A stretch of 64,000 bases of DNA from Gluconacetobacter sacchari (GTDB taxonomy: Bacteria > Pseudomonadota > Alphaproteobacteria > Acetobacterales > Acetobacteraceae): positions 1 to 64,000 of the forward strand of contig NZ_JABEQJ010000016.1 in the NCBI RefSeq assembly GCF_014174255.1, in the 5' to 3' direction. The position numbers were made by a program, and so were the translations under genes. Positions 1 to 64,000 of the stretch are shown one piece after another. The notes beneath the pieces are model-generated. The model saw only the letters and a list, made by a program, of their open reading frames with translations. It had not been told where the DNA came from and did no database searches. The first letter of the stretch is position 1. Each line of letters begins with the position of its first letter.

Positions 1-50
1 GCCACCTTCGCTTTGAACTCCGCGCTGTAGCGCTTTCTCGTCGTCTTCAT
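1..50 (-). CDS. IS3-family transposase OrfA, N-terminal 16 residues only
   Basis: The minus strand from 50 downward reads MKTTRKRYSAEFKAKV. This is the characteristic start of IS3-family OrfA helix-turn-helix proteins, which bind the IS ends and are usually fused to OrfB by a programmed frameshift. The rest of the gene lies outside the window. The ATG at 50-48 is the only sensible start, and the terminal inverted repeat lies about 60 bp upstream, as is normal for such elements. Confidence 0.75.
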   Translation of the reverse strand, partial: MKTTRKRYSAEFKAKV

Positions 51-114
51 TCCCGTCCATTCCTTCAGGTCGGGATGAGCTTAACACCCTGTCCGATTTT
101 CCGGCTCCACCCCA
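1..114 (-). mobile_element. End of an IS3-family insertion sequence
   Basis: The window opens inside an insertion sequence that is read on the minus strand. The terminal inverted repeat reads TGGGGTGGAGCCGG inward from about position 114, followed by a leader and then the first codons of a transposase OrfA at 50-1. Only this end is in the window, so the full element, its other inverted repeat and the target duplication are not visible. It abuts the truncated adaptor gene that begins at 115, so it probably inserted into that gene. Confidence 0.75.
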
Positions 115-576
115 GTGGACGTGCCGCCCGATATCCGGGCCGGCGACACGTTGCGCCGCCATGAGCGGATCGGCACCCTCGTCACCGACACGCGCGCCGT
201 CATCGAAGCCTATGTCGACGAGGCGGACATCGACGGGCTGCGTGTCGGCGCGCGGGGCTGGTTTCGCGCACCCGGCGCGGACGGTGCGGTGACGGGTGCC
301 CGTGTGATCGCGGTTTCGGCGGCCTCGATCGGGCATCTGGATTCGCTCGAAGCCGCGTCGGTCTATGGCGGCCATGTCCAGGCCCGCAAGGACGAGAACG
401 GACAATTGGTGCCCGATGGCGCGGTCTATCGCGTTCTTCTGGAACCGGACCGCGCGTTCGACCCCATCCCGCCGCGCCAGCCCGGCATCGTCCTGATCCG
501 GAGCAGGCCGATGTCGCTGCTGGGACGGGTGTATCGCAGGACGGTCGCGCTGCTGATGGGGGAGGCGGGCTTCTGA
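115..576 (+). pseudogene. C-terminal fragment of an HlyD-like membrane fusion/adaptor protein, cut by the IS
   Basis: About 153 codons are open from the IS boundary to a TGA at 574-576. Visible features fit the C-terminal beta-barrel and membrane-proximal part of periplasmic adaptor (HlyD/biotin-lipoyl-like) proteins: a strand reading VIEAYVDEADIDGLRVG, typical of the segment after the lipoyl hairpin, and a late PRQPGIVLIRSRPMSLLGRV stretch. The usual N-terminal transmembrane helix, coiled coil and lipoyl half-motifs are missing. The first in-frame start is a GTG directly at the IS edge, so no native start remains. I infer that the gene was disrupted by the IS3-type insertion. Its transport partner must lie to the left of the window. 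Family assignment is moderate because only the tail is present. Confidence 0.55.
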
Positions 577-658
577 CCCCTCCGGCCCCCGTCAGGGGGG
601 CGTCGCCTGTCCAAATGGTATGATTTCTGGGCGCGGGAATATGCGGTATGGAATCGCC

Positions 659-2563
659 ATGCTGGACATCCATACCTACGACGCCCAGGCGGGCGGCAAT
701 GTTCTCTACAAGGCGCTGGTCCATCCGCTGGCGGCCGAGGCGCTGGCGGGGCTGGCGGCGTCGGTGCGCGCCGCGGGCCCCGTGGCGGTGTACGATCCCG
801 AGGGCATGTTCGCCATGGTGCTGGCGTTGTGCCCCGGCGCGGCGGACGGATTGTCCGGACTGGGCGTGATCGAGGGCGTGTATGTCCATGACACGCTGTG
901 GGTCGGCCAGGCCACGGCCGCCGGCCCGGCGCGGGCGCTGGTGGATCTGCCCCGGGCGGCGGTGGGGGCGGTGCTGGTCGCGAGTTTCGACGGCGCGCGG
1001 GTGCGCGACCGCATCGCGCATCTGCTGCCCGATGGGGCGCGGGTCTTCGCGCTGGACGGCGTGCGGTTGCCCGACGCCCTGCTGACCGTGCCGGGGCATT
1101 ATCTCGACCGGTTGAATTTCGCGACCAACCATGCGTTCTTCCGTGATGCGGACGGGTTGTCGACGCGTCTGGTCTCGGCGAATTACTGGGCGCGCTACGG
1201 TGCGTCGGCGGTGCGGCTGTGGCTGCGGCTGTTCGGGGCGCGGGGTGAGGTGCTGGCCAGTTGGGAGGAGCGCGTCGCCGACGGCGAGAGCGCGATCGTG
1301 ATCGACAGCCGCGTGGTGCGCGAACGGTTCGGCCTGCCGCCCTTCGTCGGACAGTTGTTCATCCATGCCATCGGTGTGGCCGGCCACGACGTGGTGAAAT
1401 ATGCGCTGGATACCTATGGTACCGATGGGAATCCGAGCCTGTCGGTGACGCATGACGCCAATGCCTGGCCCTCGGACCGCTATGCCAACCTGCCGGCCCC
1501 CGACGCGGGCGAGGAGGTGGTGCTGTGGGTGCAGAACAGCCACGCGGTGCCGATTCCGGCCGGCGCGATGGCGGTGAACCGCATGGGGGACGGGGGGCAG
1601 GTGCCGATCATGCGGGAGATCGCTCCGTACGAGACGGTGGCGATTCCGGTGGCGGCGTGCCTGCCGGACCTGCGCTGGCCGGCGCAGATCGAGCTTCGGT
1701 CGGGGCGGTATCTGGTGCGTCCGCGCTATGAGGTGACGCGCGGCACGCGGACGCGGATCGCGCACCTGAACGTGGAGCGGGCGGACCTGCGTCCCGATCC
1801 GGGAATCGCGGACCTGCCGGCCAGCCTGGGGCGCGGCTATCTGCTGCCATTTCCGATTCTGGACCCCGCGCGGTTCGGCACCGTCGTCCAGCCCACGCCG
1901 ATGGCCGAATCGCAGGAGACGCTGCCGCTGCGCCTGGATTGTTTCGATAGCGCGGGGCGGCTGACCGGCCGGAAATTCCTGGGTTGCCTGCCGCGCGACC
2001 ATGATCTGGCGCAGGATGTGGCGGAACTGGGCGTGCCCGAGGGGCACGGGGAACTGGTCTATGATTTCCGCGACGGCGGCGAGGCCGATGGCTGGCTGCA
2101 TGCGCTGATCCGCTTCACGGCGCGGGACGGAGGGCATGCCGCCGAGACCAGCTTCGGCGCGCACGTCTTCAATACCGTCATGACCTATCGCGGCGAGCCC
2201 CAATCCTATTCGGGACCGCCGCCGGGGTTGAGCACACGGCTGTTCCTGAAGGGCGGGAACGGGCTGGGCGAGGCGTTCTGCTGCCTGATCTATCCGTCGT
2301 CGGCGCCCTGGCGGCCCTGGTCGCGCACCATGCTGAGCCTGCATGACGCGCAGGGGCGGGGGGTGGCGAAGGCGGAGCTGGAAATCGCCTGTTCGGGATC
2401 GGCGATGGTGTGGCCGCACCGCCTGTTCGGAAGCGCTGCCGTCGAGCGCGCCGGCATGGGCGGATATGTCATGATCCGTGACGTGACGTGCCGGCTGTTC
2501 GGCTATCATGGCCTGATGCGGGACGATGGCGCGTTCTCGCTGGACCACATGTTCGGCTTTTGA
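659..2563 (+). CDS. Unrecognised 634-residue protein
   Basis: I do not recognise this family. It is a large protein with no signal peptide, no obvious membrane segment and no nucleotide-binding motif. Its composition is rich in Ala, Gly, Arg and Leu, with aromatic and Asp/Gly-rich beta-like stretches. The N-terminus reads MLDIHTYDAQAGGN. In-frame ATGs also exist at 620 and 641; I chose 659 because the downstream sequence looks like a clean protein start, but none of the three has a convincing ribosome binding site. It follows the IS-truncated adaptor fragment by about 80 bp on the same strand and may once have been co-transcribed with it. Full-length reading with no frameshift supports a functional gene. 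Confidence 0.6.
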   Translation: MLDIHTYDAQAGGNVLYKALVHPLAAEALAGLAASVRAAGPVAVYDPEGMFAMVLALCPGAADGLSGLGVIEGVYVHDTLWVGQATAAGPARALVDLPRAAVGAVLVASFDGARVRDRIAHLLPDGARVFALDGVRLPDALLTVPGHYLDRLNFATNHAFFRDADGLSTRLVSANYWARYGASAVRLWLRLFGARGEVLASWEERVADGESAIVIDSRVVRERFGLPPFVGQLFIHAIGVAGHDVVKYALDTYGTDGNPSLSVTHDANAWPSDRYANLPAPDAGEEVVLWVQNSHAVPIPAGAMAVNRMGDGGQVPIMREIAPYETVAIPVAACLPDLRWPAQIELRSGRYLVRPRYEVTRGTRTRIAHLNVERADLRPDPGIADLPASLGRGYLLPFPILDPARFGTVVQPTPMAESQETLPLRLDCFDSAGRLTGRKFLGCLPRDHDLAQDVAELGVPEGHGELVYDFRDGGEADGWLHALIRFTARDGGHAAETSFGAHVFNTVMTYRGEPQSYSGPPPGLSTRLFLKGGNGLGEAFCCLIYPSSAPWRPWSRTMLSLHDAQGRGVAKAELEIACSGSAMVWPHRLFGSAAVERAGMGGYVMIRDVTCRLFGYHGLMRDDGAFSLDHMFGF

Positions 2564-2631
2564 AGAATGTGGGACGGGGCGTCTTGCGGCCTGGGGGGAG
2601 ATCCATTATGAGGTCCCCACCGGGCACGGAT

Positions 2632-2706
2632 GGGTGCGTAGCTCAGCGGTAGAGCATCGCCTTCACACGGCGGGGGTCACAGGTTCAATCCCTGTCGCAC
2701 CCACCA
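2632..2706 (+). tRNA. tRNA-Val (anticodon CAC)
   Basis: A 75-nt cloverleaf. The 7-bp acceptor stem GGGTGCG/CGCACCC is followed by A and an encoded CCA. The D arm contains AGCTCAGCGGTAGAGC. The anticodon stem TCGCC/GGCGG encloses the loop TTCACAC with anticodon CAC, and the T arm contains GGTTCAATCC. It reads GUG valine codons. It shares most of its sequence with the tRNA-Val(GAC) at 4381. Confidence 0.95.
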
Positions 2707-2896
2707 TCCGACCGGAAAATCCTTCTTCTTTTCATGTCCCGTCGTTCGATTGGAGCTTCTTGCGGTGTCGCGGTCGTGGCCGTGCGTGTTCCGTCGCGAT
2801 TTTTCTTGACACTTAAAAGTGATTTGAGCCATCAAAATTGCGTTGCAGCGTTTCGATTGAGCGGCTGCTTCTTGGACGTTTCCTCCCTAAACTTGG

Positions 2897-2921
2897 CGGT
2901 GCTTCGGCACCGTTTTTTTTT
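2897..2921 (+). terminator. Strong rho-independent terminator
   Basis: The stem CGGTGC/GCACCG is closed by a TTCG tetraloop and followed by a run of nine T. It lies 190 bp after tRNA-Val(CAC) and 67 bp before the YidB-like gene. It ends either the tRNA transcript or a small RNA starting near 2840; the 281-bp gap 2707-2987 holds no convincing coding frame. Confidence 0.8.
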
Positions 2922-2987
2922 GCCTGGCCTCTTGGCCGATCCGTGCGGATCGACATCTTGTGAATCACTTGGCATTGGAGTTGGATC

Positions 2988-3329
2988 ATGGCGGGATTCT
3001 TTGACGGGTTGGCGAGCAAGCTGACCGAACTGGCCGATGGCATGGGCCTGACCGACCAGGTGCATCAGCATCTGGCCGAGTTGACCTCGCCCAACGGCAT
3101 TTCGACGCTGCTGGCCCAGGCCGAGCAGGCGGGGCTGGGGGACAAGGTTCGGTCGTGGATCGGCAATGGCCAGAACCTGCCGGTCTCTCCCGACGAATTG
3201 CGGTCGATCCTGTCGAGCCAGCAGGTCCAGACCCTGGTGGACAAGACCGGCCTGCCGGCGGAGACGATCCTGCCGGCGCTGGCGCGGTTTCTGCCGGCCG
3301 CGGTGGATCACCAGACGCCGGCCGCCTGA
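2988..3329 (+). CDS. YidB/DUF937 family protein
   Basis: A 113-residue soluble protein of the small YidB-like (DUF937) family, whose function is not established. It begins MAGFFDGLASKLTELADG and has the family's pattern of amphipathic helices with Gly-Leu turns (around residues 40-55 and 85-105). There is no signal peptide or metal motif. It is monocistronic: a terminator lies upstream, and the convergent N-formylglutamate amidohydrolase ends 18 bp downstream. The length fits the short members of the family. The family call rests on overall pattern only. Confidence 0.7.
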   Translation: MAGFFDGLASKLTELADGMGLTDQVHQHLAELTSPNGISTLLAQAEQAGLGDKVRSWIGNGQNLPVSPDELRSILSSQQVQTLVDKTGLPAETILPALARFLPAAVDHQTPAA

Positions 3330-3347
3330 ACAGGGCGTTTCCCGGCT

Positions 3348-4214
3348 TCAGGCTGTGCGGGGCAGGCCGGCGGCGACGCCGGCCAGTGCCCGCAGCAGCG
3401 CGGTCATGACGGCGAGGATGTCGTCGAAGCCGCTGTTCGGTGTCAGGCCGTTTTCGTCCATGTAGAGCGGACGGCTGATTTCGATCTGGATCGCGTGCCG
3501 GCCGGCTGCGGGCCTGCCGTAATGGCGGGTGACGTAGCCGCCGGCATAGGGGGTGTTGCGATTGGTCCTGAAGCCGTGGGACCGCAGGCATGTCTCGGCG
3601 GCCTCGGTGATGACGGGCGCGCAGGATGATCCCCATGCGTCGCCCAGCACGAAATCGGGCATGTCGTAGGCGCGCAATCCCGTGCCGGGCATCGAATGGC
3701 AATCGACCAGCAGGCAGGCCCCGTGTTCGGCGACCTGGGATGCGATCAGGGCCGACAGGGCGGCGTGATAAGGAGCCCAGAAGCGGGTGATGCGGTGGTT
3801 TGCCTCGTGCAGCGGCAGCCGGGCCCGATAGATCGGGGCGCCGGACGCCGCAATGCGCGGGATGACGCCGAGGCCGGCCTGCACGCGCGGCGTGATGATT
3901 CCGCGCTCCGGCGGCAAGGATTCGGTGAACATCGTGGGGTCGAGTTCGTCCGCGTCGCGATTCACGTCGCAATAGATGCGTGGGAAGGTGGCGTGGATCA
4001 TATGCGCGCCCACGCCCGGGGCGCCGGTCAGCAATTCGTCGACATGGAAATCCTCGCTGCGGCGCAGGGCGGCATGGTCCAGCCGCGACAGGGCGAGGAA
4101 ATCGCGCGGATAGTCGTGTCCCGAATGGGGGGAGGCGACGACCAGCGGCACCCCGGCGATCGTGGGCGGGACCAGGACGAACGGGCGGGGCGTCGTGTCC
4201 GATTCAGGAGCCAT
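3348..4214 (-). CDS. N-formylglutamate amidohydrolase family protein
   Basis: A predicted zinc hydrolase that cleaves N-formyl-L-glutamate to formate and glutamate, the last step of one histidine-degradation route, or a related N-acyl amino acid hydrolase. Family motifs are clear: ASPHSGHDYP near the N-terminus, DFHVDELL, then FPRIYCDVNRDADELDP, HEANHRIT and DCHSMPGTG; these His, Asp and Glu residues supply the metal site and catalysis. I used the internal ATG at 4214. The frame can extend to a TTG at 4283, but the extra residues are low-complexity. No other hut gene is adjacent, and the urocanase-like protein at 26930 belongs to a different pathway, so the true substrate is open. Confidence 0.85.
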   Translation of the reverse strand: MAPESDTTPRPFVLVPPTIAGVPLVVASPHSGHDYPRDFLALSRLDHAALRRSEDFHVDELLTGAPGVGAHMIHATFPRIYCDVNRDADELDPTMFTESLPPERGIITPRVQAGLGVIPRIAASGAPIYRARLPLHEANHRITRFWAPYHAALSALIASQVAEHGACLLVDCHSMPGTGLRAYDMPDFVLGDAWGSSCAPVITEAAETCLRSHGFRTNRNTPYAGGYVTRHYGRPAAGRHAIQIEISRPLYMDENGLTPNSGFDDILAVMTALLRALAGVAAGLPRTA

Positions 4215-4380
4215 CCGCGATTCCGATTCTGTCACGTCTGGGTATCCGGCGCGATGCGAGGAAGGGTTTCCTTCTTTTTGCAAGGTGCCAGGGGAAAGGG
4301 GCCCCGGCTCGTTATTTTTTACATATCGATGGCTTGCGCAATGCCGGTTGCCCGGCTAGAAGCCGTTTCACCGAACGGAT

Positions 4381-4455
4381 GGGCGCATAGCTCAGCGGTA
4401 GAGCACTACCTTGACATGGTAGGGGTCACAGGTTCAATCCCTGTTGCGCCCACCA
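4381..4455 (+). tRNA. tRNA-Val (anticodon GAC)
   Basis: A 75-nt cloverleaf. The acceptor stem GGGCGCA/TGCGCCC is followed by A and encoded CCA. The anticodon stem CTACC/GGTAG encloses the loop TTGACAT with anticodon GAC, and the T arm contains GGTTCAATCC. It reads GUC/GUU valine codons. It stands alone between the divergent amidohydrolase and the convergent ruvX. Confidence 0.95.
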
Positions 4456-4484
4456 TCCGTCGGCTTTCCTTATCTGCGAAATGG

Positions 4485-4964
4485 TTAATCGGGTTCCGAT
4501 TGCGTGGCCGATGCGTCCAGCGCCGCCTGGAGCATGTAGGCGGCGGCCAGCTTGTCCACCAGTTCCGCGCGGCGTTGGCGGGTGAGGTCGGCGTCCTGGA
4601 TCAGCATCCGGTTCACGGCGCTGGACGACAGGCGTTCGTCCCACATCGCGGCGGGCAGGCCGACGAGGTCCGACAGGTTGCGCGTCCAGTCATGCGCCGC
4701 CTGCGCCGCCGGGCCGAAGCTGCCATCCATCGACAGGGGCAGGCCGCAGACCAGGCCTCCGACGCCTTCGCGCGTCGCGATCCGGCCGATTTCGGCGGCG
4801 ACCGCGCCGAGCTTGCCGCGCTTGAGCGTACCATAGGACGAGGCCAGCATCAGCAGCGGGTCCGACAGGGCCAGGCCGATCGTCTTCTGGCCGGGGTCGA
4901 TGCCCAGCAGGCGTTGGCCGTGGCCCAGATGAGCGCGAATCTGGTGCATGTTGAACAGGGGCAT
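4485..4964 (-). CDS. ruvX: RuvX/YqgF putative pre-16S rRNA nuclease (Holliday junction resolvase fold)
   Basis: A 159-residue RNase H-fold protein of the YqgF/RuvX family. The family processes the 5' end of 16S rRNA and is also annotated as a putative Holliday junction resolvase; it acts in the cytoplasm. Motifs: LLGIDPGQKTIGLALSD carries the first catalytic Asp (about residues 19-35), GLPLSMDGS follows, WDERLSS carries the conserved Glu, and DKLAAAYMLQ near the end carries the last acidic residue. The length is normal, with a short N-terminal extension. It is divergent from gatCAB, with 76 bp between the start codons, so a shared promoter region is likely. Confidence 0.93.
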   Translation of the reverse strand: MPLFNMHQIRAHLGHGQRLLGIDPGQKTIGLALSDPLLMLASSYGTLKRGKLGAVAAEIGRIATREGVGGLVCGLPLSMDGSFGPAAQAAHDWTRNLSDLVGLPAAMWDERLSSSAVNRMLIQDADLTRQRRAELVDKLAAAYMLQAALDASATQSEPD

Positions 4965-5040
4965 GGTCTGGGGCTATGGTCCGCGCGATATCCTGACCCG
5001 CAGGATATTCCCCCCGGATGATAATGGAAAGTTGTGCTTC

Positions 5041-5328
5041 ATGTCGCTTGACCCCGCGACGGTCCGACGTATCGCCAGATTGGCGCGGATCGGTATCGAC
5101 GAGTCCGACCTGCCCGCCTTGCAGCGGGAACTGAACGGTATTCTGGGCTGGATCGAGCAATTGAACGAAGTCGATGTCGACAATGTCGAGCCCATGGTCG
5201 GCACCGGGCATGCAGCCCTGCGCATGCGCGAGGACGTGGTGACCGATGGCGACGCGCGCGAGGCCGTGCTGTCGAACGCCCCCGATGCGGCGGGGCCGTA
5301 CTACACCGTGCCGAAGGTGGTGGAATGA
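5041..5328 (+). CDS. gatC: Asp-tRNA(Asn)/Glu-tRNA(Gln) amidotransferase subunit C
   Basis: A 95-residue GatC, the small subunit that wraps around and stabilises GatA in the transamidation complex making Gln-tRNA(Gln) and Asn-tRNA(Asn). It shows the family features: [12 protein letters not shown] near the start, an [16 protein letters not shown] helix, a VEPM segment and a YYTVPKVVE tail. The frame is open further upstream (to 4948), but the ATG at 5041 gives the standard N-terminus MSLDPATV. Its stop overlaps the start of gatA, so translation is coupled. Confidence 0.95.
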
Positions 5329-6812
5329 TGCTGACCGAACTCACGATCGCCGCGGCCCATGAAGGGCTGCGTCGCCGCGACTTCTCCGCCGAGGAACTGG
5401 TCGGTGCCCATCTGGCGGCCATCGACCGGCTGAATGGCCGGCTGAACGCCTTCATCACCGTGACCCCCGAGCAGGCGCTGGCCGCCGCCCGGCGGGCCGA
5501 TGCGATCCTGGCCGGTGGCGAGGAGGCGCCGGTACTGACCGGGATCCCGCTGGGGATCAAGGATCTGTTCTGCACCGACGGCGTCCGGACCACCGCCGCG
5601 AGCCGGATGCTGGAGGAGTTCGTTCCGCCATACGAAAGCACGGTGACGGCGAACCTGCTGGCCGATGGCGCGGTTTTTGTCGGCAAGACCAACCTGGATG
5701 AATTCGCCATGGGGTCGGCCAATATCACCTCGGTCTTCGGTGCGGTGGAGAATCCGTGGAAGCGGGCGGGAGATGCCGAGACCGTCCTGGTGCCCGGCGG
5801 GTCGTCCGGCGGGTCGGCGGCGGCGGTGGCGGCGCGGCTGGCCATGGGGGCCACCGGTACCGATACTGGCGGGTCGATCCGTCAGCCCGCCTCCTATTGC
5901 GGCATCGCGGGGATCAAGCCGACCTATGGACGGTGCAGCCGCTGGGGGACGATTGCCTTCGCCAGTTCGCTGGACCAGGCCGGACCCATGGCGCGCACGG
6001 TCGAGGATTGCGCCATCCTGCTGGAATCGATGGCGGGGTTCGATACCCGCGACAGCACGAGCGTGGATATCGCGGTGCCGGACTATCGTGCCGCCTGCGG
6101 CCGGTCGCTGAAGGGCATGAAGGTGGGCATTCCCGCCGAATATCGGGTTGCCGGCATGCCCGCCGAAATCGAGGCGGCGTGGGAGCAGGGTATCGCCTGG
6201 CTGCGCGAGGCCGGCTGCGAGATCGTTGAGGTTTCGTTGCCCTACACCCGGTATGGTCTGGCGACCTATTATATCGTGGCGCCGGCGGAATGCTCGTCGA
6301 ACCTCGCGCGTTATGACGGGGTGCGCTTCGGCCGCCGCGTGCCGGGCGCGACGCTGGACGAACTGTATGAAGCGACCCGTCGGGAAGGATTCGGGGCCGA
6401 GGTGCGGCGCCGCATCCTGATGGGGACGTATGTGCTGTCGGCGGGGTATTACGATGCGTATTACCTGCGGGCGCAGAAGGTGCGGAACCTGATCCGCAAG
6501 GATTTCGAGAGCGCGTTCCGGACGGTGGACGTGCTGCTGACGCCGACCGCGCCGTCGCCCGCCTTCGCGCAGGGCGAGAAGATGGATGATCCGGTGCAGA
6601 TGTATCTGAACGACGTGTTTACCGTGCCGGCCAGCATGGCGGGCGTGCCCGCGATGTCGGTTCCCGCCGGGTTGAGCGCGTCCGGCCTGCCGCTGGGATT
6701 GCAGGTGATCGGCCGTTCGTTTGACGAGGAATCGGTCTTTGCAGCGGCCAGCGCCCTGGAGCGGGCGGCGGGCTTCACGCATCGTCCCGCCGTGCGCGCG
6801 GAGGTGGTGTGA
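5325..6812 (+). CDS. gatA: Asp-tRNA(Asn)/Glu-tRNA(Gln) amidotransferase subunit A
   Basis: GatA is the amidase subunit that releases ammonia from glutamine for the amidation of mischarged tRNA. It belongs to the amidase-signature family: GIKDLF holds the catalytic Lys, [10 protein letters not shown] holds the cis-Ser, and [12 protein letters not shown] holds the nucleophilic Ser. The length of 495 residues is typical. Two consecutive ATG codons (5325 and 5328) are possible starts, both overlapping the gatC stop. The 3' end overlaps gatB. No active-site change is seen. Confidence 0.96.
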
Positions 6813-8260
6813 TGACCTATCTGATCGAAGGGCGCGATGGACCCTGGGAACTCGTGGTGGGGCTGGAAGTCCATGCCCAGGTCATCAGCCGGTCCAAGCT
6901 GTTCTCGGGGGCCTCGGCATCCTATGGCGGGGAGCCGAATACCCATGTCAGCCTGGTCGATGCCGGGTTTCCGGGCATGCTGCCGGTCATCAACCGCGAA
7001 TGCGTGGCGCAGGCCGTGCGTACCGGGCTGGGACTGAAGGCGCGGGTGAATCTGGAGAGCCGGTTCGACCGCAAGAATTATTTCTATGCGGACCTGCCGA
7101 CGGGATATCAGATCAGCCAGTTCACGCATCCGATCATTGGCGAGGGCGCGGTGGAGATCGAACTGGTCGACGGTTCGACCCGCGTGATCGGCATCACCCG
7201 GCTGCATCTGGAACAGGATGCCGGCAAGTCGATGCATGACCAGGACCCGGCGCGTTCGTTCATCGACCTGAACCGGGCCGGGGTTGCGCTGATGGAAATC
7301 GTCAGCGAGCCGGATATCCGTTCGCCGGAGGAAGCGGGGGCCTATCTGCGCAAGCTGCGCATGATCCTGCGCTATCTGGGCACCTGCGACGGCAACATGG
7401 AAGAGGGCTCGATGCGTGCCGACGTCAATGTGTCGGTCCGCAAGGCGGGCGAGCCGTTCCGTACGCGCTGCGAGATCAAGAACGTCAATTCGATCCGCTA
7501 TGTCATGCAGGCGATCGAGGTCGAGGCCGTTCGCCAGGTGGAAATCTGGGAAAGCGGCGGCTCGGTCGATCAGGAAACGCGACTGTTCGATCCGGCGCGC
7601 TCCGAGACGCGATCGCTGCGGAGCAAGGAAGATGCGCACGATTACCGCTATTTTCCCGATCCGGACCTGTTGCCGCTGGTGATCGAGGAGGCGTGGGTGC
7701 AAGAGCTGGCTTCGCATCTGCCGGAACTGCCGGATGCCAAGCGCCAGCGTTTCCAGGATGAGTATGGCATTCCGCGTTATGATGCCGGTGTGCTGGTGGC
7801 CGAACAGCCGACCGCCGATTTCTACGAGACGGTGGCGCGCGGCCGTGACCCGCGCCTGGCGGCGAACTGGGTGATCGGCGACTTCTTCGCCGCGCTGAAC
7901 CGTACCGGCCGTACGATCCAGGACAGCCCGATCAGTGCCGAGGCGCTGGGCGGCATGCTGGACCTGATTACCGATGGCACGATCAACGGCAAGATCGCCA
8001 AGGACGTGTTTGAGGAGATGCTGGCGAATGGCGAGACGGCCGCCGAGATCGTCGAGCGCAAAGGCCTGCGGCAGGTGACCGATACCGGCGCGATCGACGC
8101 CGCCGTGCAGGCGGTGCTGGACAAGAATCCTGACAAGCTGGCGGAATATCGCAGCGGCAAGGACAAATTGTTCGGCTTTTTCGTCGGGCAGGTCATGAAG
8201 GCGATGGCCGGCAAGGGCAATCCCGCCCTGGTGAACGAAGCCCTGAAGAAAGTGCTGTAA
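6812..8260 (+). CDS. gatB: Asp-tRNA(Asn)/Glu-tRNA(Gln) amidotransferase subunit B
   Basis: GatB is the kinase and tRNA-binding subunit. It phosphorylates the misacylated Glu or Asp on the tRNA and passes it to ammonia delivered by GatA. Signature stretches include GLEVHAQV near the start, [13 protein letters not shown], a [13 protein letters not shown] segment and a C-terminal YqeY-like helical domain. The ATG at 6812 overlaps the gatA TGA; a GTG at 6809 is an alternative three bases upstream. It is the last gene of the gatCAB operon, 94 bp before tRNA-Ser, where the mobile element is integrated. Confidence 0.96.
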
Positions 8261-8354
8261 TCGCCGGAGGCTGGCGGTTTGGGGTTTGACGGCGCTGTGG
8301 TGACAGTCTACAAGCAGCGCTGCAAACGCCGTGTTGACAAACACGCTCCTCGGC

Positions 8355-8447
8355 GGAGGGGTGGCCGAGTGGCTGAAGGCGGCGGTTTGCTAAACCGTTG
8401 TACGGTGTCAAGCCGTACCGTGGGTTCGAATCCCATCCCCTCCGCCA
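8355..8447 (+). tRNA. tRNA-Ser (anticodon GCT), integration site of the mobile element
   Basis: A 93-nt class II tRNA with the long variable arm expected for serine (TGTACGGTGTCAAGCCGTACC region). The acceptor stem GGAGGGG/CCCCTCC is followed by G and encoded CCA. The anticodon stem GCGGT/ACCGT encloses TTGCTAA with anticodon GCT, reading AGC/AGU. Its 3' end lies within the 17-bp repeat copied at 26636, so the element inserted here without destroying the tRNA. Confidence 0.95.
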
Positions 8448-8450
8448 ATT
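8434..8450 (+). repeat. Left attachment site (attL core), 17 bp
   Basis: CATCCCCTCCGCCAATT overlaps the T-arm/acceptor end of tRNA-Ser and is repeated exactly at 26636-26652. Integration at a tRNA 3' end is the normal behaviour of P4-type tyrosine integrases, and the integrase gene follows within 140 bp. Confidence 0.88.
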
Positions 8451-8546
8451 CCCCTTTTTATTCAATGTCATAGCATAGCAAAAGTGGCAGAATTCCGCGG
8501 AATTCACGCCATTTCGTGTTGCATGCCGATGCACGGAATTGCATCC

Positions 8547-8581
8547 TATCCCACACCTCGCGTGGTAAGAAGTGTGGGATA
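8547..8581. repeat. Inverted repeat before the integrase start; candidate arm or operator sites
   Basis: TATCCCACAC at 8547-8556 and GTGTGGGATA at 8572-8581 form a perfect 10-bp inverted repeat with a 15-bp spacer, ending three bases before the integrase ATG. The same 10-mer recurs at 26564 near the right end. The position suits integrase or excisionase arm binding, autoregulation of the integrase, or both. Confidence 0.5.
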
Positions 8582-8584
8582 AAA

Positions 8585-9796
8585 ATGGGGCGTCTTTCCG
8601 CAACAACCGTGAAGGCCATCAGGGAGCCGGGTCGCTATGGCGACGGCGACGGGCTCTATCTCGTCATCAGCCCACGGGGTGGCAAATCCTGGGTCTGCCG
8701 GGTCCAGAAAAACGGCAAGCGGCGTGACATCGGCCTCGGCAGCGCCAAGAAGGTATCCTTGGCATTGGCGCGCGAACGAGCCGTCAAGGCGCGGATGCAG
8801 GTTGAAGTCGGCCTTGATCCCGTGGCCGAACGCCGCAAGGAGGCGGGCATCCCGTCCTTCCGTGAAGCCGCCCTTGAGGTCTACGCGCAGAACAAGGCGA
8901 CCTGGAAGAATAAGAAGCACCGGGCTCAATGGCTGACGACCCTTGAGACCTACGCATTCCCGTTGATCGGTGACGTCTCAATCGCCGATCTTGACGGTCA
9001 TCATGTTCGTGAAGCAATCGCCCCGATCTGGCTCAATAAGCCTGAGACCGCCCGCCGGGTTCGGCAGCGGATCAGCAACGTTACGGACTGGGCGATCGGC
9101 AAAGGCTACCGCACGCTTCCCCTGCCGCTGGCGGCAATGGATAAATCCCTTCCCAAGGCGAAGATTAAGACCGTTCATCACACAGCGTTGCCCTATGCCG
9201 AGGTGCCGGCCTTCCTCACTTATCTCCGGTCGGGAGATTCGATCGGGCGCCTGGCTCTGGCGGCTCTTATCCTGACGGCCACACGCTCTGGGGAGATCAG
9301 GAGCGCCACATGGGATGAAATCGACTTTGAGAACAAGCTCTGGACGATTCCCGCCGACCGGATGAAAGCAGGGCGGGAGCATGTCATCCCGCTCTCTTCG
9401 CAGATGTGTCACGTTTTCAAGCTTGCGCAAGGTTATCGCGAGGCACGAAGCCAGCTTGTGTTTCCTGGCCAGCGCGCGGGCAAGCCGTTGTCCGATATGA
9501 CGCTAACCAAGATTTGCCGGGACGCGCGAATCGCGGCGGTGCCTCATGGCTTTCGTTCATCGTTTCGCGATTGGGTCGCCGAGGAAACCCAGTTCGTTGG
9601 CGACATCGCCGAGATGGCGCTTGCCCATACGATCGGCAATAAGGTCGAAGCCGCCTATCGGCGTGGTAATCTTCTGGAAAAACGGCGTATTTTGATGGAA
9701 GCTTGGGGGGCGTATTGCTGGCCAGAAAAATGCCGAGACGAGGGGAATGAAAGCAGTCCGATTGAGCTTGCTCGCGGCCCAGAGAATCAATCCTGA
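8585..9796 (+). CDS. Tyrosine-type integrase, P4/DUF4102 family
   Basis: A 403-residue site-specific recombinase expected to integrate and excise the element at tRNA-Ser. The N-terminal arm-binding domain (DUF4102 type) contains GRYGDGDGLYLVISP and a KRRDIGLGSAKKVSLALAR segment. A SAM-like core-binding domain follows at about residues 95-190. The catalytic domain has the first Arg in TATRSGEIRSATW, then HGFRSSFRDW (His and second Arg), ALAHTIGNK (His) and the nucleophile Tyr in VEAAYRRG. I chose the ATG at 8585 because MGRLSATTVKAI is the usual family start; the frame can extend to 8516, but that part includes the inverted repeat. The next gene overlaps its 3' end by 50 bp. Confidence 0.93.
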   Translation: MGRLSATTVKAIREPGRYGDGDGLYLVISPRGGKSWVCRVQKNGKRRDIGLGSAKKVSLALARERAVKARMQVEVGLDPVAERRKEAGIPSFREAALEVYAQNKATWKNKKHRAQWLTTLETYAFPLIGDVSIADLDGHHVREAIAPIWLNKPETARRVRQRISNVTDWAIGKGYRTLPLPLAAMDKSLPKAKIKTVHHTALPYAEVPAFLTYLRSGDSIGRLALAALILTATRSGEIRSATWDEIDFENKLWTIPADRMKAGREHVIPLSSQMCHVFKLAQGYREARSQLVFPGQRAGKPLSDMTLTKICRDARIAAVPHGFRSSFRDWVAEETQFVGDIAEMALAHTIGNKVEAAYRRGNLLEKRRILMEAWGAYCWPEKCRDEGNESSPIELARGPENQS

Positions 9797-10709
9797 TAAT
9801 CTGGAAGGAGGCTATCAGTTAGTCGAGCAGGCGATTGTCGATCTGAAGAAAAAATCTGATCGGGCGTTCAGATTCTTCGTCGCTATATTTGTTGTATCTT
9901 TCATTATAAGCTTGGCATCTGGTATTCTTCTTTTTTCATTTATTTTTCATCATCCAAATTCTCCTGCCTATATCACGTATCTCATTTTATTTTTGAGCAG
10001 CTTTTTCGTGATGGTATTTTCCGCGACCGGCATCAGATGGTTTCAAACCAGAAAATTTTTGTTCGTCAAAACGCCCTACGATGTTGTGCTGCCCGCAGAA
10101 TTGGAGCGGCTCATGTCGGACCTGCGCAGCGGGCGGCTCTCCGCCTATACGAGCGCCGGCTACGGCAATACGATCCTCAGCGCCGTGCAGGCGCCCGATG
10201 GTGTCCTGCTGGATGGACGGATTTCGCCCGAGACTTTTTCCAACCGCTACTCCCCATTGCTCCTCTCCCGCCAGGCAAAATTCTGGGGGCTGTTCTGGCT
10301 CTCCTTCCGCAGGTCGTTCACCCGTCCGATCTATGTGGTGCCAGATACCATGCCTGACGGCGACGAGGCGCCGTGCCTCAACAATGATCCGCGCTTCCGC
10401 TGGCTGGTCAGCGGCACGATGCCGGAATTCATGACCAATCTCGACGCCTTTCTTCGCGAGAATATCTCTCCCGACGATCAGCCATGGTATCGGATCGCTT
10501 TTACCGTTGCTCGACGCGAAATGCGAAAAGGCGCTCAACACGGGGCTCTGGCTGCCGCGATCAAAGCCATCAAACAGGAACTTGCAGTAACTCTGGGCAG
10601 CGACCTCGGTCCGCAAGGTGGCGATTCGACCTCATCGCTCAAGGCACTTTTGAGTGGCAGGCAGGGGCGAAAAGATATCAAGGGATATTTCGACCCCAAT
10701 GACTCCTGA
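9747..10709 (+). CDS. Unrecognised membrane protein with two transmembrane segments
   Basis: A 320-residue protein with no family that I can name. Two hydrophobic helices at about residues 43-67 and 74-97, joined by a short loop, anchor it. The remaining two thirds are soluble and contain YTSAGYGNTILSAVQAPDG and several Trp/Arg-rich stretches. The start ATG lies inside the end of the integrase gene and follows a purine-rich GAGGGG. The overlap suggests co-transcription with the integrase. GC content drops over the membrane segment. It may serve maintenance or entry exclusion in the element, but nothing in the sequence proves a role. Confidence 0.65.
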   Translation: MKAVRLSLLAAQRINPDNLEGGYQLVEQAIVDLKKKSDRAFRFFVAIFVVSFIISLASGILLFSFIFHHPNSPAYITYLILFLSSFFVMVFSATGIRWFQTRKFLFVKTPYDVVLPAELERLMSDLRSGRLSAYTSAGYGNTILSAVQAPDGVLLDGRISPETFSNRYSPLLLSRQAKFWGLFWLSFRRSFTRPIYVVPDTMPDGDEAPCLNNDPRFRWLVSGTMPEFMTNLDAFLRENISPDDQPWYRIAFTVARREMRKGAQHGALAAAIKAIKQELAVTLGSDLGPQGGDSTSSLKALLSGRQGRKDIKGYFDPNDS

Positions 10710-10809
10710 TCAGTCCTTATCGCGTTGGATAACGTTGGCTAACAGGCTTTTTCCAGGGATTTGAAGCCGTTTAGCGTCGTCGGCACGCCATCAAACAGGA
10801 TGCCGTCCG

Positions 10810-11016
10810 ATGGACCAGAATGCCGCTTTCACCCTACTGCTGACGATCGACGATGTGATGCGCCTGACCGGTTATAAGAGTCGGTCGAGCATTTATCGCC
10901 TGGTGCGCCAGAAGCGCTGCCCGCCGCCCGTGGTGATCGGTGGTGGGCGCGTCCGCTGGCGCGCAGGCGAGATCGAACATTGGCTCCAGGGCCTCCCGAT
11001 CCAGACTTACATCTGA
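10810..11016 (+). CDS. AlpA-family helix-turn-helix regulator or excisionase
   Basis: A 68-residue MerR-like/AlpA winged-helix protein with the family pattern LTIDDVMRLTGYKSRSSIYR (recognition helix), then a PPPVVIGGGRVRWRAGEIEHWL wing and end helix (quoted only in part as motif). AlpA proteins in integrative elements activate integrase expression or act as excisionases that direct the integrase to excise. Its position between the integrase and the mobilization genes fits both. It stands 100 bp after the membrane protein gene and may have its own promoter. Confidence 0.82.
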   Translation: MDQNAAFTLLLTIDDVMRLTGYKSRSSIYRLVRQKRCPPPVVIGGGRVRWRAGEIEHWLQGLPIQTYI

Positions 11017-11132
11017 CCGCAGGGGCGGCGCGTCCCCCGCCATTTGGGGGCGGTCCACGCCGCGCCTGCTCCCGGACTTCCTCCGACAATCCCGTTTCAT
11101 CGTGTTTCGCGTGAGTCACGAAAGGACACCCC

Positions 11133-11642
11133 ATGCCCATCTTCCGCGCCATGCTGGACTGGCTTCGCCCCGGCAACCGGGTCACGCTGCGTTTTTACGT
11201 GCATCCCCGGATCGCCCGTGAAGCCCTCCCGCTGATCGACAAGCTGCTGTCCGATGACCCGGACGGCGAGACCTACCGCTGCACCATAGCTTTCTGGCGT
11301 CATACCCTGCGCCCGCCGCTTACGGTGTACCGGGGGGATGGTTCAACCTGCCGGATCGACGGCCCGTTGCAGGCTGCGGGACGCACCTATTTTCCATTGG
11401 GTGGCCTGATCGAAACGCCTGGCGTGACAGCCCACCTCACGCCCTTCGAAGCCCACGCGCTGGACATGCGCATCCGGGATGCGATCGAGCATGTCATCCG
11501 CGCCTGGACCGCCGAGCATGGGCTTTATGACCTGCCCCCCGTCGATCCCCATCTGGACCGCCGGACAGCGGATCGGGAGGCCATTTTCCAGATCGCGCAG
11601 TGGGCCGACCAGCATCGCCGGGAGGGTTCTGACCATGCGTGA
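11133..11642 (+). CDS. Unrecognised 169-residue protein of the mobilization region
   Basis: No recognised domain. The protein is soluble, begins MPIFRAMLDWLRPGNRVTLR, has a beta-rich centre with a short Cys/Arg stretch, and ends in helices with acidic and His residues (REAIFQIAQWADQHRREG). It lies between the AlpA regulator and the probable oriT/promoter region of the mob genes, on the same strand and with the same high GC. That argues for a part in element biology rather than defence cargo. Confidence 0.6.
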   Translation: MPIFRAMLDWLRPGNRVTLRFYVHPRIAREALPLIDKLLSDDPDGETYRCTIAFWRHTLRPPLTVYRGDGSTCRIDGPLQAAGRTYFPLGGLIETPGVTAHLTPFEAHALDMRIRDAIEHVIRAWTAEHGLYDLPPVDPHLDRRTADREAIFQIAQWADQHRREGSDHA

Positions 11643-11849
11643 CCCATGCCGGTTTTTCCATGCGAAGAGCAGCCCCGATGCTGCGCATCGGGCCACAGAA
11701 AGAGGAACACACCTCACGCACTGGCCTGCGGCGGTTTTCTGCCGTTTTTCGAGGGTGCGATCCGACACCAATTATTTTGGTAGCATCAAAAATGGCGGTT
11801 TTCCAACATTTTTCGCGCATGCGGATTGGGTGCGCCGGGATCACTGGCC
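11643..11849. other. Intergenic region before the mob genes; candidate oriT and promoter
   Basis: A 207-bp AT-richer gap directly before the mobilization genes. It holds small inverted repeats: AAAAATG at 11788-11794 paired with CATTTTT at 11807-11813, and ACCAA/TTGGT arms just upstream. MobF-type origins of transfer usually lie beside their relaxase genes and contain such repeats, so this is the most likely oriT site in the element. The nick site cannot be read from the sequence alone. Confidence 0.35.
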
Positions 11850-12215
11850 ATGAGCTACGTCCGGCATTCCATCCGCCTGCCGTTCGCGCTGGATCGAACG
11901 CTCCGGCAGCTTGCCGCCGGGCGCGAGATGACCCCGTATGCCCTGTTGCAGGACTGCGTCCGCATCGGCCTCGCCTCCATGACGCAGGAGGGCACGACGG
12001 GACCAATCTCCACCGAACTGGCGGAGGAACTGGGGCAGATCAGCGCGCGGATCGTCCATGTCGAGCGCCTGACCGAGCGCGCGCTGTACGTGTCCTGCGC
12101 CGCCTATGTCTTCGCCCGCGCCGCAGCACCCACCCGCATCGACGAGACCCGTCTCACCGACGACATCAATGCAGCCTTCCAGCGCCAGCTTGTCTTGGCG
12201 GGAGACGCCCCATGA
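11850..12215 (+). CDS. Mobilization accessory protein (MobC/TraJ-like, ribbon-helix-helix type)
   Basis: A 121-residue protein beginning MSYVRHSIRLPFALDRTLRQ. This has the look of a ribbon-helix-helix DNA-binding start, followed by long amphipathic helices (residues 45-100) able to form a coiled coil. Small proteins of this kind bind oriT and recruit the relaxase. Its stop overlaps the start of the coupling protein gene (ATGA), so the three mob genes form one translationally coupled operon. The frame can be read from 11826, but the ATG at 11850 gives a natural N-terminus. The role is inferred from fold pattern and position. Confidence 0.65.
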   Translation: MSYVRHSIRLPFALDRTLRQLAAGREMTPYALLQDCVRIGLASMTQEGTTGPISTELAEELGQISARIVHVERLTERALYVSCAAYVFARAAAPTRIDETRLTDDINAAFQRQLVLAGDAP

Positions 12216-14101
12216 CCAGTGATCTCGACCAGCAGGCGCATGCCCGCGCCCTGCGCGCCATCCGCCGCGCCCAGAGCGCCGCACGCTTTCGTGCTGGCTT
12301 CCTCGTGACCAGCCTCGGCCTGCTGGCCGGTGGCGGGCTGGTGGCGGTCGCCACCACCTCGCCGGAAGAACTGACCATAGCCGGACAGTTTCTTCTCGCC
12401 GAGGCCCAGCGTCCCATTATGGCCATCAGCCATCGGGACGTGCCGATGATCGTCATCCTTGATGGCCGACGCTATGACACCGGCGCTTACGCGCTGCTCG
12501 GCAGCGAAGACGTCCAGCATCGCGTCCTGACCCTGACCGAGCGCACTGGCCTGGGTGGTCTGCTCGGCATGGGGCTGGGCATCGGTGCCTTTGCCCTGAC
12601 CGAAGGTCGGCGGCGGCGTAAACGCGCACAGGAACTGGCCGACCGCACCATCGCCGGCAGTCGGGTCGTGTCCGAAGCCACGCTGGCGGCGGCCACGGAG
12701 AATACAGACGATCCCGCGCCCCTGCGGCTGGGCAGCGTCGCCTTGCCGCGCGCGATCGAGACGCGCCATCTGGCGATGATCGGCACCACGGGCGCAGGCA
12801 AGACCACCGCCCTGCGCCAGCTTCTCGACGTAATCGAAGCCCGTGGCGAGGCAGCGCTCGTTTATGACACGTCGGGAGATTTCGTCGCCCAGTATTACAA
12901 CCCCGTCCGGGGCGACATCCTGCTCAATCCTTTCGATGCGCGGGGCGTCTACTGGAACCCGTTCGACGAAATCCGCCATCCCGCCGACGCCGCGCGGATC
13001 GCCCGCTATCTGATCAGCGAGACGGGAGACCGGGACCGCGATGTCTGGCTGGAAACGGCCCGTATCCTCGTGGCCAACATCCTGCGTGAACTCTGGGAGG
13101 AAAAACGCGGCACACCGGCGCGACTGCTCGACACGCTGCAATATATGTCCAGCGCGGACATGGAGCGCTGGCTGGCCCATACCTCCTCGGCGCGAACCTT
13201 TGCCCAGGACGCCGAGCGCGCCACGGCCAGCGTGCTGTTCATGCTCGCTAAGGCCGCCAACCTGCTCATGTTCCTGCGTGCCGAACCGGCACAAGGCGGC
13301 GAAAGCTTTGCCTTTGCCCGCTTTTTCGCCGGGTTCGACAGCCACAAGGGCCGTCGCCCGTGGATTTTCGTGCCACGCAAGGAGGATCATTTCGAGGCCA
13401 TCAGGCCCTTGATGGCGCTCTGGCTGGAATGCGCGGCTTCAGCGACGCTTGGATTGCCGCCCTCCGACCGTCGCCGGATGTGGTTCCTGCTCGACGAGTT
13501 CCCGGACCTGCCGCGCGTGGACAACATGACCCGCCTGCTGCCGCAGGGGCGCAAGTTCGGCGCGGCCGTGATCCTGACCTTCCAGGCCATCGACCAGATG
13601 CGCAGCCGGTACGGAGAAAAGGACGCCGAAACGGTGCTGGGAAGCTGCAACACCAAGCTCTTCCTTCAACTCGCGGATATCGAGAGCCGGGACTGGGCAT
13701 CGAAGACGATCGGTCAGGCCGAGGTCGAAATCCAGACCCTTTCGGCCAATCTCGACCCCAAGACACGCAAGCCCCAGATCACGGTCGGCACACGACGCGA
13801 GGTCCGCCCGGCCGTGATGGAAAGTGCTTTGCGCCTGCCGCCCGGCTGGGCCTATCTCCTGTTGCCCGACGGACTGCCGGTGGCCCGCATCGCGCTCACC
13901 AACGCGCATATCATCGCGCGAGGCGCGGCCGGAACGCTGGCGTTCGAGCCGATCGGCCTGGATCAGACATTGTGGAAACAGACGCGGCCAGATGAGCCGA
14001 AGGCCGGAAAGGAGAAGAAGGAGGACAAACCCACCGGCGAGGCCCCGGCATCGAACCGCCCCGCCCGACGCAACCTGGCCTCCAAACCTGGTCCGGTCTG
14101 A
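12212..14101 (+). CDS. Type IV coupling protein (TraD/TrwB-like ATPase)
   Basis: A 629-residue inner-membrane ATPase that would carry the relaxase-DNA complex to a conjugation channel. Two N-terminal membrane segments (about residues 27-50 and 110-130) flank a periplasmic stretch. The P-loop GTTGAGKT is at residues 191-198, the Walker B is in WFLLDEFPDLPRV, and a late QAIDQMRSRYGEKDAETVLG segment is typical of the TraD/VirD4 ring. A basic, Lys-rich tail probably binds partners. The frame is open far upstream (to 11639), but only the ATG at 12212 is coupled to the previous gene. The stop overlaps the relaxase start. No secretion genes accompany it, so a foreign channel must be used. Confidence 0.9.
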   Translation: MTSDLDQQAHARALRAIRRAQSAARFRAGFLVTSLGLLAGGGLVAVATTSPEELTIAGQFLLAEAQRPIMAISHRDVPMIVILDGRRYDTGAYALLGSEDVQHRVLTLTERTGLGGLLGMGLGIGAFALTEGRRRRKRAQELADRTIAGSRVVSEATLAAATENTDDPAPLRLGSVALPRAIETRHLAMIGTTGAGKTTALRQLLDVIEARGEAALVYDTSGDFVAQYYNPVRGDILLNPFDARGVYWNPFDEIRHPADAARIARYLISETGDRDRDVWLETARILVANILRELWEEKRGTPARLLDTLQYMSSADMERWLAHTSSARTFAQDAERATASVLFMLAKAANLLMFLRAEPAQGGESFAFARFFAGFDSHKGRRPWIFVPRKEDHFEAIRPLMALWLECAASATLGLPPSDRRRMWFLLDEFPDLPRVDNMTRLLPQGRKFGAAVILTFQAIDQMRSRYGEKDAETVLGSCNTKLFLQLADIESRDWASKTIGQAEVEIQTLSANLDPKTRKPQITVGTRREVRPAVMESALRLPPGWAYLLLPDGLPVARIALTNAHIIARGAAGTLAFEPIGLDQTLWKQTRPDEPKAGKEKKEDKPTGEAPASNRPARRNLASKPGPV

Positions 14102-16875
14102 TGGTCGCCACCCTGTCGGCCCTGACCAACGCGGCCCAGGCGGCGAGCTACTACGAGGCCGACGATTATTACGCCGAGGGTGGCCTCGCCCCCTCCGAAT
14201 GGCAGGGCAAAGGGGCGGAGGCGCTGAAGTTGCAGGGCGCGGTCGAACACGACCAGTTCTCCCGGCTTCTGGAAGGCCGGGTCGCGGATCAGCAGCTTGG
14301 CGCGACGCGGGAGGGTGAAATCGCGCACCGGCCGGGCTGGGATTTGACCTTCAGCGCCCCAAAATCGGTGTCGATCCTGGCCGAGGTGGCGGGCGACCGC
14401 CGCCTGGTCGAGGCGCATGAGCGCGCGGTCAGGACCGCGCTGGGACTGGCCGAAACCCATTTCGCCGCAACGCGCATCCGGGAGGATGGAGCGGTCCGGC
14501 GTGAGACGACGGGGAATCTGGTCATCGCCACCTTTCGTCACGGCACGAGCCGCGCGCTCGATCCTCAGCTTCACAGCCATAACATCATTCTCAACATGAC
14601 CCAGGATGACAGCGGGCAATGGCGGAGCCTGGAACCCCGCGCCTTCTATCAATTGCAAAAGCAGTTGGGCGCGATCTACCGCCAGGAACTGGCGGGCGAA
14701 GTTCAGCACCTGGGCTACATGATCGACAGAGGGAAGGAGTCGAGCTTCGAGATCGCAGGCCTCGACGCGGCGACGCTGGAAGCGTTCAGCCAGCGATCCC
14801 AGGCGATTGAAGCGCATCTCAGCGAGCGCGGGACCAGCCGGGAAGAGGCGAGCGCCGCCGAGAAGCAGATGGCGGCACTCGATACCAGGCGGGCCAAGGA
14901 GGCCGTGCCTCATGCCGATCTGGTCCGGGAGTGGCGCGCGGTGGCGGACTCCGCCGGCTGGAACGAACAGGCCCGGCGCGAGATAGTCGCACGGGCCGAG
15001 GCGCGTGCCCGGACCCAGGCCACAGCCCAGGACGTGGAAAGCCCTTTCGCCCGCGAATGTGCCGCCGATCGGGCGGTCGCGCGGGGCGCGTCGATGCTTG
15101 GCGAACGGCAATCGGTCTTCGCGACAACCGCGCTGCACGAGGCGGCGGGGCGTTTCGCCTTCGGCGCGGTCGGCCATGCCGAGATCGGTGCCGCGATCGT
15201 GCGGGCGCAGAAAACCGGCGCGCTGGAAGCCCGCTCGTTCGTCGATCGCCGGGGTGCGGCCTTCGAGGGAATGACCACGGCCGCCAATATCGCGGACGAG
15301 GCTGCCTTGCTGCGCCTTGAAGAGAGTGGACGGAACCAGGTCGCACCGATCCTGGCACCTGTGGTCGCCGCGCGCGCCGTGGCCCAGGCGGAACGGCGCG
15401 CGGAATCACAGGGCCACGCATGGAACGAGGAGCAGCGCGCGGCGACCACGCAAATTCTTACCAGCCGCAACCGGATCATCGCCTTGCAGGGCGCGGCCGG
15501 CACGGCCAAGACCTCCACCGTGCTGGCAACCGTCGCGGAAGAAGCCCAGGCGCAGGGTCTTCGTGTCACGGCGCTGGCCCCGACCGCCTCGGCGGCCCAG
15601 GTGCTGGGCGACGCGCTTGGCAGTCGCGCCGACACGCTGGCGCGGCATCTTCTGGCACCCGGCAAACCGACCACCGCCGATCAGCTCTGGATCGTGGACG
15701 AGGCGTCGCTGGTGTCGGCACGCGACACCGCGAAGCTGCTGGCGCTGGCGGAAACCCATCGGGCGCGCGTGCTGCTGGTCGGCGACACGGCGCAACTTGG
15801 CTCAATCGAGGCCGGTGCCGCCTTCGGGCAGCTTCAGCAGGCGGGCATGGAGACCGCCCATCTCACCCGGATTCTGCGCCAGACCAACGAGCAGGCCCGT
15901 GCGGCGGTGGATGCCAGCCTTGCCGGCGATGCGAAGAAAGCCCTGGCGGCCCTTGATTCGGGCGGCGGGCATGTCGTCGAGCATGAGGGACGGGAAGCAC
16001 GGTTCGAGCAGATGGCGCGGGATTTCGCGGCGCTGGACGGAAAAGCCCGCAAGCGCACCCTGGTCATCGAGCCGTCGCGGGACGGGCGCGACATCCTGAC
16101 CGGAAAAATCCGCGAGCAACTGGCCGGGGCGGGTGCGCTGCGTGGGCCGACGATCGAAATGTCGCATCTCGTGGCCAGAGACATGACCCGCACCGAGGCG
16201 AAGGAGGCGAGCAGTTACGCGATCGGCGATGTCGTCCGCTTTACGAAGGATTATGCCGATAAGGGGGTCTCCCGCCGGGATGCCTATACCGTGGCCGGCA
16301 TCGACACGGAAAAGGCGGCCGTGATCCTGACGGCGCGTGACGGACGACGCATCGACTGGCGCTTGCGCCAATGGGGCGCCATGCAGTCCCAGGTATTCAC
16401 CGCCGAGCCGATCGAACTCCGTGCAGGTGATCGCGTGCAATTCACCCGCAATGATCGTGCAGCGGGGCGGGTCAACGGCCAGCAAGGGGAAGTGATCGGT
16501 GTCGATCCCCAGACGCGTGGCGTGACACTCCGCATGGCCAATCGCCGGATCGAGCATCTGACGCCGGACGACCCGCGCGACCGTCATATCGCCCATGGCT
16601 GGGTTGCCACGGCCTTTGCGGCGCAGGGGCGCACCGCCGATCGCGTCCTGGTCCATGCCGACAGCACGGTCAGCCAGCTTGTGGATCAGAAGAGTTTCTA
16701 TGTGGCTCTGTCCCGTGCCAGGGAGAGCGTTGCCGTTTATACCAATGACCGCGCCAAGCTCGTCACAGCTATTCAGGAGCGGTCAGGGCTGAAGCAGACC
16801 GCCCTTGCATCGGCGGCAGGCGATCAGATCGGGGACATTCAACGCAAGGCCGCAGCCAAAGGCATGGCCCTGTAA
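14101..16875 (+). CDS. MobF-family conjugative relaxase-helicase (TrwC/TraI-like)
   Basis: A 924-residue bifunctional protein that nicks oriT, stays covalently bound to the DNA and unwinds it. The TrwC relaxase domain has the paired tyrosines Y17-Y18 and Y23-Y24 and the three-His metal site with H147, H158 and H160 (QLHSHNIILN). The C-terminal superfamily 1 helicase has the P-loop GAAGTAKT near residue 465, WIVDEASLVS, GDTAQLGSI and a late SFYVALSRAR motif. In the P-loop, Ala stands where Gly usually precedes the Lys, a variant I believe is common in this relaxase group. It starts at the last base of the coupling protein gene. The length is typical of short MobF proteins. Confidence 0.93.
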   Translation: MVATLSALTNAAQAASYYEADDYYAEGGLAPSEWQGKGAEALKLQGAVEHDQFSRLLEGRVADQQLGATREGEIAHRPGWDLTFSAPKSVSILAEVAGDRRLVEAHERAVRTALGLAETHFAATRIREDGAVRRETTGNLVIATFRHGTSRALDPQLHSHNIILNMTQDDSGQWRSLEPRAFYQLQKQLGAIYRQELAGEVQHLGYMIDRGKESSFEIAGLDAATLEAFSQRSQAIEAHLSERGTSREEASAAEKQMAALDTRRAKEAVPHADLVREWRAVADSAGWNEQARREIVARAEARARTQATAQDVESPFARECAADRAVARGASMLGERQSVFATTALHEAAGRFAFGAVGHAEIGAAIVRAQKTGALEARSFVDRRGAAFEGMTTAANIADEAALLRLEESGRNQVAPILAPVVAARAVAQAERRAESQGHAWNEEQRAATTQILTSRNRIIALQGAAGTAKTSTVLATVAEEAQAQGLRVTALAPTASAAQVLGDALGSRADTLARHLLAPGKPTTADQLWIVDEASLVSARDTAKLLALAETHRARVLLVGDTAQLGSIEAGAAFGQLQQAGMETAHLTRILRQTNEQARAAVDASLAGDAKKALAALDSGGGHVVEHEGREARFEQMARDFAALDGKARKRTLVIEPSRDGRDILTGKIREQLAGAGALRGPTIEMSHLVARDMTRTEAKEASSYAIGDVVRFTKDYADKGVSRRDAYTVAGIDTEKAAVILTARDGRRIDWRLRQWGAMQSQVFTAEPIELRAGDRVQFTRNDRAAGRVNGQQGEVIGVDPQTRGVTLRMANRRIEHLTPDDPRDRHIAHGWVATAFAAQGRTADRVLVHADSTVSQLVDQKSFYVALSRARESVAVYTNDRAKLVTAIQERSGLKQTALASAAGDQIGDIQRKAAAKGMAL

Positions 16876-16986
16876 TCCAAATTTGTATAGCCTCGGGATA
16901 TGTAAAGTTTAGGGAGCAAGCATTCCGCGCCGTTCGGGGCATGGCGATGCTATCTTCTTGTTTGAGAACGGGATTAGGTAGAGGCG

Positions 16987-19761
16987 ATGAACGCCGTAGA
17001 AATTGAAGAAGCCGTATCTGCGCTGGCGGAGCAACCTTTTGATGCGGAAGAATTTCCTTACCTTTTCCTTCTGGCCTTCGGCAATAAAGACACCACCATC
17101 AAGCGTCTCCGGGCCACCAAAGGCTCGACCAATGCCTCTGACATCCCAGGCGCCGTTCTCCAGCGGAATAACATCCATATTGCGACCTGCCCGCCCGGTG
17201 AGGTAACGCGGACTTTGACCGCCCTCCGGGATAGCCCAGCCACGTCGAAGGCCAAGGCCAAGTTCATCCTGGCGACGGACGGTGAGACCTTCGAGGCGGA
17301 GGAATTGGATACAGGTGAGACCGTCGCCTGTGCCTATACGGACTTCCCGAATCATTTCGGCGCGTTCCTGCCCTTAGCCGGCATCACGACGGTCAAACAA
17401 ATCCGCGAAAGTTCGTTCGATATTCGCGCGACCAGCAAGCTGAACCGGCTGTATGTCGAATTGCTGAAGGACAATCCCGACTGGGGGACTGCTGACCGCC
17501 GCCATGACATGAACCATTTCATGGCTCGCCTGATCTTCTGCTTCTTTGCTGAAGACACGGATATTTTCCAGGATGGTCACTCTTTCACGAACACGGTCGA
17601 TACAATGACCGAGCGAGATTCGTCTAACACCCATGAAGTGATTGGCGAACTGTTCCGTGCAATGAATACCCCTACGGCAGAGCGAAAGAAAGCGGGCATT
17701 GCTCGTTACGCCGATCGGTTCCCATACGTTAATGGCGGCCTATTTTCGGGCAGCCCTGAAGTGCCGCGTTTCAGTAAGATCGCTCGATCCTATCTTATCC
17801 ATATCGGCGCCCTCGACTGGACGAAAATCAACCCGGACATCTTCGGGTCTATGATCCAGGCCGTGGCAGATGATGAGGAACGTGGCGCTCTTGGTATGCA
17901 CTATACGAGCGTTCCCAACATCCTCAAGGTGCTGAATCCTCTCTTTCTTGATGACCTGAGGGCACGACTAGATGAGGCCGGCGACAATGCCCGGATGCTC
18001 CTGAACCTACGCAAGCGTATGGCAAGGATCAGGGTGTTCGACCCGGCCTGTGGCAGCGGAAATTTCCTTGTTATCGCTTATAAGGAAATGCGGGCAATCG
18101 AGGCTGAGATCAACAGTCGTCGCGGGGAAGCCGATCGTCCTTCAGAGATTCCCCTGACTAATTTGCGTGGAATAGAACTACGAGATTTCCCGGCTGAGAT
18201 TGCGCGGCTTGCGCTCATTATCGCGGAATTCCAATGCGATGTCCTATATCGTGGTCAGAAGCTGGCCTTGGCCGAATTCCTTCCTTTGAACGCAGAAAAC
18301 TGGATTACCTGTGGGAATGCTCTTCGCTTGGACTGGTTGAGTATATGTCCGCCGACGGGAACCGGAGTGAAACACAGCGCAGATGATCTATTTCATTCTC
18401 CGTTAGATCAGCCGCAAATCGATTTCGAGAACGAGGGTGGAGAAACCTATATCTGTGGGAATCCGCCTTATAAAGGTAGTAAATGGCAGAATGAGAAACA
18501 AAAAATCGAGTTGGCAAATGCTTGGGTAAAATTTCCACATCTCGCCAAGATTACAGACTACGTTTCTGGTTGGATCGCTCGCTATTTGGATTACGCAGAA
18601 AAGGTTCCCGATGCTGTCGCTGCGTTCGTGACTACGAACAGCATCTGTCAGGGCCAACAAGCCTCCGAAATTTGGCCCGTAGCTTTTGCTCGTGGCATCG
18701 AAATTCGCTTCGCCCACACCCCGTTCCATTGGAGCAATCTTGCCAGTCATAACGCGGGCGTTACCGTTATAATTATTGGACTTGGCTGTAAGTCGACCAA
18801 GTCAAAGCAACTTTTTGACGATTCAAGCCTTGTCCGTGACTGTAATACGATCGGCCCGTATCTCGTGCCTAACAGGGACGATGTCGTGCAGAAGGCAACT
18901 GACCCAATCGGACGACAATCAATAATGCTATTCGGCAACATGCCGCGTGATGGCGGTCATCTCTTTCTTAGCACAGATGAAGCCGATGACCTCAGACGGA
19001 ATCCACAGACAAGCGCTTATGTTAAGCGATTCGTAGGTGCCGAGGAGTTGATTCATGGCAAGCAGAGATATTGTCTCTGGATCAATGATGAAGATGCTGT
19101 TACGGCAAAAAAAAGTGCGTTTATTGCCGATAGATTGGCGCTTGTTGCCAAAAACAGATTGCAGTCACAGGCGGGTTCAACAAGGGATTTTGCGAAACGA
19201 CCATATAGGTTTGTTCAGATCGGTGGCGTTGCTAAAAAGAACGCGATATTTGTGGCTGGAATCAGTTCTGAGAACCGAGAATATTTACCCTGCGATTATC
19301 TACCTTCAGAATATATTGCATCTAATAAATGCTTTGCCCTGTATGATGCCCCGCTATGGAATATGGCGCTTGTCGCGTCGCGCCTCCATTGGGTATGGAT
19401 TGGCACGGTTTGCGTGCGGATGCGGAACGATTTTTCCTATTCCAACACGCTGGGCTGGAATACCTTCCCCGTTCCCGCTCTGACCGACAAGATGAAAACC
19501 GACCTGACCCGCTGTGCTGAAGACATCCTGTTGGCACGCGAGGCGCATTTCCCCGCCACCATTGCGGAACTGTATGACCCCGAAAAAATGCCCGCCGATT
19601 TGAGAGAGGCGCACGACCGCAATGACGAAGTGCTGGAGCGCATCTACATTGGCCGACGTTTTCGCAATGATACGGAGCGACTGGAAAAACTGTTCGATCT
19701 CTATACCAAAATGACCGCCAGAACCGGATCGAAAAATAAGAAAAAGGCAGGGGCGGTATGA
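16987..19761 (+). CDS. MmeI-like adenine-specific DNA methyltransferase, first gene of a defence operon
   Basis: A 924-residue class I SAM-dependent N6-adenine methyltransferase. The SAM-binding motif FDPACGSGNF is at residues 351-360 and the catalytic motif NPPY at 492-495. Before it comes an MmeI-type helical spacer containing LIFCFFAEDTDIF, FPYVNGGLFSG and a GMHYTSVPNILKVL stretch. A long target-recognition region follows NPPY. MmeI enzymes carry a PD-ExK nuclease at the N-terminus; here the first 120 residues (AFGNKDTTIKRLRATKGS and on) show no clear nuclease motif, so the protein may only methylate. It starts a four-gene operon and its stop overlaps the next start (ATGA). Its GC content is lower than that of the mob genes. 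Methylation probably marks self DNA. Confidence 0.88.
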   Translation: MNAVEIEEAVSALAEQPFDAEEFPYLFLLAFGNKDTTIKRLRATKGSTNASDIPGAVLQRNNIHIATCPPGEVTRTLTALRDSPATSKAKAKFILATDGETFEAEELDTGETVACAYTDFPNHFGAFLPLAGITTVKQIRESSFDIRATSKLNRLYVELLKDNPDWGTADRRHDMNHFMARLIFCFFAEDTDIFQDGHSFTNTVDTMTERDSSNTHEVIGELFRAMNTPTAERKKAGIARYADRFPYVNGGLFSGSPEVPRFSKIARSYLIHIGALDWTKINPDIFGSMIQAVADDEERGALGMHYTSVPNILKVLNPLFLDDLRARLDEAGDNARMLLNLRKRMARIRVFDPACGSGNFLVIAYKEMRAIEAEINSRRGEADRPSEIPLTNLRGIELRDFPAEIARLALIIAEFQCDVLYRGQKLALAEFLPLNAENWITCGNALRLDWLSICPPTGTGVKHSADDLFHSPLDQPQIDFENEGGETYICGNPPYKGSKWQNEKQKIELANAWVKFPHLAKITDYVSGWIARYLDYAEKVPDAVAAFVTTNSICQGQQASEIWPVAFARGIEIRFAHTPFHWSNLASHNAGVTVIIIGLGCKSTKSKQLFDDSSLVRDCNTIGPYLVPNRDDVVQKATDPIGRQSIMLFGNMPRDGGHLFLSTDEADDLRRNPQTSAYVKRFVGAEELIHGKQRYCLWINDEDAVTAKKSAFIADRLALVAKNRLQSQAGSTRDFAKRPYRFVQIGGVAKKNAIFVAGISSENREYLPCDYLPSEYIASNKCFALYDAPLWNMALVASRLHWVWIGTVCVRMRNDFSYSNTLGWNTFPVPALTDKMKTDLTRCAEDILLAREAHFPATIAELYDPEKMPADLREAHDRNDEVLERIYIGRRFRNDTERLEKLFDLYTKMTARTGSKNKKKAGAV

Positions 19762-20591
19762 GCGCTATTACAGAGATCGACAAAAGATACCTTGAAAAAA
19801 TTCTTGGGATGCAGAGCGGTTACGTTCTGGATTATTCAGACACAACATTTCAGGAGTTTTTTACCCGTTACGGGATTGAGATTCATAGTCAAAAGTATCA
19901 GACGTATGGTTCATCAAAAGCCAGAAAAATGCGGGCCTTCTGGGAGAAAGAGCCTAACGCCATTGTCGGCCAAGTGCTTGATGAAATGTTAGGCGTCTAT
20001 GAGGTAAATTGTCTCCTAAACGGCAATCAACCTGATGCAGTCATTCTCGAACAATCCCGAAAGGTAGTCGCACGTCTGACCGGAAAACCCCTTGCCGCTA
20101 AAACTATGAGCGCTGAAGAAACCTTTCTTCAAAGTGAATTTTCCATCCCAAACCTCCAGAAACTCCCGGTTGAAGGAGCGGTCGCATCCATCATCGAATG
20201 TCGGTTAAAAGAAGCGCAAGCGACAATGTCTGCAAAAGCGTATCTTTCCACAATTTTTCTATGCGGTAGCGTGCTGGAAGCCGTTCTTCTCGGGGCCGCG
20301 CAGAAAGAGCCAGCACGATTTAATCGTTCACCTTCCTGTCCCAAAACCACCGAGGGCAAGCCCAAGCTATTTCATGACTGGACGCTCAGCCAGTTGATAG
20401 ATGTCTCATGTGAAATAGGATTACTGAAGCCAGACGTGCAGAAATTTAGTCATGGTCTTCGTGATTTTCGAAATTACATCCATCCATACGCGCAAATGTT
20501 ATCGCGCTTCTCGCCAGATAAACACACTGCGACACTTTGCTTCCAAACATTAAAGGCAGCATTGGCTAGTGTCGCAGGAGAGAGAGCATGA
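19758..20591 (+). CDS. AbiJ-NTD-like / HEPN-like protein inside the methyltransferase operon
   Basis: A 277-residue protein with two visible parts. The N-terminus (about residues 8-60: LGMQSGYVLDYSDTTFQEFF, then SSKARKMRAFWE) matches the pattern of the AbiJ N-terminal domain family, found at the front of many abortive-infection effectors. The C-terminal half (about 150-270) is helical and has LRDFRNYIHPY at 234-244. R235 to H242 gives the Rx4-6H spacing of HEPN ribonucleases, with an additional R-N pair in between. I infer a possible RNA-cleaving or signalling role on infection. The gene overlaps its neighbours by 4 bp on both sides, so it is fully embedded in the operon rather than an unrelated insertion. 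No enzymatic function is proven. Confidence 0.6.
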   Translation: MSAITEIDKRYLEKILGMQSGYVLDYSDTTFQEFFTRYGIEIHSQKYQTYGSSKARKMRAFWEKEPNAIVGQVLDEMLGVYEVNCLLNGNQPDAVILEQSRKVVARLTGKPLAAKTMSAEETFLQSEFSIPNLQKLPVEGAVASIIECRLKEAQATMSAKAYLSTIFLCGSVLEAVLLGAAQKEPARFNRSPSCPKTTEGKPKLFHDWTLSQLIDVSCEIGLLKPDVQKFSHGLRDFRNYIHPYAQMLSRFSPDKHTATLCFQTLKAALASVAGERA

Positions 20592-22642
20592 CCCAAAAAA
20601 TCCAATCCGTCCCTTCCGTCTCTGTCTCTTACGCGGCCAATGGCAGTTCAACCAAGGCCAATGCCATGGGGATGCGACCCATGCAGGAACGCGCCTATGA
20701 AAAGCGTGGCGAACAATATCTTCTCATCAAGTCTCCTCCAGCTTCGGGCAAAAGCCGGGCGCTTATGTTTATCGCCCTCGATAAGCTGGCAAATCAGGGA
20801 CTGAAGCAGGCCATTATCGTCGTGCCTGAAAGAAGCATTGGCGCAAGTTTCCATGACGAGCCTTTGACCCAGTTCGGCTTCTGGGAAGACTGGCACGTAG
20901 AACCCAGAAGAAACCTGTGTGACGCAGCCGGCGGTGATAATGGGGGCAAGGTCAATTCGGTCGAAGCGTTCCTGAAGAGTGACGACAAGGTGCTGGTCTG
21001 CACGCACGCCACCTTCCGCTTCGCCGTGGACAGGTTCGGTGTAGAGGCTTTCGACGATCGTCTTATTGCCGTCGATGAGTTCCATCACGTCTCGTCAGAT
21101 TCAGACAACAAACTAGGTCATCATCTCGGTGCGTTCATTGCCCGCGACAAAGTCCACATCGTCGCCATGACCGGCTCATATTTCCGGGGTGACGCAGTCG
21201 ATGTCTTGTCACCACAGGACGAGGCCAAGTTTGATACCGTAACCTATACCTATTACGAGCAGTTAAACGGCTATCGATACCTCAAGCATCTCGACATCGG
21301 CTATTTCTTCTATTCCGGGTCTTACGCCGAAGACATCCTGAAGGTTCTTGACCCAAATCAAAAAACCATCATTCACATCCCCAGCGTCAATTCGCGCGAA
21401 AGCACGAAAGATAAAATGAAGGAAGTGGAGCATATCATTGAAAATCTGGGCGACTGGCAGGGGGCTGACCCTGTTACCGGCTTTCAGTTGGTAAAAACGG
21501 AAGACGGCCGGACGTTGCGGATCGCTGATCTGGTGGACGATGACAAGAACAAGCGTGACCGCGTGTCCACCGCATTGAAAGACCCAACCCAGAAGAACAA
21601 CCGCGACCATGTGGACATCATCATTGCCCTGGGCATGGCCAAGGAGGGCTTTGACTGGATTTGGTGCGAACATGCGCTCACCGTTGGCTATCGATCCAGC
21701 CTGACCGAGATTATCCAGATCATAGGACGCGCTACCCGCGATGCGCCAGGGAAAACCCGCGCTCGCTTTACAAACCTTATCGCCGAGCCGGATGCGTCGG
21801 AACAGGCCGTAACCGAGGCCGTGAACGATACCCTTAAAGCCATTGCCGCCAGTCTGCTGATGGAACAGGTTCTCGCCCCCCGCTTCGAATTCAGATCGAA
21901 AGCGTCAACCAATGAACCGACTGACGGTTTCGATTATGGTGACGAAGGCTACCAACCTGATAAATGCAATGTCGGCTTCAACGAAGAAAAAGGTAAATTC
22001 CAGATCGAAATTAAAGGTCTGGCGGAACCCAAAAGCGAAGAAGCAACCCGCATCTGCGAAGAAGACCTGAACGAAGTCATCACGGCCTTCGTGCAAGACA
22101 AGACCGCTCTTGAGCGTGGGCTTTTCGACAAAGAACTCGTTCCGGAGGAATTGACGATCTCCCGCATGGGGAAAATCATCAAAGACAAATATCCCGAACT
22201 GGATGAGGAAGATCAGGAAGCCGTTCGACAGCACGCCATCGCGGCTCTAAACTTGACACAACAGGCGGCCCATATTGCGACGAGTGGCGATGGAGAGCCA
22301 GGAGCCAACACGGCCCTGATCGATGGCGTGCGTAAATTCGCAATGGACGTGCGAGAACTCGACATTGATCTGATCGATCGCATCAATCCGTTTGGTGAGG
22401 CTTATTCCATTCTGGCTAAAGCCATGAGCGAAGAGAGTCTGAAGCAGGTTGCGGCCGTAATCGGTGCCAAACGTGCGACGATGACATTGGAAGAAGCGCG
22501 TGTTTTATCTAAACGAGCGCTGAAGTTCATGCAGGAACGTGGCCGGCTCCCCTCCATAACCTCGACCGACCCCTGGGAGAAAAGCATGGCCGAGGGCGTT
22601 GCGTTCCTTGCTCGCATGAAGGCGGAGGCGGCTCGTGGCTAA
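20588..22642 (+). CDS. DEAD/DEAH-like superfamily 2 helicase of the defence operon
   Basis: A 684-residue SF2 helicase. The P-loop PPASGKS is at residues 50-56, the Walker B DEFH at 163-166, motif III MTGS at 193-196 and motif VI QIIGRATR at 376-383. It resembles the Res-type helicases of restriction systems and would translocate on DNA. The C-terminal 150 residues have no named domain, but they end with a short element, F-x4-G-R-x-P at 647-655 followed by E664, like that of helicase-associated modules. The GIY-YIG partner has the same element at its N-terminus. Start and stop overlap the neighbouring genes by 4 and 8 bp. Confidence 0.85.
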   Translation: MTQKIQSVPSVSVSYAANGSSTKANAMGMRPMQERAYEKRGEQYLLIKSPPASGKSRALMFIALDKLANQGLKQAIIVVPERSIGASFHDEPLTQFGFWEDWHVEPRRNLCDAAGGDNGGKVNSVEAFLKSDDKVLVCTHATFRFAVDRFGVEAFDDRLIAVDEFHHVSSDSDNKLGHHLGAFIARDKVHIVAMTGSYFRGDAVDVLSPQDEAKFDTVTYTYYEQLNGYRYLKHLDIGYFFYSGSYAEDILKVLDPNQKTIIHIPSVNSRESTKDKMKEVEHIIENLGDWQGADPVTGFQLVKTEDGRTLRIADLVDDDKNKRDRVSTALKDPTQKNNRDHVDIIIALGMAKEGFDWIWCEHALTVGYRSSLTEIIQIIGRATRDAPGKTRARFTNLIAEPDASEQAVTEAVNDTLKAIAASLLMEQVLAPRFEFRSKASTNEPTDGFDYGDEGYQPDKCNVGFNEEKGKFQIEIKGLAEPKSEEATRICEEDLNEVITAFVQDKTALERGLFDKELVPEELTISRMGKIIKDKYPELDEEDQEAVRQHAIAALNLTQQAAHIATSGDGEPGANTALIDGVRKFAMDVRELDIDLIDRINPFGEAYSILAKAMSEESLKQVAAVIGAKRATMTLEEARVLSKRALKFMQERGRLPSITSTDPWEKSMAEGVAFLARMKAEAARG

Positions 22643-23840
22643 AGGTTTTACCGACGAGGACGATGCGCTCCTGTCAGCGCTGGGCGTTGAAGTCGAGACA
22701 AAGAAAGAAGGCTCCCGAACTCCAAAAGAAGAGCGCATTATAGCTGGGTTTGAGGAAATCCAGCGGTTCGTGGACAAACACGGACGCTCCCCTCGTCATG
22801 GGGAAAATCACGACATTTTCGAGCGTCTATATGCAGTCCGCCTCGATCGGCTTCGCTCGCAACCCGATTGCATGGCATTGCTTCTGCCTATGGATCATCA
22901 GGGTATTCTCTCCAATGCCGTTGTCATTGAAGAGATCGATGAAAACATTAGCGACGATGAACTGCTTTCCATGCTTGGCGTGGCCAGCATCGAGCAGAAT
23001 TCAATCACTGACCTGCGCCACGTCCGCTCCGCAGCAGAAAAGCGGGCAGCCGAGGAAATCGCCAACCGGGAGCGCTGTGAGGATTTCGAGACTTTCAAGC
23101 CGATATTCAACGCAGTCCAGAAAGACATCGAGATCGGGACGCGCATTACACGCCCTATCAGGAAGGAAGCCGGCCTCCTGAAAACTGACATTAGACCGGG
23201 AGAATTTTTTATTCTCGGTGGTCAGACAGCATATGTTGCCGAGATTGGTGAGACCTTCAGAGCGCCCAATGGTGAGAGTGATGCGCGTCTCCGCGTCATT
23301 TATTCCAATGGAACAGAAAGCAATATCCTGCTTCGCTCCCTTCAGCGTGCGCTTTATAAAGATGAAGCCAGCCGCCGAGTGTCCGAACCCAGTGCCGGGC
23401 CATTATTCGCCGGAGAAAACGACGAAGACGATCTAGCCAGTGGCACCATTTATGTTCTCCAGAGCAAGTCGGATAACTCTATCGTCGCTGCTAACCGAGA
23501 CCTTATTCACAAAATCGGCGTAACGGGCGGAGATGTTGCCAAACGCATAGCCAATGCGAAAATCGACCCGACTTTCCTGCTGGCCGATGTGGAGGTCATT
23601 GCGACCTACAAGCTGTTCAACATCAGCCGCACCAAACTCGAAAAAATAATCCATCGCATCTTCGATCCAGCCCGACTGGATATCCAGATCGAAGACAGGT
23701 TCGGCAACTTCGTCATCCCGCGCGAGTGGTTTCTTGTGCCACTGTTTGTGATTAATGAGGCAGTGGAGAAGATCAAGGACGGTACAATTACTGGCTATGT
23801 TTATGAACCGCTAACAGCTCAACTTGTGTTGCAGGCTTAA
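22635..23840 (+). CDS. GIY-YIG nuclease (T5orf172 type), last gene of the defence operon
   Basis: A 401-residue protein ending in a GIY-YIG endonuclease domain of the T5orf172 kind: TIYVLQ at 270-275, HKIGVT at 291-296, R303, catalytic Glu probably E335, and GNFVIPREWF at 356-365. The N-terminus holds F-x4-G-R-x-P at 45-53, matching the helicase C-terminus. The motif DD-x-LLS-x-LGV occurs twice (9-18 and 106-115), which points to an internal duplication. A middle region (186-250) with DARLRVIYSNGTESNILLRS is conserved-looking but unnamed. It starts with GTG, overlapping the helicase stop by 8 bp. I infer that it supplies the cutting activity for the operon, since the methyltransferase lacks a visible nuclease. 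Confidence 0.82.
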   Translation: MAKGFTDEDDALLSALGVEVETKKEGSRTPKEERIIAGFEEIQRFVDKHGRSPRHGENHDIFERLYAVRLDRLRSQPDCMALLLPMDHQGILSNAVVIEEIDENISDDELLSMLGVASIEQNSITDLRHVRSAAEKRAAEEIANRERCEDFETFKPIFNAVQKDIEIGTRITRPIRKEAGLLKTDIRPGEFFILGGQTAYVAEIGETFRAPNGESDARLRVIYSNGTESNILLRSLQRALYKDEASRRVSEPSAGPLFAGENDEDDLASGTIYVLQSKSDNSIVAANRDLIHKIGVTGGDVAKRIANAKIDPTFLLADVEVIATYKLFNISRTKLEKIIHRIFDPARLDIQIEDRFGNFVIPREWFLVPLFVINEAVEKIKDGTITGYVYEPLTAQLVLQA

Positions 23841-24441
23841 TCCATGTGCCAGGTGAGAAGCCCACGCCAGGGTTTTCCATAATAAAATCAGTGATGATTT
23901 TGCCTTTTTCATTATTCTTTCTGCCGTCTTCGAAGATATTGTTCAAGGCTTTCTGAATATCTTCTAAGAGAGAATCGTAATCTATGTTAACTCTATCCCA
24001 TTCCTGTCCATTGAATATGATTCTATTTATGTGGAGGTGGTTGCCTCTATGCCAGAGCGTGAGGGTATTTTCTCTCCAGTAAGGTTTATACCGACCAGAA
24101 TTTCGCACTTTTTCGTCTGGACGCAAGCTAAGGCCGTGTACCAGTCCGCAGCGAAGGACCATGTATAACTGCTCTGGTAGGTCATTGGCTGAAACGGGCT
24201 TTTCGTATTTAATATTTCTATATTTTGGTAAACGCTCATCGAATAGCTTTCTCACAACTTGAAAAGTACTTTTCCCTGTTCGTTCAGAGTTAAGCTTTGA
24301 AACAACTTCAATAAGGCATCCTAATATAACAAAATCCCATATGCTGCCATTTAATCTATCTTCAGGTGTTTTTATGGACTGTGCTGTTCTTAATTCCATA
24401 ATCCTCTCGTTCAACCACTCTTGATATTTATTGATATCCAC
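23788..24441 (-). CDS. HEPN-like hypothetical protein, convergent with the defence operon
   Basis: A 217-residue protein of low GC that I cannot assign to a named family. The frame is open to 24606, but I chose the GTG at 24441 because it follows GAGG with a 6-base spacer and the preceding 55 residues look non-native. The core is helical. It contains LRCGLVHGLSLRPDEK, in which R-x4-H fits the catalytic spacing of HEPN domains, after an upstream WDFVILGCLIEVVSKL helix. A charged segment with DGRKNNEKGK comes late. Its last 53 bp overlap the end of the GIY-YIG gene in antisense. It may be an effector or an accessory of the neighbouring systems, but this is inference. Confidence 0.5.
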   Translation of the reverse strand: MDINKYQEWLNERIMELRTAQSIKTPEDRLNGSIWDFVILGCLIEVVSKLNSERTGKSTFQVVRKLFDERLPKYRNIKYEKPVSANDLPEQLYMVLRCGLVHGLSLRPDEKVRNSGRYKPYWRENTLTLWHRGNHLHINRIIFNGQEWDRVNIDYDSLLEDIQKALNNIFEDGRKNNEKGKIITDFIMENPGVGFSPGTWIKPATQVELLAVHKHSQ

Positions 24442-24732
24442 TTTCTTCCTCAATTTTCTTTTGGGTTCGCCGTTTCTTGGTATCTGCTGCCCGTTCGGCA
24501 ACGGCGGGTAACATGCAGAACAAAGCGTAGGAGATTTTGATGTCATATGAAATGACTTGTATCTTTGCGTTCGATGATCTGGAGGCCAATATTGCCCTTG
24601 AAGCATGTGCCGGGCTAAATCCCCCTTCGAAGGCAGGTAGTTTATCGTATTGCATATAAGGAAAGTTTTAGTTCGCTTATTGGCGAAATTATGAACTAGA
24701 CGGAAGTTTATAAGTCTGTCAAGATATCAAGC

Positions 24733-25521
24733 ATGAATATGCATTCAGGTGGAAAACTAAACCGTCTCCAGCAGGAACTCCCCGAAGGACTCCTCGCTGA
24801 TGCAGCTTGGATGGAAGCCCACGGCTATTCGTCGGCGTTGAGGAGCCAGTATGTGCGCTCCGGCTGGCTCGAAAGCCCAGCTCGTCGCGTCTATCGTCGC
24901 TCACGCACGCCGCTAAGCTGGCAGCAGGTCGTGGTTTCCCTCCAGGCGGTACTGGACCTTCCGTTGACCGTCGGCGGCCGTACCGCGCTCGAACAGCAGG
25001 GTTATGCTCATTATCTGCCGACATCGGTTCGTGAGGTTCATCTTTACGGACCGAAACCCCCACCGACCTGGCTGCCAAGTCTGCCGCTCGACGTGGCCTT
25101 TCATTGGCACAACAGCTTGCGGCTGTTTCCAAGCCACATCGATCCATCGCCCATATCAAGTCCCGCTATGGTCAATGTCGGTGGTCTGGCCCTGCCCATT
25201 CGCTATTCCAGCAAAGAGCGCGCCGTTCTCGAATTACTCGATGAACTGCCCGAGCGTGAGACCTTCCACCAAGCTGATGCTTTGATTGAAGGAATGAGCG
25301 ATTTAAGCCCGCGCCGACTGCAAGTGCTGCTTGAGGCTTGCACTAGCGTGAAGGTGAAGCGGCTCTTCCTCTTCTTCGCCGACCGCCACCGTCATGCATG
25401 GCGACCCCGGCTCGATATATCTCGCATCGATCTGGGTGCGGGTAAGCGCGTCCTTGCCAAAGGAGGAAAACTCGATCCGCATTATAACATCACCGTGCCA
25501 TCCGACTTGGGAGCTTCGTGA
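24733..25521 (+). CDS. abiEi: AbiEi-type antitoxin of a type IV toxin-antitoxin pair
   Basis: A 262-residue AbiEi-family antitoxin and repressor. The N-terminal winged-helix part (about residues 15-60, with SSALRSQYVRSGWLESPARR) would bind the promoter. The rest matches the AbiEi domain seen with AbiEii, including GGRTALEQQGYAHYLP, an SSKERAVLELLDELP segment and an LSPRRLQVLLEACTSVKVKR segment. In known AbiE systems the antitoxin counters the nucleotidyltransferase toxin and represses the operon, and the pair gives abortive infection. Its stop overlaps the toxin start (ATGA over 25518-25521), which is normal for these pairs. Confidence 0.88.
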   Translation: MNMHSGGKLNRLQQELPEGLLADAAWMEAHGYSSALRSQYVRSGWLESPARRVYRRSRTPLSWQQVVVSLQAVLDLPLTVGGRTALEQQGYAHYLPTSVREVHLYGPKPPPTWLPSLPLDVAFHWHNSLRLFPSHIDPSPISSPAMVNVGGLALPIRYSSKERAVLELLDELPERETFHQADALIEGMSDLSPRRLQVLLEACTSVKVKRLFLFFADRHRHAWRPRLDISRIDLGAGKRVLAKGGKLDPHYNITVPSDLGAS

Positions 25522-26444
25522 AGCTCATGGTTTTCCTCGACACATATCAGCAGCAGGTGGCTCTCTTGATGCGGGTTGTTCCTTTCGTCGCGGAGGAACG
25601 GATTTTCGCGCTCAAGGGTGGCACTGCGATCAACCTGTTCGTGCGCGACATGCCACGCCTTTCCGTGGACATCGACCTGACTTATCTGCCGGTTGAGGGA
25701 CGGCCCGCATCACTTTCTGCGATTGATGCCGCGATGCTCAGAATCAAGGAGCGGATCGAACAGGGCATACCCGGTGTGAAGGTCAATACCTCACGCTCGG
25801 CCGATGAGAACGTCGTGACCAAGCTGGTCGTTCGGGTCGGGGGTGTACAGATCAAAATAGAGGTAACGCCGGTGTTGCGAGGCACCGTTTATGATCCGGC
25901 TGTGACAAGCGTGGTGCCCGCTGTCGAAGACGTCTTCGGTTTTGCCGAGATGCAGGTCGTGTCTTTCGCCGACCTTTATGCGGGCAAGATCGTAGCTGCA
26001 TTCGACCGCCAGCATCCCCGCGACCTTTTCGACGTGCGCGGCCTGCTGGCGAACGAGGGTGTCGACGATGCATTGCGTCGAGCTTTTCTGGTTTATCTCA
26101 TCAGCCATAACCGCCCGATGGCTGAAGTTCTTGCCCCGACCCGCAAACCGCTGCGCGAGGAGTTTGAGAGGGGCTTTGTCGGAATGACGGAAGAACCCGT
26201 CACTCTCACGGAACTGGAGGCCGCGCGGGAAGCAATTATCGCCGAGATGGTCGCTGCCATGCCGGAGGATCACCGGCATTTCCTCCTCAGCTTCAAGCGA
26301 GGCGAACCGGATTGGGAGCTACTTGGGATACCGGAAGCCCAGCATCTACCTGCTGTCATATGGAAACAGCGCAATCTTGCCAAGCTATCTGATGCCAAGC
26401 GGACTGAACTGACCGACGCATTGGAGCGGGTCTTGTTTTCATGA
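25518..26444 (+). CDS. abiEii: AbiEii-type nucleotidyltransferase toxin
   Basis: A 308-residue toxin of the AbiEii/AbiGii nucleotidyltransferase family. The DNA polymerase beta-like core has ALKGGTAINLF at residues 31-41 and DIDL at 51-54 as the metal-binding acids. A later block ADLYAGKIVAA, R164 and HPRDLFDV carries K157, R168, D169 and D172. Characterised members add nucleotides to tRNA acceptor ends or bind GTP and stop growth. All key positions are present, so an active toxin is likely. It is the last gene before the right attachment site, 191 bp away. Confidence 0.9.
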   Translation: MKLMVFLDTYQQQVALLMRVVPFVAEERIFALKGGTAINLFVRDMPRLSVDIDLTYLPVEGRPASLSAIDAAMLRIKERIEQGIPGVKVNTSRSADENVVTKLVVRVGGVQIKIEVTPVLRGTVYDPAVTSVVPAVEDVFGFAEMQVVSFADLYAGKIVAAFDRQHPRDLFDVRGLLANEGVDDALRRAFLVYLISHNRPMAEVLAPTRKPLREEFERGFVGMTEEPVTLTELEAAREAIIAEMVAAMPEDHRHFLLSFKRGEPDWELLGIPEAQHLPAVIWKQRNLAKLSDAKRTELTDALERVLFS

Positions 26445-26563
26445 GCATGAATTGTCCATCAAAATCCGCATTGTCTGACAATGAAGACGCAGGTAAAGGC
26501 GGATGGTCATGTGCCCTCTGGACCACCCAAAATGACGTAAATGACGACATTATGTGGGTTTTT

Positions 26564-26573
26564 GTGTGGGATA
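26564..26573 (+). repeat. Third copy of the integrase-proximal 10-mer
   Basis: GTGTGGGATA, identical to the copy at 8572-8581 and inverted relative to the one at 8547, lies 63 bp inside the right attachment core. In both plus-strand copies AA follows. A partial copy (ATGTGGG) precedes it. Occurrence near both ends suggests arm-type binding sites for the integrase. Confidence 0.45.
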
Positions 26574-26635
26574 AATTTTTATGGTCATGCAATAAATGTT
26601 AATAAATCAATATGTTGATTTGTTTTTGCGGCGGA

Positions 26636-26652
26636 CATCCCCTCCGCCAATT
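26636..26652 (+). repeat. Right attachment site (attR core), 17 bp
   Basis: An exact copy of CATCCCCTCCGCCAATT from 8434-8450. It marks the right end of the element; beyond it the sequence returns to GC-rich chromosomal character. Confidence 0.88.
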
Positions 26653-26779
26653 TCCTGATCAATCAAAGATTTGAGCGGATCCACAGCGGGCCGTTGTGGG
26701 CGACCTATGTCATCGGCTCTTCGTTTATCGTCATGGTGACGATTTCCGCTGACTTCCCGTAAAGGACTGGAATTTTTTA

Positions 26780-26815
26780 CATCGGGCCATGTACGCGATC
26801 CTGTCTGGCCCGATG
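26780..26815. repeat. 10-bp perfect inverted repeat between attR and the catabolic operon
   Basis: CATCGGGCCA and TGGCCCGATG flank a 16-base loop in the 277-bp gap 26653-26929. It could be a structure at the 3' end of the minus-strand operon, but on that strand no U-run follows the stem, so I do not call it a terminator. Nothing else in the gap is recognisable except a short open frame ending at about 26762 that reads across attR. Confidence 0.5.
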
Positions 26816-26929
26816 ATTGCCGGGTTTTTGCCGGCCCGGCGATGATGGACGGGGGAGGAAAGGGAAAGGGGGCAGTTCCCGGTCGGGCCCGCCTCCGAAC
26901 CTGATTCGGTCCGCAATGTGGTCGACTTC

Positions 26930-28591
26930 CTATGAAGCGGCGGACGGGGCGAGGTTGATGTAGGGCAGGTGCTGGCGGTCGATTTCCTCGAACGCTTCCG
27001 CGTAGCCGGCGTCGGCATAGCGCATGACGCCCAGGCTGGTGTCGTTGGTCAGGGTCAGGCGCAGGCGTTCGTCGGCTTCCGGCGAGCCGTCAGCAATGAT
27101 GGTGACGCCGGCGCTGGTCATGTAGCCCGCATAGCCGCCGCCGCCGGAATGGATGGCGACCAGATCGGCCTGTGACGAGCAGGCGAGCATGGCATTGAGC
27201 AGGGGCCAGTCGGCGATGGCGTCCGACCCGTCCTTGAGGTTCTCGGTCATGATGTTGGGGTGGGCCATGGCGCCGGCATCCAGATGGTCGCGCGTGAAGG
27301 CCACGGGGCCGGAGAGGATGCCCTCGCGCACCATGCGGTTGACGGCCAGCCCGACTGTCGTGCGGTCGCCATGGCCCAGCCACGCGATGCGCGCGGGCAT
27401 GCCCTCGACGGGGATGAAGCGGCGGGCCAGCGTGATCCAGTTCGTGACCGACGGGTTGTCGGCGAAGGTTTCCAGCAGATAATCGTCGATCCTGCGCAGG
27501 TCCGCCTGGTCATTGGACAGGGCGATCCAGCGGAAGGGGCCGATGCCGCGGGCGAAGAGCGGGCGGAGATAGGCTTCGGTAAAGATCGGGATATCGAAGG
27601 CGTGGGCGATGCCGGCCTTGCGGGCCTGGGTGCGGATCAGATTGCCGTTGTCGAACACGACCGCGCCGGCGGCGCGGAAATCGAGCATGGCCTGCACATG
27701 GCGGGCAATCGAGTCCAGGGCCAGCCGGGACAGGGCCTCCGGCTCGTTCTGGCGCAGGGCCCGGGTCTCGTCGAGGGAGAGGGCGGCCGGGACGTAGCCA
27801 TAGACCAGGTCGTGCGCCGAGGTCTGGTCGGTGACGATATCGGGGATGATGCCGCGCGCCAGCAGGGCGGGGAAGATGTCGGCGGCATTGCCGCACAGGC
27901 CGATGGAACGGGCGTCGCCGGTCGCGCGGGCTTCCGCCACCAGGCGCAGGGCGTCGTCCAGCGAGGTGGCGCGATGTTGCAGATAGCCGCTGTCGATGCG
28001 GCGGCCGATCCGTGCGTCATCGACCTCGACACACAGGATGATCGCGCCGGCCAGCCGCCCGGCCAGGGGCTGGGCGCCGCCCATGCCGCCGAGGCCGGAG
28101 GTGAGGATCAGCCGGCCGGTCAGGTCGCCGCTGAAATGCTGCTCCGCGATGCGGCGGAAGATCTCGTAGGTGCCCTGGATGACGCCCTGTGAGCCGATAT
28201 ACTGCCAGTCGCCGGCCGTCAGGCCACCCCAGCAGATCAGGCCCTTCTTTTCCAGCCGATAGAATTCCTCGGCCTTCGCCCATTGTCCGACGATGTTGCA
28301 GTTGGCCATGACGACGATCGGCGCGCGCTCGTGCGTCCTGACCACGCCGATCGGCTTGCCGGACTGGACGATCAGGGTTTCGTCATCGCCCATGGTGGTC
28401 AGGGCGTGGACGATGGCGTCGTGCGACGGCCAGTCGCGGGCGGCCTTGCCCAGGGCCGCGTAGACGACGAGGTTGGCCGGGTCCTCGCCGACGGAGAGGA
28501 CGTTTTCCAGCAGGCGCAGCAATCCTTCCTGCCGCCATCCGCGACAGCGCAGATTGCCGCCCGAGGTGACGCCGAATGTCTGGTTCGTCAT
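26930..28591 (-). CDS. Urocanate hydratase-family protein, probably thiourocanate hydratase
   Basis: A 553-residue NAD-dependent hydratase of the urocanase family. Family hallmarks are NCNIVGQWA, a GGLTAGDWQYIGSQG segment, TSGLGGMGGAQPLAG for dinucleotide binding, GLCGNAADIFPALLARGIIP and RYADAGYAEAFEE. It departs from classical HutU near the active site: HSGGGGYAGYMTSAG stands where HutU has a HHGGGVGMGFSQHSG-like stretch. The genes beside it are a DUF917 desulfurase, hydantoinase, carbamoylase and MIO-less lyase, and there is no hutI or hutH, so I infer that it hydrates 2-thiourocanate to a thiohydantoin-propionate. The ATG at 28591 was chosen over 28612 because MTNQTFGV is a natural start. 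It is the distal gene of the minus-strand operon. Confidence 0.85.
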   Translation of the reverse strand: MTNQTFGVTSGGNLRCRGWRQEGLLRLLENVLSVGEDPANLVVYAALGKAARDWPSHDAIVHALTTMGDDETLIVQSGKPIGVVRTHERAPIVVMANCNIVGQWAKAEEFYRLEKKGLICWGGLTAGDWQYIGSQGVIQGTYEIFRRIAEQHFSGDLTGRLILTSGLGGMGGAQPLAGRLAGAIILCVEVDDARIGRRIDSGYLQHRATSLDDALRLVAEARATGDARSIGLCGNAADIFPALLARGIIPDIVTDQTSAHDLVYGYVPAALSLDETRALRQNEPEALSRLALDSIARHVQAMLDFRAAGAVVFDNGNLIRTQARKAGIAHAFDIPIFTEAYLRPLFARGIGPFRWIALSNDQADLRRIDDYLLETFADNPSVTNWITLARRFIPVEGMPARIAWLGHGDRTTVGLAVNRMVREGILSGPVAFTRDHLDAGAMAHPNIMTENLKDGSDAIADWPLLNAMLACSSQADLVAIHSGGGGYAGYMTSAGVTIIADGSPEADERLRLTLTNDTSLGVMRYADAGYAEAFEEIDRQHLPYINLAPSAAS

Positions 28592-28628
28592 GGTCTGGGC
28601 CCTCTTGCGCATGTCATTGTCGCTGGTG

Positions 28629-29732
28629 TCATGTGGTGCTGATGCCGTGTAGCGCGTAGCTGGTCAGGTCGATCCCGAGCGCGCGCTCGACTGGGGGATA
28701 GACCGCGGGGTCGAGCACGCTCGATGAAAGCGGGAACTTGGTCTTTTCCACGTGCAGAACGAGGATTTCCATCCCTTCGGTGACTTCGCCGACGCTGAGC
28801 GGATGCCCGTCGGGTGACAGGGTGGTGATGATGTCCGGGAAGGAGGCGATCCGCTTTCCGCCCGCATCGTCCAGGGCCATGTATTCGTTCATGACATGCA
28901 GCGTGACCGCGCGGTCGCCGGTGCCGACGGTGATGGTGCCGATATCGAAGGCTTCCGGTGTGTAGACGACCGATTTCCGCGCCACCTTGCCCCGCGCCAC
29001 GATGGCGCCGTCGAGGGTGCGGGCGATGGTGTCGATGATCGCGCTGCCGCCTTTGGGGCGGGCGGCCAGCACGGCTTCGCCCAGTGCCAGCGCGCGCGAG
29101 ATGCCGCCCCAGGCGGCGTGGCGCTTGACATAGGCGGCCGGCAGCGGGTTGCGGCAGGAGGCGATGAAGCCGCCGGACATGTCGGACGCCGTACGCAGGA
29201 TGGGCGACACGCGGGCGGTGGCGCCCTTGGCGACCACTTCGAGATAGGCGCCATTGGCGCGGTTGCCGCCCACCACGGCCTGGATCATGGGTTCGGGCGA
29301 GCCCGCCATGCCGATCGAGCCCATGTCGCCCGTGGGGTGGGCCCGCATGTCGCCTACCGCGTCGACGACCCTGGTGCCCAGGATGGCGCCGGGCAGCCAG
29401 GCGTTCAGCGTGCTGGACTTGCCGTTCTGGCCGATCATCAGCCCGTAGATGGGGCGGCCCAGTTCCTTTTCCACCAGCCGGACGGCGTTGACGTAATCGA
29501 CGCCCAGCATCTGCCATGCGGTGGTGCTGGCGGGGGCGCCGATGGCGGCGGCGGTCGCGATGATCGCGTCGTCGGGGATCTCGTCGGCGCCGACCAGTTC
29601 CGGCTGGCCGGCATTGATCGCGGCTATGCCCAGCATGCGGCCATGCTCCACCCAGCCGCCGCCGCCACATGCGAAGATGGAACCGCCCGCGATGGCGGCT
29701 TCGACATCCTTTTCAACCAGTATACGGCCCAT
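28629..29732 (-). CDS. DUF917 / S-methyl-thiohydantoin desulfurase family protein
   Basis: A 367-residue protein of the DUF917 family, whose Pfam name now refers to S-methyl thiohydantoin desulfurase. Typical stretches: ACGGGGWVEHGRMLG near the start, GADEIPDDAIIATAAAIGAP, and AHPTGDMGSIGMAGSPEP in the middle. Members are found with hydantoinase-type genes. Placed between a urocanase homologue and a hydantoinase/carbamoylase pair, it is the expected step that removes sulfur from 3-(5-oxo-2-thioxoimidazolidin-4-yl)propionate to give hydantoin-5-propionate. It is full length with no internal break, 37 bp before the urocanase-like gene. Confidence 0.85.
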   Translation of the reverse strand: MGRILVEKDVEAAIAGGSIFACGGGGWVEHGRMLGIAAINAGQPELVGADEIPDDAIIATAAAIGAPASTTAWQMLGVDYVNAVRLVEKELGRPIYGLMIGQNGKSSTLNAWLPGAILGTRVVDAVGDMRAHPTGDMGSIGMAGSPEPMIQAVVGGNRANGAYLEVVAKGATARVSPILRTASDMSGGFIASCRNPLPAAYVKRHAAWGGISRALALGEAVLAARPKGGSAIIDTIARTLDGAIVARGKVARKSVVYTPEAFDIGTITVGTGDRAVTLHVMNEYMALDDAGGKRIASFPDIITTLSPDGHPLSVGEVTEGMEILVLHVEKTKFPLSSSVLDPAVYPPVERALGIDLTSYALHGISTT

Positions 29733-29761
29733 TTCGGTTCCTTCCCGTGCAGTTCAGGGGG

Positions 29762-31015
29762 TCAGTCGATGCGGTCGCGCATGGCCAGCGCCTCGGCCAG
29801 GACCATCGTGCCGCGCGTGGCGTCTTCGGGGGCGCACCATTCGTCCGGGTCGTGGCTGCGGCCGTCGCGGCAGGGGACGAACAGCATGGCCGTCGGTGCC
29901 AGCCGTGCGACGAAGGCGGCATCGTGACCGGCGCCGGACACCATGTGCCGGGTGCTGAAGCCCTGTGCGTGGGCCGCGTCCTCGACCAGCGCGGCCAGGG
30001 CCGGGTCGCAGGGCGTGGGGTGCGTGTCGGACTGGATGGTGAAGCGCGCGAGGGTGGTGCGGCTGGCGGCGGCGGCCTCGATGCAGGCGCTGCGGATCGA
30101 TGCCACGAGGGCTTCGGCGACCGGACGGTTGGAAACGCGGATATCGACGACCAGCCGCGCCGCGCGCGGGACGACGTTGGACGCGCCGGGCGACAACGCG
30201 AGCACGCCGCAGGTGGCCGTGACATGCCCTGCGCCGGAGCGGGCCAGCGTGCTTGCCTGGTCGTGGACGAAGGTGACGATGGCGGCGGCAGGCACCGCGG
30301 CGTCCTGCCGCAGGTCCATCGGCGTGGTGCCGGCGTGGTCGGCCCGGCCGGTGAAGGTGATGTCCAGCCGGGTGACGCCGGCGATGGCGTCCACCACGCC
30401 GATCTGGATGCCCGCCTGCTCCAGGACGATGCCCTGTTCGATATGCAGTTCGAAGAACGCGCGGATATCGGTGCGGCGTGGCGTGTCCAGCCGGTCGGGC
30501 GCGCCGCCCATGCGGGTGATGGCGTCGGCCAGGCCTTCATCCCAAGGTGCGCGCAGGGTGCGGTGCTCGGCTGACAAAGCGCCGGCCATGCCGCGGCTGC
30601 CGATGCAGGACAGGCCGAAATCGCTGGGTTCCTCGGCCAGGAAATCGACGATGTCCAGGTCATGGCGCAGGGCGAGGCCGGCATCGGCGAAGGCTCGTGC
30701 GGCTTCCAGCGCCGCCAGCACGCCCAGGATGCCGTCGAAACGGCCGCCATCGGGCACCGTATCGGAGTGCGAGCCGCTCATGAGCGTGCCCAGGTCGGGC
30801 ATCGTGCCGGGGCGGCGGCCGATCAGGTTGCCGGCGTCGTCGATGCGGGTGGTCAGGCCGGCCTGTCGGAACCGGTCCGCCAGCCATGCGCGGCCTTCGA
30901 GGAAGTGCGGCGAAAAGGACCGCCGCGTGTGGGGGCGGCCCGGATCGGTGATGGCGGTCAGGGCGTCGAGATCGGCCTGGAGGCGGTCGGGCCGGATGTA
31001 GGCGGCGACGCTCAT
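29762..31015 (-). CDS. M20-family N-carbamoyl-amino acid / allantoate-type amidohydrolase
   Basis: A 417-residue two-metal amidohydrolase of the M20 family, N-carbamoyl-L-amino-acid hydrolase/allantoate amidohydrolase branch. Metal ligands lie in GSHSDTVPDGGRFDG (His and Asp), DFLAEEPSDFG (Glu pair), FFELHIEQG (His) and the C-terminal DGRSHDPDEW (His). A dimerisation domain is inserted in the middle. In the proposed pathway it converts N-carbamoyl-L-glutamate to glutamate, CO2 and ammonia. The start at 31015 overlaps the stop of the hydantoinase-like gene by 4 bp (ATGA), so the two sequential enzymes are translationally coupled. Confidence 0.88.
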   Translation of the reverse strand: MSVAAYIRPDRLQADLDALTAITDPGRPHTRRSFSPHFLEGRAWLADRFRQAGLTTRIDDAGNLIGRRPGTMPDLGTLMSGSHSDTVPDGGRFDGILGVLAALEAARAFADAGLALRHDLDIVDFLAEEPSDFGLSCIGSRGMAGALSAEHRTLRAPWDEGLADAITRMGGAPDRLDTPRRTDIRAFFELHIEQGIVLEQAGIQIGVVDAIAGVTRLDITFTGRADHAGTTPMDLRQDAAVPAAAIVTFVHDQASTLARSGAGHVTATCGVLALSPGASNVVPRAARLVVDIRVSNRPVAEALVASIRSACIEAAAASRTTLARFTIQSDTHPTPCDPALAALVEDAAHAQGFSTRHMVSGAGHDAAFVARLAPTAMLFVPCRDGRSHDPDEWCAPEDATRGTMVLAEALAMRDRID

Positions 31016-32376
31016 CGCACGCCCGAAGGTTGTTCGGGCGTGATGAAGCGGCCGGTGCCCGGTTCGGCGAGGACGGTCCGGCCGTCGAAGACCTGTCGGC
31101 CGCGCAGCCAGGTGCCGGCGATGCGCCAGTCCAGTTCGCGGCCCGCATAGGGGCTCCAGTCGGTCAGGACATTGTCGCTGGCGGCGGGGTCGTAGCGCCA
31201 TGTCTCGCGCCGGGCGACGGTGATGTCGGCATCGCGGCCGGGTGCCAGGCCGCCCTTGCCGGCGGCGAGGCGGAACAGGCGGGCCGGGTTTTCCGCCAGC
31301 AGGCGGCTGGCGTGGGTGGGGGAGAGGTCACGGCGCGAAAGTTCGGTCAGCAGGAGCGGATACAGCATGTCCAGACCCGGCACGCCCGATGCGTTCCTGA
31401 GCATGTCCGGGTCCGACTTGCGGGCCAGAGACCAGGAGACATGGTCGGTCGAGACGATCGTGACATTGCCGGCGGCCAGGTGGTGCCAGAGGCCTTCGAC
31501 CTCGGCGCGGGGGCGGACGGGGGGATTGATCTTGGCGCGGCCGCCCAGGCGGGCGACGTCATGCTCCTCGTCCAGGACCAGATAATGGATGCAGGCTTCG
31601 ACGGTCGTATCGAATCCCTGCCGGCGATAGGCCTCGCACAGCGCATAGCCGCGCGCGACCGAGCAATGGACGACATGGGCCGAGCAGCCGGTGCCGGCCG
31701 CCGTTTCGTAGATCTGGGCCATGGCCAGCGTTTCGGCCAATGCCGGCCGGGAGAGGCCGTGGGCGCGCCAGTCGGTGATGCCCGCGCGGGCGACCGCCGC
31801 GATGCGGGCGCGCACCAACTCGTCGTCCTCGTTATGGACGCCGGCGATCAGCCCGGTACGGGCGACGGCCTCGAAACAGGCGGCCAGCAGGTCGGGCGGG
31901 ATACGGGGGAAGCGGACCGGATCGGTGCCGAAGGTCGAGAATTTGAAGCCGCAGGCACCGGCCTGGGCCATGGCCGGGATGTGGGCGGGGCCGTCATCCG
32001 GTGCGATCGTCCCCCAGAGGGCGTAATCGATTCGGGCCTGCGCGCCGGCTTCCTGCGCCTTCTGGCGCAGAGCGTCGGCCGTGCAGACCAGGAACCCGTC
32101 ATCGTACGGCATGTCGGCGATCGTCGTGACGCCGCCGGCGGCGGCGGCGCGGGTGCTCCAGACGAAATCTTCCTGCCCCTTCTGCGAGCGGGAATGGACC
32201 TGGGCGTCGATGGCGCCGGGCAGGATCAGCGCATCACCGTGGTCTTCGACATGGCGGGCCGGTGGGGCTTCGTTCTGGCCCAGGCGGCTGATGCGGCCGC
32301 CATCGACGGCGATCCAGCCATCGTCGAGCACCGCATGGGGGGTGACGACACGGCCTTTGAACAGCAGGTCATGCAT
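31012..32376 (-). CDS. Hydantoinase/dihydropyrimidinase-like amidohydrolase
   Basis: A 454-residue cyclic amidase of the amidohydrolase superfamily. PGAIDAQVHSRS is the first metal motif, in the QxH form that some dihydroorotase-like enzymes carry instead of HxH. GFKFSTFG holds the Lys expected to be carboxylated, followed by HNEDDELV, HVVHCS and the last Asp in VSTDHVSWS. It is expected to open hydantoin-5-propionate to N-carbamoylglutamate. The start ATG at 32376 has AGGAG with a suitable spacer; a second ATG at 32382 lies too close to the AGGAG. It overlaps the lyase gene upstream by 8 bp and the carbamoylase downstream by 4 bp. Confidence 0.85.
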   Translation of the reverse strand: MHDLLFKGRVVTPHAVLDDGWIAVDGGRISRLGQNEAPPARHVEDHGDALILPGAIDAQVHSRSQKGQEDFVWSTRAAAAGGVTTIADMPYDDGFLVCTADALRQKAQEAGAQARIDYALWGTIAPDDGPAHIPAMAQAGACGFKFSTFGTDPVRFPRIPPDLLAACFEAVARTGLIAGVHNEDDELVRARIAAVARAGITDWRAHGLSRPALAETLAMAQIYETAAGTGCSAHVVHCSVARGYALCEAYRRQGFDTTVEACIHYLVLDEEHDVARLGGRAKINPPVRPRAEVEGLWHHLAAGNVTIVSTDHVSWSLARKSDPDMLRNASGVPGLDMLYPLLLTELSRRDLSPTHASRLLAENPARLFRLAAGKGGLAPGRDADITVARRETWRYDPAASDNVLTDWSPYAGRELDWRIAGTWLRGRQVFDGRTVLAEPGTGRFITPEQPSGVR

Positions 32377-33904
32377 GGGCATTCTCCTGAAACGATGGCG
32401 GTGGAAAGGCGAGGTCCGCCGGCAGCGGGGCGGCCAGGCGCGTTGCGAAGCGGGCCAGGACGTCTTCCGTCCTCTGCACGGCGTCGGAGACGGCATGGCT
32501 GTCGTCGAGCAGCGGCACATGCCGGTCGAGTTCGACCAGCAGGTCGCCGGGGCCGCCGGCCGGTCGGGCATCGGACAGGCGGATGGCCTGCCGGGCGGCG
32601 AGGGCTTCCAGCGCGATCAGGGGGGACAGCAGGCTGGCTTGCAGGCCCAGCGCGCGGGCGACGGAGGGCAGGTAGCTGGCTTCGTCCTCGAACCCGTTGG
32701 CGACGGGGATCTGGTAGAGGGAGGCCGGGGTGGATTCGCGCAGGATCGCGGTGGTGAGGTCGGCGGCCAGTTTGGTCGCGGCGCCGAAGGCGACCTGGCG
32801 ACCGGGATCGAGCGTGAGGTTGCGCGGCAGGCCCGACAGGTCTTCGCGGCAGGAGGCGAGGATGCGGCCCAGCGTGCTGCGGGCGTAATGACACAAGGCG
32901 ATCACCAGTCCCTGCGCATCGAGTGCCAGTGCAAGAGGCAGGGAGGCGCCGGATGTCATGGCCCGGCCGTGGAACAGGATCGGGTTGTCGTCGGCGTGGG
33001 CGATCGTGTGTGCCAGTGTGGCTTCGGCCCTGTCGAGCGCCGTGACCAGGGCCCCCGCGATCTGCGGCATGCAGCGGAAACTCAGCGGGTCCTGCAGGTT
33101 GCGGCGGGGCGACCAGTCGCCGGGACGGGTGAGGCCTTGCAGATAGCGGGCGACGCGGGCCTCGTCCTTCAACCCGTCCAGGCGGGCGGTCTCCCACGGG
33201 ATGCCGAAGGCGCCGAAGCCGGCGGCGGCCAGCACGAACACATGCAGCAGCAGCGGCAGGCGGTTGCGCAGATCGGCCGTGGCCAAGGCCACGCCGGCGA
33301 CGCCCAGCGCGTTGCTGGACAGGACGGACATGACGTCCTTGGGGCCGGGCACCAGCGGCGGCAGGCCGAACCGGGCCCGCAGGGGGGCGGAAGGATGGGC
33401 CGGGCCGCCTTCGGGAGCGAAAGCCAAGCCCTCGCCCAGCAGGGTCGCGCCGATATGGCTCATGAGGCCGACATCCGCGCAGCCGATCGAACCATATTCG
33501 GGCACGGCGGGCGTGATGCCGGTATTCAGCAGGTCCGCCAGGGCGGCGGCCAGGGGCAGGCTGGCCCCGGTATGGCCGGTCAGCAGCGTGTTGAGGCGGA
33601 TGGCCATCGCGGCGCGGACCACCCGCACGGGCAGATAGGCGCCGGTGCCCAGCAGATGGGAACGCAGGAGCCGGAGGGCGTATTTCGGCCTGTCCGCGTC
33701 CGCGACGCCGTTATCCTTGAAGGCCCCGACCATGCTGGTGGTGCCGTAGATGCCGTCTCCACGGGCCAGGGCCTCGTGCAGCGCCTGCTCGCCCGCGCGC
33801 AGGCGGGCGACTCCGTCGGGGCCGAGCGCGACCGGCGCGCCGTCGGCAATGGCGGTGAGATGGGCCAGCGGCAGCGTTTCGCCGGAGAGGGAGAGGGGGG
33901 TCAC
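32369..33904 (-). CDS. Aromatic amino acid lyase-fold protein lacking the MIO tripeptide; probable ergothionase
   Basis: A 511-residue member of the histidine ammonia-lyase superfamily. The region that normally forms the MIO cofactor from Ala-Ser-Gly reads GSIGCADVGLMSH, so residues 142-144 are Cys-Ala-Asp and MIO cannot form. The N-terminal GDGIYGTTSMVGAF corresponds to the YGxNTGFG loop with its catalytic Tyr. NLQDPLSFRCMPQ and HADDNPI match the core of the family. Ergothionases eliminate trimethylamine from ergothioneine and are homologues that do not need MIO; with the downstream genes, this is the best explanation. The GTG start at 33904 overlaps the MFS stop (GTGA). Confidence 0.82.
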   Translation of the reverse strand: MTPLSLSGETLPLAHLTAIADGAPVALGPDGVARLRAGEQALHEALARGDGIYGTTSMVGAFKDNGVADADRPKYALRLLRSHLLGTGAYLPVRVVRAAMAIRLNTLLTGHTGASLPLAAALADLLNTGITPAVPEYGSIGCADVGLMSHIGATLLGEGLAFAPEGGPAHPSAPLRARFGLPPLVPGPKDVMSVLSSNALGVAGVALATADLRNRLPLLLHVFVLAAAGFGAFGIPWETARLDGLKDEARVARYLQGLTRPGDWSPRRNLQDPLSFRCMPQIAGALVTALDRAEATLAHTIAHADDNPILFHGRAMTSGASLPLALALDAQGLVIALCHYARSTLGRILASCREDLSGLPRNLTLDPGRQVAFGAATKLAADLTTAILRESTPASLYQIPVANGFEDEASYLPSVARALGLQASLLSPLIALEALAARQAIRLSDARPAGGPGDLLVELDRHVPLLDDSHAVSDAVQRTEDVLARFATRLAAPLPADLAFPPPSFQENAHA

Positions 33905-35259
33905 GATGGTCTTTCGTCCCTGGTTGCCGTCCGCAGTGTCCCATTGCGGCCTCCGGGTTCCGGTATGCTTTTTTTTGCATGGCCCACAGGATTTTCCGCA
34001 TTGTGAGCCCGGGCGAAGGGGGGCGACAGCAGTGCCGCCAGTGCGGGCAGCGCGGCCAGTGCGACATAGAGGGCCGCGCTGGGCACGCCGTGCCAGGCCA
34101 GGCCGAGGCTGGCGAGCAGGGCCGGGGCGAAGCCGCCGAACAGTGCGACGGCGGCGTTGTAGGACAGGGCGATGCCGGTGGCCCTGATCCGCGATGGAAA
34201 CAGGCTGGCGATGCCCAGCGGCGCGGCGCCGACGAACAGGGCGACCAGTCCGCACAGGCTGGCCGCGACCGCGATCATGGTCGGTGTATCCGGATGGGAT
34301 TTCAGCATGCCGAGGATGGGGGCGGGCAGGGCGATCAGCATCATCGTCGCCACCACCAGCATGCGCCGGACGCCGAGACGATCGGCGATCGCGCCGGCTG
34401 CCAGCGAACCGGCGACCAGGGCGAGATTGCCGGCCAGCGAGGCGACATAGCTGGCATGGGGGGTGACGCCGCTGAAACGCTGGGCGTAGAGCGGCAGGTA
34501 GATGACCAGCGCGTAGGGCGCCGCACCCCAGAGCAGGGACAGCCCGAGTGCGGCCATGAAACGGCCGGCATGGTTGTGGGCCAGATCGTGCAGGATCGGG
34601 GCGTGATCGACGGTGGTGCGCGGTGGTGCGGATTCGCCGCGACGCAGGATGAGGCCGAAGGGAATGATCAGCAGGCCGATGGCAAAGGGCGCCCGCCAGC
34701 CCCATTGCGCCATCTGCGCGTCGGTCAGCAGGGCGGTCAGGCCGGCGGCGACCGCGGCGCCGAGCATGTTGGACAGGCCCATCGTGGCCTGTAGGAACGA
34801 GCCGGCAAAGCCGGCGCGGCCCTTGCCCGCGCGTTCTACCAGGAAGGAGGCGGCGCCGCCGATTTCGCCACCCGCCGAGATACCCTGCAACAACCGTGCG
34901 AGGCAGAGAATGACGATGGAGGCGCGGCCCGCCACGGCATAGGGCGGGTCGCACAGGATCAGTGCGGTGCCGGCGCCCATCAGCAGGCAGGTGAGCATCA
35001 GCGCCGGCCCGCGCCCCCGCCGGTCGGCGAACTGGCCCAGCAGCAGCGCGCCCAGCGGACGGGCGACAGCCCCGAGCGCGAAGACCAGCAGGCTTTGGGC
35101 CAGTTGCGACAGATGGTCGGTCGGCGGCAGCAGGGCGCGGGCGATATAGGGCGCGAACAGGGCGTAGACCGAAAAATCGTACCATTCGAGAAGATTGCCG
35201 ATGCAGGCAGCGGCAATCATCGTTTTTCCGGTTCGCCCGGGCGGAGTCTGGCGCGGCAT
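33901..35259 (-). CDS. MFS transporter, metabolite:H+ symporter (MHS) type
   Basis: A 452-residue permease with 12 predicted membrane helices. MHS-family marks are ACIGNLLEWYDFSVYALFAP in helix 1, FADRRGRGPALM in the loop between helices 2 and 3, and LLQGISAGGEIGGAASFLVE in helix 4. Relatives import betaines, carboxylates and other zwitterions, which suits ergothioneine, a betaine. The C-terminal tail is hydrophilic. It is the first gene of the tightly overlapping block (MFS, lyase, hydantoinase, carbamoylase) and overlaps the lyase start by 4 bp. Substrate is inferred from context only. Confidence 0.85.
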   Translation of the reverse strand: MPRQTPPGRTGKTMIAAACIGNLLEWYDFSVYALFAPYIARALLPPTDHLSQLAQSLLVFALGAVARPLGALLLGQFADRRGRGPALMLTCLLMGAGTALILCDPPYAVAGRASIVILCLARLLQGISAGGEIGGAASFLVERAGKGRAGFAGSFLQATMGLSNMLGAAVAAGLTALLTDAQMAQWGWRAPFAIGLLIIPFGLILRRGESAPPRTTVDHAPILHDLAHNHAGRFMAALGLSLLWGAAPYALVIYLPLYAQRFSGVTPHASYVASLAGNLALVAGSLAAGAIADRLGVRRMLVVATMMLIALPAPILGMLKSHPDTPTMIAVAASLCGLVALFVGAAPLGIASLFPSRIRATGIALSYNAAVALFGGFAPALLASLGLAWHGVPSAALYVALAALPALAALLSPPFARAHNAENPVGHAKKSIPEPGGRNGTLRTATRDERPS

Positions 35260-35273
35260 GACGGGGCTGCCGG

Positions 35274-37619
35274 TCAGAAATCCGCGCTGACGGTGCCGAA
35301 GAACTGCCGGGGCGCGCCCATCATGAAGTAATTGAAGTTGGTGTTGACGAAATTGTTTCCCAGTTCGTTCGTTGTGGCGATGTAGGTCTTGTTGGCGAGG
35401 TTGTAGATATTGAAGCTGGCGGTGAGACCCTTGAACGGTCCGACCTGGCCGAAATGGTAGCGCATGCCGAAATTCATCAGGAAATAGCCGGGTACGCGCA
35501 GGTCGTTTGTGTAGGTCAGTTCGCGGCGGGAGAGGTAGGTGCCGTCGACATGCGCGTCAAAATTGCCGATGGCGTAAGTGATGTTCCCTTTATACATGAA
35601 TTGCGGATAGTTCGGCACCAGCTTGCCGCGCGTCGGTTGCAGGCCGGTCGATGTCAGGACGTTCTGGTCGTACGTCGAATGGGCGTAGGAGAACGAATTG
35701 TAGATCGACAGCCCGCGCACGGGACGCAGCGTGACGCTGGCCTCGGCGCCGTTGGTCGTGACGCCGCCGACATTCTGCACGGCGGTGACGGGATTGATGC
35801 CGGCCTGGCTGGTGATCAGTTGCAGGCGGTTGGAGAAATTGATGCGATAGAGGGAGGCCAGCGCGCTGATCAGCGGCGAGGTGTAGCGGTAGCCGCCTTC
35901 ATAGACCCAGTCGGTTTCCGGCTTCAGCGTGTTGCGGGTGGCCTGGAAGGCATTTTGCGAGGCGGTCCATGGAGTGGCGGAGACGTTGGTACCATACCCG
36001 TCCAGCGGGAAGGCGCGCATGTTGTGCGACACGTCGAAGAACAGTTCGTTATGCGGCAGGAAGCGCCAGTTGGCCGAGACCTGGGGCAGGAAGGCGTTCG
36101 AGGCTTCCAGATGGCCCTGGGCGATGCGCGTGCCGTTGATGGTGCCGTCCTGCGTCGGGACCGAATTGCCGGAATTGACGATCATGGATTTGAAGCCGGC
36201 ATTGATCGTCAGGTTGTCCGTGACCCTGTAGGTATCCTGCAGGTGGAACACGAAGGTACGGGTCGAGAAGGCTTCCTGCCACGCGGTGGCGAACACCTTG
36301 TCGGCCGGGAAGCCGGTGGTGGGGTTGCCGAGCGTGCCCTGGCCCAGTAGCGGGGCTTCGGAGAAATAGCGGCCTTCATTGAAATTACCGTATTCGTACC
36401 AGACGCCGGCATTCAGCGCGTGGCGCGCGACCTTCCATGTGAGGGCGGTCTGGAAGCCGCCGCGTGCCACGTTGGGCGTCTGGATACGCTGTGACAGCGG
36501 CGCGCCATTCGGCGAGTGCATGTACGGCGTCGTCCAGGTGCTGTAGCCGTTGTCGGCGTGGCCGTACAGCGTCGTCTTCCAGTTGAGGGACGAGGTGAGG
36601 TTTTCGTCCAGCGTGAGGCCGCCGAGATAGTCGGTGCGATTGGCGGTGCCGGCATAATAGGCGGCATCGAACGGATCGTTCGTCTTCTGTAGTTCCGCGG
36701 GATAGGTGCCGAGCGCCGCGTTATAGGCGGCCGCGTAGTTGGGATAGTAGTTCGCCAGGTTGGGGCCGACCGTGTGCAGCCAGTTCTTGGTCATGTCCTG
36801 GTAGTCGAACTGCTGGATCGAACTCCAGTCGAAGAACAGTTTGAGGGACGAATTGCGGGCCAGCGGCTGGATCAGCTTGGCGTTGACCTGGTCGGAATGG
36901 TCATAGCCGCCGCCTTTCCACAGATTGCCGTTCAGCCGGGCATAGGCGACGTAGAAGCGGGTGCCGGTGGTGTTGAGGTCGCCGCTTTCGAAACGCGCAT
37001 AGGTGCGCATGGTCGAATTGCTGCCGAAGGTCTGGGCGACGGTGCCCCCGCGCACATGGGACGGGTCGAGCGAACGGATCTGGATCGCGCCGCCCAGATT
37101 GCTGGTGGACGCGACGTCGATCGCGCCCGCGCCCTGCGAGACGTCCACGCCGCCGACATCGTCGGAGATGATGGCGCGGGTGACGGCAAGGCCGTTGTAA
37201 TTGTTGAACTGCTGGTCGCCGAGTGGAATATCGTCGAGCGTGAAGCCAAGCTGCGGCTGGCTGAAGCCGCGCATGAACAGTTGGCTGGAATATTCATAGG
37301 CGCCGAACGGATCGGCCGACTGGTAGATCACGCCGGGAAGCTGGCTGAGAACCTTCAGCGGCGAGGTACCGGGCGTGCTCTGCTGCATCATGTTGCGCGT
37401 GACGCTGGTCATCTGCCGGGTGGAGCCGTGGCCGAAGACCGAGATCGCCTCGATGGCGGGGGCGGGCATGCCGGCGGCGCGATGACCGGGCGCATGGGTG
37501 TGCGCTGCCGCCTTCTTCGGGGTGCGGGGTTCCGGCGCGGGAGCGGCCGCGTGAATCCGGGGCGCGATGGCGAGGCCGCCGAGCATGGTCGAGAGCGCGA
37601 GAATCCGGAGTGAGGTCAT
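35274..37619 (-). CDS. TonB-dependent outer-membrane receptor
   Basis: A 781-residue TonB-dependent receptor. A signal peptide (MTSLRILALSTMLGG to about residue 25) is followed by a Pro/Ala/His-rich linker. The plug domain (about 60-200) contains LKVLSQLPGVIYQS and a GFTLDDIPLGDQ segment, and the 22-strand barrel ends in FFGTVSADF with a C-terminal aromatic. Such receptors import scarce substrates larger or rarer than porins allow. Its place between the two MFS genes of the locus suggests outer-membrane uptake of ergothioneine or a related thione, which would be an uncommon substrate. The start ATG at 37619 was preferred to 37652 because it begins directly with a signal peptide. Confidence 0.88.
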   Translation of the reverse strand: MTSLRILALSTMLGGLAIAPRIHAAAPAPEPRTPKKAAAHTHAPGHRAAGMPAPAIEAISVFGHGSTRQMTSVTRNMMQQSTPGTSPLKVLSQLPGVIYQSADPFGAYEYSSQLFMRGFSQPQLGFTLDDIPLGDQQFNNYNGLAVTRAIISDDVGGVDVSQGAGAIDVASTSNLGGAIQIRSLDPSHVRGGTVAQTFGSNSTMRTYARFESGDLNTTGTRFYVAYARLNGNLWKGGGYDHSDQVNAKLIQPLARNSSLKLFFDWSSIQQFDYQDMTKNWLHTVGPNLANYYPNYAAAYNAALGTYPAELQKTNDPFDAAYYAGTANRTDYLGGLTLDENLTSSLNWKTTLYGHADNGYSTWTTPYMHSPNGAPLSQRIQTPNVARGGFQTALTWKVARHALNAGVWYEYGNFNEGRYFSEAPLLGQGTLGNPTTGFPADKVFATAWQEAFSTRTFVFHLQDTYRVTDNLTINAGFKSMIVNSGNSVPTQDGTINGTRIAQGHLEASNAFLPQVSANWRFLPHNELFFDVSHNMRAFPLDGYGTNVSATPWTASQNAFQATRNTLKPETDWVYEGGYRYTSPLISALASLYRINFSNRLQLITSQAGINPVTAVQNVGGVTTNGAEASVTLRPVRGLSIYNSFSYAHSTYDQNVLTSTGLQPTRGKLVPNYPQFMYKGNITYAIGNFDAHVDGTYLSRRELTYTNDLRVPGYFLMNFGMRYHFGQVGPFKGLTASFNIYNLANKTYIATTNELGNNFVNTNFNYFMMGAPRQFFGTVSADF

Positions 37620-37623
37620 CGGA

Positions 37624-38928
37624 TTATTCCTTGTCGTATCCGGTGGAGGCAACGTCTTCGGGGCGCAGGCCGAACTGGTAGAGCGCGACGGTGGCCAGCC
37701 CGATGGCGGCCGCCGTGAGCATGGAGGGGGTGAAGCTGCCGAACCGGTCGGCCAGCAATCCGGTCACGGCCGGGGCAAGCGCGCCACCGAGCGAGCCGCC
37801 GGTATTCTGGATCGCCTGCAAGGTGGCGACCCGATGGTCGGCCGCGATGACGGTACCGAGCATCCAGCCGGTGCTGAGGGCCAGGCCGCCCGCGAACAGT
37901 GCGATGCCCATGAAGGCGATCATGACCGCCAGCCCCGTATGCAGCGTGGTCAACGCGGTGGCGATGGCGGCGACCAGCATGGCGAGTACCAGCGGGGTGC
38001 GGCAGGCGTTCAACCGCCCCACGCCCCTGACGGCCAGATGGTCGACCACGAAACCGCCCAGCACGCTGCCGGCGAAACCGCAGAACTGGGGCAGCGCGGA
38101 CAGCATGCCGGCCTGCCCGATCGTCAGGTGGCGGGAGGTCTGGAGCCATGCGGGCATCCAGGTGGCATAGAGCCAGGTGATGTAGATCACCCCAGCATAG
38201 CCTGCCGTCAGCACCCAGCTTGAGCGCCGGCACAGCAGGTCGCCCAGATCATGGCGCAGCGACTGCACGATACCGGCGGGCACCGGGCCGTCGGAGCGGG
38301 GCAGGGCCTGACGCATCGCCGCGTTCAGCGGCAGGTCGGCGGGGTCGCGATAGAAGCGGATCCACACGACAGCCAGTACCAGGCTGGCGGCGCCGATCGC
38401 GACCGACATGCCCCGCCAGCCCCAGACCATCATGATCGCGAGCAGCAGCGGCGGCGCCATGGCCGGCCCGAGCGCCGCGGAGCCGTTGAACAGTCCGAGC
38501 GGGCGCCCACGCTCGTGCGGCCGATACCAGCGGACCAGTGCGCGGGTGCCGGAGAGGAACAGTGGCGTTTCGCCTATCCCCAGCCCGATCCGCGCCAGGA
38601 ACAGGCCGGTGACACCATGCACCAGGCCGAAGGCCATCTGCGCGCAGGACCACAGGACCAGGCCCGCGCCCAGCAGAACGCGGCTGTCGAACCGGTCGGC
38701 CAGCAGGCCCGTCGGGATCTGTCCGGCCAGGTAGGCCCAGGCGAAGACCGACAGCAGCAGGCCCATCTGGGTGTAGGACATGTGCATGTCGGCCATCACG
38801 GTCGTATTGCTGACCGACAGGGCGGCGCGGTCGATATAGCTGATGCATCCGGCGGCCATGAGCAGCAGGACCGTGATCTGGCGGCGGCGGCGCAGGGCGG
38901 GCGTCAGCAGGGGCGCGATCATGCTCAT
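37624..38928 (-). CDS. MFS transporter, anion:cation symporter-like
   Basis: A 434-residue permease with 12 predicted helices, of the ACS branch of the major facilitator superfamily: CISYIDRAALSVS in helix 1, AYLAGQIPTGLLADRF, and LFNGSAALGPAMAPPL in helix 5. ACS members carry organic anions such as tartrate, galactonate or phthalate. It may move a pathway intermediate (thiourocanate, hydantoin-propionate) or a related carboxylate. It ends 4 bp before the TonB receptor start and overlaps the LysR gene stop, so the regulator, this permease and the receptor can share one transcript. Confidence 0.85.
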   Translation of the reverse strand: MSMIAPLLTPALRRRRQITVLLLMAAGCISYIDRAALSVSNTTVMADMHMSYTQMGLLLSVFAWAYLAGQIPTGLLADRFDSRVLLGAGLVLWSCAQMAFGLVHGVTGLFLARIGLGIGETPLFLSGTRALVRWYRPHERGRPLGLFNGSAALGPAMAPPLLLAIMMVWGWRGMSVAIGAASLVLAVVWIRFYRDPADLPLNAAMRQALPRSDGPVPAGIVQSLRHDLGDLLCRRSSWVLTAGYAGVIYITWLYATWMPAWLQTSRHLTIGQAGMLSALPQFCGFAGSVLGGFVVDHLAVRGVGRLNACRTPLVLAMLVAAIATALTTLHTGLAVMIAFMGIALFAGGLALSTGWMLGTVIAADHRVATLQAIQNTGGSLGGALAPAVTGLLADRFGSFTPSMLTAAAIGLATVALYQFGLRPEDVASTGYDKE

Positions 38929-40181
38929 GCGACCGATTTCCGGCCCGCGTTGCCGGCTTCGGCCTGGATTTCCGCCAGACCGGCGCGCAGGCGACCGATG
39001 ATGGCGAGGTTAGGGTGGTCCTTCTTCCAGATCAGCCGCGTCGTCATCCGGTAGCGGTCGGGGAGGGGGATGGCATGTACCGCGTGGGCGCGGAACGACC
39101 CGGCAGGCAGGATGGCGCAGCAGGTGCCGTCCTCGACCAGGCGCAGGATCAGCGACAGCGACTGGGTTTCGAAGATGCCGCCCGGTGTGATGCCTTCATG
39201 ATCCAGATAGCGATCCGTCACCCGACGCAGGCCGGTGCCCAGGGCGGGCACCGTCAGCAGGTAGGAGGTCAGCGCGATACGGGGAGGCTGGTTGGGCGGC
39301 GGGCTGTGCGCGCGGCCGAAGACGAGGAAGATTGCGGATTTTTCCAGTTCCGAACTGTCGAAATCCAGCGGGATGTCGATCAGGTCGGACAGGCCGGCAT
39401 CGAACCGGCCGTCGAGCAGGCCGTCGACCATCTGAGGTGCGGCGATGGTCGAGATCGTCAAAGGCGGCTGATAGCGGCGGTGGCGCCAGAGGCGGACCAG
39501 GTTGGCCAGCAGCACGGTCAGCGAACTGTCGCTGCTGGTCGGCATCATGGAGGCGAGTTTCAGAGTCTTGAAGGCGCGGAAATAGCTGAAATTCTCGTCG
39601 CGCATGATCTGCCGGTGGGCCTGTTCCACCTGCTGGCAGCCCTGGCGCAGGGCCTCGGCCTCGGCCGTCGGCAGAACGCCATGGGGGCTGCGGACGAACA
39701 GGGGCCGGCCGAGGATTGCTTCCAGCTTGCCGATCTGCCGCGACAGGGTGGGCTGTGTCAGCGACAGGCGCTGGGCGGCAGCGGCGATGCGGCGGGTTTC
39801 ATAGACCGAGAGGAAATAGCCGATCATGCGCAATGTCAGGCCCGACCCCAGCAGTGCGCGCAGACGGTGCGTCGGCAGCGGACAGGCCGTGTCGCGTTCC
39901 GGCGGGGCCATGCCGGCGCGACCGTCATGCTCGATCAGGGTCAGGTACCAGGCCAGCAGGTGCAGGGCCGACCGGTAGAGACTTTCACCCTGGGCGGTGG
40001 TGGCGGCCCTGCTGCCCCGACGGAATGCGGAACGTGACAGCAGCGATGTCGCCATGGCCTGCTCCAGCGCGGAAACGCTGTGGCTGAGCGTGGACGCGCT
40101 GACGCCGAGCAGCGGGGCCGCCGCCGCGGCGGAGCCTTCTGTGACGAGGCTCGTAAAATAGATCAGGGCTGGAAGTTCCAT
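38925..40181 (-). CDS. LysR-type regulator with two N-terminal helix-turn-helix domains
   Basis: A 418-residue regulator, about 110 residues longer than typical LysR proteins. The extra length is a second DNA-binding domain: one winged helix at about residues 6-70 (AAAAPLLGVSASTLSHSVSA) and another at 117-178 (AAAAQRLSLTQPTLSRQIGK), the second being the more canonical. The C-terminal effector domain (about 205-405) has the two-lobe pattern. It probably controls the catabolic locus in response to the substrate. The frame has GTG at 40187 and ATG at 40181; I chose ATG because AAGG lies nine bases upstream, while the spacing to GTG is only four. Confidence 0.83.
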   Translation of the reverse strand: MELPALIYFTSLVTEGSAAAAAPLLGVSASTLSHSVSALEQAMATSLLSRSAFRRGSRAATTAQGESLYRSALHLLAWYLTLIEHDGRAGMAPPERDTACPLPTHRLRALLGSGLTLRMIGYFLSVYETRRIAAAAQRLSLTQPTLSRQIGKLEAILGRPLFVRSPHGVLPTAEAEALRQGCQQVEQAHRQIMRDENFSYFRAFKTLKLASMMPTSSDSSLTVLLANLVRLWRHRRYQPPLTISTIAAPQMVDGLLDGRFDAGLSDLIDIPLDFDSSELEKSAIFLVFGRAHSPPPNQPPRIALTSYLLTVPALGTGLRRVTDRYLDHEGITPGGIFETQSLSLILRLVEDGTCCAILPAGSFRAHAVHAIPLPDRYRMTTRLIWKKDHPNLAIIGRLRAGLAEIQAEAGNAGRKSVA

Positions 40182-40187
40182 TTCCAC

Positions 40188-40523
40188 GGAGCCTTATGAC
40201 AATAGGAATGGTAGCGCGGCTTGTGTGGGTTATTACTGGTTCATCCTTATAATCACATATATTCATGTTGATATTAAAATTAGCGATCAACGGTCGTATC
40301 GAAGCATCGCCGTAATGAGCGTGCAATTTCAATTAGCCCGCAGGCATGGCATGCGCATGAAAAAGCATACGTCAACGGTCGAGGGGGGAAGCGGTTGCCG
40401 CCGGCCGGCACCGGCGATAGTGGCGCGGGCGCGCGGGAAATGGCCGGTCGGGCGTTTGTCAGGGGTACAGGATGGATGGCGGCCAGGCCGGAAGGGGCAT
40501 GGCGCCCGGCCGATGGGCCGGGC
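40188..40523. promoter_or_regulatory. 336-bp intergenic region upstream of the LysR-led operon
   Basis: No gene is visible. The part nearest the LysR gene (40200-40330) is clearly AT-rich against the GC-rich surroundings and, on the minus strand, contains a TTATAAG-like -10 candidate. This is the likely promoter and operator region of the regulator and the transport and catabolic genes. The far part (40340-40520) is GC-rich and featureless. Confidence 0.5.
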
Positions 40524-41159
40524 TCAGGGAGCCGGTTCGTCCATCAGGGCACGAGCGGCCATATTGAGAAAGACCGGTTCGCCGGGGATGCCGAGTTCGG
40601 CTTCGATGGCTTCCAGGCGTTTTTCCAGCGCGAACAGGAAGATCATGAACTGATGGTGGGCATGGGCGTGTTCGCCCTGATAGCCAAGGGATTTCTCGCA
40701 GAATTCGCCCTGCCGGCACAGATCGAGATTCAGGCTGTAATATCCCCGGCACACCATCGGGCGCGCGGCATAGATCGAGCAGCTTCCGTCGAAGAGGAAG
40801 GGGCAGGCCGACGGGGGCGAGGTCAGCCGTTCCTGAAGGATATGCAGGCGCTCGGGCGAAAATGTCTGTCGTGCCTCATGAACGGCGAGCGCTGCGAACA
40901 GCGGATTGACCTGTACCAGGCTGTGGCAGCAGGTATCGCAGCCCTTGCCACAGGCCAGCGGCACGACGGGGCTGAGATGCGGCAATGCGTCCGCCACCTC
41001 GTCGCACAGGGAGAGGATGCGCCGGGCCAGGAGAAGGAGGTCGGCTCTGCTGCCGGCCACAGGCCGGTCGCGCCTGAACATGGCATCGGCCTGGTTCATC
41101 TTCTGGCGCATATAGGCCAGGGGGGAGGCCGCTTCGGGAGCGGCGCTGTCGCTGCTCAT
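40524..41159 (-). CDS. YkgJ-family cysteine-cluster protein
   Basis: A 211-residue protein of the YkgJ family (putative zinc- or iron-sulfur-binding). The motif CGKGCDTCCHSLVQVNP is followed by CPFLFDGSCSIYAARPMVCRG, the family's standard arrangement of Cys residues and RPxxCR. The molecular function of the family is not established. The frame is open to 41234, but the ATG at 41159 gives a sensible start. It is unconnected to the operon upstream and ends 336 bp before the LysR gene. Confidence 0.85.
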   Translation of the reverse strand: MSSDSAAPEAASPLAYMRQKMNQADAMFRRDRPVAGSRADLLLLARRILSLCDEVADALPHLSPVVPLACGKGCDTCCHSLVQVNPLFAALAVHEARQTFSPERLHILQERLTSPPSACPFLFDGSCSIYAARPMVCRGYYSLNLDLCRQGEFCEKSLGYQGEHAHAHHQFMIFLFALEKRLEAIEAELGIPGEPVFLNMAARALMDEPAP

Positions 41160-41364
41160 CGAATGGTCAGGCGGTCCGGGGATGACAATGTGGGCGGTGT
41201 TGCCGTCGGCTTGCGTTCTGCCCCGACAGGGCAAGGATTTTCGTGGAGTTTTTCTTTTTCGTATATTTCATAAGGCGTGGAAAATCTTGCAACCTGGCGA
41301 TGTAAGGGGATTTTTCCTATGCTGTCATGAATGATTCGGACGGTCAAAGGAAAAGGCCCGCCGA

Positions 41365-41500
41365 TCAGAAAGCATGCAGGATCACCGATGATTTCGGCCC
41401 GCGGGAAATAAACCTGTTCGGCACGCGCGGGTCGTGGCCGATCGACAGGATGAGGTCGGCGCGTTCGATGGTTTCATGCATGTTGAAGCGCGACGGGTAG
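41365..41500 (-). pseudogene. Fragment of a thiamine-diphosphate-dependent enzyme (acetolactate synthase-like)
   Basis: About 45 codons on the minus strand contain MHETIERADLILSIGHD and an SRGPKSSVILHAF ending. The first part is very like the central domain of acetolactate synthase-type enzymes. No start, PYR or PP domain is present. The homology stops at about 41500, where IS-like sequence begins, so I read it as a remnant left by insertion and deletion. Confidence 0.5.
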
Positions 41501-41586
41501 TGTGGAACTACGGGACAGAAGGTATGGAACCCTGGACTTGCTTCGAAAAAGTGGAGAGCGCTTTCCGAGGATGAAAGGCTATATCC

Positions 41587-41703
41587 ATGACGAAGCAACG
41601 ACGTTTTACGCGAGAATTTGAGGATGAGGCGGTTCGCCTGGTGCATACGAGCGGTCGGACGCGGCGGGCGGCGGCGGACGATTCGGCATTTCTTCGGGTA
41701 TGA
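41587..41703 (+). pseudogene. IS3-family OrfA fragment
   Basis: Reads MTKQRRFTREFEDEAVRLVH then TSGRTRR before losing similarity and stopping after 38 codons. The start and spacing are those of IS3-family OrfA proteins that begin MTKQRRF. The helix-turn-helix and all of OrfB are missing. It is a different IS from the one at the left edge of the window. Confidence 0.7.
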
Positions 41704-42246
41704 CATGTGGAACCTCGCCCGGGGCAATGGGGCCGACCTGCTGTGGTGTAGAAATCTCGACTAAATCTGACGGATGGTTCCTGCCTGAGCCGCATCTATC
41801 CGTCCGAGCGTGACCGGCGTCATGGGGCCGACGCGGTCGTGGTTCGGGTCATTGATTACCGTCTGGAAGGCATCGCCGGCGCCGAACCGATCTATCGTCT
41901 GATGACCACCATCCTCGATCCCCAACGCGCCCAGGCGGACAAACTTGCCGCGCTCTATCATGAGCGATGGGAAATCGAGACTGCGCTTGACGAATTGAAA
42001 ACCCATCTTCGCGGCGCGCGGATCACGCTGCGGTCGAGGACGCCCGACCTCGTGCGGCAGGAGTTTCACGGGCTGATCATGGCCCATTTCGCAATCCGTT
42101 CCCTGATCCATGAGGCCGCTCTCAAAGCCGACGAGGATCCCGACAGGCTCTCCTTTCTTCACGCCGTCAGGGTCGTGCGTCGCAAGATGGCCGCAGCCGT
42201 CGCGTTTTCCCCCTCGGAAGCGGACGATCTTCCATATTGCCTCTAG
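41704..42246 (+). pseudogene. C-terminal fragment of an IS4-family transposase, frameshifted
   Basis: The long open part encodes TDGSCLSRIYPSERDRR and, further on, LYHERWEIETALDELKTHLR. The latter holds the YxxRWxIE...K signature with the last acidic residue of IS4 DDE transposases. A short upstream piece in another frame (ADLLWCRNLD, about 41730-41760) seems to be the preceding segment, which implies a frameshift near 41770. The N-terminal half with the first two Asp residues is gone. The frame ends in a TAG that overlaps the stop of the convergent pilus tip gene at a shared CTAG. Confidence 0.75.
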
Positions 42247-43211
42247 AACTGTACGTCCACGACGAGGTTGTCGTTGTACGACCCTGCCGGCGGTGTTGGC
42301 TGCGTTGTCAGGATGTGTGCCGTATAGGCGAATTGCTGCTGCGTTATGCCATCGAGGCTGTTCGGATTGACATCCGCGGTCGAGTCGGCGCGCCTTTGCA
42401 TGCCGGTAGACCCCCAGCGGTCGGTCGTCGATTGCTTGTAGATTTCGTAGCGGAGCAGCGATCCGGCGCCGTTGCTCATGGCGCGGCTGGTGCTGTCGGC
42501 GTTGTTGCCGTCGCTGATTCCGACCGTGTAGGTCGAGCCCCTGGTGCAGCCGACGGTCAGGGACTGGTGGATGTCGGTGAAGGCGGTGACGAGAGGGCTG
42601 GGCGCGAAGACGACGTTCGGCGCGGTGATCCGGCAATCCGCCGTGATGGTGAAGGTGAGGGGGATGGTTTCGGGCACGGGGGTCGTCTGGCTGTCGAGCC
42701 CCGCGCAGAGACCCAGCACGCCGATCCCCCAGCAGACGTTCCATGTCCAGCCGATCGTCACCGAACCGGTATAGACCCCCGCGCTGACATTGTAGGAGCC
42801 GGGTGGAATCCGGACGTAAAGCGGCAGGGTGCCGTTGATGCCGTTGAAGAGGCCGAGCAGGCCGATCAGGCTCGTTTCGGACCAGTTGATCGTCTGACCC
42901 GCCGTATAGGTCGTCGCGCAATTCGCGGACTGGCAGAGCTGCATCGGCAGGCTGTCGCCCGCCGGATTGGTGAGGGCGCCGATCGACTGGATCTGGGCGT
43001 TGACGGTCTGGGTATAGATAAGGGAGAGAAGCCCCCCGTTGCAGGAGAAGCCCGAGGAGATTTCCGTCGTGCTGCCGCCCGAACTGACGGCGAGAGAAGA
43101 AAGCGAGCCGAGTGGCGTGGTGCCGGGGGTAGAGACGCTGCAAGCCGCCCAGGCCCGCCCGCCCGTCAGCGTCGCCAGAAGGAGCAGGGTCAGAAATACC
43201 AGTGGTTTCAT
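42243..43211 (-). CDS. Spore coat U domain protein, probable tip adhesin of a Csu-type pilus
   Basis: A 322-residue secreted protein with a signal peptide (MKPLVFLTLLLLATLTGGRAWA, cleaved near residue 22). Two spore-coat-U (SCPU) domains are visible: an N-terminal one (23-165) with Cys pairs and a QLCQSANC segment, and a C-terminal one (190-322) ending SYNDNLVVDVQF with the donor-strand-type terminal pattern. Two-domain SCPU proteins last in a Csu operon are the tip adhesins (CsuE type). The start overlaps the usher stop (ATGA). Its own stop abuts the IS4 scar, but the C-terminus looks complete. Confidence 0.8.
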   Translation of the reverse strand: MKPLVFLTLLLLATLTGGRAWAACSVSTPGTTPLGSLSSLAVSSGGSTTEISSGFSCNGGLLSLIYTQTVNAQIQSIGALTNPAGDSLPMQLCQSANCATTYTAGQTINWSETSLIGLLGLFNGINGTLPLYVRIPPGSYNVSAGVYTGSVTIGWTWNVCWGIGVLGLCAGLDSQTTPVPETIPLTFTITADCRITAPNVVFAPSPLVTAFTDIHQSLTVGCTRGSTYTVGISDGNNADSTSRAMSNGAGSLLRYEIYKQSTTDRWGSTGMQRRADSTADVNPNSLDGITQQQFAYTAHILTTQPTPPAGSYNDNLVVDVQF

Positions 43212-45652
43212 GGGGTCGGCACGCTCCGGCAGACAAGGGGGCCAAGGCGGACCTGTCCGGCCGAGGCGGCGGGAACGGCGTCGGCCGTGGCGATGCAGCG
43301 GTCGCCGGAGGGCAGTGACGCTTCCAGCTTTTCGCCCCGGCTGATGCCGTTGAGATACAACATGCCATCCCAGCCGACATAGGCATCGGCTTCCGCTTCC
43401 GTGTCCGCCGCGCGTACGGATGTGCCGACGGGCAGCGGTTTGCCGGAGGGGTCGGTCAGACGGATCAGGACGGTCAGCACGTGCTTCATCGGGAAGCGGA
43501 CGAGATAGCCGCTGCCATACTGGACGGCGACGCGCTGCTCGACCATCCGGGCCTGAAGGTCCGCCGGGAGCGAGAGCGTGTCGATTTCGTATTTCGCGGG
43601 ATAATAGGACGTCGCATAGGGTACGAGCAGATGGCCGCCCGCGTTGGTCTTGCCGACGAGCTGGTTTTCGTAGCGGACCGGCACGCCCGCCACGTGGTCG
43701 GTGCTGACGACGGCGAAGGCGTCCGGGACGCGGTTGCCGAAGAAGGCCGCGCCGTCCAGCAGCGCGATCGATCCCTGGGCTTCCGCCCAGCGCGTGGTGT
43801 CGCGCACATCGCCGTAAAGGCCGCCCTGGAACTGGGCGAACGGGCCGCGCCAGGTCGCCGAGCCTTCGACGTAATCGGCGCCGCCGGCCTGGCCGGTGCC
43901 GTTCGCGTGCTGGTAGTTCGCGGTCCAGCCGAAATCGCCCCTTGCCGCGACGGAGCGGGTGGCCGTGACCTGTTCGGTGCTTTCCCCGTCCGCCCGGCGG
44001 CTCCATCCCGCGGTCGCGGTGCCGTAGGCGCCGAAGGGAATCACGATCTGGGCGTAGCCGGCCCAGCCGTCGCTCCGTGCGTCCAGAGTGCCCAATTGCC
44101 GGTTGCCGGACAGGGACAGGCTGATGCCGTGCCAGAGCGGGAGCGTGTCGGTGATGGTCGCGAACCGGGTGCGCCGGCCGACGGACGGCGTGATGTCGAA
44201 ATAGCCGAGGCTGAGCGAGCCGAACGGCTTCAGCATGAGGCTTGCGCTGGCCTGGAGGCTCGAAAGCGGCAGGCGCGTGAAGCCGGGATCGTAGGTCGAA
44301 AGATCGGCATAGCCCCGCGTGCGCCAGGTCTTCTGTGCGGCGACCGTGAAATTCCTGTGGGTGTACTGATAGCCGGCCACGAATTGCTGCCCGTCCGTGG
44401 GCAGGGTCGTCCTGGCGTTTGTGGTGCGGTTTCCGGGGCGGCGGCTGGCGCTTGCGGCGATATTGACGACGCCGAACCGCTGGCCGATCTGGGCGAGCAG
44501 CCCCAGTCCGCCGAGGAGGAGGTGGGGAGCGGCCTCGGCATGGGTTTCCAGCGTGAGGACGGGCAGGAGGCCCCGGCGGTAGGAGGCATTGACGCTCGGC
44601 GCGCCATAGTCGAAATCCGCCAGGCCGTAGCGTTCGCGCTGCGCGCCGAGGGCGAGCGTGTAGTCGCTGTAGCCCGGGTGCAGCAATGTGCTGGCGACGT
44701 AGAACGGCACGCTGGTTTCCACCCGTCGGCCCAGCGCGTCGGTCGTCACCACCGTCGCCTCGCCCGCGCCGTTGATGTAGGGCAGGTCGGTCAGGCTGTA
44801 GGGCCCTGGCTGGACGGTGCTGTGCATGGATTGCACGCCGTTGACCAGCAGATCGACGCTGGTGGGGACGGACGCCTGGCCTGAGAATTGTGGCAGCGGG
44901 TAGGTCACGATGTCGGGCCGCACCGAGAAATCGCGCGAGATCTGTATCCCGCCCAGCCTGATCGTGCTCGACCAGGCCAGGGCGTGCGTTACGATGTCGC
45001 CGGCTTCGGCGGTCAGCACCCGGTTCTGATCCGAATAGCGCCAGGTCGTGTCGTAGCGGCGGTACGAAGCGCGGTTTTTGCCGTTGCCGACGGTGCCCTC
45101 GAATCCGAATTGGGCGACGCCTGTGTTCGAAAGCGTGCCGAACGCGCCGAAAATCCGCTGCTCGTTCCATAGGGAGAGATTTGCGAGGCCGGTCGCCTGT
45201 GTGGCGTACGCATCGTAATTGAGGATGGCGCCGAAGCTCGATCGTGCCTTCTTCTCCTCGACCAGCCTGTCCCGGGCGAAGTGCTGCGCCGGCAGCCAGT
45301 GCGTCGGGACAGAGAGAAGCAATTTCTGCGCCGTCGAATCATAGCGCGTGCGCAGGCCTGCGATCGTGGCCAGCGCCACCGGTCCTTCTTCGTTGTTGGG
45401 CAGATGCGCGCCGAGTCCGAGCGCGCGAAGAGCCGGCGCGGCGAGGAAGAAGCGCTCGCCCTTCGCCAGAACGGGCTCGACGCGACCCGTATCGAGCCCG
45501 TTGAGAACGAGATCGAGATAGAGCGTCATGCCCGTGTCCACTGTCGCCGCCCCGAAGCTGTGAGGCGGCGGAGGCAGGGCGGCCGCCCGCGCGCCGTGGT
45601 CTCGGACCGCCGTGAGCGCCAGCATGCAAAGGACCGCCCGCCGCGCTTTCAC
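43208..45652 (-). CDS. Outer-membrane usher of an archaic (Csu-type) chaperone-usher pilus
   Basis: An 814-residue usher that assembles and secretes pilin subunits through the outer membrane. After a signal-like N-terminus come the usher N-domain (LYLDLVLNGLDTGRVEPVL), a long barrel with IQISRDFSVRPDIVTYPLPQ and PTSVDLLVNGVQ (plug/barrel hallmark), and C-terminal domains with ENQLVGKTNAGGHLLVP and YVGWDGMLYLNG. The GTG at 45652 overlaps the chaperone stop by 4 bp and fits the operon; the frame is open upstream through the chaperone gene, but that stretch is out of frame with the chaperone and is not native. It is slightly shorter than classical ushers, as expected for this class. Confidence 0.9.
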   Translation of the reverse strand: MKARRAVLCMLALTAVRDHGARAAALPPPPHSFGAATVDTGMTLYLDLVLNGLDTGRVEPVLAKGERFFLAAPALRALGLGAHLPNNEEGPVALATIAGLRTRYDSTAQKLLLSVPTHWLPAQHFARDRLVEEKKARSSFGAILNYDAYATQATGLANLSLWNEQRIFGAFGTLSNTGVAQFGFEGTVGNGKNRASYRRYDTTWRYSDQNRVLTAEAGDIVTHALAWSSTIRLGGIQISRDFSVRPDIVTYPLPQFSGQASVPTSVDLLVNGVQSMHSTVQPGPYSLTDLPYINGAGEATVVTTDALGRRVETSVPFYVASTLLHPGYSDYTLALGAQRERYGLADFDYGAPSVNASYRRGLLPVLTLETHAEAAPHLLLGGLGLLAQIGQRFGVVNIAASASRRPGNRTTNARTTLPTDGQQFVAGYQYTHRNFTVAAQKTWRTRGYADLSTYDPGFTRLPLSSLQASASLMLKPFGSLSLGYFDITPSVGRRTRFATITDTLPLWHGISLSLSGNRQLGTLDARSDGWAGYAQIVIPFGAYGTATAGWSRRADGESTEQVTATRSVAARGDFGWTANYQHANGTGQAGGADYVEGSATWRGPFAQFQGGLYGDVRDTTRWAEAQGSIALLDGAAFFGNRVPDAFAVVSTDHVAGVPVRYENQLVGKTNAGGHLLVPYATSYYPAKYEIDTLSLPADLQARMVEQRVAVQYGSGYLVRFPMKHVLTVLIRLTDPSGKPLPVGTSVRAADTEAEADAYVGWDGMLYLNGISRGEKLEASLPSGDRCIATADAVPAASAGQVRLGPLVCRSVPTP

Positions 45653-46404
45653 GGCTGGGCCGGGATGGTCTCGCGCTTGGCCCCGCCATTGACGAAAGCC
45701 TGGAGGGGCGCGCCGCTCGCGCCGCCGGTCAGGGGCCACTCCATCGTGCGGCCCGGCAGGATGTAGCCGAGCAGCCCCGCCGAAACGGTTCTGCCGCCCA
45801 AGGTCGCCTGGCTGAGTTGGGCGTGGATGGGGCCCGTATTGGCGACGGCCAGGAAATGTCGGCCGTTCCGCGTCGCGATGTGCCAATGCAGCGCTGGCCG
45901 CGCCTTGATGTCGGTTACCATCGTCGGCTCGCCTGCCCCGGCAGGGGCGTGCGTCCCGTAGACGAAGAGCGGCACGGAATAGCGGAGCTGGATCGCGATC
46001 CGCGGCCCGCTTCTCGCGGCGGCCTGCTGCGATTCCGGCGTGGGGATTTCGTCGATGATGACGCGATAGGCGGTTTCGGCGTCGGAGGGCGTGGTTCCGG
46101 CGCGGATCAGGCGGATGAGCTGGCGCGCGCCGGGCGGGACGCTCGCCATGGGTGGGCTCGCGACGATGTCCGTCTGGTCGGCATATTGGTCGCCCGTCGA
46201 ATCCTGTGTCCAGCGGAAGACGCGGACCTGGAGCAGCACGTTGTGATGGTCGTTGTTTTCCAGCCACAGAGCGGCGGCCCTGGCCGTGCTGCCCAGCACG
46301 GGGTTGACCGGCCAGATCGTGACGGCGGATGCGGCATGCGCCCGGCAGGGGGAAAGGCTGGCGGCCAGAAAGCCGGCGAACAGGAGGCGGAGGGCTGTCA
46401 CCAT
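45649..46404 (-). CDS. Periplasmic pilus chaperone (Csu type)
   Basis: A 251-residue immunoglobulin-fold chaperone with a signal peptide ending near AHAA. VTIWPVNPVLGSTARAAALW is the usual first-strand pattern, followed by VRVFRWTQ, a PPMASVPPGARQLIRLIR segment with the subunit-anchoring basic residues, and an RIAIQLRYSVPLFVYG strand typical of pilus chaperones. It donates a strand to fold the pilin subunits and hands them to the usher. It overlaps the upstream pilin stop by 7 bp and the usher start by 4 bp. Confidence 0.9.
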   Translation of the reverse strand: MVTALRLLFAGFLAASLSPCRAHAASAVTIWPVNPVLGSTARAAALWLENNDHHNVLLQVRVFRWTQDSTGDQYADQTDIVASPPMASVPPGARQLIRLIRAGTTPSDAETAYRVIIDEIPTPESQQAAARSGPRIAIQLRYSVPLFVYGTHAPAGAGEPTMVTDIKARPALHWHIATRNGRHFLAVANTGPIHAQLSQATLGGRTVSAGLLGYILPGRTMEWPLTGGASGAPLQAFVNGGAKRETIPAQP

Positions 46405-46925
46405 TGAAGGGTCACCGTCAGGGTATCGGAATAGAGGCCGGCGGATGTGAGGCCGGTCGGCGTCGCCTGCCCGAAAATCGGCAGGGTGAGTGGGCTGGGC
46501 GAGCCGGCGACGTTCACGCTGACGGTAGCGCCCGGCTGGATCGTGGCGCTGTAGGCGCTGTCGCTGAAGAGGGCGTAGGCGATCCGTGCCGTGCCGCCGG
46601 TCAGGACCATGCCGCGCGAGCCGCCGGCATAGTGGAGCCCGCCATCGACCGTCATCGTCACCGGCACGCCGGGCGTGCAGCGCAGGGAAACCGTGGCGGC
46701 GGGAGTGAGCGCGGCCCGGAGCGGCGCGGTCGACAGCGACGCGACGGAACCGAAATCAAGCGCCCCCAGCGAGCCGACCGAGGCGCCGGACGCCGGGACC
46801 GCCCCGTTGATCGCGCAGCCTGCCACGATCTGGGCCGAGACCGACATCGTGGCGCTGGTCGCGGCCCAGGTCGGCGCGGCCGCCGCCAGCAGCGCCGTAC
46901 CGGCGGCGGCCGCGCCGATACGCAT
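46398..46925 (-). CDS. Spore coat U domain pilin subunit (second)
   Basis: A 175-residue secreted SCPU-domain protein with a signal peptide to about AATS. It has the usual pattern: CAINGAVPASG, GALDFGSVASL, VSLRCTPGVPVTMTVDGG, an IAYALFSDSAYS segment, and a C-terminal GLYSDTLTVTLQW strand. It is probably a minor or adaptor pilin of the archaic pilus. It ends 7 bp inside the chaperone gene and begins 8 bp after the first pilin. Confidence 0.85.
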   Translation of the reverse strand: MRIGAAAAGTALLAAAAPTWAATSATMSVSAQIVAGCAINGAVPASGASVGSLGALDFGSVASLSTAPLRAALTPAATVSLRCTPGVPVTMTVDGGLHYAGGSRGMVLTGGTARIAYALFSDSAYSATIQPGATVSVNVAGSPSPLTLPIFGQATPTGLTSAGLYSDTLTVTLQW

Positions 46926-46933
46926 GGCCGTGC

Positions 46934-47551
46934 TCAGAAAGAGAGCGTGACGTTGAGCGTGTCGGTATAGACGCCGGCGGGAAGGACGCTTGCCGTCCCC
47001 GCGCCGAACACCCGGCCGTAGAGGTTGGTGGTGTAGGTCGTGCTGCTGGCCGTCAGCGCCAGGGCGGCATTGTTCTGAACCACCGTCGTGCGGCTGGAAT
47101 CCGAGTACAGATCGTACGACACATTGGAACTGCCGGAGACCAGCGCGTGGAGATGGCCGCCGGTGGTCTTGGTGTCGTTGCCGCCGCTGGTGACGGTCAG
47201 TTGCGGGCTGATCCCCGGCGAGCAGGTCAGCGATATTCCGCCGCTGGAGCCGGTCAGAACCTGGGCGTCCTGCTGCGTGAAGAGCGTCGTCGCCGTGCCG
47301 AAATCGAGCGTGCCGAAATTGGCACTGCTGCCCGAGGCGAGAATCGTGCCGTTGATGCTGCATGCGGACGTCAGGGTCAGCGTCACGCCGATCGTGCCGG
47401 TGATGCTGGTCTGGGCGGCGGCGACATCCGGATGGCCCAGTGCGAATGCCGCCGCGGCGACCAGCAGCCCGGTGTGGCCCGGCCGGGGGCGGCGGAACGC
47501 GAAACGCGTGCTCCCGGCGGTATCGCGCGTCCTCGGTCCGATAGGCGGCAT
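46934..47551 (-). CDS. Spore coat U domain pilin subunit (first, probable major pilin)
   Basis: A 205-residue SCPU-domain protein, first in the pilus operon. It has a long basic N-terminus before the hydrophobic signal (LLVAAAAFALGHPDVAAA, about residues 29-46). The mature domain shows CSINGTILASGSSANFGTLD, GISLTCSPGISPQLTV, VSYDLYSDSSRT and a final GVYTDTLNVTLSF. The first gene of Csu operons usually encodes the major rod subunit. The 204-bp region to rpfF on the other strand must hold both promoters. Confidence 0.82.
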   Translation of the reverse strand: MPPIGPRTRDTAGSTRFAFRRPRPGHTGLLVAAAAFALGHPDVAAAQTSITGTIGVTLTLTSACSINGTILASGSSANFGTLDFGTATTLFTQQDAQVLTGSSGGISLTCSPGISPQLTVTSGGNDTKTTGGHLHALVSGSSNVSYDLYSDSSRTTVVQNNAALALTASSTTYTTNLYGRVFGAGTASVLPAGVYTDTLNVTLSF

Positions 47552-47755
47552 TGCGTACTCCGTTGGTCTGGCTTCGTGCTTTGAATAGTATCCGCTTATG
47601 CCAATGCCCTTAATTCCTGGTGAACGGCTGTGATTTTGTGAGAGCCCTGGGGGGTGCGCTTTCCCGGTCGAATGGTGGCCTCGATGTGCAAGACTGCGGC
47701 CCGGCCGGAGCATCGCCGGCCGACCGTGCCACACACATAATCGATCGGACCTGAC

Positions 47756-48745
47756 ATGACCTACGCGAACCGGATCTCGACCCCCGTCAATGGCGGCCAG
47801 CGGAACGGCCTGCCCGGCGAGGCTCACGCCATGCGCACCTATGGAGCGGCCCATGCGCCGCTGCCGGCCACGGGCGTGACGGTGGACGAGTCCTACAAGG
47901 ACCTCGACACGTTCATCACGGCGGAAGACCATGCCTATTGGTGCTTCATGCGTCCGTCGGAGCGGCCCAGCTTCACCCGGCAACTGCTGATCGACCTGGA
48001 GGCGATGCAGGCGAATATCGGCCGGATGTTCGCCGCCGCGCCGGCGGACCAGCGGCCGTTCGATTATTTCGTGCTCGGCTCGCGCACGCCGGGCGTGTTC
48101 AACCTCGGCGGCGACCTGGTGCTGTTCCGCCAGAAGATCGAGCAGCGCGACGCCGATACGCTGCGCCGCTACGCCTATAGCTGCGTCGAGTCGGGCTATG
48201 CCAACTATATCGGCTATGGCCATCGCGTGATCACCATCGCCCTGATCCAGGGCGACGCGCTGGGCGGCGGGCTGGAATCGGCCTTGTCCTGCGACATGCT
48301 TGTCGCGGAGCGGCAGGCGAAGTTCGGGCTGCCGGAGATCCTGTTCAACCTGTTTCCGGGCATGGGGGCGTACAGCTTCCTGGCCCGGAAGATCGGCGCG
48401 GCCAAAGCGGAGGAGATGATCATGTCCGGCCGCATCTATACCGCCGAGGAGATGCACGCCCTGGGCGTCGTCGACATCCTGGTCGACGAGGGGGAGGGCG
48501 AGCGCGCGGTGAAGCACTATATCGCCGGCAACCGGACGCGCCATTCCGCGCATTCGGCGATCTACCAGGTGCGGCGGCGGGTCAATCCGGTGACGTTGGA
48601 GGAACTGCGCGACGTGACGGATACGTGGGTCGAGGCCGCGATGCGCCTGTCCGAGCAGGATCTGCGGAAGATGGCGCGGATCGCCGCGGCGCAGGACCGG
48701 TCGCGGCAGCGCCGCATGGCATCAATGGCGGTCGCCGCGGCGTGA
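47756..48745 (+). CDS. rpfF: RpfF-like DSF-family signal synthase (crotonase fold)
   Basis: A 329-residue crotonase-superfamily enzyme that makes cis-2-unsaturated fatty acid signals (DSF family) from acyl-ACP. The RpfF pattern is strong: FDYFVLGSRTPGVFNLGGDL, IALIQGDALGGGLESALSCD, KFGLPEILFNLFPGMGAY. The two catalytic Glu residues fall at E174 and E194, the same spacing of 20 as Glu141/Glu161 in Xanthomonas RpfF. It is longer at the N-terminus than a plain enoyl-CoA hydratase. It is convergent with the RpfC-like kinase gene and divergent from the pilus operon. Confidence 0.92.
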   Translation: MTYANRISTPVNGGQRNGLPGEAHAMRTYGAAHAPLPATGVTVDESYKDLDTFITAEDHAYWCFMRPSERPSFTRQLLIDLEAMQANIGRMFAAAPADQRPFDYFVLGSRTPGVFNLGGDLVLFRQKIEQRDADTLRRYAYSCVESGYANYIGYGHRVITIALIQGDALGGGLESALSCDMLVAERQAKFGLPEILFNLFPGMGAYSFLARKIGAAKAEEMIMSGRIYTAEEMHALGVVDILVDEGEGERAVKHYIAGNRTRHSAHSAIYQVRRRVNPVTLEELRDVTDTWVEAAMRLSEQDLRKMARIAAAQDRSRQRRMASMAVAAA

Positions 48746-48786
48746 ATCGCTGAACAGTCGGGGCCAGGCGGTGGAAGCGGTCGCTT

Positions 48787-51261
<2,475 letters not shown>

Positions 51262-51276
51262 CGGGCGCCCGCCTGG

Positions 51277-53400
51277 TCATGATGCCTCGCCGCTCATCAG
51301 CCGCGTGATGTCTTCGGGGGGCCGGGCACGGCTGAAATAGAAGCCCTGGACCAGGTGGCAGCCTTCTTCCCGCAGGGTGCGGGCCTGATCCTCGGTCTCC
51401 ACCCCCTCGGCCACGACCTCGATATTCATCTCGCGCCCCAGGTTGATGATGGCGCGGACGATGGCCAGGTCGTTGGAGCCGGCCCTATGCATGTCGGCGA
51501 CGAAGCCCTGGTCGATCTTCAGCCGGTCCACGCGGACGCGCTTCAGATGCGTCAGCGAGGAGTGGCCCATGCCGAAATCGTCGATCGCGATATGCACGCC
51601 GCGGCGACGCAGCTCCTGCAAGTCGGGGGCGGCGGCCTCGGCATGTTGCAGGAGGATGCTTTCGGTCAGTTCCAGCTCCAGCAGATAGGGTGGCAGGCCG
51701 GTCTGCTCCAGCACGTCCATGACCAGGGTACAGAGATTTTCCCGCTGGATTTGCAGCGGCGCGATATTCACCGCCACGCGCAATGGCGGGGTGGCGCCCA
51801 CCATCCAGCGCACGGCCTGGCGGCAGGCCTCGCGCAGCACCCATTCGTTGATCGGCAGGATCAGCCCGCTTTCCTCAGCCGCCGGCAGGAAGGCCGCGGG
51901 GGTGACGAGGCCGACTCCCGGCCGGTCCCAGCGCAGCAGGGCCTCGACGCCGATGATCTCGCCGGAATCGAGGTCGAACTGCGGCTGGTAATGGACGACG
52001 AACTGCTGCTCTTGCAGCGCCTCGCGCAGTTCGAGTTGCAGGCTGATCGAGTTGCGGGCGCGGGAGAGCATGTCTTCGGTGAAGAAGGCGTGGCCGCGCC
52101 GGCCGGCGACCTTGACCCGGTACATCGCGATATCGGCGTTCTGCAACAGCTCCTCGGTGGTCAGGCCGTCGCGCGGGTAGAGGGCGATGCCGACGCTGGC
52201 ATTCACCGCCACGTCCTTGCCTTCCAGCAGGAAGGGCGCGTCCAGCGCGTGGTTGATGCGTTGCGCGACCTCGGCGGCGTCCTCGTCGGTCGAGGTTTCG
52301 GTTTGCAGCAGGGCGAATTCGTCGCCACCGAGGCGCACCAGCAGGTCGCTGGGGCGCACGGAGGCGCGGAGGCGGTCGGCCACGGCGCGCAGGAGCTGGT
52401 CGCCGAAATAATGGCCCAGCCCGTCATTGATGCCCTTGAACCGGTCGAGATCGATGAAATGCAGCGCGAAGGGGCGATCGCCATTCTGCAGTTCGTGCCG
52501 CAGCCGGTCATGCAGGAACGAGCGGTTGGGCAGGCCGGTCAGGTGGTCGCGATGCGCCAGGAAGGCCAGCCGTTCCTCCGCCCGTTTCCGCTCGGTGATG
52601 TCGATGGAGGTCGTCAGCACGCCGACGATTTTCCCGGCGCCGTCGTGCAGCGGCGATTTCGTGGTGGTGAAGACGCGCTGTTCGCCGTGGCGGTCGGAGA
52701 TCTCCTCCTCCAGCCCGGTGATCGGCCGGCCGGTGGCCAGAACCTGCTGGTCGAGAAGGCCGTGGCGCACATGATGCGTCTCGCCGAACATGGCGGCGCG
52801 GCCGTCGGGCGGCAGCGCCAGGTCGACCCCGGCCAGGGCGGCCTGGTAGGCGCCGACGAAGATGCAGCGGCCCTCGCGGTCGGACGCGCTGATCAGGGCC
52901 GGGATGGTATCGATCACCTGGGCCAGTCGCTCGCGGCTGTCGCGCAGCGCCCGGTCGTGCGAGATCTCGCTCTCCCTCAGTTCCCGCGCGAGCGCCTCGA
53001 CCCGGCCGCGCATGGCGCGCTGGTGCAGGCTGAGCTTGAGGAGATTGTGGACGCGGGTCTTGAACTCGGTGTGATCGATCGGGGTGTGCAGGAAGTCGGT
53101 CGCCCCGGCTTCGAGCGCCGTCATGCGGAAGGCGCGGTCGTCATGCGCCGTGATCACGACAACGGGGATGTCGGACCACCGGGGCATGGCGCGGACCCGG
53201 CGGGTGAACGTCGCCCCGTCCATTTCCGGCATCTTGTAGTCGACGATGACCAGGTCGGCGTCGTGGCTGGCCATCCATTGCAGCGCGGCGAGCGGGCCTT
53301 CGAACGGAACCGCGACCACATCCGGTTCGACCGAGGCGGCGATCTTGGCGAAGATGGTGCGATTGGTAATCCGGTCGTCGACGATCAGGATCGTAGCCAT
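51277..53400 (-). CDS. REC-PAS-GGDEF-EAL c-di-GMP regulator in the RpfG position
   Basis: A 707-residue response regulator. The receiver domain (1-122) has Asp pair VDD, phospho-acceptor D54 and VITAHD, but the usual KP lysine is Thr in FLHTPID. A PAS-like segment (about 155-275) ends with the TTSIDITERKRAEE linker. The GGDEF domain has RLGGDEF (358-362) and an I-site RPSD at 349-352. The EAL domain has EALLRW (486), an ELELTES segment, DDFGMGHSS, KIDQGFV and EGVET. Both catalytic domains look intact, so it may make and break c-di-GMP. RpfG of xanthomonads instead has an HD-GYP phosphodiesterase. It is the first gene of the operon with the kinase. Confidence 0.92.
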   Translation of the reverse strand: MATILIVDDRITNRTIFAKIAASVEPDVVAVPFEGPLAALQWMASHDADLVIVDYKMPEMDGATFTRRVRAMPRWSDIPVVVITAHDDRAFRMTALEAGATDFLHTPIDHTEFKTRVHNLLKLSLHQRAMRGRVEALARELRESEISHDRALRDSRERLAQVIDTIPALISASDREGRCIFVGAYQAALAGVDLALPPDGRAAMFGETHHVRHGLLDQQVLATGRPITGLEEEISDRHGEQRVFTTTKSPLHDGAGKIVGVLTTSIDITERKRAEERLAFLAHRDHLTGLPNRSFLHDRLRHELQNGDRPFALHFIDLDRFKGINDGLGHYFGDQLLRAVADRLRASVRPSDLLVRLGGDEFALLQTETSTDEDAAEVAQRINHALDAPFLLEGKDVAVNASVGIALYPRDGLTTEELLQNADIAMYRVKVAGRRGHAFFTEDMLSRARNSISLQLELREALQEQQFVVHYQPQFDLDSGEIIGVEALLRWDRPGVGLVTPAAFLPAAEESGLILPINEWVLREACRQAVRWMVGATPPLRVAVNIAPLQIQRENLCTLVMDVLEQTGLPPYLLELELTESILLQHAEAAAPDLQELRRRGVHIAIDDFGMGHSSLTHLKRVRVDRLKIDQGFVADMHRAGSNDLAIVRAIINLGREMNIEVVAEGVETEDQARTLREEGCHLVQGFYFSRARPPEDITRLMSGEAS

Positions 53401-54310
53401 ATGGAAAAGGTACCTTTCGCCCGACCTTGCACCCTGGACCAGACTTCAACACCCGTGAACAGCGTCGGATCCGTGGGAAGACCATAAAGAAGTCCGCGGA
53501 ACCGATCCCTGGGAGGTCCACCCGCCTCGGCTTGAGTGCGTCCGGCACCAATAACATTGCGTGACCGGAGACGGTAGTGTCGTGTGGTGCCAGTGCGCAA
53601 GATTGTGGAAATGCTGATTTTTTTTCGTGAGGTCGGCGCTTTCGAGAGGATTGCCGGCCCGTGGGCGGGCTGTGGAAAACTTCGGTGGAGCGCCGGACCG
53701 GCGCGGCATCGGGGTACGTGCCCGATCATAGGATACAGGATGTGAACAGATTGCTTATGGCCGGGCCGGGCGGGATTTGGGGTGCCCGCTCTCCGTGGAC
53801 GGCCGGAGTCGCCTGATCGGGCTGGCTGCCGGAGAGAAAGGGCGAATAACGAATTTTTAACAGATCGACCGGCCGTCGGGATGATGCGCCGTCCGGGGCG
53901 GCGCGGCGGTAGCGGACCGCAGGCTGGTCCGGTCGCGTTCCCGCGGGTGGGGCGTTTATCGGCTTTTTTACGGGGCATGCTGCAATTTTTTTGCCACCGT
54001 CATTTTTAAAGAATTATAACGGTTATTTACTTGAATCAAGACAATGTGTGTAATATTCATTAGATATTCTCGTGCATATATGCTAGAATTTGTTCCCCAA
54101 AGCGAAAGGTCTTTGTTTCGCTGGGGTAAAATATTTTTCTGACGGGACGCGAAACCTTTCCATTCGGGATATCTTAATCTTCCAGCCATGATGTCGGAAA
54201 GATTACTATTATTTCGGTACTTTTCGGATCCTAGCGCATTGGAGAGGCGTGCCGGTCGTGCGGCAGGTCGTGGATCCGGGCGCATGGCAGCTGGCGAGGA
54301 ACTGATTGCA
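53401..54310. promoter_or_regulatory. 910-bp intergenic region upstream of the polysaccharide operon
   Basis: No convincing gene is seen here; the open frames are short and lack homology that I recognise. The left two thirds are GC-rich and would contain the promoter of the minus-strand REC-GGDEF-EAL/kinase operon near 53401. The right part (about 53985-54230) is strongly AT-rich and includes a long hairpin at 54095-54126. This is the probable promoter and untranslated leader of the polysaccharide genes starting at 54311. Confidence 0.5.
54095..54126 (+). promoter_or_regulatory. Leader hairpin upstream of the polysaccharide operon
   Basis: CCCCA and TGGGG arms enclose a further GCGAAA/TTTCGC stem with a two-base bulge, followed by an A/T-rich run. 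It lies 185 bp before the first gene. It could attenuate or stabilise the transcript; the downstream T content is too mixed to call it a simple terminator. Confidence 0.4.
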
Positions 54311-55363
54311 ATGCAAATATTGATTACTGGAAATATGGGCTATGTCGGGTCCACGGTATGCAAATATCTGAGGCGCGCCCGGCCCGACGCCATCCTGCAT
54401 GGGTTCGACAATGCCTATTTCGCGCATTGCCTGACGGGCGTGACGCGCCTGCCGGAGCGGACACTCGACGCGCAACTGCTGGGCGACGTGCGGTCGATCA
54501 CGCCCGAACAGCTTGCCGGATATGACGCGGTCGTTCAGCTCGCCGCCATATCGAACGATCCGATGGGGCATAAATTCGAAAAGATCACTTACGACATCAA
54601 CCAGGATACCACGATCGCGCTGGCCCGGGCCGCGGCGTCGGCGGGTGTCGGGCATTTTGTCTTTGCGTCGAGTTGCAGCATCTACGGCATTGCCGAGGGC
54701 GGCCCGCGCAGGGAGGGCGATCCGGTCAATCCGGTGACGGCCTATGCCCGGTCCAAGATCGGCGCGGAGAAGGCGCTGGAGCAGATCGACGGCGACATGG
54801 TGATCACCAGCCTGCGCTTCGCCACCGCCTGCGGCATGTCCGACCGGCTGCGGCTGGATCTCGTCCTGAACGATTTCGTCGCATCCGCCATGGTCTCCGG
54901 CAGGCTCACCGTGCTTTCGGATGGAACGCCGTGGCGGCCGATGATCGATACCGCCGACATGGCGCGCGCGATCGACTGGGCGGTGGACCGTCCGGCGGAG
55001 GCGGGTGGGCGCTATCTGGCGGTGAATGTCGGCAGCGACGACCGCAACTACCAGGTGCGGCAGATCGCCGACGCGGTGGCCGAGGCGCTGCCGGGAACCG
55101 AGGTCAGCGTCAATACCGACGCGCCGGTGGACAGCCGGTCCTATCGGGTCGATTTCGGCCTCTACAAATCCCTGGCGCCCCATCATCAACCGCAGGTGAC
55201 GCTGCGCGATTCGATCGGGGAATTGAAGGCGGGACTGGAGCGCATGCGTTTTGGAGACGCGGATTTCCGCAATTCGCCCCTGATCCGCCTCAAGGTCCTG
55301 GAAGCCCATATGGCGGAGGGGCGCCTCGATTCATCGCTGGTGTGGCAGGCGCCGCCACCCTGA
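54311..55363 (+). CDS. NAD-dependent sugar epimerase/dehydratase (extended SDR)
   Basis: A 350-residue extended short-chain dehydrogenase acting on nucleotide sugars. GNMGYVGS (residues 7-14) is the NAD-binding glycine motif, SSCSIYG is the substrate/Ser region, and YARSKIGAE holds the catalytic Tyr and Lys. The ATG at 54311 gives MQILITGNMGYVGS directly. It is the first gene of a polysaccharide operon with a cytidylyltransferase and a 3,5-epimerase homologue. It could be the 4-reductase/epimerase of a CDP- or dTDP-sugar; the exact substrate cannot be read from sequence. Confidence 0.88.
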   Translation: MQILITGNMGYVGSTVCKYLRRARPDAILHGFDNAYFAHCLTGVTRLPERTLDAQLLGDVRSITPEQLAGYDAVVQLAAISNDPMGHKFEKITYDINQDTTIALARAAASAGVGHFVFASSCSIYGIAEGGPRREGDPVNPVTAYARSKIGAEKALEQIDGDMVITSLRFATACGMSDRLRLDLVLNDFVASAMVSGRLTVLSDGTPWRPMIDTADMARAIDWAVDRPAEAGGRYLAVNVGSDDRNYQVRQIADAVAEALPGTEVSVNTDAPVDSRSYRVDFGLYKSLAPHHQPQVTLRDSIGELKAGLERMRFGDADFRNSPLIRLKVLEAHMAEGRLDSSLVWQAPPP

Positions 55364-55452
55364 GACAGGACGGCGCTCGGCACAGGACCATGCGGGGCCG
55401 CCCGGGGCGGGGAAACAAACCAACAATACCATGGTACAGGGAGGGGTGAGGC

Positions 55453-56232
55453 ATGAAGGTCGCGATATTAGCGGGTGGTTTTGGAACACGGCTCAGCGAG
55501 GAGACGATGATCCGCCCCAAGCCGATGGCCGAGATCGGCGGCCGGCCGATATTATGGCACATCATGAAGATCTACGCCCATTACGGGTTTTCGGACTTCG
55601 TCATCCTGGGCGGATATCGGGTCGATTTCATCCGCGATTACTTCATGCGCTATCGCGCGTCGCTCAGCGATTTCACCATCGACCTCGGCACCGGGGAGGT
55701 GGACTGGTTGCAGGCGCAGGCCGAGAACTGGCGTATCACGGTGCTGGATACCGGCAAGGAGTCCCTGACGGGCGGGCGGATCCGCCGTGCGCGCCGGTAT
55801 CTGGAAGGCGGCACGTTCTGCCTGACCTACGGCGACGGCGTGAGCGACGTGAACATCGGCGATCTCGTGGCATTCCATAAATCCCGCGATACGTGGTGTA
55901 CATTGACGGCGGTGGTCCAGCCCGGGCGCTACGGCGCGCTGAACCTCAGCGACAATGGCGCGGCCGTGCGCGGATTCGGCGAGAAGCGGGCCGGGGATGG
56001 CGGGTTGATCAATGGCGGTTTCTTCGTGTGCGAGCCGGAGATCTTCGACCTGATCGACGATGATCTGACGACGTGGGAGGCCGAGCCGATGGACCGGATG
56101 ATCGCGCGCGACAAGCTGTCGAGCTTTGTACACGACGGTTATTGGCAGAGCATGGATACGTTGCGTGACAAGCAGGTCCTGGAGGCGGCGTGGGCGACCC
56201 GGGCGGCGCCATGGAAGGTATGGTCCGACTGA
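55453..56232 (+). CDS. rfbF: Glucose-1-phosphate cytidylyltransferase
   Basis: A 259-residue nucleotidyltransferase making CDP-glucose from CTP and glucose 1-phosphate. ILAGGFGTRLSEETMIRPKP is the nucleotide-binding signature. ILGGYRVDFIRDYF, LTYGDGVSDVNI (metal-binding Asp) and HDGYWQSMDTLRDK near the end are specific to RfbF. A purine-rich AGGGAGGGG site precedes the ATG. CDP-glucose normally feeds a 4,6-dehydratase (RfbG), and no such gene is present in the window. Confidence 0.93.
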   Translation: MKVAILAGGFGTRLSEETMIRPKPMAEIGGRPILWHIMKIYAHYGFSDFVILGGYRVDFIRDYFMRYRASLSDFTIDLGTGEVDWLQAQAENWRITVLDTGKESLTGGRIRRARRYLEGGTFCLTYGDGVSDVNIGDLVAFHKSRDTWCTLTAVVQPGRYGALNLSDNGAAVRGFGEKRAGDGGLINGGFFVCEPEIFDLIDDDLTTWEAEPMDRMIARDKLSSFVHDGYWQSMDTLRDKQVLEAAWATRAAPWKVWSD

Positions 56233-56314
56233 CGGCGGCAGGCGGCGCCATGCGGCAATCGGTGGAAAGCCGTGCGGTGCCATGGGAAATCACACAACTG
56301 GCAGGATCCGGAAC

Positions 56315-57673
56315 ATGATCATCGTCGATACGGCATTGAAGAAGCGCGAGGCCGAAGGACTGCCCGTGACCGTCGCCATCGTCGGGGCGGGTACCCAGGC
56401 GCGGGCCATTGCCCGCACCATCGAGATCGCGACGCCCGGCATGCGTGTCGTCGCGGTGGCCAACCGCACCCGCGCGAACGGCGAGGCGGTCTTTACCGAA
56501 CTGGGGCTCGACCCGGTCTGGTGCCCGGACGGCGCCGCCCTTGACGCCGCCATCGCGGCGGGGCAGCGGGCGGTCACCGACGACCCGCTGCTGCTGGCCG
56601 GCGCGACGGGCATCGACGCGGTAGTCGAGGCGACCGGATCGATGGAATATGCCGCCCGCGCTGTGCTGGCCGCCATCGAGGGGGGCAAGCACCTGATTCA
56701 GGTGAATGCGGAACTCGATGGTACCATCGGCCCGATCCTGAAGGTGAAGGCGGATGCGGCGGGGGTCGTCTATTCCGCCGGGGATGGCGACCAGCCGGGC
56801 GTGATGATGAACCTGGTGCGCTTCATGGAAGGGGTCGGCGTTCGTCCGGTGCTGTGCGGCAGCATCAAGGGGCTGTACGATCCGTACCGCACGCCCGATA
56901 CGCAGGTTTCCTTCGCGCGGAAATGGGGGCTGGACCCCGCCATGGCGGCGTCGTTCGCCGACGGGACGAAGATCTCGTTCGAGCAGACGGTCATTGCCAA
57001 CGGCACCGGCATGAAGGTGGCGCGGCGCGGGATGATCGGGCCGGATTTCTCCGGCGGTGACCCTTATGCGCCGCTGGTGCCGCTTGAGGAGACGACCGGC
57101 GCCTTTGCCGCGCATCTCGACGCGCATCTCGCCGCCGGCGGCCCCGGTCTGGTCGATTACGTGATCGGCGCGCGGCCGGGGCCCGGCGTCTTTGTCATCG
57201 GGACGATGGAGGATGCACGCCAGCGGCATTTCCTGAACTACTACAAGATGGGGTCGGGGCCTTATTACTGTTTCTACACCGCCTTTCATCTGTGCCATTT
57301 CGAGGTTCCGGGTTCGATCGCGCGTGCGGTGCTGTTCGGGGATGCGACGCTTGCGCCGCTGGCCGGCCCGAGTGTCGGCGTCGTCGCGCTGGCCAAGAAG
57401 GATCTCGCGCCGGGGGATGTCATCTCGGCGCTTGGCGGGTTCGAGGCCTATGGGATGATCGAGAATATCGAGACGATGCGGGCGGAAAACCTGATTCCGC
57501 TCGGGCTGGCGATCGGCGGGCAGGTGAACAGGCCCATTCCCCGCGACCAGCCCATCACGTTCGCCGATATCGACCTGCCCGAGGGGCGGACGATCGACCG
57601 TCTCTATGCCGAGCAGGAGGCCGCCTTCGCGCCGTCTGTCTTGGTCGACGAGGTGGTTTATGATCTTTCATGA
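56315..57673 (+). CDS. NAD(P)-binding oxidoreductase with C-terminal SAF domain
   Basis: A 452-residue protein. The Rossmann part begins VTVAIVGAGTQARAIARTI and resembles homoserine-dehydrogenase/Gfo-Idh-type folds, with VVEATGSMEYAARAVLAAI further on. The C-terminus (about 350-450: LAKKDLAPGDVISALGGFEA, then ENLIPLGLAIGG) fits a SAF domain as in sialic acid synthases and antifreeze proteins. Proteins of this make-up occur in surface polysaccharide clusters, but their reaction is not known to me. The ATG at 56315 is preferred; upstream codons overlap the previous gene. Its 3' end overlaps the next gene by 14 bp. Confidence 0.8.
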   Translation: MIIVDTALKKREAEGLPVTVAIVGAGTQARAIARTIEIATPGMRVVAVANRTRANGEAVFTELGLDPVWCPDGAALDAAIAAGQRAVTDDPLLLAGATGIDAVVEATGSMEYAARAVLAAIEGGKHLIQVNAELDGTIGPILKVKADAAGVVYSAGDGDQPGVMMNLVRFMEGVGVRPVLCGSIKGLYDPYRTPDTQVSFARKWGLDPAMAASFADGTKISFEQTVIANGTGMKVARRGMIGPDFSGGDPYAPLVPLEETTGAFAAHLDAHLAAGGPGLVDYVIGARPGPGVFVIGTMEDARQRHFLNYYKMGSGPYYCFYTAFHLCHFEVPGSIARAVLFGDATLAPLAGPSVGVVALAKKDLAPGDVISALGGFEAYGMIENIETMRAENLIPLGLAIGGQVNRPIPRDQPITFADIDLPEGRTIDRLYAEQEAAFAPSVLVDEVVYDLS

Positions 57674-58274
57674 AACCACGCTGAAGGATGCGATGCTGAT
57701 CGACCCCGAGCCTCGGGGGGACGATCGTGGCTTCTTTGCCCGGATGATGTGCAGGGAGGCATTCGCCGCGCATGGGCTGATCGGCGATTTCGTGCAGCAT
57801 AATATGTCTTTTTCACGCAACAGGGGGACCGTGCGCGGGCTGCATTTCCAGCGCGGCGCGCATGCCGAGGCCAAGCTGATGCGCTGCACGAGGGGGGAGA
57901 TCGTCGATGTCATCGTGGATCTGCGCGGGACATCGCCGACCTATCTGAAGCATGAAGCCTTCCATCTGACCGCCGAAAATCGTCGGCTGCTCTATGTGCC
58001 GCCGGGATTTGCCCATGGTTTCCAGACGCTGACCGATGATGTCGAGGTCTTCTATCCCGTCAGCGCCGCCTATGCGCCCGGCATGGAGGGCGGCTTGCGC
58101 CACGATGATCCGCTGATCGGGATCGCATGGCCGCTGGAGGTCAGCGGTCTCTCGGCGAAGGATGCGTCGTGGCCGCTGCTGCGACGGGGGGCGCCCCCCA
58201 TCTTCCCGGGGGGCGCGGCGGAGCGGGAGCGCGCCGCCACCGGGGCGGGCATCATCGGTGCCGCTCCGCCGTAA
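57660..58274 (+). CDS. dTDP-4-dehydrorhamnose 3,5-epimerase family protein
   Basis: A 204-residue RmlC-like cupin. GTVRGLHFQRGAHAEAKLMRC holds the catalytic His, VIVDLRGTSPTYLKHE is the family strand, and LLYVPPGFAHGFQTL and EVFYPVSAAYAPG carry the conserved aromatic positions. With a CDP-glucose synthase in the same operon it may act on a CDP-4-keto sugar rather than a dTDP sugar. The ATG at 57660 gives MIFHETTLKDAM and overlaps the preceding gene. The C-terminal 30 residues are an unusual Ala/Gly/Pro-rich tail. Confidence 0.87.
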   Translation: MIFHETTLKDAMLIDPEPRGDDRGFFARMMCREAFAAHGLIGDFVQHNMSFSRNRGTVRGLHFQRGAHAEAKLMRCTRGEIVDVIVDLRGTSPTYLKHEAFHLTAENRRLLYVPPGFAHGFQTLTDDVEVFYPVSAAYAPGMEGGLRHDDPLIGIAWPLEVSGLSAKDASWPLLRRGAPPIFPGGAAERERAATGAGIIGAAPP

Positions 58275-58341
58275 ATGGAGACCCGGCCACCACCGGCAGT
58301 TCACATGAAATCGTCAGCCTCCAATCCACAGGAGATTTGTG

Positions 58342-59379
58342 ATGAAGTCGGAAGAACAAATGCAGCCTGAAACCAGGCGTTTTCTTGTCCTAGGCCGTGT
58401 CGGCGACAATTCTCTGCATCGGAGCTGGATCGCGGATAGGACGGTCGCGCGGAACTGGGACCTGCAACTCAACGCGTATGCCAAGGATGTTTCACGCTGC
58501 CAGGATGGCGATCTGCCGCCGGTATTCGATTATGGCACCAAGTGGGACAGTATCGCGCGCCATTTCAGGGCCAATCCGGACCTGCTGGACCGGTACGAGT
58601 ATGTCATGCTGCCCGACGACGACCTGCTGATGGCGGCGGGGGATATCAACCGGTTGTTCGACATCGCGGTGGAACACGACCTGACGATGGCGCAGCCGGC
58701 CATGACGATCGAAAGCTATCTGTCGCATGCGGTCGTCCTGCGCATGCCGGGCTTTCGCCTGCGGTATGCGACGTTTCTGGAATCCATGGCGTGCTGCATC
58801 AAATCGTCCTATCTGCGCACGCTTCTGCCGATGTTCGAACGGCATTTCACCGGCTGGGGCACGGACCTGATCTGGGCGATGCTGATGCGGGCGCCGGCCT
58901 ATCGCGCCGCGATCGTGGATGCGGTGCCGATGACCCATACGCGGCCGCTCTATAGCGGCCCGATCTACGATACGTTCGCCGAGGGCAAGGTCGACCCGCA
59001 CGAGGAGGTCCGCAGCCTGATGGCCTGTTTCGAGAACCATCCGCGCGGCATGCATGTCTATGGTGGCTATCTGAATGACGGCAGGCGGGTCGGCGCGTTC
59101 GAGGCGCGCATACGCAACGCGGTCGGACTGTTCAATATCGCGGGACGCTCGAAGCTGCCGTGGAACACTGCCCGCCTGGGGTGCGCGATGCTGCTGAGGG
59201 CGTTCACCAGGATGGGCTATCAGCCGGAACAGCTTCGTGCGGTCGCGGGTTCGGAAATGGCCGTGCTGGGGATCGGCGCGCCGCCGCGCCATCCGGGCCA
59301 GGACCGGAGGGCGGCGGGCGGCCCGGTTTCGCTTGCCGGCGTGGCCGAAAAGCATCTGACCGGTGGCATGAGCGCGTGA
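58342..59379 (+). CDS. DUF707 family protein, possible glycosyltransferase
   Basis: A 345-residue protein matching the DUF707 pattern: RRFLVLGRVGDNSLHRSWI, then YEYVMLPDDDLLMAAGDINR (a DDD metal-binding-like triad), and HFTGWGTDLIWAML. The acidic triad and the WGxD element resemble GT-A glycosyltransferases. Position at the end of the nucleotide-sugar operon supports transfer of the sugar made by the upstream genes. An AGGAGA site precedes the ATG at 58342 (a GTG three bases earlier is less likely). A strong terminator follows. Confidence 0.8.
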   Translation: MKSEEQMQPETRRFLVLGRVGDNSLHRSWIADRTVARNWDLQLNAYAKDVSRCQDGDLPPVFDYGTKWDSIARHFRANPDLLDRYEYVMLPDDDLLMAAGDINRLFDIAVEHDLTMAQPAMTIESYLSHAVVLRMPGFRLRYATFLESMACCIKSSYLRTLLPMFERHFTGWGTDLIWAMLMRAPAYRAAIVDAVPMTHTRPLYSGPIYDTFAEGKVDPHEEVRSLMACFENHPRGMHVYGGYLNDGRRVGAFEARIRNAVGLFNIAGRSKLPWNTARLGCAMLLRAFTRMGYQPEQLRAVAGSEMAVLGIGAPPRHPGQDRRAAGGPVSLAGVAEKHLTGGMSA

Positions 59380-59386
59380 AGTCCAG

Positions 59387-59419
59387 GGCCCTGCCGGGAG
59401 TTGTTTCCCCGGCGGGGCC
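59387..59419. terminator. Bidirectional terminator between convergent genes
   Basis: A 12-bp GC-rich stem (GGCCCTGCCGGG pairing with CCCGGCGGGGCC, one wobble) sits exactly between the stop of the DUF707 gene and the stop of the oppositely directed hydroxyacid oxidase gene. T-rich stretches are short, so termination would depend on the very stable stem. Confidence 0.6.
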
Positions 59420-59425
59420 AGTCTT

Positions 59426-60640
59426 TCAGGGTGCTGCGGGCGCGAAATGCCGGATGTGCGCGGGCGAAAGTTCGCCGAGCGTATTCACGCCGAGCATCGC
59501 CATGTCGCGCGCGATTTCCGCCCGCACCAGGCGCAACGCGTGACGCACGCCGGACGTGCCCGCCGCGACCGACGCGTAAAGGAACGGCCGGCCGACGAAG
59601 ACGAAATCCGCGCCAAGCGCCAGGGCCTTGAGCACGTCGGTGCCGCGCCGGACGCCGCCGTCGATCAGCACCGCCATCTGGCCTGCCTCGCGCCTGGCTT
59701 CCGGCAGCATGAGCAGGGGGGCGATGGCCGAATCGAGCTGGCGGCCGCCATGATTGGACAGCCACACGCCGTCGATCCCCGCCGCGCGGGCGAGCGCCAC
59801 ATCGGCGGGCGACAGGATGCCCTTGATGACGAGCCGGCCTTTCCAGTGATCGCGCATGAACGCGACATGCTCCCAGCAGAGGCCGTCGCGGGTACCGATA
59901 TTGCGTTCGGCGGAGCGTGAGAGGATCGCCGGCCCGCGAAACGCGTCCATGTTCTCGAAATGCGGCATGCCGCGCGCCAGGGTACGGAGGAAGGTGCCGA
60001 GCGACCAGCGCGGGTGCAGCGCCCCGTCCCAGAACAGGCGCGGGGTCGGCCGCAGGGGCATGGAGAAGCCGCTGCGGGCATTGTTCTCGCGGTTGGCGGG
60101 AACCTGCACGTCGGCGGTGAGGACGATCGTTTCGAACCCCGCCGCGCCGACCCGGCGGAGCATCGCCGCGATGCGCGCGCGGTCGCCGGGCAGATAGGCC
60201 TGGAACCAGCGGGCCCCGCCCGTGGCTGCCATCGTTTCCAGCGGCGTCAGCGAGGTGGCGCTGGCGACCATCAGCGCGTCTTCCGCGGCGGCGGCGCGCG
60301 CCAGGACGATATCGCCCCGGAACGACGAGAGCGCGGACAAGCCCATGGGCGCGATGCCTACCGGCAGGCTGAAGGATGTTCGGAACAGGGACGCCGCCGT
60401 CGAGCGCGCGCGGGTATCGACGAGCACGCGCGGCAGAAGGGCGAGGGCGGCGTAGCTCTCGCGGTTGGCGCGCAGGGAACGGTTGGTTTCCGCCGCCCCC
60501 GAATAATAGCCGTAGATCTGTCGCGGCAGGCGGCGCCGCGCGACGGCCTCGAAATCGTCGAGGCACAGGAACCGTTCGAGGTGGCGAGGGGTGGCCAGGG
60601 CGGATGCCGGCTTTGCCGGAACGGGGGGAAAGGCGGTCAT
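59426..60640 (-). CDS. FMN-dependent 2-hydroxyacid oxidase/dehydrogenase
   Basis: A 404-residue FMN enzyme of the L-lactate dehydrogenase/glycolate oxidase family. YGYYSGAAE holds the N-terminal Tyr, GIAPMGLSAL and SATSLTPLE are FMN-site strands, and WFQAYLPGD, LTADVQVPANRENNA, LVIKGILS (Lys), LSNHGGRQLD (catalytic His and Arg) and DGGVRRGTDVLKAL follow. All key residues are present. It oxidises a 2-hydroxy acid (lactate, mandelate or similar) to the keto acid; the partner electron acceptor is not evident. It is monocistronic. Confidence 0.9.
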   Translation of the reverse strand: MTAFPPVPAKPASALATPRHLERFLCLDDFEAVARRRLPRQIYGYYSGAAETNRSLRANRESYAALALLPRVLVDTRARSTAASLFRTSFSLPVGIAPMGLSALSSFRGDIVLARAAAAEDALMVASATSLTPLETMAATGGARWFQAYLPGDRARIAAMLRRVGAAGFETIVLTADVQVPANRENNARSGFSMPLRPTPRLFWDGALHPRWSLGTFLRTLARGMPHFENMDAFRGPAILSRSAERNIGTRDGLCWEHVAFMRDHWKGRLVIKGILSPADVALARAAGIDGVWLSNHGGRQLDSAIAPLLMLPEARREAGQMAVLIDGGVRRGTDVLKALALGADFVFVGRPFLYASVAAGTSGVRHALRLVRAEIARDMAMLGVNTLGELSPAHIRHFAPAAP

Positions 60641-60764
60641 GGCACTCCTTGCGGCGGAGCCGGGCAGGGGAACCGCGCCGGACTGCGTGCGTCCCGGCAG
60701 TGTGAACGCCGGGCGGCCGGCAGGGTTCGGGCCGCGATGACCGGATGTCAGGACGGGCCGGGCA

Positions 60765-61241
60765 TCATCCGGCGCGATCCGAGCCCAGGGGGGCCGCGCG
60801 CCGGAAACGGATCAGGCTGCGCGAGGGGCTGCCGTTTCCCCAGTTGGGCATCTCGCGCCAGGGGGTGACGACGGTGGCATGCGGGCCGTCCACGGTGACG
60901 GTCCGCCGCTGTTCCGTGCCGACCCATTCGGGCGCCCACGCCGTTTCGACGCGCGTGATCCATTGGTCCTGCTCGATCCTGTAGCGACCGATATAGGCGA
61001 CCAGGGTCTTCATCAACTGCGCCCGGTCCCAGTCGGTCGTGGCGGGCTGGCGGTCGCTGCCCTCCAGATTGAAGGCGACCCATCCGTCCGGGGTGAAGAT
61101 GACCCGTCCGCGCGGGCAATCGCCCATCGCTTCGATCATCTCGCCGGTCTGCTTGTCCTCGACCTGATAGGAAACGAGCTCCCACGTGCCGATCAATTTC
61201 TGTGCCAGATCGCCGGAATGCTCGTTTTTGAACTGCGTCAT
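60765..61241 (-). CDS. Lipocalin-like domain protein
   Basis: A 158-residue protein of the lipocalin-like family. IGTWELVSYQVEDKQTGE is the typical first strand, followed by RGRVIFTPDGWVAF, a YIGRYRIEQDQWITRVE segment and RTVTVDGPHATVV. Members are small beta-barrels, often beside LysR regulators and oxidoreductases, with unknown ligands. It is divergently transcribed from the LysR gene at 61458, which suggests that the regulator controls it. Its ribosome binding site lies in a short inverted repeat (AGAGG/CCTCT at 61248-61259). Confidence 0.78.
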   Translation of the reverse strand: MTQFKNEHSGDLAQKLIGTWELVSYQVEDKQTGEMIEAMGDCPRGRVIFTPDGWVAFNLEGSDRQPATTDWDRAQLMKTLVAYIGRYRIEQDQWITRVETAWAPEWVGTEQRRTVTVDGPHATVVTPWREMPNWGNGSPSRSLIRFRRAAPLGSDRAG

Positions 61242-61457
61242 TTGTAGAGAGGCTCCTCTTGAAACAAAAATAAAATAAGAAAATCAGACTGTGCTTGGTT
61301 GGTATTTTTTGTTTTTCTTGTTTTACTGTTTTTGTGCATTTTTATCGGACAAGTGTTCATTTATATGAGGGGTATGTAGGGCATTTTGTCGTTTTTTTCT
61401 ATTAAAAATGAAACAAAAGATTTATGCTGAATCGACAAAAATGGAACAGGCCAAAAC
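61242..61457. promoter_or_regulatory. AT-rich divergent promoter region of the lipocalin and LysR genes
   Basis: A 216-bp gap of much lower GC than its surroundings, with runs of T and A around 61265-61330 and 61385-61430. Two divergent genes share it, one of them a LysR-type regulator, so this is the expected place for autoregulation and target activation. No single operator motif stands out. Confidence 0.55.
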
Positions 61458-62390
61458 ATGATCTACGATGAGGTCGGCGATCTGAGGTTTTTCGTGATGC
61501 TGGCGGAGGCGCAGAGCCTGACCAAGGCGGCGCGCGGCATGGGGACCTCGCCGGCCGTGGTCTCGCGGCGCCTGGCCAGGCTGGAGGGCAGGCTGGGCAG
61601 TTGCCTGGTGAACCGGAGCACGCGGCGCTTCAAGCTGAGCGAGACGGGGCAGATCCTGTACGATCGCGCGCTGCGGATCGTGACCGACATCACCGACCTG
61701 GAAGCGGAGATCTCCTCGGCCGAGCGGATGCCGCAGGGCAGCCTGAACGTGGGCGCGCCGCTCGAACTGGGGCGCCGCCTGATCGCGCCGTTCGTCGAGG
61801 CGTTCAACCGGCGCTATCCCGAGCTGAAGATCGGGCTGGCGCTGGTCAGCGAGGGGCGGCATGAGTTCGGCGACTGCCTCGACCTGATCGTGCGGCTGGG
61901 CATGCCCGACACGCCGACCGCCATCGTGACGCATCTGGCCTCGACCATGCGCATTCTCTGCGCCTCGCCGGCCTATCTGGCGCGCAACCCGGCGCCGGAG
62001 ACGCTCCAGGACCTTGCCGCCCATGATTGCCTGTGCCTGCGGCGGAGCAAATCCATGACCCTCGTCAATCGCTGGACGTTCGGCCAGGAGGAAGGCAGGG
62101 AGGCGATCACGGTGCAGCCCCGCCTGTCCTCGACGAGTTGCGAGGTCATTCATGACTGGGCGCTGTCGGGGCAGGGGGTCGCCTACAAGCTGATGTGCGA
62201 TGTCCATGACGACCTGAAGTCGGGCAAGCTCGTCCATATCCTGCCCGGGCTTTCGGGGGAGGTTATCGATGTCTATGCCCTCCGGCCCCATCGCCAGGGC
62301 GCGCGTGCGAATGTGGATGTGTTTCTGCGCGAATTGCGCGCGTATCTGGGGCGCTGCGGCGGGTTTTCCTACCGGCCGGCACCGGGATAA
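61458..62390 (+). CDS. LysR-type transcriptional regulator
   Basis: A 310-residue regulator of normal length. The N-terminal winged helix (about 3-62) has LAEAQSLTKAARGMGTSPAV and SRRLARLEGRLG. The effector-binding domain (about 90-295) begins GSLNVGAPLELGRRL. The N-terminus and a C-terminal domain with VRLGMPDTPTAIVTHLAST resemble the CrgA/DhcR-like branch that often controls divergent oxidoreductase genes. Its likely target is the divergent lipocalin-like gene. Confidence 0.88.
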   Translation: MIYDEVGDLRFFVMLAEAQSLTKAARGMGTSPAVVSRRLARLEGRLGSCLVNRSTRRFKLSETGQILYDRALRIVTDITDLEAEISSAERMPQGSLNVGAPLELGRRLIAPFVEAFNRRYPELKIGLALVSEGRHEFGDCLDLIVRLGMPDTPTAIVTHLASTMRILCASPAYLARNPAPETLQDLAAHDCLCLRRSKSMTLVNRWTFGQEEGREAITVQPRLSSTSCEVIHDWALSGQGVAYKLMCDVHDDLKSGKLVHILPGLSGEVIDVYALRPHRQGARANVDVFLRELRAYLGRCGGFSYRPAPG

Positions 62391-62670
62391 AAAGCGGCAT
62401 CGCCGTTGGGAGAGGGCGATGCCGCGTGAGGTTTCACGGCGCGAGGGTTGGGAAATCGACGGTTGGGAACCTGTCGGAACGCCGTGAGTTGTCTCTTGAT
62501 AGTAAGAATGAATATCAATTGCAACATAAAAGAGGATATGGGGCCCGCGCGGGGACCGGACGGGCGCGCATGCCCGATATGATTGTTCCGTGACGGTGGA
62601 GGGGCGGGCTTGCCGATGCGGGCCCCGCTCCCCACATGGCCTGTCGAACGTCATGTTCATGGAGAAGACA

Positions 62671-63216
62671 ATGTCGAGCAAGACCAAGGCTTTGACCGCA
62701 GGCGAGGCCCATGTTCACACCTATCTCGGGACACCGACCGACCTGAAGAAAGACGCGGTGGACGCCATTGCCGCGGGGCTGCGGGCGGTGCTGGCCGATG
62801 TCTTCGCGCTGTATATCAAGACCAAGAATTTCCATTGGCACATGAGCGGTCGCCATTTCCGCGATTTTCATCTGCTGCTGGACGAGCAGAGCGACCAGAT
62901 CTTCGCCATGACCGATCCGCTGGCCGAGCGGGCGCGCAAGCTGGGAGGGACGACCCTGCATTCGATCGGCGAGATCGGCCGCCTGACCAAGGTGGCGGAC
63001 AATGACGCGCTGTATGTGACGCCGGAAGACATGCTGGCCGAACTGCGCGAGGACAATCTGGCGCTGACCGGCCGCCTGCGCGCGGTGCATGCCATCTGTG
63101 ACGATGGCGGCGACGTGGCGACCGCGAGCCTGCTGGAAAACTGGATCGACGAAACCGAGCGCCGGACGTGGTTCCTGTTCGAATCGACCCGGCCGGCTTT
63201 CGGCGGCAACGACTGA
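62671..63216 (+). CDS. dps: Dps-family ferritin-like DNA protection protein
   Basis: A 181-residue Dps/bacterioferritin-like protein that stores iron and protects DNA under starvation or peroxide stress. The dinuclear ferroxidase residues lie in KNFHWHMSG (Trp, His) and FHLLLDEQSDQIFAMTDPLAER (His, Asp, Glu; quoted in part). The N-terminus has Lys residues (SSKTKALTAGEAH) that can bind DNA. The start ATG at 62671 has GGAGA at the right distance; upstream in-frame ATGs (62653, 62659) are less well placed. A terminator follows, so it is monocistronic. Confidence 0.92.
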   Translation: MSSKTKALTAGEAHVHTYLGTPTDLKKDAVDAIAAGLRAVLADVFALYIKTKNFHWHMSGRHFRDFHLLLDEQSDQIFAMTDPLAERARKLGGTTLHSIGEIGRLTKVADNDALYVTPEDMLAELREDNLALTGRLRAVHAICDDGGDVATASLLENWIDETERRTWFLFESTRPAFGGND

Positions 63217-63235
63217 CGGCGTCGGCCGCGTAGCT

Positions 63236-63276
63236 GGCCCTGCCCCGCGGCGCGGTGTCGTCGCGGGGCGGGGCTG
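63236..63276 (+). terminator. Rho-independent-type terminator after dps
   Basis: A 13-bp very GC-rich stem (GCCCTGCCCCGCG pairing with CGCGGGGCGGGGC) with a 12-base loop, followed by TGTTTCC. It ends 20 bp after the dps stop. Confidence 0.65.
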
Positions 63277-63434
63277 TTTCCCCCCCTGCTGTCGCAGGTT
63301 CGCGACAGATGTTGCGCGGATCTGTCACGAGGGCGCGAGAGCGGGGCCGGGGCCCCTTCCGCGCCGTGTCGCGACATGGCGGTCTCGTGCCCGGAAGCCC
63401 GCGTTCCGCGGAGCTGAACGGGGGGAATGATCGC

Positions 63435-64000
63435 ATGGCAATCGCAGGACAGGTCGCGCTGGTGACGGGGGCGGCCCAGGGGATCGGACGGGGGATCGCC
63501 CTGCGTCTGGCGCGGGATGGCGCGGATGTGGCGCTGGTCGACCTCCAGCCCGAGGCGCTGGCCTCGGTCGCGGCGGAGATCGCGGCGATCGGGCGCAGGG
63601 CCACGATTTTCGTCGCCGATGTCGGGGACCGCGAGCAGGTCAGGGCGGCGATCGACCACGCCGCGCGGGAACTGGGCGGTTTTGACATCCTGGTCAACAA
63701 TGCGGGCATCGCGCAGGTCAAGGCGCTGGCGTCGGTGACGCCGGAGGATGTGGAGCGCATTTTCCGCATCAATGTCCATGGGGTGCTGTGGGGTATCCAG
63801 GCGGCGGCGGAACGCTTTATCGCGACGGGTCGGAAGGGCAAGATCGTCAATGCCTGCTCGATCGCGGGGCATGACGGGTTTGCCTTGCTGGGTGTCTATT
63901 CCGCGACGAAATTCGCCGTGCGCGCGCTGACCCAGGCGGCGGCGAAGGAATATGCCAGCAGGGGAATCACGGTAAACGCCTATTGCCCCGGGGTGGTGGG
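63435..64000 (+). CDS. Short-chain dehydrogenase, acetoin/diacetyl reductase-like (3' end outside window)
   Basis: The first 188 residues of a classical [15 protein letters not shown] (residues 11-22) is the NAD(P)-binding glycine motif, NNAGIA follows, the catalytic Ser is in [10 protein letters not shown], the Tyr and Lys are in [16 protein letters not shown], and [12 protein letters not shown] is the substrate-side signature. The overall pattern, especially [17 protein letters not shown] and YCPGVV, is that of meso-2,3-butanediol dehydrogenase/diacetyl reductase. The gene runs off the window end. The start ATG at 63435 follows GGGGGAATG-type purines. Confidence 0.85.

What the first reader, a model, noticed from the sequence alone, without database searches (positions are those of the whole stretch)
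16987..23840. Four-gene coupled defence operon: MmeI-like methyltransferase, AbiJ/HEPN-like protein, SF2 helicase, GIY-YIG nuclease
Seen: four genes with overlaps of 4, 4 and 8 bp, so all are translationally coupled, inside a mobile element beside AbiE genes. They encode an N6-adenine methyltransferase (FDPACGSGNF, NPPY), a protein with an AbiJ-like N-terminus and a HEPN-like Rx6H, a helicase (PPASGKS, DEFH, QIIGRATR) and a GIY-YIG nuclease. Known: MmeI enzymes combine methylation and cleavage in one chain; Type I, Type III, DISARM and BREX systems have other gene sets. Inference: this is a split restriction-modification-like system with an added abortive-infection arm, and I cannot match it to a named system.
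Basis: partly seen in the sequence, partly recalled or inferred. Interest (0 to 1): 0.87.

Follow-up and report, generated by a model that had tools for sequence, protein, structure and literature searches.

The report
Restriction operon with swappable effector slot
A mobile DNA element in a bacterium related to acetic-acid bacteria carries a known kind of restriction-modification operon (methylase, helicase, nuclease) with one interchangeable position, here filled by a predicted RNA-cutting suicide protein whose relatives also sit inside ordinary type I restriction operons; it suggests a plug-in backup-defence design that can be tested.

Summary
In detail: four overlapping genes (16987-23840) lie in an 18.2-kb integrative element bounded by a tRNA-Ser att repeat. 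Three of them form a known cluster, the B. subtilis DnmA-YeeB-YeeC type: an MmeI-like methylase without the nuclease motif, an SF2 helicase and a GIY-YIG (T5orf172/MUG113) protein. So 'cannot match it to a named system' does not hold for those three. The fourth protein (P2, 277 aa; helical model, invariant Rx6H, HEPN-like) is not a core part: it occupies a variable slot between methylase and helicase. Among 95 near-related loci the slot is empty in 45 and holds genes in 46 (P2, RhuM, YhcG/DUF1016, PLD-like, Schlafen-AlbA, BrnT, HicAB, several unknown families). The helicase-nuclease junction is never opened (0 of 93 measured). A 4-bp ATGA junction is mostly kept, slot empty or full. A second variable block is the methylase's target-recognition region. 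P2 homologues also sit after hsdS in two type I restriction operons. Best reading: a split, type-I-like restriction system with exchangeable specificity and an exchangeable backup effector, P2 being a PrrC-like abortive RNase. Toxins embedded in restriction operons are known; this slot and the P2 family appear undescribed in the papers searched.

The parts
8355..8447 (+). tRNA-Ser(gct), chromosomal target; 8434-8450 is the left att repeat
   Evidence: ARAGORN; repeat CATCCCCTCCGCCAATT
8516..9796 (+). tyrosine integrase of the element
   Evidence: ORF; Arm-DNA-bind_3, Phage_int_M, Phage_integrase
11639..14101 (+). TrwB/TraD-like coupling protein
   Evidence: TrwB_AAD_bind 6.6e-118
14101..16875 (+). 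TrwC relaxase-helicase
   Evidence: TrwC 4.5e-93
16987..19761 (+). MmeI/DnmA-like N6-adenine methyltransferase without the PD-ExK nuclease motif; aa ~490-832 (target recognition) is the first variable cassette
   Evidence: Pfam; nuclease motif absent; TRD variability; PDB relative MmeI 5hr4
19758..20591 (+). P2: occupant of the variable effector slot; N-terminal module shared with an Abi_C and an Mrr protein, C-terminal HEPN-like domain with Rx6H (R235-H242)
   Evidence: alignments; model; Foldseek; slot; type I context
20588..22642 (+). SF2 helicase (YeeB-like): PPASGKS, DEFH, QIIGRATR
   Evidence: Pfam; DE[FAC]H 108 of 109, QI[IV]GR[AG]TR 105 of 109, Walker A pattern 99 of 109 rows
22635..23840 (+). 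GIY-YIG (T5orf172/MUG113) protein (YeeC-like) with a conserved ~260-aa N-terminal region
   Evidence: Pfam; at least 93% identical at Y273, K293-I294-G295, R304, E364-W365-F366 over 114 sequences, repeat contigs included
26636..26652 (+). right att repeat; end of the integrated element
24733..26444 (+). neighbouring AbiEi-AbiEii type IV toxin-antitoxin pair, separate cargo of the same element
   Evidence: Pfam, PADLOC

Best explanation
The operon is a split, ATP-dependent restriction-modification system of the DnmA-YeeB-YeeC type, carried as cargo of an integrative mobilizable element. The MTase reads an asymmetric site with its TRD and methylates adenine in host DNA. On unmethylated foreign DNA the same MTase/TRD acts as the specificity module that loads the SF2 translocase, and the GIY-YIG protein cuts. 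P2 occupies an exchangeable slot between the modification and restriction halves. It is a latent HEPN-type RNase whose N-terminal module holds or senses. It is co-translated with the complex so that, if restriction is inhibited or overwhelmed, P2 degrades RNA and aborts the infection, the logic of PrrC in EcoprrI. Shown here: gene content, order, overlaps, missing nuclease motif, two variable cassettes, P2 relatives in type I operons, HEPN-type motif. Inferred: restriction activity, site asymmetry, which protein cuts, RNase activity, and that P2 is triggered by the state of the RM complex.
For: Trio in conserved order in 111 of 115 loci mapped. No EQK nuclease motif in the first 140 aa of 98 trio MTases; present in 3 of 3 stand-alone MmeI-type enzymes. 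Helicase and GIY motifs strongly conserved. TRD block (aa 490-629, 630-832) median 45% identity to the window against 77-86% for the other three MTase segments over 81 MTases; between close relatives such as L044 and L043, 91-95% alike on either side, blastn finds no match over about aa 495-824. Slot: >120 bp between MTase and helicase in 46 of 91 near loci against 0 of 93 between helicase and GIY, Fisher p=3.5e-18 with loci treated as independent. Contents are largely defence-like where a family is known. ATGA junction after the MTase in 34 of 45 empty and 34 of 40 filled loci measured. At least 41 changes of slot state on the helicase tree, 20 being the floor for 21 states. P2 homologues follow hsdS, with the same ATGA overlap, in two type I operons. 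P2: invariant Rx6H, helical model, HEPN proteins among the weak best fold matches. Precedents, passages read: PrrC (PMC3874165), DarTG2 and TgvAB in type I operons (PMC12255303, PMC11411939), toxin displacement in RM operons (PMC3506569). As reported in PMC9973331: deleting V. crassostreae dnmA or yeeB homologues raised sensitivity to some phages.
Against: The B. subtilis trio showed no restriction of plasmid uptake and no protection from three phages (passages of PMC7261158, PMC9973331), and V. crassostreae deletions had no effect on other phage subclades, so activity of this copy is not assured. No direct evidence links P2 to the RM complex: full-length P2 relatives also occur with no RM genes in view (L144, L145, L194, L195), as expected of an independent Abi gene. 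TgvAB, embedded in a type I operon, protects without HsdR restriction (PMC11411939). P2 has no Pfam HEPN hit above cut-off; Foldseek gives no match at E<=0.001, and haemoglobins score like the HEPN proteins. Relatives of two other slot families on eight plasmids were in no type I operon within the ~10 kb shown. The helicase-GIY junction is open in 3 of 13 distant relatives.
Confidence: 0.55

Rival explanations
1. P2 is an independent abortive-infection gene that merely uses the operon as a safe landing site and for its expression (defence-island hitchhiking); it senses phage by itself and has no functional link to the RM trio.
For: Slot contents are unrelated proteins including toxin-antitoxin genes (BrnT, HicAB) and PADLOC candidates PDC-S02, PDC-S05, PDC-S67. 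Full-length P2 relatives exist without RM genes in view. TgvAB embedded in a type I operon protects independently of HsdR (PMC11411939 passages).
Against: P2 recurs at a like position, after the modification/specificity genes and before the restriction genes, in two different kinds of RM operon, and the ATGA junction after the MTase is kept in 34 of 40 filled loci; a pure passenger needs neither. In near relatives only this junction opens, not helicase-GIY.
Confidence: 0.35
2. The operon is a decayed restriction system kept for methylation-based gene regulation (the orphan-MTase reading proposed for B. subtilis DnmA); P2 and the nuclease genes no longer act in defence.
For: B. subtilis results (PMC7261158, PMC9973331 passages).
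Against: All four frames are intact with conserved motifs; close relatives keep intact helicase and nuclease while TRD and slot turn over quickly, the pattern expected of an active defence; the element looks mobile.
Confidence: 0.1

Closest known systems
DnmA-YeeB-YeeC cluster (B. subtilis; V. crassostreae homologues)
   Same: MmeI-like MTase without nuclease motif, then SF2 helicase, then C-terminal T5orf172/GIY-YIG protein, in that order (passages of PMC9973331, PMC7261158)
   Different: P2 stands between MTase and helicase; the passages read mention only an unspecified 'Uncharacterized protein family' near dnmA and no slot
MmeI (type IIL restriction-modification enzyme)
   Same: all five MmeI Pfam domains; PDB 5hr4 is the only solved relative found at E<=1e-5, E 2.7e-129
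   Different: N-terminal D...EQK nuclease motif absent; separate helicase and nuclease genes
EcoprrI-PrrC and other type I operons with embedded effectors (DarTG2, TgvAB)
   Same: an effector gene inside an RM operon; P2 itself sits between hsdS and hsdR in L193 and, followed by an IrrE-like gene, in L143
   Different: the host system here is not type I; P2 has no ATPase domain hit, and homology to PrrC, DarTG or TgvAB was not tested beyond the family libraries
AbiJ-type and DUF4145-type HEPN proteins
   Same: helical C-terminal domain with Rx6H and an N-terminal module that also occurs with Abi_C and Mrr nuclease domains
   Different: no Pfam, PADLOC or NCBIfam model reaches significance for P2

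Membership tests
DnmA-YeeB-YeeC-type cluster | MmeI-like MTase lacking the PD-ExK motif | tested here: met
   Pfam; motif absent
DnmA-YeeB-YeeC-type cluster | SF2 helicase and C-terminal T5orf172/GIY-YIG gene downstream in that order | tested here: met
DnmA-YeeB-YeeC-type cluster | helicase directly next to the MTase (positions +1 and +2) | tested here: not met
   P2 intervenes here; met in 45 of 91 classified near relatives
DnmA-YeeB-YeeC-type cluster | sequence homology to the B. subtilis proteins themselves | not tested
   B. subtilis sequences were not compared; only an Acetobacter plasmid homologue annotated YeeB (H32)
MmeI / type IIL | MTase, helical spacer, TRD and C-terminal domains | tested here: met
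MmeI / type IIL | active N-terminal D...ExK nuclease in the same chain | tested here: not met
Type I RM | separate HsdS specificity subunit and HsdR with HSDR_N nuclease | tested here: not met
   no such domains among the seven window proteins scanned; present in the P2-bearing type I operons L143 and L193
BREX / DISARM and other systems modelled in PADLOC 2.0.0 | system-specific signature proteins | tested here: not met
   only partial shared-motif hits (PglX, DrmMI, MAD2 for the MTase; PbeA 6.3e-7, SngC, Cas3 for the helicase; best 25 of 37 listed for the MTase); NCBIfam hits far below cut-offs; Hma not looked at separately
HEPN ribonuclease (P2) | conserved Rx4-6H with a polar residue after R | tested here: met
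   R235-D236...H242; R and H invariant in 15 of 15 rows of A2; also kept in the type I copies; in L144 the residue after R is G
HEPN ribonuclease (P2) | HEPN fold | tested here: inconclusive
   helical model, pLDDT 74.2, pTM 0.50; HEPN proteins among top Foldseek hits but none at E<=0.001
HEPN ribonuclease (P2) | RNase activity | not testable with these tools
   -
AbiJ | match to AbiJ models | tested here: not met
   no Pfam/PADLOC/NCBIfam match
PrrC-like anticodon nuclease | ABC ATPase domain plus RNase domain (recalled; the abstract of PMC2610378 in the listing mentions PrrC's ABC ATPase) | tested here: not met
   P2 is 277 aa with no ATPase domain hit
PrrC-like anticodon nuclease | gene embedded in an RM operon | tested here: met
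   window; L143 and L193

The most novel reading that the evidence does not exclude
DnmA/MmeI-type RM operons are a two-socket immune chassis: one socket swaps target specificity (TRD), the other swaps a second-layer effector that is held silent by, and released on failure of, the RM complex. The same effectors (P2 shown) plug into type I RM operons, so a common interface or trigger is shared by two different RM architectures, and P2 is the founding member of an undescribed family of RM-guarded HEPN RNases.
Probability: 0.3. Interest if true: 0.75.

Novelty: new variant of a known kind. Interest (0 to 1): 0.5.

Why it matters
If the slot model holds, each slot occupant is a candidate anti-phage effector, several with no family assignment (P2, the 264-aa, 286-aa, 137-143-aa and 444-aa families). 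It puts a many-locus comparison behind the 2012 proposal (PMC3506569) that RM systems repeatedly exchange attached suicide toxins. It may also bear on why B. subtilis DnmA-YeeB-YeeC looked inactive (that locus was not examined here): the slot was filled about half the time in relatives with a helicase about two thirds identical or more, but empty in 13 of 14 and 8 of 9 more distant ones.

Tried and rejected
Fixed four-gene system: rejected, the P2 position is empty or differently filled in most relatives. Known named system: PADLOC 2.0.0, NCBIfam and Pfam give only the type IIG/MmeI label for the MTase and weak or general-domain hits for the rest. Single-sequence AlphaFold2 of P2 was poor (pLDDT 47.9); only the 15-row model was used. 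Solved-structure searches by sequence for P2 and for the GIY protein found nothing meaningful. Relatives of the 264-aa and 286-aa slot families were looked at on 8 plasmids (of 124 and 36 matching records) and were not in type I operons; three further records list the 286-aa relative beside a DNA methyltransferase. So sharing with type I is shown for P2 only. The P2 tree (16 rows) has one starred branch and cannot date or direct exchanges between trio and type I operons. A regular expression D-x7-13-[EDQ]-x-K hit 8 of 98 trio MTases; none contains EQK in the first 140 residues, so I count them as chance.

Slot labels were given by hand from Pfam hits of representatives, BLAST clusters and, for HicAB (L083, L139, L140), BrnT in L101 and DUF1016 in L062, by eye from translations. 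Seven loci that repeat a contig were removed before the tree and slot counts, but not from the motif counts. Two near loci were unlabelled (L081, L149); two had a gap but no + strand ORF (L104, L132; counted as 'filled' in the 26 filled/empty changes). Change counts were not compared with shuffled labels. In one search the empty-locus start codon was the one nearest the MTase stop, which favours small values. The 17 pairs were picked by me as close relatives with different slots. L196-L199 (N-terminal-only P2 matches) were fetched but not examined. Slot states of L204-L225 were read by eye from the table. Not every ORF of the element was scanned against Pfam.
Full report
WHAT IS THERE. The four ORFs exist exactly as described: 16987-19761, 19758-20591, 20588-22642, 22635-23840, all on the + strand, overlapping by 4, 4 and 8 bp. 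Pfam places the first in the MmeI family over its whole length, the third among SF2 helicases, and the end of the fourth (aa 270-380) in the GIY-YIG families T5orf172 and MUG113; the second, here called P2, has no family (DUF4145 at E=0.19). PADLOC calls the first 'REase_MTase_IIG' (9.7e-271); the helicase has only partial hits (best PbeA, 6.3e-7), the GIY protein one at 0.011, P2 none; NCBIfam has nothing above its cut-offs.

THE MOBILE ELEMENT. The repeat CATCCCCTCCGCCAATT occurs at the 3' end of tRNA-Ser (8434-8450) and again at 26636-26652, with none in 100 shuffles. Between the copies lie a tyrosine integrase, a TrwB-like coupling protein and a TrwC relaxase, the four genes, a convergent ORF and AbiEi/AbiEii. 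I noticed no mating-pair genes, though not every ORF was scanned, so I read it as an integrative mobilizable element.

THREE OF THE FOUR ARE A KNOWN CLUSTER. Passages of PMC9973331 and PMC7261158 describe dnmA-yeeB-yeeC of B. subtilis: an MmeI homologue without the endonuclease motif, an SF2 helicase and a C-terminal T5orf172 protein, conserved in that order; Morgan et al. 2009 (not held; known only through those papers) had noted the missing motif and suggested a type-I-like system. In B. subtilis the cluster did not restrict plasmid uptake or three phages; for V. crassostreae homologues, deletion of dnmA or yeeB is reported to raise sensitivity to some phages and not others. The present MTase fits: none of 98 trio MTases (window included, 6 from repeat contigs, 10 distant) has EQK in its first 140 residues, whereas three stand-alone relatives (L200, L201, L202) have D...VEQK or D...IEQK. 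The only solved relative found is MmeI, 5hr4, aligned from residue 91 on. Core motifs of helicase and GIY proteins are strongly conserved.

P2 SITS IN A VARIABLE SLOT. Helicase relatives were found in 51 of 395 genomes of the order and 23 of 398 of the phylum sample, own genome included in both, in 264 plasmid records at E<=1e-5, 154 of them over at least 80% of the query, and in 581 stretches of genome contigs, of which the best 80 were kept. I mapped the window proteins on 115 loci (L043-L142, L148-L162); 111 show MTase, helicase and GIY in order. After removal of 7 repeats and addition of the window, 95 have a helicase over 70% identical and 14 are more distant. Of the 95, 45 have MTase and helicase adjacent, 46 hold one or more genes between them, 2 have a gap without a + strand ORF and 2 could not be classified. 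Contents: P2 (9 with the window, once more with a second gene, and a broken copy in L065), a 264-aa family (5, plus 1 with RhuM), YhcG/DUF1016 (4), a 286-aa family (4, plus 1 with AlbA), BrnT (3), HicAB (3), PLD-like (3+1), Schlafen-AlbA_2 (2, plus 1 in combination), RhuM (2, plus 3 in combination), a 137-143-aa family (2, plus 1 with P2), and single cases including a 444-aa protein and a PADLOC PDC-S67 protein.

CONTROLS. In the near set a gap over 120 bp occurs between MTase and helicase in 46 of 91 loci measured and between helicase and GIY in 0 of 93 (Fisher p=3.5e-18, treating loci as independent, which overstates it). In the distant set it is 1 of 14 and 3 of 13. In the phylum sample, read by eye, of 12 helicases at 66-80% identity 4 have an empty slot, 6 a filled one and 2 have no MTase within the fetched 1.5 kb; of 9 more distant ones with an MTase in view 8 are empty. 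On the helicase tree the slot state changes at least 41 times over 93 labelled rows (20 is the floor for 21 states) and filled/empty at least 26 times (no shuffled control). Close pairs show it directly: helicase and GIY genes of L097 (444-aa gene) and L098 (empty) are 91% identical at DNA level from 5 bp before the helicase start, and the match upstream ends near the MTase stop. In 15 of 17 chosen pairs DNA matches are found on both sides of the slot (in two of these, L109/L112 and L106/L099, one slot gene is shared); L085/L138 has no match over the MTase end and L075/L062 lacks the MTase side. The 4-bp ATGA junction after the MTase is present in 34 of 45 empty loci (start codon chosen nearest to the stop) and in 34 of 40 filled loci measured (first start of the ORF); the slot gene's own junction with the helicase is looser (4-bp overlap in 11 of 40, the rest from -15 to +182).

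A SECOND CASSETTE. Over 81 MTases of near relatives the median identity to the window is 77%, 85% and 86% for aa 1-327, 328-485 and 834-911 but 45% for 490-629 and 45% for 630-832. L043, L124 and L126 are 90-99% identical in the outer segments but 31% in 630-832; L123 and L129 share P2 but differ there (52%, 40%). Specificity region and slot are thus exchanged separately.

P2 BEYOND THIS SYSTEM. P2-first searches matched 11 of 385 genomes of the class and 13 of 398 of the phylum sample, mostly partially. Full-length relatives and settings: trio in the window and in G784 (L192, with further genes including a reverse transcriptase between P2 and helicase); type I RM in G897 (L193: hsdM, hsdS, P2, hsdR) and G490 (L143: hsdM, hsdS, P2, IrrE-like gene, hsdR), P2 overlapping hsdS by the same ATGA in both; no RM gene in view in G477, G642 (43%, frame interrupted), G887 and G794. 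A P2 fragment in G679 (L147) also lies beside an IrrE-like gene and an HsdR-like start (by eye). Among 14 viral loci, one (L178) has full-length P2 before the start of a trio helicase, and L179-L190 match only from residue 95-119 on; in the six of these that I examined the ORF has another N-terminus. The N-terminal part alone occurs in front of Abi_C (L203) and Mrr_cat (L234) domains. P2 is thus a two-module protein with an AbiJ kind of architecture (HEPN survey PMC3710099, passages), but not a member by any model.

P2 FOLD. R235 and H242 of Rx6H are invariant in 15 of 15 rows and kept in the type I copies. The model from that alignment is helical, pLDDT 74.2, pTM 0.50, weakest at 19-26, the linker and 239-245. 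Foldseek found no PDB match at E<=0.001; among the ten weak best are AbiA (8oz7), HEPN AF0298 (2hsb), Csx1-Crn2, Csm6 (5yjc) and HEPN toxins (7ae6, 7ae8), but also three haemoglobins. HEPN is likely, not proven.

HOW IT PROBABLY WORKS. Split restriction: MTase with TRD for specificity and self-marking, helicase as motor, GIY-YIG as cutter (inferred). P2 as latent RNase released when restriction fails (inferred). Grounds for the last step: a like position in two unlike RM systems, retained coupling to the gene before it, and the PrrC precedent, in which an embedded anticodon nuclease is kept silent by the type I enzyme and set free by a phage inhibitor (PMC3874165, PMC12707154 passages). Against it: TgvAB, embedded likewise, is independent of HsdR restriction, and P2 can occur alone. 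I put guard-type coupling somewhat above hitchhiking.

WHAT IS NEW. Embedding of effectors in RM and BREX operons is established (passages; Payne et al. 2024 is cited there, not read), and 'repeated toxin displacement' in RM operons was proposed in 2012. I found no description of the slot in DnmA/MmeI-type operons or of the P2 family in the papers searched (listings and passages of the papers named); most subscription papers are not held, so absence from print is not shown. It is a new variant of a known kind with a well-defined test programme.

Noticed in passing
G000:C46:14651-16726 (L002, L148): The same genome holds a second, distant copy of the trio (helicase 45% identical, MTase about 39%, GIY about 32%) with an empty slot.
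   Followed up: partly
window 23788-24606 (-): A convergent 272-aa ORF overlaps the end of the GIY-YIG gene by 53 bp; no family in Pfam, PADLOC or NCBIfam. Its 'RCGLVHG' is an Rx4H that could mark another HEPN-like protein.
   Followed up: no
window 8434-26652: An 18.2-kb integrative element in tRNA-Ser with TrwB/TrwC-type mobilization genes and no mating-pair genes noticed; its cargo is the RM operon plus AbiE.
   Followed up: yes
L192 3747-10858: Slot expanded to several kb: P2, a 141-aa ORF, an HTH protein and a reverse transcriptase (RVT_1) between MTase and helicase.
   Followed up: partly
L200 3692-7557: A stand-alone MmeI-type enzyme on a Methylorubrum plasmid is followed after 8 bp by a phospholipase-D-family gene, reminiscent of the PLD-like genes in the slot.
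   Followed up: no
L179-L190: Viral contigs carry the P2 C-terminal part behind a different N-terminal domain in the six examined, in one case (L179) next to genes that look like DNA methylases by eye.
   Followed up: partly
L065 2456-4995: Slot with a membrane-protein-like ORF, a disrupted P2 copy and RhuM in a row, suggesting accretion and decay.
   Followed up: no
L109, L112 and L120, slot: The 137-143-aa slot family has no Pfam family (L112, L120 scanned); its D..E..KxQxK stretch looks like a PD-(D/E)XK nuclease by eye.
   Followed up: no
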